Shown here piece after piece: positions 1-36,594 of a DNA stretch of 36,594 bases (the first letter of the stretch is position 1; the number at the start of each line of letters is the position of its first letter). Made by a program: the position numbers and the translations under genes. This DNA is from Candidatus Omnitrophota bacterium (GTDB lineage Bacteria; Omnitrophota; Omnitrophia; Omnitrophales; Aquincolibacteriaceae), in the NCBI GenBank assembly GCA_016196545.1, contig JACPXM010000050.1:1-36594 (forward strand). Reading direction: 5' to 3'. The notes under the pieces were generated by a model. That model searched no databases. It saw only the letters and a program-made list of their open reading frames with translations, and had not been told where the DNA came from.

Positions 1-156
1 GAGTTTCGAAGCTTGCGCCGCTTTACGGGCTCGCAAAGAGAGGATGACCCTTGCTGCCAGCGCAAGCCCTTAAACCGTAAAACCACAAAACCGGACATTT
101 CTACTTTGCCAAGAATAGGACATTTCTAAATTGCGTTGACAGTCCGGACGCTTCCA
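1..156. other. Upstream non-coding stretch, possible mobile-element end
   Basis: I see no convincing gene here. The stretch holds an 11-bp direct repeat (GGACATTTCTA at 93-103 and 118-128, 25 bp apart) and scattered short inverted repeats such as GCTTGCGC at 11-18 against GCGCAAGC at 60-67. Repeated GGACATTT-type motifs of this kind remind me of the terminal regions of integrase-core (IS481-like) insertion sequences, but no transposase is visible and the element, if real, would lie to the left of the window. Treat this as a weak call. Confidence 0.3.
93..128. repeat. Two 11-bp direct repeats, GGACATTTCTA
   Basis: Exact copies of GGACATTTCTA start at 93 and 118. The second is followed by AAATTGCGTTGACA. 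Short phased direct repeats can be transposase-binding sites at an IS end, or regulator sites for the promoter immediately downstream. Nothing here decides between these. Confidence 0.45.
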
Positions 157-186
157 TTGACAGAGACCCCCCTTTAGATGTATATT
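157..186 (+). promoter_or_regulatory. Predicted sigma-70 promoter of the cys operon
   Basis: A perfect -35 TTGACA (157-162) is followed 18 bp later by TATATT (181-186). Transcription would start near 193, giving a leader of about 80 nt before cysC. The leader shows no riboswitch fold that I recognise. The ribosome binding site is AAGGA at 258-262. Confidence 0.5.
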
Positions 187-273
187 ATACCCTCAAATTT
201 CACGCTTCTGAATTAATCCTAACTCATTCAATATAAAAGAGATAGGAAAAAATATGAAAGGAATTTTCTGGCC

Positions 274-861
274 ATGAAAGAATCCATTTTTGATTATCCG
301 GAGGCCAAACTTACCCGAGGAGTCACGCTTTGGTTTACAGGGCTTCCCAGTTCCGGAAAGTCCACCATTGCGCGCATTATTGAAAGGCAATTTCGTAAAT
401 GGAATTTAAAAGTTGAACTATTAGATGGGGACGTGATCCGTACCCATTTGAGCAAAGGGCTGGGATTTTCAAAAGAAGATCGCGATGCCAATATCAAACG
501 AATCGGCTTTGTTTGCCAGCTTCTCACTCGTAATGACGTGATTGCGATTGCTTCCGCAATTTCTCCCTACCGTGAGGTGCGGGATTTTAACCGTCGTATG
601 ATCGGAAACTTTGTTGAGGTTTTTGTCAAGGCTTCCGTGGAAGAATGCGAAAAACGCGACGTAAAAGGTCTTTATAAAAAAGCGAAGGCAGGCGAAATTA
701 AAGGCTTTACGGGAGTGGATGATCCCTACGAAGAACCTCTCAATCCGGAAGTGATTTGCGACACGGAAAACGAAACCCCAGAAGGTTCTGCCGAAAAAGT
801 AATACGCCGGCTGGAAGAGCTTGGTTATTTGCGTCTCAACAGTCACAGCCAGGTGAGATGA
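274..861 (+). CDS. cysC: Adenylyl-sulfate (APS) kinase
   Basis: Phosphorylates adenosine 5'-phosphosulfate with ATP to give PAPS, the second step of sulfate activation, in the cytosol. The 195-residue protein has the normal length for a stand-alone CysC. The P-loop GLPSSGKST lies at residues 23-31, followed by the DGDVIR segment and the GLGFSKEDRDANIKRIG stretch that forms the APS site in this family. The ATG at 274 is preceded by AAGGA at 258-262, slightly far but acceptable. Its stop overlaps the next start as ATGA, so it is translationally coupled to the PHP protein. It is the first gene of a sulfate-assimilation operon with cysH, sat and cysK. Confidence 0.95.
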   Translation: MKESIFDYPEAKLTRGVTLWFTGLPSSGKSTIARIIERQFRKWNLKVELLDGDVIRTHLSKGLGFSKEDRDANIKRIGFVCQLLTRNDVIAIASAISPYREVRDFNRRMIGNFVEVFVKASVEECEKRDVKGLYKKAKAGEIKGFTGVDDPYEEPLNPEVICDTENETPEGSAEKVIRRLEELGYLRLNSHSQVR

Positions 862-1736
862 AGCGGATTGATCTTCACATGCATACGACCCATTCCGACG
901 GGTCTTATGCGCCGCTCGATTTAATTCGTTACGCAAAGCAGAAAAAACTGGATTGTGTTTCGGTCACCGATCACGATACCATGACAAGTGTCCGCGAATG
1001 CCGTGAAGAAGCCGGGAGGCTGGGTTTGGAATTCATCCCCGGTATTGAATTAAGTGCTAAATTCGAGCCCGGCACGCTTCACTTGTTGGGCTATTTTTTG
1101 GATGCCGATCATCCGGGACTTCAAAAGAAATTAGTCAAAATTCAGAAGGCCCGCCGGGAACGCAATCCTCAAATTATTGACAAACTGCAAAAACTCGGCG
1201 TGGACTTGTCGCTTGAGGAAGTGATTCAAGAAGCTTACGAGGACAAAGAAATTCCCGCGGGTAGGCAGCTGGGTCGCCCTCATTTTGCACGGGCGTTGGT
1301 AAAAAAAAATATCGTGGGCTCCCTGCAAGAGGCCTTTCATCGGTTTCTCGCCAAGGGCAGCCCGGCTTATGTGGATAAAAGTCGACTCACAGGCGCGGAA
1401 GTGATTTCCATCATTCATGAAGCGGGTGGTGTGGTTTCGCTTGCCCATCCGAAGCAGATGAAATTAGAGGGTGAGGCCTTGGAAGGCGAGATCCGGAAAC
1501 TGGTGGATCAGGGCCTTGACGCCCTTGAAGTTTTTCACAGTTCGCATGGCCCTGAAGATCATGCGGTCTTTTTAAGGTTCGCAAAGCGATTTAATCTTGT
1601 TACTACCGGCGGCAGTGATTTTCATGGGACGAATAAATCCGGGCTGGATTTAGGATTTCTGGGTTCGAATATTCGTCTTAGTTATGAGGTCGTGGAAGAC
1701 CTTCGAAAAAGAAGTCAAAAGCGTTCGTCCTCTTGA
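858..1736 (+). CDS. PHP-domain phosphoesterase, candidate PAP (3',5'-bisphosphonucleotide) phosphatase
   Basis: A 292-residue PHP metal-dependent phosphoesterase of the TrpH/YciV type. Metal-ligand motifs are intact: HMH at residues 7-9, DHD at 38-40, Glu64, His75, a later AHP and a C-terminal GGSDFHG. Members of this family hydrolyse 3',5'-bisphosphonucleotides such as pAp, or trim RNA 5' ends. The position between cysC and cysH suggests that it removes PAP, the inhibitory by-product of PAPS use. That role is an inference from context. I chose the ATG at 858 because the protein then begins MKRIDLHMHTTHSDG, as the family does, and overlaps cysC by 4 bp. An upstream in-frame ATG at 756 would bury it in cysC. 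Confidence 0.85.
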   Translation: MKRIDLHMHTTHSDGSYAPLDLIRYAKQKKLDCVSVTDHDTMTSVRECREEAGRLGLEFIPGIELSAKFEPGTLHLLGYFLDADHPGLQKKLVKIQKARRERNPQIIDKLQKLGVDLSLEEVIQEAYEDKEIPAGRQLGRPHFARALVKKNIVGSLQEAFHRFLAKGSPAYVDKSRLTGAEVISIIHEAGGVVSLAHPKQMKLEGEALEGEIRKLVDQGLDALEVFHSSHGPEDHAVFLRFAKRFNLVTTGGSDFHGTNKSGLDLGFLGSNIRLSYEVVEDLRKRSQKRSSS

Positions 1737-1744
1737 ACTTATTT

Positions 1745-1775
1745 TGTCATTCTTCGTCTTCCCCTTAGAATGACA
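1745..1775. repeat. Intergenic hairpin, TGTCATTC/GAATGACA
   Basis: Perfect 8-bp arms at 1745-1752 and 1768-1775 surround a 15-nt loop between the PHP gene and cysH. There is no U-tract after it, so it is unlikely to be a strong intrinsic terminator. It may be a dispersed intergenic repeat or an mRNA-processing or stability hairpin. Confidence 0.45.
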
Positions 1776-1807
1776 TGAAGAAATTAAAATGACGACAGGA
1801 GAAAAGG

Positions 1808-2563
1808 TTGTTGGCACATCAGCTGGATTTGGAAAAACTCAACGCAGAGTTTGAGACAAAAAACCCCCAGGAAATTATTGCCTGGGCCGTGGCGGAATTT
1901 TCGCCCCGTTTTGCCCTGACTTCGTCTTTCGGCCCTGAAAGCGGAACCCTGCTTCATATGGTGAGTCAAATCCAACGGGACCTCCCCGTTCTCTTTCTTG
2001 AGACGGGGTATCATTTTCCGGAAACACTTGCGTATAAGGATCAGCTCGTGAAGCTCTTAGGACTTACGAAGGTGATTGATTTACGGGCAGATTCGGGGAA
2101 AAAAGCCGCCTTGGTGGCCAAGCATGACGGCGTTCCTTATGAAAAAGATCCGGACAGCTGCTGCCACATTAATAAAGTCGAACCCTTGGATAAGGTCCTA
2201 AAAAATTATGATGCCTGGATGTCGGGCATCCGGCGCCGTCAAACGGATTTTCGAAAGTCCATCCGCATTGTCGAAGAATATGAAGGTGAGATGTATAAAG
2301 TAAGCCCGCTCTCAAACTTTACCTCGCGGGATTCGTGGTGGTATTTAAAGGAACATAAAATTCCGCAGCACCCCCTTTATGAAAAAGGGTACCTTAGTAT
2401 TGGCTGCTGGCCCTGCACGCGCCCGGTTCAGGCGGGGGATGATGAGCGCTCCGGCCGCTGGGCCGGAAAAGCCAAAAGCGAATGCGGAATTCACACGTTT
2501 AAGGAAGTAAAAACTAAAGAAAAGGCTGAAGAGCCATCGAAGGATAGTTCTTCGAATATTTAA
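1808..2563 (+). CDS. cysH: Iron-sulfur phosphoadenylyl/adenylyl-sulfate reductase
   Basis: Reduces activated sulfate (PAPS or APS) to sulfite with thioredoxin or a similar donor. The 251-residue protein has the nucleotide-binding SSFGPESG loop near residues 39-46, the catalytic ECGIH motif (Cys226), and the CC...CxxC quartet (Cys118, Cys119, Cys200, Cys203) that binds a 4Fe-4S cluster in APS-reductase-type enzymes. E. coli PAPS reductase lacks this quartet. Because cysC sits in the same operon, the enzyme may use PAPS or both substrates, as reported for B. subtilis CysH. The start is TTG at 1808 (or 1811) behind AGGAG/AAAGG; no in-frame ATG fits. No sulfite reductase is in the window. Confidence 0.92.
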   Translation: MLAHQLDLEKLNAEFETKNPQEIIAWAVAEFSPRFALTSSFGPESGTLLHMVSQIQRDLPVLFLETGYHFPETLAYKDQLVKLLGLTKVIDLRADSGKKAALVAKHDGVPYEKDPDSCCHINKVEPLDKVLKNYDAWMSGIRRRQTDFRKSIRIVEEYEGEMYKVSPLSNFTSRDSWWYLKEHKIPQHPLYEKGYLSIGCWPCTRPVQAGDDERSGRWAGKAKSECGIHTFKEVKTKEKAEEPSKDSSSNI

Positions 2564-2627
2564 AATCAGTCCTATGTACGACTTACTAGGTACGATGTAC
2601 GATAAACAATATACGAAATGAGGAGCT

Positions 2628-3815
2628 ATGACAGAGACCATTAAGCCACACGGCGGAAAATTAGTGAATCGGGAGTTGACGGGTGCTCAAGCTGAAGAGG
2701 CAAGAGGGAAAGCAAAATCTTTAAAAAGGATTAACCTGGCTTCTTATGAAATTTCAGATCTCGAAATGATTGCAACCGGTGCCTTAAGTCCTCTGGAAGG
2801 CTTCATGGGGCTTGCCGATTTTAAATCCGTTCTTGAAAAAATGCATCTGGCGAAGGGTCTTGCATGGTCGCTTCCGGTGGTAAAATCCATCACCGAGGAA
2901 GAAAAAAAGTCGATTAAGGTGGGCGATGAAATTGCTTTGTGTGATCCCGCATCGGGGCATGCCCTTGCCCTCATGAAAATCGAGGAAATTTTTCCACACG
3001 ATAAGGCGGCGCACGCCACCCAGGCCTATCGCACCGAGGAAAAAGCCCATCCTGGCGTAGCGCGCATTTACGGGATGGGAGATACTTTGATTGCCGGGAA
3101 AATTTCCCTTTTTGAACGGCCAAAATGTGCAAAATTTTTGGAATACCGCCGGGATCCGGCAGAAACAAGAAAAATATTTTCTGAAAAGAATTGGCGCCGC
3201 GTGGTGGCCTTTCAAACCCGTAACCCCATTCACCGGGCCCATGAATATCTTTTAAAATGTGCCTTGGAAATGGCCGATGGCCTTATGGTCCATCCGCTTA
3301 TCGGGGATACCAAAGGGGATGATATTCCTTCCGAGATCCGCATGAAATGTTATCAAGTGCTTTTGGACAAATATTTTTCAAAAAACAATACGCTGCTATC
3401 CGTATTTCCCGCCGCCATGCGTTATGCCGGTCCTCGGGAAGCGATTTTTCATGCCCTGGTGCGAAAAAATTACGGATGCACGCATTTTATTGTGGGCCGC
3501 GATCACGCGGGGGTTGCCAAACCCGATGGGAAGCCGTATTACGGATCCTTCGACGCGCATCATATTTTTAATGAATTCAGCGCCGAAGAAATCGGCATTA
3601 CGCCGCTTTTCTTTGACTTCACGTTCTATTGCAAGACTTGCGAAGAAATGGCATCCACCAAGACATGCCCTCATGACCCTTCCCATCATTTAAGCCTGAG
3701 CGGGTCGAAGGTGCGTGAAATGCTTCGCAAGGGCGAAATGCCGCCTCCGGAATTTTCAAGGCCCGAGGTGGCCCAGGTGTTGATTGAAGCCATGCGCGAA
3801 AAAGCGACAGCCTAA
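2628..3815 (+). CDS. sat: Sulfate adenylyltransferase (ATP sulfurylase), Sat type
   Basis: Makes APS from sulfate and ATP, the entry step for sulfate. The 395-residue single-chain form has the motif QTRNPIHRAHE at residues 196-206 and GRDHAG at 290-295, which together form the nucleotide site. A Cys335-x2-Cys338...Cys347-x-His349 cluster near the C terminus matches the zinc site of the bacterial and archaeal homo-oligomeric enzymes. It is not the CysD/CysN type, and it lacks a fused APS kinase domain, which explains the separate cysC. The start ATG follows GAGGAG at ideal spacing. The 64-bp gap before it holds several copies of GTACGA and nothing else notable. Confidence 0.95.
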   Translation: MTETIKPHGGKLVNRELTGAQAEEARGKAKSLKRINLASYEISDLEMIATGALSPLEGFMGLADFKSVLEKMHLAKGLAWSLPVVKSITEEEKKSIKVGDEIALCDPASGHALALMKIEEIFPHDKAAHATQAYRTEEKAHPGVARIYGMGDTLIAGKISLFERPKCAKFLEYRRDPAETRKIFSEKNWRRVVAFQTRNPIHRAHEYLLKCALEMADGLMVHPLIGDTKGDDIPSEIRMKCYQVLLDKYFSKNNTLLSVFPAAMRYAGPREAIFHALVRKNYGCTHFIVGRDHAGVAKPDGKPYYGSFDAHHIFNEFSAEEIGITPLFFDFTFYCKTCEEMASTKTCPHDPSHHLSLSGSKVREMLRKGEMPPPEFSRPEVAQVLIEAMREKATA

Positions 3816-3828
3816 ATAGGAGGAGACT

Positions 3829-4791
3829 ATGACCATGATCCAAACGAAACCGAAATCCCATACCAAACCGCTTGCGGCTCAAAGTGTTCTGGATTTGATT
3901 TGCAATACGCCGCTGGTGCGTCTCAATAAACTCGGCGCAAGCGGCGCCGCAACCGTTTACGGAAAATTGGAGGCTTTCAGCCCCGGCTTTAGTGTCAAAG
4001 ACCGTATTTGTCTAAGTATGATTCGAGATGCCGAGGAAAAGGGATTGGTCCACAAAGATTCCGTCATTGTGGAGCCTACCTCCGGCAACACCGGCATTGG
4101 CCTTGCGCTCGTGTGCGCGGTAAAAGGTTACCGCTTGATTCTCACGATGCCGGAAACCATGAGCGTCGAACGCCGCCATCTTTTAAAGCGGTTCGGGGCT
4201 GAACTGGTTTTGACGCCGGGCGCTGAAGGCATGAAGGGAGCCATTAAAAAGGCCGAAGAGATCGTAAGGGAAAATAAAAATTCTTTTATGCCCCAGCAAT
4301 TTGCCAATCCCGCCAATCCCAAAATTCATCGTGAAACTACGGCCGAAGAAATCTGGGACGCCCTGGACGGGAAATTCGACGCCTTTATTTCCGGTGTTGG
4401 AACCGGCGGTACCATTACCGGCTGCGGGGAAGTCTTCAAAAAAAGAAACCCGAATATCAAAATCATTGCACTTGAGCCTGCGACATCGCCCGTTCTCTCC
4501 GGAGGGGCGCCGGGCAAGCACAAAATCCAGGGGATTGGCGCGGGTTTTGTCCCTGAGATCTTGAACCGGAGTGTTGTCGATCAGGTCATTACCGTAAGCG
4601 ACATGGATGCCTGGAATACGGCCCTTGCGCTTGCCAAAGAAGAAGGAATTCTCGGTGGCATTTCAACCGGCGCTGCCTGTTGGGCCGCGCTGAAGGTTGC
4701 CAAAGAACTGGGTTCCGGAAAAACCGTGGTGGCTATTTTTCCTGACACCGGGGAGCGCTATTTGAGCATGGATGAGGTGTTTAAAAGTTAA
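3829..4791 (+). CDS. cysK: Cysteine synthase (O-acetylserine sulfhydrylase)
   Basis: PLP enzyme that joins sulfide to O-acetylserine to give cysteine. At 320 residues it has the usual length. Lys57 in FSVKDRI is the PLP Schiff-base lysine, PTSGNTG at 83-89 binds the substrate carboxylate, [10 protein letters not shown] binds the PLP phosphate, and [13 protein letters not shown] is typical of CysK. It lies 13 bp after sat behind a strong AGGAGG site (3817-3822 region) and closes the sulfate-to-cysteine operon. The first ATG (3829) is followed by another at 3835; either could be used. The N-terminal 15 residues are a non-conserved tail. Confidence 0.94.
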
Positions 4792-4792
4792 A

Positions 4793-4877
4793 AGTCAAAG
4801 CTCAAAAATCAAAAATGAAGTGTTCCTTGTTGTGGAGCAACACCTGATTTTTGCCTTTTGACTTTTTATTTTTGAGT
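4793..4877 (+). terminator. Intergenic palindromic element with a terminator-like hairpin
   Basis: The gap between cysK and thrC is an imperfect long palindrome. A-rich left arm sequence (CTCAAAAATCAAAAATGA) is mirrored by a T-rich right arm that ends TTTTTATTTTTGAG. At its centre GTGTTCC (4820-4826) can pair with GGAGCAACAC (4834-4843) with a short bulge, followed by a run of five T at 4848-4852. It could end the cys transcript, in part or fully. It could also be a copy of a dispersed intergenic repeat. Confidence 0.45.
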
Positions 4878-4882
4878 TAATT

Positions 4883-6142
4883 ATGTCCTTTCTTAAATCA
4901 TTACGTTGCCGCGAATGCGGTCGTGAATATCCCAAGCAGGCGCTTTATGTCTGCGAATACTGTTTTGGATCGCTGGAAGTGAACTACGATTATGATGCGA
5001 TTCAAAAAGTAATTTCCCGCGAAAGTATTGCCAAAGGCCCCAAAAGCCTTTGGCGTTACCGGGATTTGCTCCCCCTGGAGGGGAACCCCAGTGCCGGTTT
5101 TTATTCCGGCTTTACTCCGCTTGTCAAAGCCGATATCTTGGCCAAAGAACTCGACGTCAAGGAACTTTACGTCAAAGATGATTCGGTTTGTCATCCGACC
5201 TGGTCGTTTAAAGATCGTGTTGTGGCCGTGGCCCTGTCCCGCGCCCGCGAGCTTGGATTTGATACGGTGGCATGCGCTTCAACGGGCAATCTTGCAAACT
5301 CGGTTTCTGCCAATGCGGCCTGGGCAGGCTTTAAACGCTACATTTTTATTCCTCACAATCTTGAAAAGGCAAAAATTGTGGCCTCGCTCGTTTATGCGCC
5401 CCAGCTTGTGGCCGTGAATGGGAATTATGATGAGGTAAACCGGCTTTGCTCGGAGATCGCGGCGAAATACAAATGGGGATTTGTGAACATCAACTTGCGG
5501 GCCTATTACGCGGAAGGTTCCAAGACGCTTGGCTTTGAAATCGCGGAGCAGCTTGGCTGGCGTGCACCGGATCATTTGGTGGCGCCTGCAGCCAGTGGAT
5601 CGCTCATCACAAAAATTTGGAAGGCATTCAAGGAATTCGATAAGCTCGGACTGCTCGAAAACAAGCTGAAAACAAAAATTTATTGCGCGCAGCCGCAGGG
5701 TTCCTCTCCCATTGCTACTGCGATTCTTGAGAAGGCGGATGTCATTAAACCCGTCAAGCCTCAAACTATTGCCAAGTCCCTTGCGATTGGAAATCCTGCC
5801 GATGGTTATTACGCTAAAGACGTGATCCAGGATTCCGGGGGAAGCGCGGCCATTGTTTCCGATGACGAAATCCGCGACGGCATTAAGCTTCTTGCCCGCA
5901 CTGAGGGCATATTTACGGAAACCGCAGGCGGTGTGACGGTGGCCGCGGCAAAAAAATTGATTAATCAAGGACTTATTCCGAGAAATGAGTCACTTGTGCT
6001 CGCGATTACCGGAAACGGCCTGAAAACTCAGGAGGCCATTCAAGAGGCCGTAGGTGCCCCCTATCAAATCGAGCCGAATTTGGATTCTTTCGAAAAAACA
6101 GTCATGGGTAGCGAGAAAAAACATCCTGAGACGGTTCGATGA
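4883..6142 (+). CDS. thrC: Threonine synthase
   Basis: PLP enzyme converting O-phosphohomoserine to threonine. The 419-residue protein starts with a zinc-ribbon-like module (Cys9, Cys12, Cys24, Cys27), seen in many bacterial and plant-type threonine synthases. The PLP lysine is Lys110 in HPTWSFKDRV, and a CASTGN motif binds substrate. No hom or thrB gene is nearby. Instead it is followed by sulfur-carrier and NIL-domain genes, a neighbourhood that hints at sulfur amino-acid metabolism, since O-phosphohomoserine is also a possible homocysteine precursor. The ATG at 4883 has no strong ribosome binding site. Its stop overlaps the next ATG (ATGA). Confidence 0.92.
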   Translation: MSFLKSLRCRECGREYPKQALYVCEYCFGSLEVNYDYDAIQKVISRESIAKGPKSLWRYRDLLPLEGNPSAGFYSGFTPLVKADILAKELDVKELYVKDDSVCHPTWSFKDRVVAVALSRARELGFDTVACASTGNLANSVSANAAWAGFKRYIFIPHNLEKAKIVASLVYAPQLVAVNGNYDEVNRLCSEIAAKYKWGFVNINLRAYYAEGSKTLGFEIAEQLGWRAPDHLVAPAASGSLITKIWKAFKEFDKLGLLENKLKTKIYCAQPQGSSPIATAILEKADVIKPVKPQTIAKSLAIGNPADGYYAKDVIQDSGGSAAIVSDDEIRDGIKLLARTEGIFTETAGGVTVAAAKKLINQGLIPRNESLVLAITGNGLKTQEAIQEAVGAPYQIEPNLDSFEKTVMGSEKKHPETVR

Positions 6143-6510
6143 ATCCATCAAAAGGTACCAGGTGCCTTTTTGGGGTTTGTTTTTTGTTTATCCTCTTGCC
6201 CTTTCTCAACGCCGATGAGGAGCAGGAAGCCAATCTCCCGCGGGATGAAAATGGAGTTGTTGTTAGTGACATTCAACATTTAGATATTCCCCCTGACCGT
6301 AAGGTGTTGCAGGTAGGCTCGAATGTGATTCGGCCAGAGAATGACGATCAATTTATTTCGCGGCGCTTCTCAGGTTTTGAGAACAGAGTTCAAAAACTGG
6401 AAATCCGGTTGACGGAAGCTGAAAACGAAATTAAAGAATTAAAAGCTGCCCTAGAAGAAATGAAAACTGAGAATAATGAAACTGTCATAATGACAAAGAT
6501 TGGAGAATGA
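6139..6510 (+). CDS. Small secreted coiled-coil protein, function unknown
   Basis: I do not recognise a family. The 123-residue protein starts with a probable signal peptide (residues 1-25; hydrophobic FGVCFLFILLPFL ending before NADEEQ). A charged linker follows, then a heptad-rich helix at about residues 75-112 that should form a coiled coil. Codons 4-11 (SKGTRCLF) are made by a GGTACC-type palindrome at 6150-6170, so the n-region of the signal peptide is repeat-derived. It overlaps thrC and the CysO-like gene by 4 bp each, so it is probably expressed with them, yet an exported protein has no obvious place in that pathway. An alternative is a lipid-anchored or outer-membrane-associated protein; no lipobox is clear. 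Confidence 0.65.
   Translation: MNPSKGTRCLFGVCFLFILLPFLNADEEQEANLPRDENGVVVSDIQHLDIPPDRKVLQVGSNVIRPENDDQFISRRFSGFENRVQKLEIRLTEAENEIKELKAALEEMKTENNETVIMTKIGE
6150..6170. repeat. GGTACC palindromic coding repeat, copy 1 (half unit)
   Basis: AAAAGGTACC-A-GGTGCCTTTT is a 21-nt near-perfect palindrome with one mismatch, read here as KGTRCLF in the secreted protein at 6139. It equals one arm of the two-arm units at 28370-28416 and 34160-34210. Confidence 0.75.
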
Positions 6511-6512
6511 CA

Positions 6513-6788
6513 ATGAGCGTTAAAGTACGAATTCCAACCCCGCTTCAGAAACTTACTTCTCAGAAGGCGGAAGTGGAGGTTCAGGCAAAGGATATACGGG
6601 ACCTCGTGGGCCAGCTTGAGAAACAATATCCGGGGATCAAGGACAGGATTTGTGATGAGAACGGAAAAATTCGTCGTTTTGTGAATGTTTATTTGAACGA
6701 AGAAGACATTCGTTTCTTGAAAAAAGAAGAAACCTCACTTAAAGATGGCGACGAGATTTCTATTGTCCCCGCCATTGCCGGAGGGTAA
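6513..6788 (+). CDS. CysO/MoaD/ThiS-family sulfur carrier protein
   Basis: A 91-residue ubiquitin-fold protein that ends in Ala-Gly-Gly, the tail that is adenylated and then thiocarboxylated in sulfur carriers. The end (HRFVNIY-like RRFVNVYLNEEDIRFL, then SLKDGDEISIVPAIAGG) closely resembles mycobacterial CysO, which delivers sulfide for cysteine synthesis. It is less like MoaD of molybdopterin synthase. No E1-like activating enzyme (MoeB/MoeZ/HesA) is in the window. I prefer the ATG at 6513, which is 7 nt after GGAG (6502-6505) and gives the family-like start MSVKVRIP. The ATG at 6507 is only 1 nt from GGAG. Neighbours thrC and the NIL protein point to amino-acid sulfur transfer. Confidence 0.88.
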   Translation: MSVKVRIPTPLQKLTSQKAEVEVQAKDIRDLVGQLEKQYPGIKDRICDENGKIRRFVNVYLNEEDIRFLKKEETSLKDGDEISIVPAIAGG

Positions 6789-6793
6789 TCACC

Positions 6794-7036
6794 ATGGCTA
6801 AAAAGGCTTACCATTTATTTTTCCAAAAGCAATTAATCAAAGAGCCCATTATGTTTGTGGTCGCGCGCGATTTGAATTTACTTCTCAATATTCGCCGCGC
6901 CAAAATCACCTCCGAAGTGGGAGAGGCTACGATTGAACTTGAGGGCGATGAAAAAGATATCGCCAAAGCCGAAAAAATATTCCGCGAAAAGGGCGTCAAA
7001 GTTGAATCTGTTTTAGGCGATATTGTCGAAGGTTAA
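6794..7036 (+). CDS. NIL-domain protein
   Basis: An 80-residue protein consisting only of a NIL domain, the small ferredoxin-like fold found at the C terminus of MetN methionine transporters and as a stand-alone or ferredoxin-fused protein in anaerobes. The pattern is beta (AYHLFFQ), helix (ARDLNLLLNIRRAKI), the GEATIELEGDE strand pair and a helix ending at a second strand. In methanogens and some sulfate reducers, NIL proteins take part in sulfide-to-homocysteine conversion. Here there is no ferredoxin part and no DUF39 partner in view. It starts 5 bp after the sulfur carrier and ends exactly where bioB starts, so it is co-transcribed with both. Confidence 0.8.
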   Translation: MAKKAYHLFFQKQLIKEPIMFVVARDLNLLLNIRRAKITSEVGEATIELEGDEKDIAKAEKIFREKGVKVESVLGDIVEG

Positions 7037-8074
7037 GTGAAAGAGCTCATCGAAATTCTCAAAGAGCGCGTTCTAAAGGGCGGGGAAATTGATTTTGAAG
7101 AAGCCCTGCGGTTGATGGAAATCGAAAATGAGGGCGAGGCCTTTGACGCGCTTCTGGACGCCGCCCGTGAAATTACCTTTCATTTTAATTCTGAAGAGCC
7201 GGGGCTTTGTTCGCTGATTAATGCAAAAAGCTATCTCTGTGGCGAAGACTGCGGTTTTTGTTCGCAGTCGGTTCGTTTTGATACGCGAGTTGACCGCTAT
7301 GAACTCATGGCTGCCGAAGAAGTCGTTAAACGGGCCAAGGAGTTTGAGAAAAAGGGCGCAAAAAATTTCTGTGTGGTAACAAGTGGCGGAGCGCTTACCG
7401 ATAAAGAATTTGATCATATTATTGAAATCTATATTCGTCTTAAAAATGAAACCTCCATGAATTTGGATGGATCCCTCGGATTTCTTACGCCGGAGCGTGT
7501 GACGCGTTTAAAAGAGGCAGGCGTCAGGCGCTTTAATAATAACCTTCAAAGCTCTCGGGACTTTTATCCGAAAATTGTTTCAACCCATACTTACGACAAA
7601 AGGCTTGAAACCCTGCAAATGCTTCAAGAAGGAAACATGGAAATTTGCTCCGGAGGAATTCTCGGAATGGGAGAAACCCGCGAAGACCGCGTCAAACTCG
7701 CCTTTGAATTAAAACCCTATGCCCCGCATTGTCTTCCTATGAATGTGTTAAATCCAAGGCCCGGAACCCCGCTGGAAAAGGTGCCGGCTCCCGACCCGAG
7801 GGAAATGGTTAAAACAATTGCGGTCTTCCGTTTCATTCATCCCAAATCCAATATCAAATTGGCCGGCGGCAGGGAAGTCAATCTGGGTGATCTTTACCAA
7901 GAGCTGGCCCTCCGCGGCGGGGCCAACGGACTCATTATCGGAGGCTATCTCACGACGGAGGGCAATCCGATGGAAAAGGATTTTGAGATGCTTCGCCGGG
8001 CCGGATTTCGGGCCAATTCACCCAAAACCCAAAAGGTACCCGGTTCCTCCGAAGCAGAACCTGGTAGCGTCTGA
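7037..8074 (+). CDS. bioB: Biotin synthase, radical SAM, with unusual auxiliary-cluster ligand
   Basis: Inserts sulfur into dethiobiotin. The 345-residue protein has the radical-SAM motif Cys68-x3-Cys72-x2-Cys75 (CGEDCGFC). By alignment with E. coli BioB, auxiliary-cluster ligands Cys97, Cys188 and Arg260 correspond to Cys112, Cys204 and Arg279, but Cys128 is replaced by Asp144 (MNLDGSLG). There is an extra Cys58 just before INAKS. Both traits recall the BioB type described from obligate anaerobes, in which the auxiliary cluster is not a plain 2Fe-2S. The start is GTG at 7037, directly after the NIL gene stop. The last ~15 residues (QKVPGSSEAEPGSV) are a non-conserved tail encoded by a palindromic repeat at 8035-8068. 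Confidence 0.93.
   Translation: MKELIEILKERVLKGGEIDFEEALRLMEIENEGEAFDALLDAAREITFHFNSEEPGLCSLINAKSYLCGEDCGFCSQSVRFDTRVDRYELMAAEEVVKRAKEFEKKGAKNFCVVTSGGALTDKEFDHIIEIYIRLKNETSMNLDGSLGFLTPERVTRLKEAGVRRFNNNLQSSRDFYPKIVSTHTYDKRLETLQMLQEGNMEICSGGILGMGETREDRVKLAFELKPYAPHCLPMNVLNPRPGTPLEKVPAPDPREMVKTIAVFRFIHPKSNIKLAGGREVNLGDLYQELALRGGANGLIIGGYLTTEGNPMEKDFEMLRRAGFRANSPKTQKVPGSSEAEPGSV
8031..8068. repeat. GGTACC palindromic coding repeat, copy 2, in bioB 3' end
   Basis: GGTACCCGGTTC (8035-8046) pairs with GAACCTGGTAGC (8057-8068) with two mismatches around a 10-nt loop, preceded by AAAA. It is a diverged member of the repeat seen at 28370 and 34160 and is read in frame as KVPGSSEAEPGS just before the bioB stop. 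As a hairpin it could also affect mRNA stability between bioB and the next gene. Confidence 0.65.
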
Positions 8075-8165
8075 TTTACTCTCATCTAAAAATAATGCCC
8101 GCTCTTTTCAAATCAAGCCAGGCTGAAATTTTTAGGGCAAACCGCCACACGGCCTTCACGGAAAG

Positions 8166-9374
8166 ATGATGACGCCACGAGTTGTGGTCACGGGAATGGG
8201 AATCGTTAGTCCGATCGGCATCGGGCTTACCGCCTTCCGTAAAAGTTTAAAAGAAGGAATTTCCGGAGAAGGACCGATTCAAACCTTTGATCCTTCAGCC
8301 TTTCCTTTTAAGCGCGCCTTCGAGGTGAAGCATTTTGATGCGCGCAGCCATGGCACGCACATTTTAGATCCCTTTATTCAATATGCGATTGCGGCCGCGG
8401 GTGAAGCCATTCAAAATGCGGAATTTGAGCCGGAACAGACGGACGCCTATCGCATCGGAATTTCTGTAAGCTCAAGCAAAGGCGGAGTCCACACCCTCGA
8501 TCGATTTAAAGAGCGCTTTATCAAACATCCCAGCGCCATCTTAGGGGCGAGAATTTACTGCAATGCGGTGCCGAATTTTGCAGCCCAATGGATTGCCCGT
8601 CGCTGGAAAATTCATGGGCCTGCAAAATGTTATATCGCAGCGTGTGCTACGGGAACCGTTGCCGTTATTGAAGGCGCGAGAATGATTCAGGAAGGCGTCG
8701 TGGATTACTGTATTGCCGGAGCCAGCGATGCCTCCATTGTCCCTTTGCTTTTAGCAGGCTATCACAAGATGAAGACACTTTCCCGGGACAGTATTCGCCC
8801 CTTTGATAAATCCCGGAGCGGATTTTTAATCGGAGAGGGTGCGGGAATTGTTTTTTTAGAAACTCTGGAAAGCGCCCGAGCGCGCCGTGCAAAAATTTTC
8901 GGAGAGATTTTGGGTTCCAGCTATGCCTCCGACGGTACGCATGCGCTTCGTTTTAAAGAAGAAGAAAACGCATTATCAAGGGCCCTCAAGGAGCTTTTGG
9001 ATAAAACCCAACTTGACGTAAGTGCGCTTGATTACGTCAACCTTCATGGAACCGGGACAAAAGAAGGGGATTTATATGAAACCCGTCAACTTAAAAAGGC
9101 CCTCGGAAAACAGGCCTATCACATTCCCATGAGTTCCATAAAATCCATGACGGGCCATATGCTGGGTGCCTCTGGGGCCGTTGAAGTTATTGCCACCCTC
9201 CTGGCCATGGAGGAGGGATTTGTCCCGCCTACGATGAATCTTTTGAATCCAGATCCGGCCTGTGATTTGGACTATACCCCCCAGCGCGCCCGGCCAAAAA
9301 AAATTTCCCATGCAATTTCCCATTCCATGGGTTTCGGCGGGCATGTAGCGGCCCTCGCGCTGGGGAAGGTGTAA
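8166..9374 (+). CDS. Beta-ketoacyl-ACP synthase, FabF (KAS II)-like
   Basis: Condensing enzyme that extends acyl-ACP with malonyl-ACP. The 402-residue protein has the full Cys-His-His triad: Cys160 (AACATGT), His294 (NLHGTGT) and His331 (MTGHMLGAS), so it should be active. It sits between bioB and bioF, which suggests that it makes the pimeloyl moiety for biotin and is not the main fatty-acid KAS. This is an inference; bioC, bioH and bioZ-type genes are not in the window. Two adjacent ATGs (8166 and 8169) both follow GGAAAG; spacing slightly favours 8169. The 91-bp gap upstream holds no terminator or promoter that I can defend. Confidence 0.88.
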   Translation: MMTPRVVVTGMGIVSPIGIGLTAFRKSLKEGISGEGPIQTFDPSAFPFKRAFEVKHFDARSHGTHILDPFIQYAIAAAGEAIQNAEFEPEQTDAYRIGISVSSSKGGVHTLDRFKERFIKHPSAILGARIYCNAVPNFAAQWIARRWKIHGPAKCYIAACATGTVAVIEGARMIQEGVVDYCIAGASDASIVPLLLAGYHKMKTLSRDSIRPFDKSRSGFLIGEGAGIVFLETLESARARRAKIFGEILGSSYASDGTHALRFKEEENALSRALKELLDKTQLDVSALDYVNLHGTGTKEGDLYETRQLKKALGKQAYHIPMSSIKSMTGHMLGASGAVEVIATLLAMEEGFVPPTMNLLNPDPACDLDYTPQRARPKKISHAISHSMGFGGHVAALALGKV

Positions 9375-9402
9375 AAAAACTGTCATCAAAGAATATTTAT
9401 TT

Positions 9403-10557
9403 ATGAATTCAATTTTCCAAGAAGAAATCGAATCGGTCAAAGCGAAACATCTTTACCGCCAGCTTCGCACACTCGAACCCCTTGATGCGGTTCACGCGAC
9501 TTGGCAAGGGCAAAAGCTCACCCTTTTTTGCGGCAATGATTATCTGGGGCTTTCTCAGGATCCGCGCGTCAAAAAAGCTTTTGGAGATGCCCTTGATGAA
9601 ACAGGAGCGGGGGCCGGGGCCTCGCGTTTGATTTCAGGGACCACAAAAGATCATATTCAACTTGAAGAAAAAATTGCCGCGGCCAAAGAAAAAGAAGCCG
9701 CCCTTGTTTTCAGTGCAGGCTATCTTGCGAATCTAGGCGTTTTAAGTACCTTGGCCGGCCCTAAAGATTTAATTGTGTTGGACAAACTTTGCCATGCCTC
9801 TTTAATTGATGGCGCAAGGCTTTCCGGGGCGAGCCTGCGCGTGTTTGCGCACAAAAATTATTTGCGTTGCGAGGAAATTTTAAAATCCGCGTCTGGTTTT
9901 CAAAAAAGGATTCTTGTGAGCGACACGGTTTTCAGTATGGATGGCGATCTTGCGGATTTTGAAGCTCTGATCCGCCTCAAAGAAATCTACGATTGTCTTC
10001 TTATTTTGGACGATGCCCACGGTTCGGGTGTGCTCGGTGCCACCGGTAAAGGGGCCTTGGAGGGAACGGGGCTTGCGAGTAGAATAGACGTCATGACCGG
10101 GACCCTTTCCAAGGCCTACGGATGTCTTGGCGGTTTTGCCGCCACGTCCAAGGAGTTGAAAGATTATCTTGTTAATTTTTCCCGCCCCTTTATTTTCGCA
10201 ACGGCCCTCCCTCCCGTTCTGGCGCACGCTGCCTTTGAGGCCATGCAGATAGCGGATGAGGACGTCTCGCTTCGCCAAAAGTTGTGGCGCAATATGAGGC
10301 AATTATCCCCTCACGCCTTGTCTCCCATTCTTCCGGTTTTAATTGGGGATGAAAAAAAGGCCTTGGAAATCTCTGAAGAGCTTCTCGGCGAAGGGATCCT
10401 GGCACCCGCCATTCGCACGCCCACCGTTGCCAAGGGAAAGGCGCGGCTTCGCATCAGCCTGAGCGCGGCTCACGAAATCGAAGAAATGGACCACCTTAAA
10501 GAGTTTTTCTTTAAAAAAGGGTATTCTTTTGATTCCTCCGCAAAGGAGCCACGATGA
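9403..10557 (+). CDS. bioF: 8-amino-7-oxononanoate synthase
   Basis: PLP enzyme that condenses pimeloyl-thioester with alanine, the first step of biotin-ring assembly. It has 384 residues, normal for BioF. The PLP lysine is Lys237 in TGTLSKAYG. DDAHGSG near 203-209 holds the PLP ring-nitrogen aspartate, and FCGNDYLGL near 42-50 and ETGAGAGASRLISGT are family hallmarks. The closely related glycine C-acetyltransferase (Kbl) is possible on sequence alone, but the bio neighbours argue for BioF. The ATG at 9403 has no clear ribosome binding site. Its end overlaps the GGDEF gene by 4 bp. Confidence 0.93.
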   Translation: MNSIFQEEIESVKAKHLYRQLRTLEPLDAVHATWQGQKLTLFCGNDYLGLSQDPRVKKAFGDALDETGAGAGASRLISGTTKDHIQLEEKIAAAKEKEAALVFSAGYLANLGVLSTLAGPKDLIVLDKLCHASLIDGARLSGASLRVFAHKNYLRCEEILKSASGFQKRILVSDTVFSMDGDLADFEALIRLKEIYDCLLILDDAHGSGVLGATGKGALEGTGLASRIDVMTGTLSKAYGCLGGFAATSKELKDYLVNFSRPFIFATALPPVLAHAAFEAMQIADEDVSLRQKLWRNMRQLSPHALSPILPVLIGDEKKALEISEELLGEGILAPAIRTPTVAKGKARLRISLSAAHEIEEMDHLKEFFFKKGYSFDSSAKEPR

Positions 10558-11327
10558 TCCTCACAAGACAAAAATTTCTAAAGTTGAGCGAAGGCGAACG
10601 CCATCTCTGGGATGTTGAAAAGGCCATTCAAAAAATTTTAATCCTGGTATCGGCGCTGGCCCTTTTGGCAGCCCTTGGCGTGGGGTATATGCTTTACGAG
10701 CAGTTAGGGACGCTTCCCGTTCCGATTCGTTTGACTTTAATTTTGCTCTTAGGCCTTTTGGGGGCGATTCTCATTCAATCGATTTTGCTGACGCTGATCG
10801 ATTATCAGTGGATAAGGCTGGAAAAACGGGGCCTCTCCGATCCTTTGACGGGGCTGCTCAACCGCGCAGGTTTCGAAGAGATGCTGGCACAAGAACTTCG
10901 GCGGGTTGGCCGCTACCACGCTCCTTTATCGCTCTGTGTCATCGATCTTGATTCGTTTCGCTCCTTTCAGGAAAATTTCGGCAAGAGGCTCGCCGAAGAA
11001 CTCCTCAAACGCTTCGGAGATTTTCTTCAATCCAATGTCCGATTTTCAGATTGCATCGGCCGCGGGAAAAACGATGAATATTATGTTTTCCTCCCGCAAA
11101 CGGATTTGATTCGCGCCGCGAAATTCCTGGACCGTCTCATCCATCAGTCGGAAGACAAATTTGACTGCACCTTTTCGGCCGGTTTGACCGCGTATCGCGG
11201 CGGTGAAAGCACCGGAGAAATGATAACGCGCTCAGAAACAGCCTTAGAGCATGCTAAAAAGGAAGGCAAAAGCCGTATTCGCTGCCTCATTGAAAGCGAT
11301 GACAGTTTTTCTGTTTTGAGCCTTTGA
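10554..11327 (+). CDS. Membrane protein with degenerate GGDEF domain
   Basis: Two transmembrane helices (about residues 25-47 and 56-80) are followed by a GGDEF-type domain (about 95-245) that begins DPLTGLLNRAGFEEML. The active-site signature, usually RYGGDEF, reads RGKNDEY, so the two glycines are lost. The protein is thus unlikely to make cyclic di-GMP, although it may still bind nucleotide or act as a structural or regulatory module. The start has a strong AAAGGAG site and overlaps bioF by 4 bp. Its presence inside the biotin operon has no obvious reason; it may simply ride on the transcript. Confidence 0.82.
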   Translation: MILTRQKFLKLSEGERHLWDVEKAIQKILILVSALALLAALGVGYMLYEQLGTLPVPIRLTLILLLGLLGAILIQSILLTLIDYQWIRLEKRGLSDPLTGLLNRAGFEEMLAQELRRVGRYHAPLSLCVIDLDSFRSFQENFGKRLAEELLKRFGDFLQSNVRFSDCIGRGKNDEYYVFLPQTDLIRAAKFLDRLIHQSEDKFDCTFSAGLTAYRGGESTGEMITRSETALEHAKKEGKSRIRCLIESDDSFSVLSL

Positions 11328-11708
11328 ATGAAACAAATGCTTCTGGCATTCCTTTTTTTTTGTACGCTTGCCCCCGTCAGCGATGCCTGGGCCGTGGAGC
11401 CGGTTCACGTTTCGGATGTGATGCTTAAAGAGTCAACGGACAAGCGCTACATCATCGAGGGCCGTTTGACCAACATGACGGACCAATCAAGGGATGTTAT
11501 TTTTAGAACCCAATTAACCCTTTACGATAAAACCGCACCCAAAGGGGATTTACCGGTTTCAATTTTGCGGCGGGATAAAAATATTGTTTTAAAAGCCTGG
11601 GAAAGCCGGAAAGTGGAAATTGTGTTTGTCAGTGAAAATCAGCTTCGGGGTTCGCTTCGCTTGGAACCCTCCATAAGGATTCGAAGGCAGAGGGAATGGA
11701 ATTATTAA
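11328..11708 (+). CDS. Exported protein of unknown function
   Basis: The 126-residue product begins with a clear signal peptide (residues 1-22; MKQMLLAFLFFCTLAPVSDAWA, probable cleavage after AWA). The mature part, about 100 residues, is rich in beta-strand pattern (YIIEGRLTNMTDQSRDVIFRT, then KVEIVFV), resembling small immunoglobulin-like or FxLYD-type periplasmic domains. This is only a fold-level impression. It starts directly at the stop of the GGDEF gene (TGAATG) and overlaps bioA by 13 bp. It may work with the GGDEF membrane protein. Confidence 0.7.
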   Translation: MKQMLLAFLFFCTLAPVSDAWAVEPVHVSDVMLKESTDKRYIIEGRLTNMTDQSRDVIFRTQLTLYDKTAPKGDLPVSILRRDKNIVLKAWESRKVEIVFVSENQLRGSLRLEPSIRIRRQREWNY

Positions 11709-13102
11709 TCAAAAAAGGGAAAGGGGAGAGGAGACAGTCCCGAGTTTCATCCACCTTAAAAGACAAGGACAAGCGATTTCTCTGGCATCCCTTTACTCAA
11801 ATGAGGGACTGGCAGGAAGAGGACATCCTTGTGATTGAACGGGCCCAGGGTGTTTATCTGGAGGACATTCAAGGACGCCGTTATTTGGATGGGGTCTCTT
11901 CGCTTTGGTGTAATATTCACGGTCACCAAGTGCCTGAGATTGACCGGGCAATTGAAGATCAACTAAAAAAAGTCGCACACTCGACTTTTCTGGGGTTGTC
12001 GCATGCCCCGGCCGTTGAACTTGCCGAGAAGCTGATTGAAATTTCTCCCAAAAGACTCACCCGTGTTTTTTATTCGGATTCCGGGTCCGAGGCCGTTGAA
12101 ATCGCCTTGAAAATGGCCTTTCAGTACTGGCGTCATCGGGAAAGGCCTGAAAAAAAGAAATTCGCAAAACTCACTTTGGGTTATCACGGAGATACCTTAG
12201 GTTCGGTGAGCGTCGGAGGGATGGATCTCTTTCACGAAATTTTTTCCTCGCTTCTCTTTGAAACCTATGCGATACCTTCTCCTTACCGATACCGGTGGCC
12301 CGGAACAAGGGATACGGAAAAGGTCAAGGAGGAATCGCTTGCAGCGATGGAGGAGGTTCTCGCGCGTCATCACAAAGAATTGGCTGCCCTTGTGATGGAG
12401 CCTTTGATTCAAGGGGCTGCGGGAATGATTGATCAACCGACCGGCTACATTTCGCGTGCCAGGGAACTTACGAAGAAGTATAATCTCCTGCTTATTTTTG
12501 ATGAAGTGGCGACGGGTTTTGGCCGCACGGGGACGATGTTTGCCAGTGACCAGGAAAAGGTAAGTCCCGATATTCTTACGGCGGCAAAAGGCCTTACAGG
12601 AGGCTATCTTCCACTGGCTGTGACGCTTACAAGCGAAGAAATCTATGAGGCTTTTTTAGGAAATTATGGGGAGAAAAAAACTTTTTTCCATGGGCACACC
12701 TATACCGCCAATCCGCTGGCCTGCCGTGCGGCGCTTGCTTCACTGGAATTATTTAAGAAAAAGAGAGTTTTAGAGAGGCTTCGCCCCAAGATCGCATTTT
12801 TAAGATCGCGGCTTGAGGATTTTTATCAAATTCCAATCGTAGGGGATATACGCCAGGTGGGTTTTATGATCGGGATAGAATTGGTTCGGAGTCGGGAGAC
12901 CCAAGAACCGTTTGACTGGAATGATAAAATCGGCATTCGTGTGATTCAAAAGGCTAGGGCGAAGGGCGCGATCTTGAGGCCCCTGGGTTCAGTCATTGTC
13001 CTGATGCCGCCGCTTGTCATGTTAGAACGTGAACTCTCAAGACTTCTTGAGATTACTTATCAATCCATCAAGGAAGTTTCGGAAGAAATAAAGAGATGCT
13101 GA
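11696..13102 (+). CDS. bioA: Adenosylmethionine-8-amino-7-oxononanoate aminotransferase
   Basis: PLP aminotransferase (class III) making 7,8-diaminopelargonate. The conserved part starts at about residue 27 with RFLWHPFTQM, the typical BioA opening. The segment IFDEVATGFGRTG at 268-280 carries the PLP aspartate Asp269, and Lys298 in TAAKGLTGG is the PLP lysine. At 468 residues it is slightly longer than usual because of a basic, non-conserved N-terminal tail of about 25 residues; no other start codon lies in frame between 11696 and the conserved region. It overlaps the upstream secreted-protein gene by 13 bp and bioD by 7 bp. Confidence 0.93.
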   Translation: MELLIKKGKGERRQSRVSSTLKDKDKRFLWHPFTQMRDWQEEDILVIERAQGVYLEDIQGRRYLDGVSSLWCNIHGHQVPEIDRAIEDQLKKVAHSTFLGLSHAPAVELAEKLIEISPKRLTRVFYSDSGSEAVEIALKMAFQYWRHRERPEKKKFAKLTLGYHGDTLGSVSVGGMDLFHEIFSSLLFETYAIPSPYRYRWPGTRDTEKVKEESLAAMEEVLARHHKELAALVMEPLIQGAAGMIDQPTGYISRARELTKKYNLLLIFDEVATGFGRTGTMFASDQEKVSPDILTAAKGLTGGYLPLAVTLTSEEIYEAFLGNYGEKKTFFHGHTYTANPLACRAALASLELFKKKRVLERLRPKIAFLRSRLEDFYQIPIVGDIRQVGFMIGIELVRSRETQEPFDWNDKIGIRVIQKARAKGAILRPLGSVIVLMPPLVMLERELSRLLEITYQSIKEVSEEIKRC

Positions 13103-13827
13103 AACCGGGTATTTTTATTACGGGGACGGATACGGGAGTTGGGAAAACCATCGTGGCAGCGGGGCTTGCGATGGCGCTTCGCTCGCGCGGGCTTCGTGTC
13201 GGCGTCATGAAACCAGTCGCAACCGGTTGTCAAGGGACGGACCAACATTTGGTTTCCATGGATGCCGTTTTTTTAATGGAAGCCGCGGAGAATGAATATG
13301 CTGCTTTAAGCTCGCCGGCTCGTTTTCGTCACCCTCTTTCTCCCAACGTGGCCTCCGCCCTAGAAAAAAAACCGATAAAAATTTCGGAAATTGTCCGCGC
13401 CTATCAGGAGCTTCAAAGGCACTATGACTTTATCATCGTGGAGGGAATTGGGGGTCTTTTAGTTCCGATTTCCAAGGATTATTTTGTGGCGAATCTTATC
13501 AAGGAATTCGAGCTGCCCCTTTTAATCGTGGCCCGTAGCGGGCTCGGGACGATTAATCACACGCTTTTAACCGTGGATGCGGCGGTCGTGCGTGGGTTTG
13601 ATATCCGTGGAATTATTTTTAATCGAATGCCCACCGTAAATTTTTCCATGGTGGAAGTGACCAATCCTAAAGTGATTCACGAATTAACCGGTATCCCCAT
13701 TTTGGGATCGCTTCCGGAAATGGATCATGTGGATGTTGAAACCTGTAAATTTGGAAATCTTAAGGAAATTTTTCTCGAGCGTATTCAAATCGACAAAGTT
13801 CTTAATCCCTCGGAGGTCTTAAGATAA
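13096..13827 (+). CDS. bioD: Dethiobiotin synthetase
   Basis: ATP-dependent closure of the ureido ring from 7,8-diaminopelargonate and CO2. The 243-residue protein has the P-loop GTDTGVGKT at residues 10-18, the KPVATGC segment near 36-42 that binds substrate, and EGIGGLLVPI (the EGAGG-like motif, here with Ile) near 118. It overlaps bioA by 7 bp and has a weak ribosome binding site, so translational coupling is likely. It completes bioA, bioB, bioD and bioF; early pimelate genes other than the KAS are not visible. Confidence 0.93.
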   Translation: MLKPGIFITGTDTGVGKTIVAAGLAMALRSRGLRVGVMKPVATGCQGTDQHLVSMDAVFLMEAAENEYAALSSPARFRHPLSPNVASALEKKPIKISEIVRAYQELQRHYDFIIVEGIGGLLVPISKDYFVANLIKEFELPLLIVARSGLGTINHTLLTVDAAVVRGFDIRGIIFNRMPTVNFSMVEVTNPKVIHELTGIPILGSLPEMDHVDVETCKFGNLKEIFLERIQIDKVLNPSEVLR

Positions 13828-13848
13828 AATGGCCTCGAGGAGAGCGTC

Positions 13849-14196
13849 ATGACACGGCTTTTGGTTTATTTTCTTTTATTCGGGGTAATTCTCTGGGCGC
13901 TTTCCGCCTGGAGCCGGCGGCAAATCATCCCCGCGGAGTTAAAAAACGTAAAACCGGGCCGCTGGTTCCGGGCCAAGCGGAATCCCGCAGAGGTGTGGGT
14001 GCAGGTTTATGAAACTGCTACTTTAGAAGAAGCGCGTCCCCTGCAGGCAAGACTTCAAGAAGAAGAAGTGGAATGTGTGGTTTATGAGCAGGGAAAAAAG
14101 GATATTCATGGGAATGCCTTAAAGGGGATTGGAATTGCCGTGCCAAGAACCCTGGCGGGTCAAGCCCAAAGAATCATCAGCCGAATACTCACTTAG
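13849..14196 (+). CDS. Membrane-anchored DUF2007-like protein
   Basis: A 115-residue protein with one N-terminal transmembrane helix (about residues 4-20), a basic stretch (WSRRQ) just after it that suggests the C-terminal part is cytosolic, and a soluble domain from about residue 50. That domain (VQVYETATLEEARPLQARLQ..GIECVVYE-like) resembles DUF2007, a small PII-like fold of unknown role sometimes called putative signal-transducing protein. A GAGGAG site lies 8 nt before the ATG. It follows bioD by 21 bp and may belong to the same transcript. Confidence 0.65.
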   Translation: MTRLLVYFLLFGVILWALSAWSRRQIIPAELKNVKPGRWFRAKRNPAEVWVQVYETATLEEARPLQARLQEEEVECVVYEQGKKDIHGNALKGIGIAVPRTLAGQAQRIISRILT

Positions 14197-14202
14197 GATT
14201 TT

Positions 14203-14595
14203 ATGCCGATTCAAAAACAGCTTTCGATTTTTATGCCAAACCGGCCCGGAGTTCTTGCCCGGGCCTGCACGGTGCTTTCGGAGGCCGGGGTCAATATTAT
14301 GGCAATGGCCGTTCACGATACGGTGGACAATGCCGTTGTCCGACTTCTTGTGGATCATCCCACCAAAGCAATCCTTCTTTTAGAGCAAGAAGAACTTTAT
14401 GTCTTGGAGCAAGAAGTCGTCGTGCTTGAAATTGAGAACCGCGAGGGAGAGCTTGCCCGTATTGCTCAGGTTTTGGCCGAGGCGGATATTAATATTCATT
14501 ATGCCTATTGCACGGCGACGAAGGGGCAAGAAACCGGGTGTCTCGTTTTGAAAACGGATCAACCGGAAAGAGCCCTTGAAATTTTAAGTCACTGA
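14203..14595 (+). CDS. Tandem ACT-domain protein
   Basis: The 130-residue protein is made of two ACT domains. The first (residues 3-62) has the hallmark NRPGVLARACTVLSEAGVNI; the second (69-130) has NREGELARIAQVLAEADINI. ACT pairs usually bind amino acids and act as allosteric sensors. Stand-alone tandem ACT proteins of this size are often encoded near acetate/phenylacetate-CoA ligase or 2-oxoacid ferredoxin oxidoreductase genes; here korAB lies 2 kb downstream. The ligand is unknown. The ATG follows AGGA by 5 nt. Confidence 0.85.
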   Translation: MPIQKQLSIFMPNRPGVLARACTVLSEAGVNIMAMAVHDTVDNAVVRLLVDHPTKAILLLEQEELYVLEQEVVVLEIENREGELARIAQVLAEADINIHYAYCTATKGQETGCLVLKTDQPERALEILSH

Positions 14596-14646
14596 TCTCC
14601 CTAAAGAAAAATAGTTCATTTCAAATTTATTTTGACAGGACTCTGC

Positions 14647-15411
14647 ATGAAAATTTTATCCTGGAATGTGAATGGGATCCGCGCGGGCCAGCGGAAAGGT
14701 TTTCTGGAATGGCTTGCAAAAGAAAATCCGGATATTTTATGCATCCAGGAAACAAAGGCTAACCCGGATCAGTTGGACGAAGCCCTGCTCCATCCGGCGG
14801 GATATCATGTGTATTGGAATAGCGCCGAGCGCAAAGGTTACAGCGGTGTCGCCACTTTCACCAAAGTAAAACCCCTTCAAGTTAAAACCGGTTTTGGAAT
14901 CCCGCGTTTTGATGGGGAAGGGCGTGTGCTTCTCACCGAGTATCCAGAATTTGTGCTTTTGAATATCTATTTTCCGAATGGAAAAAAGGATAGCGTCCGG
15001 TTGCGATACAAACTCGATTTCTATGAGGAAACCCTCCGATTTGTCGCAAAATTAAAAGCCGAGGGAAAACGGGTCATTGTTTCCGGGGACTACAATACGG
15101 CCCATCACGCCATTGATTTGGCCCGCCCCAGAGAGAATGAAAATGTTTCCGGATTTCTTTCCGTGGAACGGGCCTGGATTGACCGGTGGGTCGAAGCGGG
15201 TCAAATCGATATTTTCCGGCATTTTTGTCCGGGTCCCAATCATTATACGTGGTGGGACATCAAAACGGCGGCCCGCGAAAGAAATGTAGGTTGGAGAATC
15301 GACTATCATTTTGTGACCAAAGACCTATTGCCGGATATTGAGGATGCAAAGATTCTTGCCGAAGTTACCGGTTCCGATCATTGCCCGATTAGTTTAAAGC
15401 TAAAAAGTTAG
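14647..15411 (+). CDS. xth: Exodeoxyribonuclease III
   Basis: AP endonuclease and 3'-5' exonuclease in base excision repair. The 254-residue protein has all motifs of the family: LSWNVNGIRA at residues 4-13, IQETKA with the metal-binding Glu, YSGVATF, SGDYNTAHHAIDLARP and the terminal GSDHCPI with the catalytic Asp-His. I chose the ATG at 14647, which follows GACAGGA at good spacing and yields the family start MKILSWNVNGIR. An in-frame TTG at 14632 would add five residues and is unlikely. It stands alone functionally in this neighbourhood. Confidence 0.95.
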   Translation: MKILSWNVNGIRAGQRKGFLEWLAKENPDILCIQETKANPDQLDEALLHPAGYHVYWNSAERKGYSGVATFTKVKPLQVKTGFGIPRFDGEGRVLLTEYPEFVLLNIYFPNGKKDSVRLRYKLDFYEETLRFVAKLKAEGKRVIVSGDYNTAHHAIDLARPRENENVSGFLSVERAWIDRWVEAGQIDIFRHFCPGPNHYTWWDIKTAARERNVGWRIDYHFVTKDLLPDIEDAKILAEVTGSDHCPISLKLKS

Positions 15412-15420
15412 GGAAAAAGC

Positions 15421-15864
15421 ATGGGGTCTATTCAAAAACAATTATGGTTTAACGCACCTCTGAATAAAGTCTGGGACATCTGGGTGGATGTGGAAAAAAC
15501 ACCCGAATGGGTGGAAGGGGTTCAGGAAAGCCGGATCACGAGTGCGGTTCGAAGCGGACGTGGTCTTTCCTGGAATGAGAAATGTGAATTCGGGAAAAAG
15601 GTCATTCAAATGGATCATGAAATCACCGAATGGGAGGAAGGCAAAAAGACCGCGATTCATAGCGGGCTTCCCATGGGAGGTTCTATGGACCGAAGCGCTC
15701 AATTTAAGGCTACCGACCAGGGAACTCAAGTGGACCTCATGCTCGAATGGGATCTGGGCATGGTCGGGGCATTTTTTGATGAGGGAAAATTGCAGCATAT
15801 GATGGAAAAAAGTTTTAACGCCACCGCTGAAAAATGGAAGGCCAGAGCAGAATCACCAGCCTAA
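15421..15864 (+). CDS. SRPBCC (START-like) family protein
   Basis: A 147-residue protein with the START/Bet v1-like layout: an initial strand and helix (SIQKQLWFNAPLNKVWDIWVDVEKTPEWVEGV), long central strands and a C-terminal helix (MMEKSFNATAEKWKARAES). These helix-grip proteins bind hydrophobic ligands or act as cyclases or aromatases. No catalytic signature can be assigned. The start is 9 bp after xth, following a weak GGGAAA site. Function unknown. Confidence 0.78.
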   Translation: MGSIQKQLWFNAPLNKVWDIWVDVEKTPEWVEGVQESRITSAVRSGRGLSWNEKCEFGKKVIQMDHEITEWEEGKKTAIHSGLPMGGSMDRSAQFKATDQGTQVDLMLEWDLGMVGAFFDEGKLQHMMEKSFNATAEKWKARAESPA

Positions 15865-15911
15865 AGACTATAGACCCTGTTGATAGAAAGGAATGAGGAG
15901 GTAGGAAACCT

Positions 15912-16616
15912 ATGCCATGGCTACAATCTCAAAGCCGATTACGGCGTTCGATTCGTTTATCCCGGCTGCGTCCCCCGTCGAAGGGGAAGCAGAAATTTTT
16001 TAACTATTTTTTACCGGCCTTTGTCCTAGCACTTTTTATTTGGGGGATTGTTGCCACGGAGCTTTTGTTTCAAGCCCGGCAAAGTGCCGAAGAAAGGGCT
16101 TTGCTTATCTCCATGATTCAAACGGAGCGGGAATGGGACGCCAAGGAAATTGCGAGGCTCCGAAGTGAAAAAGAAGCTCTGGAAAATAAGCTTCGCGAGA
16201 AAAATCAAGAAATTTTTCGGGCCCGGTCCACACAAAAAAGGCTGATTTCAAGGTGGAGTTTCCTCAGAGGGAAATATACGGCTTTAAAGCGTCGTTTTAA
16301 AAACGTAGCTTTCCTGCCCAACCCCGTCCGTACCGGAGTGAAGCCGAGGCTTGGCATTTCAAACGCCCCCGAGGATTATCCCCTCGAAGGCAAAATCTTA
16401 AATGTCAATCCGGTTTATGAATTTGTCGTGATCGACCGTGGAAGTGAAAATGGCTTAAGGTTGGGAGATAAACTTTATGTGATACGCCAAGGGGCCCCGC
16501 TTAAAACAGAGCTCATCGTCGACCGGATGTACGACTATTTCAGCGCCTGCCAATGGCAAGACACTTCCCCCAATGAAACTTTACAGGTTGGGGATAAAGT
16601 CGCTCGGTTTAAATAA
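15912..16616 (+). CDS. Membrane-anchored coiled-coil protein, function unknown
   Basis: The 234-residue protein has a very basic N terminus (residues 1-30), one transmembrane helix (about 32-52), a long coiled coil (about 57-120; many Glu, Arg and Lys in heptads) and a C-terminal beta domain of about 80 residues (EGKILNVNPVYEFVVIDRGSENGLRLGDKLYVIR). The last domain resembles the small barrel seen at the end of FlgT-like and MreC-like proteins; this is a resemblance only. The basic tail predicts that the coiled coil faces the periplasm. GAGGAGG precedes the ATG. It overlaps korB tail to tail by 8 bp. Confidence 0.72.
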   Translation: MPWLQSQSRLRRSIRLSRLRPPSKGKQKFFNYFLPAFVLALFIWGIVATELLFQARQSAEERALLISMIQTEREWDAKEIARLRSEKEALENKLREKNQEIFRARSTQKRLISRWSFLRGKYTALKRRFKNVAFLPNPVRTGVKPRLGISNAPEDYPLEGKILNVNPVYEFVVIDRGSENGLRLGDKLYVIRQGAPLKTELIVDRMYDYFSACQWQDTSPNETLQVGDKVARFK

Positions 16617-17469
16617 ACTCAGCGCAGAGTTTCTGGGTTTGCTCGGAAGTAATTCCCAGTTTGTGGCTCATCAAAGGTTCCGCAAGGGTGTCTTCTTCCG
16701 TTTCTTCGTAGCAGGACCTTACCTTTTGATAAAAAATTCCGGTGGTAATCACATCCTCACGGGAGGCCTGTTTCCAGGCTGCCGCCAGATCCGTCGTGTC
16801 ATGACCTTCTTGATTGATGTCTTTAACATTATCCTTGAAGTACTGATGCGTATTGATAAGGTTGAAGGTCACGCAAGGGCTAAAAGTATCCACAAGGGCA
16901 AAGCCCTGATGTTTGATCGCAGCTTGAATGATTTCGACCAATCGTTTTGTATGTCCCGTATAGGCCCTGGCCACAAAGCCGCAACCCGAACCTAAAGCCA
17001 GCGTGAGAGGATTCAACGGAACTTCAGGATTGCCGAAGGGAGTCGATTTGGTTTTCATGCCGAATCCGCTTGTGGGGGAAGTCTGACCTGTGGTTAAACC
17101 ATAGATGGAGTTATTCATGACCAGATACGTCATATCCACGTTGCGACGCATTGCATGCACCAAATGTCCAACGCCGATTCCATACCCATCCCCATCACCG
17201 CCCACGGCGACGATATTCATTTTGTGATTGGAAAGTTTAAAGCCCTGAGCAATGGGGAGCGCGCGGCCGTGAAGCGTGTGCATGCCGTAGGTGTTGATAA
17301 ATCCGGGCAAATTCGAGGAACAGCCGATCCCGGATACCGTCATCACCTCGTGCGGATTAAGGCCCAGTCCGGCGAAGGCCATTTTCATGGCCGCAAGAAG
17401 ACCGAAATCCCCGCAGCCCGGACACCAGTCCGGATGAGTTGCCGAATTGAAATCTTTCATTTCAGACAT
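16609..17469 (-). CDS. korB: 2-oxoacid:ferredoxin oxidoreductase, beta subunit
   Basis: ThDP-binding half of a 2-oxoglutarate (or related 2-oxoacid) ferredoxin oxidoreductase. The 286-residue protein has the CPGCGDFG segment near residues 16-23, GIGCSS near 48-53, the ThDP-Mg motif GDGDGYGIG and the NNSIYGLTTGQTSPT segment. The substrate cannot be told from sequence alone; 2-oxoglutarate is the usual assignment for two-subunit enzymes with this gene order. It overlaps korA by 8 bp (alpha first, beta second). No delta ferredoxin subunit or gamma gene is separate, since gamma is fused to korA. Confidence 0.9.
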   Translation of the reverse strand: MSEMKDFNSATHPDWCPGCGDFGLLAAMKMAFAGLGLNPHEVMTVSGIGCSSNLPGFINTYGMHTLHGRALPIAQGFKLSNHKMNIVAVGGDGDGYGIGVGHLVHAMRRNVDMTYLVMNNSIYGLTTGQTSPTSGFGMKTKSTPFGNPEVPLNPLTLALGSGCGFVARAYTGHTKRLVEIIQAAIKHQGFALVDTFSPCVTFNLINTHQYFKDNVKDINQEGHDTTDLAAAWKQASREDVITTGIFYQKVRSCYEETEEDTLAEPLMSHKLGITSEQTQKLCAEFI

Positions 17470-19219
17470 AAGCCAGCTCCTTTTTCACTCGATTGAAAAT
17501 ATCTTCACCCGTGAAAGGTTCTCCGTCAAAGCGATTGACCATGCGTTTGACATCAAAGCCCGTTTCCGCACGCAAAAGGCGGGTAAATTGCGAGGAAAAA
17601 TTATTTTCCACGGCGACAATTTCTTTGCACGATTCAAGCATTTCACGAACGGCCTCATTCGGAAGCGGATAAACATCGGTGAAATGAATATGATTGGTTT
17701 CAATGCCTTCCTGGCGGAGATATTCGCATGCCTCTTCAATCGCATCGTAAGTAGAGCCCCAACCCAGAAGGGTTAATTCGGCGTTTTTGGGACCCGTAAG
17801 CGTTGGAAGTTTTATATCTTCGCGCCGGGCCATGTCTAGCTTTTTCATTCGTTTAGGATGCATTTTGTTGCGGATATCCAGAGATTCCGGCAAGCCCGCC
17901 AAAACGTCTGAAATCACATTGCCCACTTCATCGTGTTCATCGCTTGGAGAGCAATACATCCCCTTCGGAGCTCCGGGCACAAGGCGAGGGGAAACGCCAT
18001 CTTCGGTGATTAGAAAGCGTTTGTAACCGCCTTCGGTGTGATCGATTAGTTTTCCGCGCTCGATGGGAAGCAGGCGCTCAAAGGCATCACAGGTTTGAAA
18101 ATGTTCGGAGAGGAAAAGGTCCGAAAGAATAAGCACGGGCGTCTGATATTTTTCGGCTAGGTTAAGGGCCCGTCCTGCCGTATAAAAGGCATCTTCGGTG
18201 TCTTTGGGAGCAAGGACAATGCGCGGGAAATCTCCCTGGGAGGCACCGATAATCATATTCAAATCGCCCTGTTCCTGTTTGGTCGGAATTCCGGTGGAAG
18301 GACCGCCGCGCTGCACATTGATAATCACAATGGGTTCTTCCATCATTCCCGCCAGACCCACGCCTTCCACCATCAAGGAAAAACCGCCGCCGGATGTGGC
18401 TGTAGCCGTTCTTACTCCTGCATGAGCGGCGCCGATAATAAAATTCACCGCAGCAATTTCGTCCTCCGTTTGTTTGATCACAAGTTTATGAGACCTTGCC
18501 TTGGTGGCGAGATAATGAAGAACACCCGTTGAAGGGGACATCGGATAGGCGGCATAGAATTTTAGACCGTGTGCCAGAAGACCCATGCCGAAGGCATGAT
18601 TGCCGGTAAGGAACATGCGGCGTTTGCCATCCCCTTTAAGATGCACCTCCATTGGCTTCGCATTTTTTTTGACCCAGTCAATACCGCCTTGAAAAACCCG
18701 GTTGTTGAGGGCGATTACCTGCTCCCCCTTTTTTTTGAAACGGTCGCGGATAAATTCCAAACCGATATTGGCATCGAGCCCCAAAAGTCCGACCACACAT
18801 CCAATAAGAAAGGTATTCGCCATCACGGCTTCCACGCCTGCTTCGGTGAAGATTTCCTTAAAAGGAATTCCGTAGCAAGTAACGTCGTCGCGCATTTTGG
18901 AGAGATCTTCCTGAATTTGAGAGGAATTGTAAAAAACAACGCCGCCCTTTTTCATCATAGGGATATGGAGGGCAGGACTTGTGCGGTTTAAAAGAATGGC
19001 CACTTCGGGTGCTTCCCCATGGCTTAGGGTTTTACGGGAGCCTACATTTAACTGGAGCCATACATGCCCCCCCCGAATGGCGGATTGATAGGCGTTATAG
19101 GCCATGACGTGCAGGCCGCTTCGGGCGCAAATGCGTCCAAACACCTCTCCGGCGGAGGCAATGCCATCACCGGCTGCACCCGCAATTCGCACGATAATAT
19201 TATCTTTAACTTGATTCAT
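17462..19219 (-). CDS. korA: 2-oxoacid:ferredoxin oxidoreductase, fused gamma-alpha subunit
   Basis: The 585-residue protein joins a gamma domain (about residues 1-185; RIAGAAGDGIASAGEVFGRI) to an alpha (pyrimidine-binding plus domain II) region that contains FYAAYPMSPSTGVLHYLA, EDEIAAVNFIIGAAHAG and ATSGGGF. With KorB it oxidises a 2-oxoacid to an acyl-CoA and reduces ferredoxin, in the cytosol. I chose the ATG at 19219 (MNQVKDNIIVRIAG), 10 nt after AAGGA. A longer in-frame reading up to 19306 has a non-conserved, unlikely N-terminal tail and would cover the promoter. Low-potential ferredoxin chemistry fits an anaerobic lifestyle. Confidence 0.92.
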   Translation of the reverse strand: MNQVKDNIIVRIAGAAGDGIASAGEVFGRICARSGLHVMAYNAYQSAIRGGHVWLQLNVGSRKTLSHGEAPEVAILLNRTSPALHIPMMKKGGVVFYNSSQIQEDLSKMRDDVTCYGIPFKEIFTEAGVEAVMANTFLIGCVVGLLGLDANIGLEFIRDRFKKKGEQVIALNNRVFQGGIDWVKKNAKPMEVHLKGDGKRRMFLTGNHAFGMGLLAHGLKFYAAYPMSPSTGVLHYLATKARSHKLVIKQTEDEIAAVNFIIGAAHAGVRTATATSGGGFSLMVEGVGLAGMMEEPIVIINVQRGGPSTGIPTKQEQGDLNMIIGASQGDFPRIVLAPKDTEDAFYTAGRALNLAEKYQTPVLILSDLFLSEHFQTCDAFERLLPIERGKLIDHTEGGYKRFLITEDGVSPRLVPGAPKGMYCSPSDEHDEVGNVISDVLAGLPESLDIRNKMHPKRMKKLDMARREDIKLPTLTGPKNAELTLLGWGSTYDAIEEACEYLRQEGIETNHIHFTDVYPLPNEAVREMLESCKEIVAVENNFSSQFTRLLRAETGFDVKRMVNRFDGEPFTGEDIFNRVKKELAYV

Positions 19220-19258
19220 GATTACGTTTTCCTTTCTTTTTTTCTTAATCGGGCTCAC

Positions 19259-19286
19259 AGTATAAGCAATTTCCTTTAAATGTCCA
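19259..19286 (-). promoter_or_regulatory. Predicted sigma-70 promoter of korAB
   Basis: On the minus strand TGGACA (complement of 19281-19286) and TATACT (complement of 19259-19264) are separated by 16 bp. Transcription would start near 19252, giving a leader of roughly 33 nt that includes the AAGGA site of korA. Confidence 0.45.
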
Positions 19287-19407
19287 CTTTGATAGAAACC
19301 TTCCAATCACCCTAGAGGAATTTGAATCAGAGGATAGGATATCCGCCGCTAATTTAAAGTGCGTATATTAGCATGTCATGTGACGGATGACAAGATGGTT
19401 CAAGAAA

Positions 19408-20694
19408 TCAGGCTGCCTGCGCCTTTGAATCACAGGGTTCAACTTTAGAGTATGTTTCCAGAAGGTTTTGCTTTTCAAAGGAATTTAAATGACCGCAAAC
19501 CTCATTGAGGCTCAAGAGATGCCGTAAATCCTCCAGCCCCAGTGTAAATTTTTGACTAGGGTCCTGGGAGGCGGTTTTGGATAAAAAATAAAATCGGTAG
19601 AGATCGTAATTTTCTCGTGAAACTTTTTGCCGGGCTTCTTCGATATTGCATCGCATTAAAACCGCCGGCGCGTTATTGACATAGGAATATTGGCGCACCT
19701 CGCCTATCGGATAAAAGTAAAGGTGACGGTAGATCGCGACATGATTGGGATTGACCGTAATCGCAAGGTCATCAAGGCCGAGGGCACGGGCCGCCAAGAA
19801 CATTTCCCGGAAAAGCTGAAAAAGGAACTTCATTTTAGAGACATTCCCAAGAACAAAACGCCCATTTTTAAAAATAGCCTTGTTGGTGGCCAGCATGCCC
19901 ACCTCTCCTATTTTTCTTCCTTGATTTCTTAAGGAATTAAGCTCGTCGGAAAAGATTTTATCGGCCGGGAGTCCATGGGAAGTGTGATCCGGAATGAGGG
20001 AAATCGTGCCGCCGATTTGGCCGGTTTTATTTTTTGCGATAAAAGTCCAGGCATAGGGCAAGAGACAATGAAAATTGAAAAATGTCTTAGGATGATTGGC
20101 GGCGATGTAGCCACGCTTTAAGTATTCCTGATAAACCAGGCTAAAGCCGCGTTGAAGGTCCTGAAAGTTTTTTACCGGATAAAAATCCCACTGCCCGATT
20201 TTTCGCGTGAAGAAAAAAGTAATCAAGCGATCTTTTATCGAATTTCTTCTTTCAAGAAACTTGGCTAATTCCATGGCGCTCCAACGCGCTATTAAAGAGC
20301 GCGCTTCGTGATTTGTAAACAAAAATTCACAACCTAGTTGATAGTAGGCATGGCCCTTTTTTTCTTTTTGGGTTTTGAGCAGTGCACCATGCCGAATAAC
20401 GGCATTGAGTTGCAGATCCTTAAGGAAATTTGGTTTTTTGAAAATGATCCGGATGCAGTCTCCCTTGATAAAGGGTTTTTCAAGCGGACAAGTGAAGCGA
20501 AAGCCCGAAGCGCTCATTTCGGGAATCCGAATGGCCGCGGCAATGGGCTGAGGTTCAATGGAGAAATTGGGACCATGTCGATAAACTAAAAGATCCACAT
20601 TCGGAAAGAAAATCCGGTTGGAGAGACGCCGGGAATGGGTGTTTTCGCGCAATAAGCGCACAATAGGCCTTACTAAATTACTCGCATTTATCAT
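19408..20694 (-). CDS. PilZ-like domain plus FeeM-like N-acyltransferase, paralog A
   Basis: The 428-residue protein has an N-terminal PilZ-like region (about residues 20-150; RRLSNR followed by a degenerate DxSxxG read as EMSASG) and a C-terminal GNAT-fold acyltransferase region (about 165-360). Hallmarks of the latter are YLKRGYI, GGTISLIPD and GRKIGEVGMLA. I recognise this part as similar to N-acyl amino acid synthases (FeeM type), which move an acyl chain from acyl-ACP to an amino acid. Cyclic di-GMP control is suggested by PilZ, but the key aspartate is Glu. It is a clear paralog of the divergent gene at 20944. Confidence 0.72.
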   Translation of the reverse strand: MINASNLVRPIVRLLRENTHSRRLSNRIFFPNVDLLVYRHGPNFSIEPQPIAAAIRIPEMSASGFRFTCPLEKPFIKGDCIRIIFKKPNFLKDLQLNAVIRHGALLKTQKEKKGHAYYQLGCEFLFTNHEARSLIARWSAMELAKFLERRNSIKDRLITFFFTRKIGQWDFYPVKNFQDLQRGFSLVYQEYLKRGYIAANHPKTFFNFHCLLPYAWTFIAKNKTGQIGGTISLIPDHTSHGLPADKIFSDELNSLRNQGRKIGEVGMLATNKAIFKNGRFVLGNVSKMKFLFQLFREMFLAARALGLDDLAITVNPNHVAIYRHLYFYPIGEVRQYSYVNNAPAVLMRCNIEEARQKVSRENYDLYRFYFLSKTASQDPSQKFTLGLEDLRHLLSLNEVCGHLNSFEKQNLLETYSKVEPCDSKAQAA

Positions 20695-20943
20695 AGCTAA
20701 TTGCCGTATTCTCCCTACTTTTTTAATAAATTAAAGAACTTTTTTAAAAACATATTAATATTACTAGCGTAACTATAACCGTGGAAATGGGTTATTTCAA
20801 GTTGCCTGAGCTAAAAAGATATAGTAACTTATTGCAATTTCTATAGTTATGGCTGGGTATTATTGAAAAAACATGTTTCATAGATTAGTTTTTAAGTTAG
20901 TTATATTAGTTAAGATAGATTAGATGTTTTAGGGGAGTGTTCC
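20695..20943. promoter_or_regulatory. AT-rich divergent promoter region with repeated motifs
   Basis: This 249-bp gap separates two divergent paralogs. It holds an inverted repeat TAACTATA (20770-20777) / TATAGTTA (20842-20849), three TTAGTT copies (20885, 20897, 20906) and two exact TAGATTAG copies (20881-20888 and 20916-20923). Much higher AT than the flanks fits promoter DNA. Candidate -35 boxes exist (TTGCAA at about 20832, TTGAAA at about 20863), but no pair is convincing. The repeats are plausible operator sites for shared control. Confidence 0.5.
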
Positions 20944-22224
20944 ATGATACGAAGGCTCTTGGGAAGGTCCAATTGGGAATCGGGGATAGCCGTGATGGAA
21001 GACAATGTCCTGGGAAATCGGGTCATGGCCTTCCGGTTTCCGATTGAAGAGGATAGTGTCAAAGAGGGCGCTGATTCAATGATTTCCTTTAGCCTTCCTG
21101 TGAAGTACAGAAAAAAATCCGGAAGCGTTCTTCGGAACATCGATTCTCATATTGAAGCCTCCCGCAACGGCGTGCGTTTGGCTGTGAATAAACCCCTGGC
21201 AGTGGGGACGCGCATTGAATTGAATCTCAAGCTTCCAAAAATCCATCACAGCATGCATTTAATCGGCGTGGTGGTTTGGCTGCAATCTTCCCTAAATCAC
21301 CTCGCGAGTTACGAATGCGGTGTGGTTTTTGATAATTTGAGGAAGGTCTCCCATAAAGACAAATTGATAGGACTTTTTGCCGACCGTCTTTGTCACTATG
21401 CGATTCAGAAGACAAAAAATTTTATCTGCCGGCCCGCCGAGAGCTGGTACGAAATTTCTCAAGCCTTCCGCCTCATTTACCGGCAATATTTAATGCGTGG
21501 TTATTGCAGGCCCAATCCTACCGAAATGCATTACAATTATTTTTGCATGTTGCCTCAATCACGGGCCTTCATTGTGGAAAGTGATAAAAAAATTCTTGGC
21601 ACGATCAGTCTCATTCCGGATTCTCCCTGCGGACTTCCGATGGAATCTCTTTTTCCGATGGAGATATCGAAGTTACGTGCCCCCGGCCGCAAACTGGCCG
21701 AAGTCGGATTTCTGGCCCTGGATCTTGACCGGTTTGGGAAAAAAAGGTTTTCCCTGACGGATTTCCGCAAACTCTCCTGCACGTTTCAACTCTTTAAAAT
21801 CATGTTTGATTATGCGCGTCAGATGGGTGTGACCGATCTTGTCATTGCGATGCATCCTAAGCATAAAGAGCTGTATGAATACCTGACGTTTGAGACCCTC
21901 GGCCCCGTCAAATCTTATGAAGGGGCTTGCGGAAATCCAGCATTGCCGATGCGCATGAATATTCCTCAGGCGGAAGAACACACGGCGACCCATCACGGAA
22001 AGGGGATGTATTTCTTGAAGGACAGAATTCCGAAAGAAATTCTGAGCCGCCATTTTTGCTGGACCGCCCAAGACATTTACGATTTAACCCTCAAATTTCA
22101 GCCCCTTTGGGAAGACATTCCCCAAAACGCCAAAGATTATTTGAAATTTTGCTATCCCAGCCTTCAATTTTCTAATGCCCTCTCGACGGAACCTCACAAA
22201 GAATCTTCCTTTCAAAACTTTTAG
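20944..22224 (+). CDS. PilZ-like domain plus FeeM-like N-acyltransferase, paralog B
   Basis: A 426-residue paralog of the divergent gene at 19408. An N-terminal PilZ-like region (about residues 35-150) has the degenerate switch motif IEASRNGVRL, again with Glu at the aspartate position. The acyltransferase region (about 160-350) shares IYRQYLMRGYC, ILGTISLIPD, GRKLAEVGFLALD and a C-terminal MHPKHKELYEYL segment with its partner. The family match is to N-acyl amino acid synthases, which use acyl-ACP; an ACP gene lies 1.1 kb downstream. The GGGGAG site precedes the ATG. Product and acceptor are unknown. Confidence 0.72.
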   Translation: MIRRLLGRSNWESGIAVMEDNVLGNRVMAFRFPIEEDSVKEGADSMISFSLPVKYRKKSGSVLRNIDSHIEASRNGVRLAVNKPLAVGTRIELNLKLPKIHHSMHLIGVVVWLQSSLNHLASYECGVVFDNLRKVSHKDKLIGLFADRLCHYAIQKTKNFICRPAESWYEISQAFRLIYRQYLMRGYCRPNPTEMHYNYFCMLPQSRAFIVESDKKILGTISLIPDSPCGLPMESLFPMEISKLRAPGRKLAEVGFLALDLDRFGKKRFSLTDFRKLSCTFQLFKIMFDYARQMGVTDLVIAMHPKHKELYEYLTFETLGPVKSYEGACGNPALPMRMNIPQAEEHTATHHGKGMYFLKDRIPKEILSRHFCWTAQDIYDLTLKFQPLWEDIPQNAKDYLKFCYPSLQFSNALSTEPHKESSFQNF

Positions 22225-22313
22225 ACTACGGGTGCCTACCCATTCATGCAGTCACACCCTCCCCACACCCGTTGTGAAAAAGCTTTTACACACCGGGTGT
22301 GGGGTTAGACTAC
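22221..22313. repeat. GC-rich intergenic hairpin flanked by 9-bp direct repeats
   Basis: CCCCACACCCG (22261-22271) pairs perfectly with CGGGTGTGGGG (22294-22304), and the loop itself can pair (TGTGAAAA with TTTTACACA). TTAGACTAC occurs at 22221-22229 and again at 22305-22313, like a target-site duplication around a 75-bp insert. There is no T-tract, so it is a poor intrinsic terminator. Confidence 0.5.
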
Positions 22314-22320
22314 CTTTCGC

Positions 22321-22348
22321 TTGACAAGCCAAGTAAATGTCCTAGGAT
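22321..22348 (+). promoter_or_regulatory. Predicted promoter of mqnD-like gene, possibly leaderless
   Basis: TTGACA (22321-22326) and TAGGAT (22343-22348) are 16 bp apart. The expected start point is about 22355, only 2 nt before the ATG at 22357, and no ribosome binding site precedes that ATG. Together these suggest a leaderless mRNA. Confidence 0.45.
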
Positions 22349-22356
22349 AGGCCGCC

Positions 22357-23205
22357 ATGCCTGCCCCACCTTCGGTTAAAAATATTCGTGTGGGTCACAG
22401 TCCCGATCCCGACGATGCGTTCATGTTTTATGCCCTTGCTAAGCAGAAAATTCCGATGCAGGGTTTTCAAGTGGAGCATGTGATAGAAGATATTGAAACC
22501 TTGAATCAAAGGGCGCTAAGGGGAGAGCTTGAGGTGACGGCGGTTTCCTGCCACGCCTACGCGTATCTGGCGGAGTCATACGTTATTCTTCGAAGCGGCG
22601 CCAGTGTGGGGGACAATTACGGACCGATTCTCATCGGCCGCGGAGAAGAAAAAATAACTTCTCTCAAGGGAAAAAAAATTGCGATTCCCGGAAAACTCAC
22701 GACGGCCTATCTCGCATTGCAGCTTTACGACGCCGATTTTGAGCCCCTCTTTATTCCCTTCGACAAAATCTTAGATGCCGTTTTGAGCGGGGAAGCGGAT
22801 TTGGGACTTGTGATTCATGAAGGACAAATCACTTATCAAGAAAAAGGCCTTTCAAAACTCATGGATCTTGGCCAGTGGTGGCAGGAAAAAACAAAACTTC
22901 CTCTGCCTTTAGGGATTGACATTATCCGCCGCGATCTTGGAAAAGATTCAATCGAAGCTTTCGCAAAGCTCTTAAAGCAGAGTATTGTTTATGCGCTTCA
23001 ACATCGCAGCGAAGCCCTGGATTATGCGCTCGAGTATGGCCGCGGGCTTTCCAAGCCTCTTGGGGACCAATTTGTCGGGATGTATGTCAATGACTATACC
23101 GTAGATTTAGGCCTCAAAGGTGAAAGGGGCCTTGCCCGACTGCTTGATGCTGCCTATGACAAGGGGCTACTCCCGAAGCGCATTTTGCTTGAATTCGTTG
23201 GATAA
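22357..23205 (+). CDS. mqnD: MqnD-like protein (1,4-dihydroxy-6-naphthoate synthase family)
   Basis: The family acts in the futalosine route to menaquinone, where MqnD cleaves cyclic dehypoxanthinyl futalosine to 1,4-dihydroxy-6-naphthoate. The 282-residue protein has the periplasmic-binding-protein-like fold with SPDPDDAFMFYAL at residues 15-27, EDIETLN near 44-50, LRSGASVG near 78-85 and VIHEGQITY with His154 in the place of the proposed catalytic histidine. MqnA is a close relative, so MqnA/MqnD confusion is possible; length and the ETLN and IHEGQ motifs favour MqnD. No other mqn gene is in the window. Confidence 0.8.
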   Translation: MPAPPSVKNIRVGHSPDPDDAFMFYALAKQKIPMQGFQVEHVIEDIETLNQRALRGELEVTAVSCHAYAYLAESYVILRSGASVGDNYGPILIGRGEEKITSLKGKKIAIPGKLTTAYLALQLYDADFEPLFIPFDKILDAVLSGEADLGLVIHEGQITYQEKGLSKLMDLGQWWQEKTKLPLPLGIDIIRRDLGKDSIEAFAKLLKQSIVYALQHRSEALDYALEYGRGLSKPLGDQFVGMYVNDYTVDLGLKGERGLARLLDAAYDKGLLPKRILLEFVG

Positions 23206-23310
23206 TCCTTTTCCTCTTTTCTCCCCAACCTGCCAAAATTGGGTTCTACAATTCTTCTCGTATTGAGCCGATAACTCTTACATCCCTTTCGATCAAAATA
23301 AGGAGGCTTC

Positions 23311-23604
23311 GTGGAAGAGATAACGGCCATCATTTTTGAGGCGATCAATCAAATTAACCGTCAATTGGATATAGACAAGCAGCTTGTCAAATCCGAGGCT
23401 GCGGTCCTTTACGGACCTTCGGGAAAGCTCGATTCAATCGGGTTTGTGATGCTGATTGTCAATATCGAACAGAGGCTAAAAAAAAAGTATAAAAAAGCGA
23501 TTACCTTGACGAATGAAAAAGCGATGTCGCAAAAAAATAGCCCCTTTCTGAGCGTTCGAAGCCTTACCCTCTATATTCAAAAACTTCTCGCGGAGAAAAG
23601 ATGA
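23311..23604 (+). CDS. Acyl carrier protein-like protein
   Basis: A 97-residue helical protein with the carrier-protein motif KLDSIGFVML at about residues 39-48. Ser42 is the probable phosphopantetheine attachment site (classical motif DSL). It is longer than housekeeping AcpP and has an unusual Lys-rich segment after the motif (RLKKKYKKA). The start is GTG at 23311, 6-7 nt after a strong AAGGAGG. It overlaps the SDR gene by 4 bp and leads an eight-gene operon, so it probably carries the acyl intermediate on which the SDR and the ligase act. Confidence 0.75.
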   Translation: MEEITAIIFEAINQINRQLDIDKQLVKSEAAVLYGPSGKLDSIGFVMLIVNIEQRLKKKYKKAITLTNEKAMSQKNSPFLSVRSLTLYIQKLLAEKR

Positions 23605-24305
23605 ACCCCAATCCCGTCATTTTGATTACCGGAACCCGCAAGGGAATTGGTCGCTACCTGGTGGACTATTACCTCAAGAAGGATTTTCAAGTGATTGGCT
23701 GCAGCCGCTCCGAAAGTGATTGCAAACACTCGAATTACTGGCATTTTTGTGCGGACGTGGCGGATGAAAAAACAGTAGAAAAATATTTTTCGGAAATTGA
23801 CGAACGCTTCGGCGGCCTTGATATTTTAGTGAATAATGCGGGCATTGCCTCCATGAATCACATGCTTCTCACTCCCCTCAAGACGTTAAAGAATATTTAT
23901 GAAACCAATGTTTTTGGGACCTTCCTTTTTTGCCGGGAGGCCGCAAAATTGATGCAAAAAAAGAAGCGGGGTCGAATCATTAATTTTGCAACCGTGGCGA
24001 CTCCTTTGGATTTGGAAGGGGAAGCCGCGTACGCCTCCTCCAAGGCCGCGGTGGAAAGTCTGACGCGGATTTTCGCGAAGGAACTTGCACCGTTTGGCAT
24101 TACGGTGAACGCCGTGGGACCCACTCCCATAAAAACGGATTTGATACGTTCCGTTCCGGAAGAGAAGATGAAGGCGCTACTCCAGAGGCAGGCGATTCGC
24201 CGCTACGGGGAATTTAAGGATGTGGCCCATGTCCTTGATTTCTTTATCCAAAAGGAAAGTGATTTTGTCACCGGACAGGTCGTTTATCTTGGCGGCATTT
24301 CATGA
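23601..24305 (+). CDS. SDR-family oxidoreductase, 3-oxoacyl-ACP reductase-like
   Basis: The 234-residue Rossmann protein has TGTRKGIG at residues 10-17 (cofactor binding), NNAG at 78-81, Asn103, Tyr144 and Lys148 (YASSK). The catalytic Ser, 13 residues before the Tyr, is replaced by Thr131, which can keep activity in some SDRs. FabG-like reduction of a beta-ketoacyl group on the adjacent ACP is the most likely job. It overlaps both neighbours by 4 bp and has GGAG before its ATG. Confidence 0.85.
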   Translation: MNPNPVILITGTRKGIGRYLVDYYLKKDFQVIGCSRSESDCKHSNYWHFCADVADEKTVEKYFSEIDERFGGLDILVNNAGIASMNHMLLTPLKTLKNIYETNVFGTFLFCREAAKLMQKKKRGRIINFATVATPLDLEGEAAYASSKAAVESLTRIFAKELAPFGITVNAVGPTPIKTDLIRSVPEEKMKALLQRQAIRRYGEFKDVAHVLDFFIQKESDFVTGQVVYLGGIS

Positions 24306-25648
24306 ACCTGGATTTTTTAACCCGAAAATTCGAAAATCGATTAAAATATCCCTTTTTGATTTGGAAGGACGATTCTTATTCCTACGGGTGGTTGCTCCAA
24401 CAGATCCGCGAATTTCAGAAGACCCCCGCTTATTCTGAAGTGAAACCGGGTTGTCCGGTTTTGCTCGAGGCCGATTTTTCACCCAAGGCGGTGGCGCTTT
24501 TTTTGGCGCTGATTCAAAAGGCCGCGATTTTAATTCCTCTCAGCCAAGGTACGGGCGAGGCAAAAAAAAAGGAGTCTCTTGAAATCGCAAAACCCTGCCT
24601 ACGGTTTTCTCTGAACGCTCAAGACGAGTTAGAAGTTTCCCCTTTCTCCCATGAACCTCATTTCCCTTACTATGAGGAACTCAAAAAAAGAAAGCATCCT
24701 GGCCTTGTGCTTTTTTCATCCGGTTCCACCGGGAAAATTAAGGCCGCGGTGCACGACTTTGCCGGAATTCTTGAAAAATTCAAAACCCCGCGGCATGATT
24801 TTATCACCATCGCCTTTCTTTTATTTGATCACATCGGAGGCATTGACACGCTTTTTTACGCCCTTTCCAATGGAAGTTTGTTGGTGACTTTGGAAACCCG
24901 GGATCCCGAATTAGTTGCTCAGACCATTCAAAAATATCAAGTGGAGGTACTCCCCGTAACCCCAAGCTTTCTTAATCTTCTTATTTTAAGCGGCGCCTAT
25001 CAGCGCTACAGCCTCTCCAGCCTTAAATACATTACCTATGGAACGGAACTCATGCCGGAAATCACGCTTCAAAAATTAAAAAATATTTTTCCCAATGTTA
25101 TCTTGTTTCAAAAATATGGGACCACGGAAGTCGGAACGCTGCGTTCCAAATCTGAAAGCTCGGATTCCCTGTGGGTCAAAGTCGGGGGCGAGGGTTATCA
25201 AACCCGGGTGGTCGACGGGATGCTTGAAATTAAGGCGGACTCTGCGATGCTGGGCTACCTCAATGCCCCGAGCCCTTTTACCTCGGGGGGCTGGTTTCAA
25301 ACCGGAGATTTGGTGGAAGTCAAAGGGGAATACGTAAAATTCTTGGGCCGGGCTTCTGAGCTTATTAATGTGGGAGGACAAAAGGTTTACCCGGCCGAGG
25401 TCGAAAATATTATTCAGCAAGTGGTGAATGTGAAAGAGGTTACGGTCTACGGAGAAAAAAATCCCCTGCTCGGTCAAATCGTTTGCGCTCAGGTGAGTAC
25501 GAATCAAGCCGAGGAACCGGAGCAGGTGGCCGAAAAAATCCAAATTTTTTGCCGGCAAAAGTTGGAAAGTTACAAAGTACCGGTTAAAGTTTTAGTGACG
25601 TCGTGTCTTCAAACCTCGGACCGGTTTAAAAAAAAGAGAATAGGATAA
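24302..25648 (+). CDS. ANL-superfamily acyl-CoA/acyl-ACP ligase (AMP-forming)
   Basis: Activates a carboxylic acid as acyl-AMP and transfers it to CoA or a carrier protein. The 448-residue protein carries the P-loop-like SSGSTGK at 139-145, the YGTTEVG motif, the GWFQTGDLVE motif and the hinge region FLGRASELINVGGQKVYPAEVE. The C-terminal catalytic lysine region is DRFKKKRIG. It is about 60-100 residues shorter than typical members, mostly in the N-terminal part. With the ACP two genes upstream, loading of the ACP is plausible. The substrate is unknown. Confidence 0.85.
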   Translation: MNLDFLTRKFENRLKYPFLIWKDDSYSYGWLLQQIREFQKTPAYSEVKPGCPVLLEADFSPKAVALFLALIQKAAILIPLSQGTGEAKKKESLEIAKPCLRFSLNAQDELEVSPFSHEPHFPYYEELKKRKHPGLVLFSSGSTGKIKAAVHDFAGILEKFKTPRHDFITIAFLLFDHIGGIDTLFYALSNGSLLVTLETRDPELVAQTIQKYQVEVLPVTPSFLNLLILSGAYQRYSLSSLKYITYGTELMPEITLQKLKNIFPNVILFQKYGTTEVGTLRSKSESSDSLWVKVGGEGYQTRVVDGMLEIKADSAMLGYLNAPSPFTSGGWFQTGDLVEVKGEYVKFLGRASELINVGGQKVYPAEVENIIQQVVNVKEVTVYGEKNPLLGQIVCAQVSTNQAEEPEQVAEKIQIFCRQKLESYKVPVKVLVTSCLQTSDRFKKKRIG

Positions 25649-25660
25649 AGGGAGAATATC

Positions 25661-26443
25661 ATGAAAGTAAGAATCGGATTTTTGGCCCTTTTTTTAGCGG
25701 GACTCTTGATCTCGGGCTGGGGTCCCGGTTCCATTTCCTTTGCGCAGGACGCCAGCACTGATCCCGTCAAAATCCTGGAACGAATGGATTACATCCTTCG
25801 CGGTGAATCGAGCCAGGCGGATGTCCAATTTGACGTTAAAACGCCGAAATGGGAGCGTCATTATAAAATGCGCGTTTGGATGAAAGGGATTGATTATGCC
25901 TTTGCCCGCCTTCTGGCACCCGAAAAAGTGGAAGGCCAGGGATTTTTACGCGTGAAATCCAGGGTCTGGAATTATTTGCCCAGCGCGGAAAGGACAATTT
26001 TAATTCCGCCTTCCTTAATGACCGACAGGGCACTCGGCAGTGAATTTTCCAATGATGATTTGGTCAAACTCAGCTACCTTGCCCGTGATTATGAGGCGTC
26101 CCTGGAAGGGGAGGAGACTTACGACGCCGAGGCGGCGTATCGTTTTAGGCTCAAGCCATTTCCCGATGCACCGGTATCTTATGAAAAGTTGGAACTTTGG
26201 GTTCGGAAGAAAGATTCCGGGCCCCTGAAAATGATTTTTTATAATGAAAGGCTCGAACCGATTCGAGCCATGCACTATTCTGGTTACAAAGATTTCAACG
26301 GCGTGGAAAGGCCGACCGTTTGGCGCATGGAAAGTCTAAAAGAACAGGGTCGTGTGACGACCTGGACTGCGATGGAAGCCCACTATGATCAAGCGATCTC
26401 GGAATCCATTTTCACGCGCGAAAATCTGGAAAAATATCCCTGA
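25661..26443 (+). CDS. LolA-like outer membrane lipoprotein-sorting family protein
   Basis: The 260-residue protein has a signal peptide (about residues 1-29, ending at SFAQ) and a LolA/LolB-like half-barrel of the family annotated outer membrane lipoprotein-sorting protein. Typical parts are ILERMDYILRGESSQADVQF near 38-57, VWNYLPSAERTILIPPSLM and YKDFNGVERPT near the end. Members of this family often sit beside RND or ABC exporters and are thought to carry lipids or lipidated molecules through the periplasm. It precedes an FtsX permease with a TGATG overlap, so a joint export function is likely. A GGGAG site precedes the ATG. Confidence 0.87.
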   Translation: MKVRIGFLALFLAGLLISGWGPGSISFAQDASTDPVKILERMDYILRGESSQADVQFDVKTPKWERHYKMRVWMKGIDYAFARLLAPEKVEGQGFLRVKSRVWNYLPSAERTILIPPSLMTDRALGSEFSNDDLVKLSYLARDYEASLEGEETYDAEAAYRFRLKPFPDAPVSYEKLELWVRKKDSGPLKMIFYNERLEPIRAMHYSGYKDFNGVERPTVWRMESLKEQGRVTTWTAMEAHYDQAISESIFTRENLEKYP

Positions 26444-27666
26444 TGTTTCTTTTAAAATTTGCTTTGCTTAATCTGACACGCAACAAACGCCGGTCCGCCA
26501 TTACGGTACTTGCCGTCGGTATCGGTCTTGCGGCGCTGATTTTTTTATGGGCCTTCATGGACGGTTCCCATGAAGAACAGCGCGAAAACGTCACCCGCCT
26601 TTTTACCGGCCATGTTCAGATTCACGCTGCGGGCTTTGCGAAAAAAATGTCGGCGGAGCTCGTGATCCCCAATCGCCCGGAAGTTTTGGAAAAAATAAAA
26701 TCAAATCCGCGCGTTGTCTCACTCGCCCCGCGAAGCAAATGCGAGGCCTTGATTGGAACGACGGCGCAATCCAAAGGGATTGTCCTTACCGGAATTGACT
26801 TGGATGCCGAGCCGCTTGTGACTGACATTAAGAAACAAGTCAAAGAAGGAGAATTTTTGTCCGGGGGAGAGGGTAAAGAAATTCTAATTGGCCATGTGCT
26901 GGCCGAAAAACTTGAAGTTGGGCTGGGGGACAAGGTTGTGCTGATGACCCAAGCCATGGACGGGACACTTGCTGGATTTGCTTACCGGGTCAAAGGCGTG
27001 ATTCATTCCGGCGCGCTGCCTCTGGATGAATATTCCGCGTTCATCTCGCTGGCCTCCTCCCAAGAGCTTCTCGGGATTGATTCGGACATCCACGAGATCG
27101 CTGTCCGACTGCGAAGCCGCGCCGAGATCGAAGGTTTTAAAAAGGACATGCAGACCGTTCTTCCCTCCGACTCCTATGAAATGCTCGCCTGGAATGAAAT
27201 TGTCCCGGAAGTGGATCAATGGGCCAGTTATTCCAATGCCATTATTCAAACGATGCTGATTGCAGTTATGGCGGTGATTGCGGTGGGAGTTATGAACACG
27301 ATTCTCATGTCCATTTTTGAAAGGACCAAGGAAATCGGTGTGATGATGGCCCTCGGGACGGGTCCACGCCAAGTGGTGAGCATGATTTTCTTTGAAACCC
27401 TGGTGCTTGAATTTATCGGAATTATCCTGGGCATTGGTTTGGCTTATCTTTTGGTCTTTCATTTTCAGCGGGTGGGAATTCTCATGACGGGTTTTGAGGA
27501 TGCCTTTGCCGAATCCTTTATGAGTCCGGTCGTGCATCCCCACCTTGCCTTTCACCGCGTGCTGACCAGTGTCAAGACCTTGGTGCTGATCACTTCCTTC
27601 ATCAGTTTGTATCCGGCCTGGCGGGCGGCCAAGATGGAGCCTGTGAAGGCCATTTATCACTCTTAG
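26443..27666 (+). CDS. FtsX/MacB/LolC-type ABC transporter permease
   Basis: The 407-residue membrane protein has one N-terminal helix (about residues 20-42), a large periplasmic MacB-type domain (about 45-265) and three C-terminal helices (about 270-295, 320-345, 370-395) separated by the FtsX segment IFERTKEIGVMMALG. This is the LolC/LolE/MacB topology, in which substrates are extracted from the outer leaflet of the inner membrane. Its start overlaps the LolA-like gene by 1 bp. Only one permease gene is present, so it probably forms a homodimer with the ATPase encoded next. Confidence 0.9.
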   Translation: MFLLKFALLNLTRNKRRSAITVLAVGIGLAALIFLWAFMDGSHEEQRENVTRLFTGHVQIHAAGFAKKMSAELVIPNRPEVLEKIKSNPRVVSLAPRSKCEALIGTTAQSKGIVLTGIDLDAEPLVTDIKKQVKEGEFLSGGEGKEILIGHVLAEKLEVGLGDKVVLMTQAMDGTLAGFAYRVKGVIHSGALPLDEYSAFISLASSQELLGIDSDIHEIAVRLRSRAEIEGFKKDMQTVLPSDSYEMLAWNEIVPEVDQWASYSNAIIQTMLIAVMAVIAVGVMNTILMSIFERTKEIGVMMALGTGPRQVVSMIFFETLVLEFIGIILGIGLAYLLVFHFQRVGILMTGFEDAFAESFMSPVVHPHLAFHRVLTSVKTLVLITSFISLYPAWRAAKMEPVKAIYHS

Positions 27667-27677
27667 GAATCTATTTT

Positions 27678-28358
27678 ATGGCGCTCGTTAAAATTGAGGG
27701 TGTCTCAAAAGTCTTTAAGGAAGCATCCCTCCCTGTTCAGGCCTTGACCTCCATTCATGTAGAAATTCAAAAGGGAGAATTTACCGCCTTTTGTGGTCCT
27801 TCGGGTTCGGGAAAAACCACGCTGCTTAATCTCATCGGATGCCTGGACCGTCCTTCGGAGGGAAAAGTCCATTTGGAAAATGAAGAAGTAAGTTCTCTGG
27901 CTCAAGGAAAGCTAGCCACGATTCGCCGCCGTAAAATCGGATTCATCTTTCAGGATTTTAATTTAATTCCAACGCTCACTGTCCGAGAAAATATCGAATA
28001 TGTGCTTTGGCTCCAGGGAGAAACCGAATCCCTGCGCCGTCAAAAATCCAAGGCTCTCGCAGAACGTTTCGGCATCGGAAAGCTGCTTTCCCGCAGGCCG
28101 GCTCAGATCAGCCGCGGCCAGCAGCAACGTGTAGCCTGCGCGCGGGCCATTATTCATAAGCCCCTTTTGATTATTGGCGATGAGCTTACGGCGAATCTGG
28201 ATCATAAAACCGGTGCGGAACTCATGGATTTTATTAAAAAACTCAATCGCGAAGAAGGCCTTACTTTTTTGTATGCCACCCATGATCCCATTATGATGGA
28301 ACGTGCCTCGCGTGTTGTCAGAATGCAGGATGGGAGAATTATCGATGGCAAGGGATAA
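27678..28358 (+). CDS. LolD/MacB-type ABC transporter ATPase
   Basis: The 226-residue nucleotide-binding subunit has Walker A GPSGSGKT at 40-47, the Q-loop in FIFQDFNLIPTLTV, a deviant signature ISRGQ at 144-148 (usually LSGGQ), Walker B LLIIGDE at 163-169 followed by LTANLD (usually PTGNLD), and the H-loop His202. Catalytic residues are intact, but the two signature deviations are unusual for LolD. An AGGAA site lies upstream of the ATG at 27678. It partners the FtsX-type permease 11 bp upstream. Confidence 0.9.
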   Translation: MALVKIEGVSKVFKEASLPVQALTSIHVEIQKGEFTAFCGPSGSGKTTLLNLIGCLDRPSEGKVHLENEEVSSLAQGKLATIRRRKIGFIFQDFNLIPTLTVRENIEYVLWLQGETESLRRQKSKALAERFGIGKLLSRRPAQISRGQQQRVACARAIIHKPLLIIGDELTANLDHKTGAELMDFIKKLNREEGLTFLYATHDPIMMERASRVVRMQDGRIIDGKG

Positions 28359-29604
28359 AATGCAAAGCCAAAGGGTACCAGGTACCTTTTCGATCAAAAG
28401 GTACCTGGTACCTTTTGGGCTTTTTTTGGCCTTTCCTTTTTTTCTCCACGCTGAAGAATCCTCCTCTCCCGTCAAGACCGATATCTCCGGCTATCTGAAG
28501 ACGCTGAATTTTTTTACCCGTACCACTTCCCTCAGTCCGGAGCTGGTAAATAATCCCCTTGCCGTGGAGGAAATTAAGGAAGATTTATTTCAAAATTTAG
28601 AACGGGTGCGTCTTCAAATGAGGGCTGGGGTAAAGCTTCCATTGAATCAAAGACTTGTGGCCAAGGTGGATTATGATCATCAAGCCTTTTTTGGAAGCTT
28701 CGTCCATTCCGATAATTTTCGATACCGCCGATGGACGGTCGAAGAGCGGCAATTTGGAGATTTAAGTCAAACCCTGGTGAAAAAAAGAAACGCCTTTTAT
28801 GAGCACCGTCTCTACCGCGCCTATTTAACTTATGAAACGGAAAAGGCTTCCTTGACCGTTGGCCGGCAGCAAATTCCCTGGGGGCTCGGCCACTTTTTCA
28901 CGCCCACCGACGTCTTTAACCCCTTTAATCCCACCCAAATCGAATGGGATGAGCGGGACGGAACAGACGCCGTGAATTTAGCGGTCAAACTTCCCTATGA
29001 AGCAAAGACCCAGTGGATCTATACGCCCCGAGGGGCCCGGAGCCTTCATCCGCAAAGATTTTTTAACCGCACCTCCCGCGATGTCAAAGGTTACGAAATT
29101 GGGGTCATCAACGGATTGATTCATCGTGATTTCGCCTCGGGCTTTGATTTAAGAGGGAATGTCAAGGACTCGGCCGTGCGCGGCGAATTTTTGTACCGGC
29201 ACAAGGATAATGAGGAAAAGGATTTTATGCAATTCACGGTCAATGCGGATTATAATTTGCCTAAAAATATTTATATGCTCCTTGAATATCACTTTAACGG
29301 CCTGGGGCGCCGGAGCTTTCGGGATTATCAGCGGGATTTGCAAACGCGAGGCGATTTCACGCAGCTTGCCAGGAATTATCTTGGCCTCCTTCTCGGTTAC
29401 GACATTACCGCCCTTCTCCGACTCGAGCACCGTACGCTTTTTAATATGGATGACGTCAGTTTTTTCATCCGGCCGGAGCTTCAATATGAAGTCACCTCCA
29501 ATCTCCTTGCCACGCTCGGCGCCCAGCTTTTTCTTGGTGCGAATCAAGATGAATACGGTGCGCCTGCCAATCTCTATTTCGGAGAAATGAAATATAATTT
29601 TTGA
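28345..29604 (+). CDS. Outer-membrane beta-barrel protein, porin-like
   Basis: The protein of about 419 residues has a signal peptide (cleavage near LHAEES) and many alternating strands with a final KYNF, the C-terminal aromatic expected for barrel insertion by BAM. I recognise no precise family; DUF1302-like or alginate/porin-type barrels look similar. GRQQIPWGLGHFFTPTDVFNPFNP is a typical conserved turn. The start is ATG at 28345, 8 nt after GGGAG and overlapping the ATPase by 14 bp; ATG at 28360 (2 bp after its stop) is also good. Either way the signal-peptide n-region (VPGTF...KRYLVP) is encoded by a palindromic repeat. Confidence 0.8.
   Translation: MARDKMQSQRVPGTFSIKRYLVPFGLFLAFPFFLHAEESSSPVKTDISGYLKTLNFFTRTTSLSPELVNNPLAVEEIKEDLFQNLERVRLQMRAGVKLPLNQRLVAKVDYDHQAFFGSFVHSDNFRYRRWTVEERQFGDLSQTLVKKRNAFYEHRLYRAYLTYETEKASLTVGRQQIPWGLGHFFTPTDVFNPFNPTQIEWDERDGTDAVNLAVKLPYEAKTQWIYTPRGARSLHPQRFFNRTSRDVKGYEIGVINGLIHRDFASGFDLRGNVKDSAVRGEFLYRHKDNEEKDFMQFTVNADYNLPKNIYMLLEYHFNGLGRRSFRDYQRDLQTRGDFTQLARNYLGLLLGYDITALLRLEHRTLFNMDDVSFFIRPELQYEVTSNLLATLGAQLFLGANQDEYGAPANLYFGEMKYNF
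28370..28416. repeat. GGTACC palindromic coding repeat, copy 3 (two-arm unit)
   Basis: Left arm 28370-28390 and right arm 28396-28416 are each 21 nt and palindromic around GGTACC. They are inverted copies of one another with one mismatch and a 5-nt loop (CGATC). The unit has no stop codon in this frame and is translated VPGTFSIKRYLVPF in the signal-peptide region of the barrel protein. Confidence 0.85.
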
Positions 29605-29612
29605 TTTTTCTT

Positions 29613-30017
29613 ATGAAAATGCAAATTGCATTTATCGGGGCCATGATTTTCTTGAGTGCTACGGGAGAAACTAATCCCTCGAGTCTCCAGACCTCCGATG
29701 CCTACCGGCAGTATGTAAAGCGTCCGAAAAACGAGCTTTCCAAACTGATTTATCTCATGGATTTTTTCAAGGCCCAGGACATTAAAGTCAATTATGACGG
29801 CTATGATTATGACGCCGAGTATGCCGCCCGCATCGCCAAAGGATACATTGCCAAAAATTTCACCTCTGGCGACAAAGCCGAAAAATGGTTAAAAATTCAC
29901 GCCTACCGCTCACAACCGAGGGGCAATGTGATCTATCTCAAGTATTCTGACGGGAAGCTGAAGTCCATGCGGGAGATATTAATCCAGGAATTGAAAAAAT
30001 TGGAAGAGACGGCTTAG
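29613..30017 (+). CDS. Small exported protein, possibly DUF5329-like
   Basis: The 134-residue product has a signal peptide (about residues 1-18) and a helical mature part that contains LIYLMDFFKAQDIKVNYDGYDYDAEYAARIAKGYIAKNF-type features. This resembles DUF5329 proteins, small periplasmic proteins of unknown role, but the match is by eye. The ATG at 29613 gives a clean signal peptide. A TTG at 29601 that overlaps the barrel stop is the alternative. It is the last gene of the operon and ends tail to tail with the M24 peptidase gene (4 bp overlap). Confidence 0.65.
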   Translation: MKMQIAFIGAMIFLSATGETNPSSLQTSDAYRQYVKRPKNELSKLIYLMDFFKAQDIKVNYDGYDYDAEYAARIAKGYIAKNFTSGDKAEKWLKIHAYRSQPRGNVIYLKYSDGKLKSMREILIQELKKLEETA

Positions 30018-31144
30018 AGCTCCAAGACTTTAGGAAGCCGTGTGAGGTTGACACAACCCGTTTTTGTAACAACGACATCATCTTCAATTCGAATACCGCC
30101 GGCATCTTCATAATAGAGTCCGGGTTCGACGGTGACGATTTGGCCCGCTTTTAAAATATCCTTGCCGAGGCTAATGCGAGGTGGTTCATGAATATCAAGG
30201 CCGAGCCCATGCCCCGTCCCGTGAAAAAATCCCTGCACGCGTCCCCCGATAACCCCGGTTGAAAATCCCAATTCCTCGAATCGTTTTTGAATGGCCCGAT
30301 GGATTTGACTTCCGTCGGCACCGTGGCGGATCCCGCGATAAGCGATTTTGTGCCCTTCCAAGACTGCGGCAAACATCTTTTTGAGTTTTGGAGACGCCTT
30401 CCCTCGAACGACGGTCCGCGTAAGATCGGCGTAATAACGGCTTTCAGAGTGGCGGGGGAAAATGTCCATAATAATCGATTGATTCGCATAAAGGGGTCCA
30501 GAACCCTGATTGTGGGGATCCACACCTTGAATCCCGCAGGCCACAATGGAATGTTCGGCCACACAGCCATTTTCCATCAAGCTGACATTGATGATTTTTT
30601 TGATGCGCTCCGAGGTTAATTTTTCGCCGCGATCATAAAGCTTGCCTTTTTTAATCACGGATTTTCGAATCACTTCAATGGCCTGCGCCACGGCCTGCTC
30701 GGTGAAGCGCAGACTCCTCGTGACGGCCGCGATTTCTTCCCGGGATTTGACCGTGCGCTCTTCAAAAAAGGGGTCAGGCTTGAAATCGATTTTAAAGCCG
30801 TGCTTTCTTAAAGGGTCTAGAAATTCAATCGGAAAATTTGCCGGCACCCGGAGTGAGCGGACACGGTGTTTTTTTAAGAATTCGCAAATGAGATCCGTAT
30901 AAGAGGGCCTTTGGTCGTATTTTTTCCGGTATTCGGCCGCGAGCTTGGAAGTGGAGTGCACATCATCCACACTGGCTTGGGCGCGCGCCCGGTCAAGCTC
31001 GAGATCACTCATCAAGAGGTGCTTTTTGCCGCCGATTTGAATGAAAACAAACGCGTCCGGTGCGATGAAGTGCGTGGCGTAATAAAGGTTGGCATCCTGC
31101 TCGCTTGCGGCGACGATCAAAATATTGGTTTCGAATTTTTTCAT
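30014..31144 (-). CDS. M24-family metallopeptidase (Xaa-Pro aminopeptidase-like)
   Basis: The 376-residue protein has a creatinase-like N-terminal domain (about 1-130) and a pita-bread catalytic domain. The expected two-metal ligands are visible: Asp in IIMDIFP, Asp in YYADLTRT, His in GTGHGLGLDIHE, Glu in TVEPGLYY and Glu in GIRIEDDV. It should release N-terminal residues next to proline (PepP/PepQ type). It has no signal peptide, so it is cytosolic. The start lies 6-7 nt from a predicted transcription start, so it may be read from a near-leaderless mRNA. It is divergent from the Rieske gene. Confidence 0.88.
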   Translation of the reverse strand: MKKFETNILIVAASEQDANLYYATHFIAPDAFVFIQIGGKKHLLMSDLELDRARAQASVDDVHSTSKLAAEYRKKYDQRPSYTDLICEFLKKHRVRSLRVPANFPIEFLDPLRKHGFKIDFKPDPFFEERTVKSREEIAAVTRSLRFTEQAVAQAIEVIRKSVIKKGKLYDRGEKLTSERIKKIINVSLMENGCVAEHSIVACGIQGVDPHNQGSGPLYANQSIIMDIFPRHSESRYYADLTRTVVRGKASPKLKKMFAAVLEGHKIAYRGIRHGADGSQIHRAIQKRFEELGFSTGVIGGRVQGFFHGTGHGLGLDIHEPPRISLGKDILKAGQIVTVEPGLYYEDAGGIRIEDDVVVTKTGCVNLTRLPKVLEL

Positions 31145-31152
31145 GATTGGTC

Positions 31153-31184
31153 TATAATTCTAGGGCTTTCACTCGAACTCACAA
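31153..31184. promoter_or_regulatory. Overlapping divergent promoter elements
   Basis: On the plus strand TATAAT (31153-31158) can serve the Rieske gene, though no good -35 is visible. On the minus strand TTGTGA (complement of 31179-31184) and TAGAAT (complement of 31157-31162) are 16 bp apart and place transcription start about 6 nt before the M24 peptidase ATG. The two -10 boxes overlap, so the genes may compete for polymerase. Confidence 0.4.
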
Positions 31185-31213
31185 GTTTTTTTTTCATTTC
31201 ACGGAGGACGGCC

Positions 31214-31519
31214 ATGGCATCCTATGTAAAAGTTGCGAAAAAATCTGAAATTCCAGACCAAACGGGAAAACTGGTTCAAGCCAACGGCAAAGATATCGCC
31301 CTCTTTAAAGTGGAAGGTAAAGTCTGTGCCCTTTACGCCCATTGTCCGCATCAGGGAGGGCCACTTGATGAAGGCGGGCTTGACGGAAAAACCGTAACCT
31401 GCCCCTGGCATGGATGGGATTTTGATGTCACGACCGGTGTTTGTACCTTCAACGATTCGATTAAACAACCCGTTTTCAACGTCAAAGAAGAAGGGGATGA
31501 CGTTTACGTCGAAGCTTAG
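31214..31519 (+). CDS. Rieske-type 2Fe-2S ferredoxin
   Basis: The 101-residue soluble protein has the full Rieske ligand set: Cys44-x-His46 (AHCPHQGGPL) and Cys63-x2-His66 (CPWHGWDFD). It is a small stand-alone electron carrier like those that serve dioxygenases or the NirD family. No oxygenase or reductase partner is next to it. The start ATG at 31214 follows GGAGG at good spacing; a longer in-frame reading upstream crosses the promoter and the opposite gene, and is rejected. Its last 23 bp overlap the next gene. Confidence 0.9.
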   Translation: MASYVKVAKKSEIPDQTGKLVQANGKDIALFKVEGKVCALYAHCPHQGGPLDEGGLDGKTVTCPWHGWDFDVTTGVCTFNDSIKQPVFNVKEEGDDVYVEA

Positions 31520-32330
31520 CCTTTCGGCGTGGCCGCGCCGAATTATTTGCCTCACTGCTGAGACCACGGAAATCGTCTATTTGCTTGGAGCCGGCGAGCG
31601 CATTGTGGGGGTTTCCGGCTACAGCGTTCGTCCTCCTGAAGCACGCGAAAAACCCAAAGTTGCCGCGTTTACCTCCATCAAGATCGAAAAAATCCGCGAA
31701 TTAAATCCCGACCTTATTCTGGGCTTTTCCGATCTTCAAAAACAAATTGCCCACGATCTTATTCAAGAGGGTTTTCCTGTTTTTATTACCAATCAGCGCA
31801 GTCTTTCCGAAATCGGTGATGTCCTGCTTGCGATTGGAAGATTAATTGGCAAACCCGAAAAGGCCGAGGAAATCCGCGAGAATTTTTTCGGAGAATTAGA
31901 GAAATTGGCTGAGGGGCCGGGCCCGGATTGCTGCCCCCGGGTTTATTTCGAGGAATGGGACGAGCCGCTCATTTCCGGCATCAGCTGGGTCAGTGAGCTT
32001 ATCGAAAGGCTTGGCGGTGAAGATATTTTTAAAGAAAAAAGCCTTGGCAAAACCGCCAAGGACCGCACGGTCCGCACGGAGGACGTGATTGCAAAAAACC
32101 CGGATATGATTTTGGCCTCCTGGTGCGGCAAAAAGGTGCAGATCGAAAAAATCAAATCGAGGCCCGGCTGGGATCAAATCAAGGCGGTAAAAAACAATAA
32201 GATTTTTGAAATTAAGTCAGCCGATATCCTTCAGCCCGGCCCTTCGCTGCTTCATGGCGCCCGGAAAATCTCAAAGTTTTTTCGAGACTTTAAGTCCCTT
32301 TCACCGAGAGAATTAGTTGACGGTTTTTGA
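31497..32330 (+). CDS. BtuF-like cobalamin-binding / periplasmic-binding-fold protein
   Basis: A 277-residue protein of the helical-backbone metal-receptor superfamily (BtuF/FhuD fold): RIICLTAETTEIVYLLGAGERIVGVSGYS at the start, KIEKIRELNPDLILGF in the middle and IFEIKSADILQPGPSLLHGARKI at the end. These proteins bind corrinoids or chelates. It has no signal peptide or lipobox, and no BtuC/BtuD genes are adjacent, so it fits the cytosolic subgroup of uncertain role. I chose the ATG at 31497, which gives MTFTSKLSLSAWPRRIICL; it overlaps the Rieske gene by 23 bp in another frame. Upstream in-frame starts lie deep in the Rieske gene. Confidence 0.8.
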   Translation: MTFTSKLSLSAWPRRIICLTAETTEIVYLLGAGERIVGVSGYSVRPPEAREKPKVAAFTSIKIEKIRELNPDLILGFSDLQKQIAHDLIQEGFPVFITNQRSLSEIGDVLLAIGRLIGKPEKAEEIRENFFGELEKLAEGPGPDCCPRVYFEEWDEPLISGISWVSELIERLGGEDIFKEKSLGKTAKDRTVRTEDVIAKNPDMILASWCGKKVQIEKIKSRPGWDQIKAVKNNKIFEIKSADILQPGPSLLHGARKISKFFRDFKSLSPRELVDGF

Positions 32331-32359
32331 GAAAGAAGATAGACTTTCCTCCCTCGATC

Positions 32360-33193
32360 ATGAATTCAATCAGTCATCCTAAAACATCCCTCGACGAGTT
32401 AAAGGCCATAGCTAAACAGGTGCGCCGCGACATCATTGAAACGACGGCTGCGGCGGCCTCCGGGCATCCGGGCGGCTCGCTTTCCGCAACGGATATTCTG
32501 ACGGTGCTTTATTTTTCGGTGATGCGCCATGACCCCAAAAATTCAAAATGGCCGGACCGAGACCGGCTGATTTTAAGCAAGGGCCACGCCTCCCCCCTTC
32601 TTTATTCCGTCCTGGCCCGTTCCGGCTATTTTGACCCCAAACTCCTACCGACTTTCCGACGGATAGGAAGTATTTTACAAGGTCATCCCGACCGCCGAAA
32701 GGTCCCGGGCGTTGAGGCCTCTACCGGCTCACTGGGGCAAGGTCTTTCTATAGGAATCGGCCACGCCCTCGCCCGGAGGCTCGATCAAAAGGACTATTAC
32801 ACCTATGTGGTAATGAGCGACGGCGAAACCAATGAAGGCCAGGTCTGGGAGGCGGCGGCCATGGCCGCGCATCACAAGGTGGATTATTTGATCGCCCTTT
32901 TGGATTACAACAAATTTCAGCTCGATGATGCCACAAAAACTATTTGCAACATGGAACCTGTGGCGGATAAATGGCGGGCCTTCAATTGGCATGTGCAGGA
33001 AATCGACGGACACGATTTGAATCAAATTTTAAAAGCCCTTGAGACCGCAAAAAAAGTGAAGGGCCAGCCGACCATAATTATTGCCCATACCATTAAGGGA
33101 AAAGGCGTTTCGTTTATGGAAAATAATAATCATTTTCACGGCGTGGCCCCGACCCCGGAAGAGGCCCAAAAGGCGTTAAAGGAATTAGCGTAG
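32360..33193 (+). CDS. Transketolase, N-terminal subunit
   Basis: The ThDP-binding half of a split transketolase (pentose phosphate and ribose formation). The 277-residue protein has SGHPGGSLSATDIL, the GSLGQGLSIGIGHA segment and the ThDP-Mg motif SDGETNEGQVWEAAAMAAHHK. The conserved part starts at about residue 10, so I prefer the ATG at 32360. A TTG at 32327 that overlaps the previous stop would add 11 residues; neither start has a good ribosome binding site. It is followed after 7 bp by the C-terminal subunit, the arrangement found in many anaerobes and archaea. Confidence 0.92.
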   Translation: MNSISHPKTSLDELKAIAKQVRRDIIETTAAAASGHPGGSLSATDILTVLYFSVMRHDPKNSKWPDRDRLILSKGHASPLLYSVLARSGYFDPKLLPTFRRIGSILQGHPDRRKVPGVEASTGSLGQGLSIGIGHALARRLDQKDYYTYVVMSDGETNEGQVWEAAAMAAHHKVDYLIALLDYNKFQLDDATKTICNMEPVADKWRAFNWHVQEIDGHDLNQILKALETAKKVKGQPTIIIAHTIKGKGVSFMENNNHFHGVAPTPEEAQKALKELA

Positions 33194-33200
33194 AGGATCC

Positions 33201-34148
33201 ATGGAAAAAAAATTAGGAAAGGCCACACGCGATGCCTACGGGCAAGCGCTTGTGGAAATCGGAAAAAAGAATCCTCAGGTTGTTGTGCTGGATGCCGATC
33301 TTTCCAAATCCACGAAAACCGCGGATTTCGGCAAGGCCTTTCCAGATCGATTTTTTAATGTCGGGATTCAGGAGGCCAATCTTGTGGGCGTGGCTTCGGG
33401 CCTGGCAGCCTCCGGAAAAATTCCCTTTATTTCCAGCTTTGCGTGTTTTTTAATTTGCAAGGGATTTGACCAATTGCGCATGGGGGTTTCATTCTCAGAG
33501 CTCAATGTCCGGGTGGTGGCCTCGCACGGTGGAATCTCGGTGGGTGAGGACGGCGCCTCTCAAATGAGTATTGAAGATATTGCGCTGACGACCACGCTTC
33601 CTCATTTTGCGGTGATGATTCCCGCCGATGAGGTTTCCACGCGTGCGCTTGTGGAGCAATCGGTCAGTTATCCCGGTCCCATTTTTATGCGCACCGGCCG
33701 CCCGAAGGCGCCGCTCATTTACGATCCCAATCAAAAATTTGAAATCGGAAAGGCCATCCGTATTCGCGAGGGCCGTCAAGTGAGTCTGATTGCGACCGGC
33801 CTTTTGGTGTTTGAAGCGCTTCAGGCTGCCGAGGAATTGGCCCAACAGGGAATCAGCGCTTCTGTCATAGATGTGCACACGATAAAACCCCTTGATGCAA
33901 AACTGCTTGTGGAAGAGGCCCAAAAGACGGGACATATCGTCGTCTGCGAAGAACATCAGATTTGGGGCGGCCTTGGAAGTGCGGTCTCGCGTGTTTTAGC
34001 CGAAAGGCATGCGGCTTGTCCTATGGAATTTATTGCGATTCAAGACACTTACGCGGAATCGGGCCAGCCGGATGAGCTGTTTGAAAAATACGGGCTTACT
34101 TCAAAGCATATCGTCAGGGCTGCGAATAAAGTCCTTGGGCAAATGTAA
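33201..34148 (+). CDS. Transketolase, C-terminal subunit
   Basis: The pyrimidine-binding and C-terminal half of the split transketolase. The 315-residue protein has RDAYGQALVEIG, the LDADLSKSTKT segment, FFNVGIQEANLVGVASGLA with the ThDP-activating Glu, and a C-terminal domain that begins near RQVSLIATGLLVFEAL. It has a clear GAGGA site and pairs with the gene just upstream. DXP synthase is excluded by the split form and the missing DXS motifs. Confidence 0.92.
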   Translation: MEKKLGKATRDAYGQALVEIGKKNPQVVVLDADLSKSTKTADFGKAFPDRFFNVGIQEANLVGVASGLAASGKIPFISSFACFLICKGFDQLRMGVSFSELNVRVVASHGGISVGEDGASQMSIEDIALTTTLPHFAVMIPADEVSTRALVEQSVSYPGPIFMRTGRPKAPLIYDPNQKFEIGKAIRIREGRQVSLIATGLLVFEALQAAEELAQQGISASVIDVHTIKPLDAKLLVEEAQKTGHIVVCEEHQIWGGLGSAVSRVLAERHAACPMEFIAIQDTYAESGQPDELFEKYGLTSKHIVRAANKVLGQM

Positions 34149-34157
34149 GAAAAGCTG

Positions 34158-36005
34158 ATGGTACCAGGTACCTTTCGAGACGAAAAACGCTTCGAAAGGT
34201 ACCTGGTACCTTTAGCCCTTCTGTTTTTTTTCTTCCTTCCCTCTAATCTATTTTCCTCCCAATCCTCCACCGCTAAAAGTTGCATGGTGGTAACCGCTAA
34301 CTCGCATGCCACACGCGCTGCGTTTGAAATCCTCCAAGATCGGGGAAATGCCGTAGATGCTGCAATTGCCGCCCAATGGGTATTGAATATTGTGGAGCCT
34401 CAATCCTCTGGGATCGGAGGGGGAGGATTCTTTCTCTATTATGAAGCCGCGACCAAAAGAATTTATACCTTCGATGGCCGTGAAACTGCCCCCCAAGAAG
34501 TTTATCCGGAAATTTTTTTGGAGGGTCAAGACCAGCCCGTTCCGTTTAAACCGAATCGCATCACAGGGGGCCGTCCGGTAGGAGTTCCCGGAACCTTAGC
34601 ATTGCTTCAAGAGGTGCATGAGCGTTTTGGAACCAAGCGGTTTAGTTTCTCCGGTCTTTTGAATCCCGCCATTGAAATTGCCGAACGCGGTTTTCCAGTT
34701 TCCAAGCGCCTGGCTTATTTTTTGAATCAGGAAAAGGAGCGCCTTGCGCTTTTTGAAGCCAGCCGCGGCATTTTCCTAAAAAAGGACGGTTCCCCTTACC
34801 GTGAAGGGGAAATCCTCCTGCAAAAAGATATCGCCAAGACCTTCCGTCTGATTCAACAGCAGGGAATGCGTGTCTTTTATGAGGGGGAAATCGCCGAGGC
34901 CATTGTTCAGGCGGTGAGAAACTCACCGGTGAATCCCGGCCTTATGAAGCGTGAAGATTTGGCTCACTACCACGCGGTGGAACGCATGCCGGTTCACGGC
35001 CGATACCGTAATTATGATGTTTTCAGCATGGGGCCCCCTTCTTCGGGAGGCGTCACATTGATTGAAATATTGAATATTCTTGAAAATTTCCAGCTCGATT
35101 TACTGGGAAGAACGCCCAACGGGGTACATGTTTTTTTAGAAGCCCAGAAACTCGCATTTGAAGACCGCAATGAATTCCTGGGTGACCCTGATTTTGTGGA
35201 AATCCCAATCGCAGAGCTTCTTTCAAAACCTTTCGCGGAAAAGAAAACCCAGGAAATTAATTACCAGACAGCCGTTCCCACAGGCCGGGAAGGTATCCGG
35301 ACTTTGATGCTTGAGCCGGCCAATACCACGCATCTGTCCATCGTGGATGGCTGGGGGAATATGGTTTCGTTTACTTCCACGATTGAAGAAATCTTTGGCT
35401 CCGCGATGGTTGTGCCCGGATATGGTTTTGTATTAAATAATGAGCTGACCGATTTTGATGCCGAGCCGACCGCTCGCCGTACCGACCGTACGGCACCGCA
35501 GGACCAAGCGCCCGACCGGCGCTCATTCAAGCGGCGGCACCGAATGACCAAGCGGTCGTCCGCCGCTGAACCGACCGGTGCGGAGTCCAAAAAATCAGGG
35601 ACGATTCTTAAACCCAATGCCCCCGAGGGAGGCAAAAGACCCCGCAGCAGCATGACCCCCACCTTTGTTTTTAACGGCGGAAAACCGGTTCTTGTGTTAG
35701 GATCACCCGGCGGATCGGCGATTATCGGGACGGTTTTAAATCTCATCGTGAACCTGCTTGATTTTGGGATGCCTGCAACAGAGGCGATGAAATTGGATCG
35801 CATGATTCACCGGGGAGAGGAAGTGGAACTTGAAAGCGCACTTTTCCGTAATCAGGAATTAAAGCGTGAGCTCATGCGCCGGGGACATCGAGTGATGGAA
35901 AAGGAAGCCATCGGAAATGCCCAGATGATTTATTTTGATCCGGAAGAAAATATTTGGGTGGGTGTCAGCGACCCGCGCGGCGAGGGGGAGGCGCTTGGCC
36001 GGTGA
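34158..36005 (+). CDS. ggt: Gamma-glutamyltransferase with in-frame basic insertion
   Basis: Ntn-hydrolase that cleaves the gamma-glutamyl bond of glutathione-type compounds in the periplasm. The 615-residue precursor has a signal peptide (about residues 1-34), whose n-region is encoded by a palindromic repeat that begins at the start codon. The autoprocessing nucleophile is Thr390 (TTHLS), with GSPGGSAI near 516 and the GKRPRSSMTPT loop. Between TDFD and GGKRPRSSM sit 56 residues, about 34 more than in E. coli GGT; much of this is basic and GC-rich DNA (35460-35600). No strong ribosome binding site precedes the ATG. The protein may still be active, since the insert lies in a surface loop. 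Confidence 0.9.
   Translation: MVPGTFRDEKRFERYLVPLALLFFFFLPSNLFSSQSSTAKSCMVVTANSHATRAAFEILQDRGNAVDAAIAAQWVLNIVEPQSSGIGGGGFFLYYEAATKRIYTFDGRETAPQEVYPEIFLEGQDQPVPFKPNRITGGRPVGVPGTLALLQEVHERFGTKRFSFSGLLNPAIEIAERGFPVSKRLAYFLNQEKERLALFEASRGIFLKKDGSPYREGEILLQKDIAKTFRLIQQQGMRVFYEGEIAEAIVQAVRNSPVNPGLMKREDLAHYHAVERMPVHGRYRNYDVFSMGPPSSGGVTLIEILNILENFQLDLLGRTPNGVHVFLEAQKLAFEDRNEFLGDPDFVEIPIAELLSKPFAEKKTQEINYQTAVPTGREGIRTLMLEPANTTHLSIVDGWGNMVSFTSTIEEIFGSAMVVPGYGFVLNNELTDFDAEPTARRTDRTAPQDQAPDRRSFKRRHRMTKRSSAAEPTGAESKKSGTILKPNAPEGGKRPRSSMTPTFVFNGGKPVLVLGSPGGSAIIGTVLNLIVNLLDFGMPATEAMKLDRMIHRGEEVELESALFRNQELKRELMRRGHRVMEKEAIGNAQMIYFDPEENIWVGVSDPRGEGEALGR
34160..34210. repeat. GGTACC palindromic coding repeat, copy 4 (two-arm unit)
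   Basis: GGTACCAGGTACCTTTCGA (34160-34178) and TCGAAAGGTACCTGGTACC (34192-34210) form a perfect 19-bp inverted repeat with a 13-nt loop. The ggt start codon ATG (34158-34160) overlaps the left edge, so the hairpin covers the translation start. It is read VPGTFRDEKRFERYLVP, the same phase as in copy 3. Confidence 0.88.
35460..35600. repeat. GC-rich, repeat-containing insertion inside ggt
   Basis: About 140 bp that are clearly more GC-rich than the rest of ggt. It contains short inverted repeats such as CCGTACGG, TCATTC/GAATGA and CCGCACCGGTCGG-type copies of both orientations. It is translated as a basic, low-complexity segment (AEPTARRTDRTAPQDQ onwards). It keeps the frame. It may be a second kind of coding repeat. 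Confidence 0.55.
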
Positions 36006-36550
36006 AACATAAAACGAATTTAGTCTGGATGGATCTGGAAATGACTGGTCTTGATCCGGAAAAAGAGCGGATTATCGAAATCGCTACCTTGATTACCGAT
36101 AAAGACTTAAATGTCATTGCCGAAGGGCCAAACCTTGTTATCCATCAGCCGGCCAGGGTGCTCAGGGCCATGGATGATTGGAATCAAAAGCATCATAAAA
36201 AATCCGGTCTCCTTGATGCCGTAAAGGCCTCCCGCGTGAGCATAAGGCAGGCGGAGAGGGAAACGTTAAGATTCATTAAAGGATACTGCTTCCCCAAAAA
36301 GTCCCCGCTTTGCGGCAATTCGATTCATCACGACCGCCTTTTTTTGCTCAAATCGATGCCGAGGATTCACGACTATCTGCATTACCGCATTGTGGATGTA
36401 AGCAGCCTCAAATTTTTAATTCAGTCTTGGTATCCGAAAGACAAAAAATTAAAGAAAAAAAAATCGGCACACCGAGCGCTGGAGGATATTCAAGCATCCA
36501 TTGATGAATTGAAGCATTACCGCGAGCATTATTTGGTGAAAAAGGATTGA
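36002..36550 (+). CDS. orn: Oligoribonuclease
   Basis: DEDDh 3'-5' exonuclease that degrades RNA fragments of 2-5 nt, including pGpG from cyclic di-GMP breakdown. The 182-residue protein has Exo I VWMDLEMTGLDP (residues 8-19), Exo II around GPNLVIHQ and DDWN, and the HRALEDIQASIDEL Exo III region with its His and Asp. The start is GTG at 36002, which overlaps the ggt stop (GTGA) and gives the family opening. A longer in-frame ATG at 35954 would lie inside ggt. pGpG turnover is compatible with the PilZ and GGDEF genes in the window. Confidence 0.93.
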   Translation: MKHKTNLVWMDLEMTGLDPEKERIIEIATLITDKDLNVIAEGPNLVIHQPARVLRAMDDWNQKHHKKSGLLDAVKASRVSIRQAERETLRFIKGYCFPKKSPLCGNSIHHDRLFLLKSMPRIHDYLHYRIVDVSSLKFLIQSWYPKDKKLKKKKSAHRALEDIQASIDELKHYREHYLVKKD

Positions 36551-36594
36551 AATTTTTCGCTTTTCTCTTTCTTTTTTTGGCAAACCTCACGCAA

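Follow-up and report, generated by a model that had tools for sequence, protein, structure and literature searches.

An Omnitrophota operon with putative acyl-carrier genes beside a conserved LolA-like export cassette: a candidate make-and-export system for N-acyl amino acid type lipids

N-acyl oxazolone pathways, named tyz in Mycobacterium, oxz in Pseudoalteromonas and also trz, have been demonstrated to use an acyltransferase, a ThiF cyclase and a flavin-dependent oxidase, and in M. tuberculosis an MmpL gene adjoins tyz (PMC10404671, PMC12856293). The same three enzyme families have been tied to dehydro-N-acyl-tyrosines in Planctomycetota and Pseudomonadota (PMC12479983). FeeM-type synthases, the family of structure 2g0b, take their acyl group from acyl-ACP (PMC10404671, PMC12479983); N-acyl amino acid synthases linked to PilZ have been described as well, with control by c-di-GMP proposed (PMC4897644), and Craig et al. 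(2011) are cited as having linked synthases of this kind to exosortase genes (PMC7293339, PMC4897644). In aryl polyene clusters, genes for acyl-ACP synthesis sit together with export genes of the LolA-like and RND kinds, and the product goes to the outer membrane (PMC8253772). The mupirocin genes macpD, mupQ and mupS, which adjoin mmpF, make 3-hydroxypropionyl-ACP from malonyl-CoA (PMC10098928). In the part of the literature that we covered, we were unable to find a report combining an exosortase, an acyltransferase and LolA.

The window analysed here is one complete contig of 36.6 kb from a 1.2-Mb MAG that is 72% complete. The genes that concern us are the following.

19408..20694, - strand: FeeM1, FeeM-type N-acyl amino acid synthase (PF21926, E=2.8e-37)
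20944..22224, + strand: FeeM2, PilZ + FeeM-type N-acyl amino acid synthase (PF21926, E=5.7e-37; PilZ, E=1.1e-6)
22357..23205, + strand: MqnA/MqnD-type menaquinone biosynthesis protein, hereafter Mqn (PF02621, E=2.6e-77)
23311..23604, + strand: acyl carrier protein-like (ACP-like) protein (DSI motif in LDSIGFVMLIVNIEQ; homologues adjoin the same enzymes)
23601..24305, + strand: SDR reductase (PF00106, E=5e-47)
24302..25648, + strand: ANL adenylate-forming ligase, short form, 448 aa (PF00501, E=4e-26; PF13193)
25661..26443, + strand: LolA-like periplasmic carrier (PF17131, 147.8 vs 30 bits)
26443..27666, + strand: FtsX/MacB-type permease, LolF/LolCE-like (PF12704, PF02687)
27678..28358, + strand: ABC ATPase, LolD/DevA-like (PF00005, E=1e-30)
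28303..29604, + strand: predicted outer-membrane barrel (conserved in relatives; porin-like model)
29601..30017, + strand: small exported-looking protein (weakly DUF5329-like, E=0.016)

The eight open reading frames from the ACP-like gene onwards, all on the + strand, have the coordinates, overlaps and short gaps that a sequence-only reading of this DNA had given them, as the ORF check and the computed spacing confirmed: the ACP and SDR genes overlap by 4 bp, as do the SDR and ANL genes, ANL and LolA are 12 bp apart, LolA and FtsX overlap by 1 bp, FtsX and ABC are 11 bp apart, the ABC and barrel ORFs overlap, and the barrel and small-protein genes overlap by 4 bp. We infer that the operon is co-transcribed. 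The first GTG of the barrel ORF (28303) falls inside the ABC gene, and the true start is probably ATG 28345 or 28360. The stretch 28370-28424 holds a strong palindrome, T-rich in its tail, that could lead to weaker expression of the barrel. As to the families that had been assigned, the SDR, the ligase (AMP-binding and C-terminal domain), the carrier (LolA_like), the permease (MacB_PCD and FtsX) and the ATPase (ABC_tran) passed the Pfam cut-offs, whereas the ACP, the barrel and the small protein were below them or had no match.

The first product is likely an acyl carrier protein, because of its DSI motif and because its homologues stand beside the same enzymes; it has no Pfam match, and its single-sequence model (pLDDT 63.6) gave a best structure match that was not significant (E=3.1). 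It is 36% identical to the protein preceding GNAT-SDR-ANL in Rhizobium sp. T1470, where ACP, GNAT, SDR and ANL follow the order of the window, and 28% identical to an ANL-adjacent protein in the Omnitrophota genome G184. The SDR is 40% identical to that of T1470 and, over 60 residues, 62% identical to that of genome G304; its alignment retains YxxxK and has Thr in the usual catalytic Ser position. The ligase shares 35-44% identity with plasmid homologues adjoining SDR/ACP genes, 46% with G184 and 41% with G304, and a search of 117 relatives returned generic matches of ~30% and nothing closer. The thiomarinol plasmid pTML1 carries ANL-SDR-ACP adjoining a polyketide synthase gene, a layout similar to that of macpD, mupQ and mupS at mmpF, and we take these three genes to be probable thiomarinol counterparts of MupQ/MupS/MacpD. 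The window resembles both systems in having an ANL, an SDR and an ACP, and its ligase is 35% identical over its full length to the pTML1 ligase; however, its SDR is 25% identical to that of pTML1 and its ACP has no useful BLAST alignment to the thiomarinol ACP, a following ketosynthase is absent, and the gene order is reversed.

Plasmid-borne relatives of the ACP-SDR-ANL trio adjoin acyltransferase or polyketide genes/ketosynthases, and beside the ACP homologue of a Tistrella plasmid we found no SDR or ANL match. Since its relatives sit beside acyltransferases or ketosynthases, the trio may be a reusable source of acyl-ACP that would supply one or the other. Within the phylum, ACP and ANL of G184 (contig 44) belong to a polysaccharide-type cluster, and SDR and ANL of G304 lie amid polysaccharide-type genes, these neighbours being judged by eye in both genomes. 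It is conceivable that in the window, as probably in G184 and G304, the acyl-ACP of the trio serves the N-acylation of a surface sugar while the cassette carries a different cargo. The closest trio members found in the phylum do sit among polysaccharide-type genes, but there is no glycosyltransferase or sugar-nucleotide gene in or beside the operon of the window, and the nearest acyltransferases are of the FeeM type; we consider this explanation improbable.

The same collection of genes had been put forward as a candidate undescribed system, which is right only in part: among the genomes covered, the exact combination was seen here alone, but genes for acyl-ACP synthesis are already known next to those for a LolA-like carrier and a transporter in aryl polyene clusters (PMC8253772). 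In both, an ACP, an acyl-ACP synthetase, a ketoreductase, a LolA-like carrier and a transporter share one cluster; however, the operon of the window has no ketosynthase/chain-length factor, dehydratase, thioesterase or RND transporter, with FtsX/ABC in place of RND and a barrel in place of the LolB-like protein. A ketosynthase gene at 8166 was considered as chain extender and ruled out, since it sits in a run of biotin genes and its homologue in genome G014 adjoins BioF.

Upstream of the operon are two FeeM-type genes (19408-22224), likely amide-forming, which were absent from the sequence-only reading. FeeM2, whose profile matches the FeeM structure 2g0b at E=1e-32 and which is 47-48% identical to the cassette-operon FeeM of genomes G005 and G014, likely passes an acyl group to an amino acid. 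It is split from the operon by the Mqn gene, with gaps of 132 and 105 bp, and this Mqn gene is probably outside the pathway. FeeM1, divergent from FeeM2 and with a weak N-terminal PilZ match (E=0.019), aligned with the FeeM genes of cassette loci and is likely a member of the pathway. The window thereby has, like tyz, oxz and trz, a FeeM/TyzA-like N-acyltransferase (two genes, PF21926 ~1e-37), and the cassettes of its relatives carry ThiF and nitroreductase-family genes. Unlike these pathways, the window has ACP-SDR-ANL where ThiF and the oxidase would be, and its exporter is of the LolA/LolF-like/ABC/barrel kind. Because ThiF and the oxidase are missing, the operon is not, judging by its gene content, a member of the N-acyl oxazolone clusters.

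The export cassette itself is conserved. Nine relatives, from the same family or at least the same order, keep the permease, ATPase and barrel in sequence along the contig at 52-66% identity, and LolA is part of the cassette wherever the contig permits, such that the ordering of four cassette genes together in nine related genomes is more than chance. An E1/ThiF gene stands before LolA in all relative loci with visible upstream sequence (8/8), a nitroreductase-family gene (NTR) precedes E1 wherever the contig continues, and in the ninth relative LolA-E1-NTR lies on a separate contig. In G005 and G014 the genes run FeeM-NTR-E1-LolA-FtsX-ABC-barrel in one direction and nearly without gaps, and FeeM is present in 10/10 genomes with the close barrel. 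In the window, ACP-SDR-ANL sits in the slot that NTR and E1 occupy in the relatives, between FeeM2 (with Mqn) and LolA. We were unable to find an NTR or a dedicated E1 in the window MAG (72% complete), where one generic ThiF match of 35% was returned, and when the barrel was searched for in named genomes, with strict seed patterns, only the same Omnitrophota loci came back.

The trio was absent from the cassette in 9/9 close relatives and its own relatives occur elsewhere; trio and cassette were unlinked in the relatives checked, as in G184, whose cassette is on contig 23. Unlinked loci in relatives were what the sequence-only reading had named as its refutation, and a view of the eight genes as one conserved pathway is not supported; the trio was seen linked to the LolA cassette in one genome only, that of the window. 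A join made in assembly or binning would account for a combination found nowhere else and known from a single metagenome-derived genome. However, the trio has a GC content of 42-48%, with GC3 and codon use not atypical of the remaining window, trio and cassette meet at a short gap that contains a ribosome-binding-like GGGAGAA, and the upstream FeeM fits the slot of G005 and G014; we give such an artefact only the slimmest of chances. Recent horizontal transfer of the trio was likewise not supported by GC, GC3 or codon use.

Turning to the proteins of the cassette, the carrier, which is 53-57% identical across cassette loci, has a signal peptide by eye and no lipobox, and it matches the LolA-superfamily structure 3buu (E=3e-18). 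The best solved structures for the permease are LolF (E=5e-31) and LolE (E=1e-23), with a score under the curated LolCE cut-off (147.6 vs 362.45 bits), and the ATPase is under the TIGR02211 LolD cut-off (192.8 vs 307.75 bits). The barrel, 52-60% identical in eight relatives, has no significant Pfam match (DUF1302 at E=0.012), and its model, of low confidence (mean pLDDT 55), matches porins at E 2e-8. No homologue of the small protein was found in the cassette loci of relatives. The carrier, with its PF17131 domain, the permease and the ATPase come from the same superfamilies as those of LolCDE-LolA and LolF-LolD; unlike in LolCDE, a barrel is in the operon and lipid-making genes are linked to it, and by the curated cut-offs, which neither permease nor ATPase reaches, the cassette is not LolCDE. 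From its MacB_PCD and FtsX domains one could also propose a MacB-like efflux or resistance pump to which the upstream enzymes are unrelated, but in contrast to MacAB-TolC a gene of its own encodes each of ATPase and permease, the Pfam hits of the operon include no MacA-type adaptor domain and a LolA-like carrier is present, and we regard such a pump as very improbable.

A survey of 384 Omnitrophota genomes, in which most neighbours were assigned from a single-query profile and examples were checked against curated libraries, placed the cassette beside various lipid-making genes. E1 and FeeM co-occurred in 25/28 vs 12/356 genomes (p=5e-27, with genome kinship ignored). At the loci found by E1 alone (L136-L149, n=14), LolA was present in 11/14 and FeeM in 11/14, and LolA had FtsX+ABC as its neighbouring transporter at four loci and an MMPL-family protein at six. 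TIGR03694-like N-acyltransferases adjoin 12/14 of the distant barrel cassettes (L121-L134), together with ligase-ACP-acyltransferase fusions (11/14) and PaaK-like ligases (13/14), and several of these loci have exosortase or PEP-CTERM-like genes nearby. At L120 an olefin-type set (KAS III-like, hydrolase, OleC-like and 3beta-HSD genes) precedes the cassette, L212 and L215 are FeeM loci without E1 that carry ligases and the cassette, and at L135 the cassette has no lipid genes adjoining. The exosortase-associated synthases (TIGR03694) resemble those of the window in being near envelope genes, with the same cassette in distant Omnitrophota loci, but the synthases of the window are FeeM-type. Within the order, an exosortase occurs in 6/10 cassette genomes vs 2/37 others; none was found in the window MAG (72% complete). 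As an obligatory partner the exosortase was ruled out, because the cassette is present in G014 (95% complete), where an exosortase search gave no match, although absences are weak evidence in general because the MAGs are incomplete.

Because the same export genes adjoin different lipid-making genes across the phylum, they appear to belong to a make-and-export system with exchangeable parts, its products being unusual amino-acid lipids. The earlier idea of a product that is made and then exported is thus well supported as a theme, as the cassette recurs beside N-acyl and other lipid-making genes phylum-wide, and not as one conserved eight-gene pathway. The cassette might instead be an additional Lol-type lipoprotein sorting system, with the trio co-transcribed by accident or making lipid for other use. 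Its carrier, permease and ATPase are indeed of Lol superfamilies, none of the nine relatives has the trio at the cassette and L135 has no lipid genes, but the many different arrangements in which the cassette recurs next to N-acyl lipid genes, the scores under the LolCE and LolD cut-offs, the conserved barrel in the place expected for LolB and the MMPL-family lipid transporter replacing FtsX+ABC at LolA in other loci all argue against this; we hold it to be unlikely.

For the operon of the window we give roughly even odds to a make-and-export system whose product is a lipid of the N-acyl amino acid type. A carboxylic acid would be activated by the ANL ligase and loaded onto the ACP of the operon, and the SDR would then carry out a reduction that, if MupQ/MupS/MacpD are a guide, probably gives a hydroxyacyl-ACP. 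FeeM2 and/or FeeM1 would move the acyl group onto the amino group of an amino acid. The permease of LolF/LolCE type, probably a homodimer, and the ATPase would pull the lipid out of the inner membrane and pass it to the LolA-like carrier, which would bring it to the barrel, there to be inserted or released. As to origin, we infer a replacement in which ACP-SDR-ANL took the place of the NTR and ThiF/E1 pair ahead of the conserved cassette. Against the make-and-export reading stand the linkage of trio and cassette in one genome, the lack of contiguity of FeeM2 with the operon, the Thr at the usual catalytic Ser of the SDR, the low similarity of the SDR (25%) and ACP (no useful BLAST alignment) to their thiomarinol counterparts, and the palindrome at 28370-28424.

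We tentatively suggest, while rating it somewhat below an even chance, that Omnitrophota possess a general lipid-export chassis with interchangeable synthesis heads that sends unusual N-acyl lipids to the surface. The chassis would consist of the LolA-like carrier, either the LolF-like/ABC pair or an MMPL protein, and the barrel; the heads would be FeeM/ThiF/nitroreductase, the exosortase-type synthase with the ligase-ACP-acyltransferase, the olefin-type set and ACP-SDR-ANL, the window representing a head swap for an N-(hydroxyacyl) amino acid lipid. The exported N-acyl lipids would possibly act as partners of the exosortase/exopolysaccharide system. The recurrent pairing of LolA, LolF-like, ABC and barrel genes with N-acyl amino acid synthases offers a concrete candidate exit route for the products of these enzymes, and the swapped head predicts that one exporter would take several related N-acyl lipids.

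A REP-like palindrome, AAAGGTACCWGGTACCTTT, occurs in single or paired copies at three places in the window, and a pattern search of the genome allowing at most one mismatch located it at 24 places, while the reversed control pattern gave no match in the same genome.

28371-28415, 34157-34213 and 6151-6169: REP-like palindrome

One pair lies between the stop codon of the ABC ATPase gene and the signal peptide of the outer-membrane barrel, and a second where the gene at 34158 begins, so that in each of these two ORFs the palindrome encodes an N-terminal VPGT stretch. The barrel gene is overlapped in turn by the last gene of the operon, for which no counterpart adjoining the cassette (LolA-like carrier, FtsX permease, ABC ATPase and barrel) was found in relatives.

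29601-30017: small exported-looking protein, weakly DUF5329-like

In the operon's SDR (23601-24305), threonine occupies the usual catalytic serine position (alignment A8).

Elsewhere in the window, a FabF-like ketosynthase (8166-9374) precedes BioF within a run of biotin genes, and this pair is also found in another Omnitrophota genome, G014.

7037-13827: BioB-, BioF-, BioA- and BioD-like genes

The neighbours and transporters of the cassette vary among loci. In L120, an olefin-type set (KAS III-like, hydrolase, OleC-like and 3beta-HSD) stands ahead of it; a pair of similar CFA-synthase-like ORFs, read by eye, is also located there. In several loci with a ThiF/E1 enzyme or a FeeM-type N-acyl amino acid synthase (L138-L144, L211), an MMPL-family transporter instead of FtsX and ABC adjoins LolA. 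From the locus-by-locus neighbour table, TMP290, which had no match in the Pfam search, accompanies FeeM/exosortase/LolA loci.

L120 (G257:C30), 489-12975: olefin-type genes ahead of the barrel-LolA-FtsX-ABC cassette
L121, 1323-2195: TMP290, membrane protein of about 290 aa, with homologues in many of the loci

TyzC, the oxidase of the tyz N-acyl oxazolone pathway and a homologue of the nitroreductase-family genes of loci L037-L044, is O2-dependent. An oxygen requirement of the L037-L044 enzymes would be odd if their host Omnitrophota are anaerobes.
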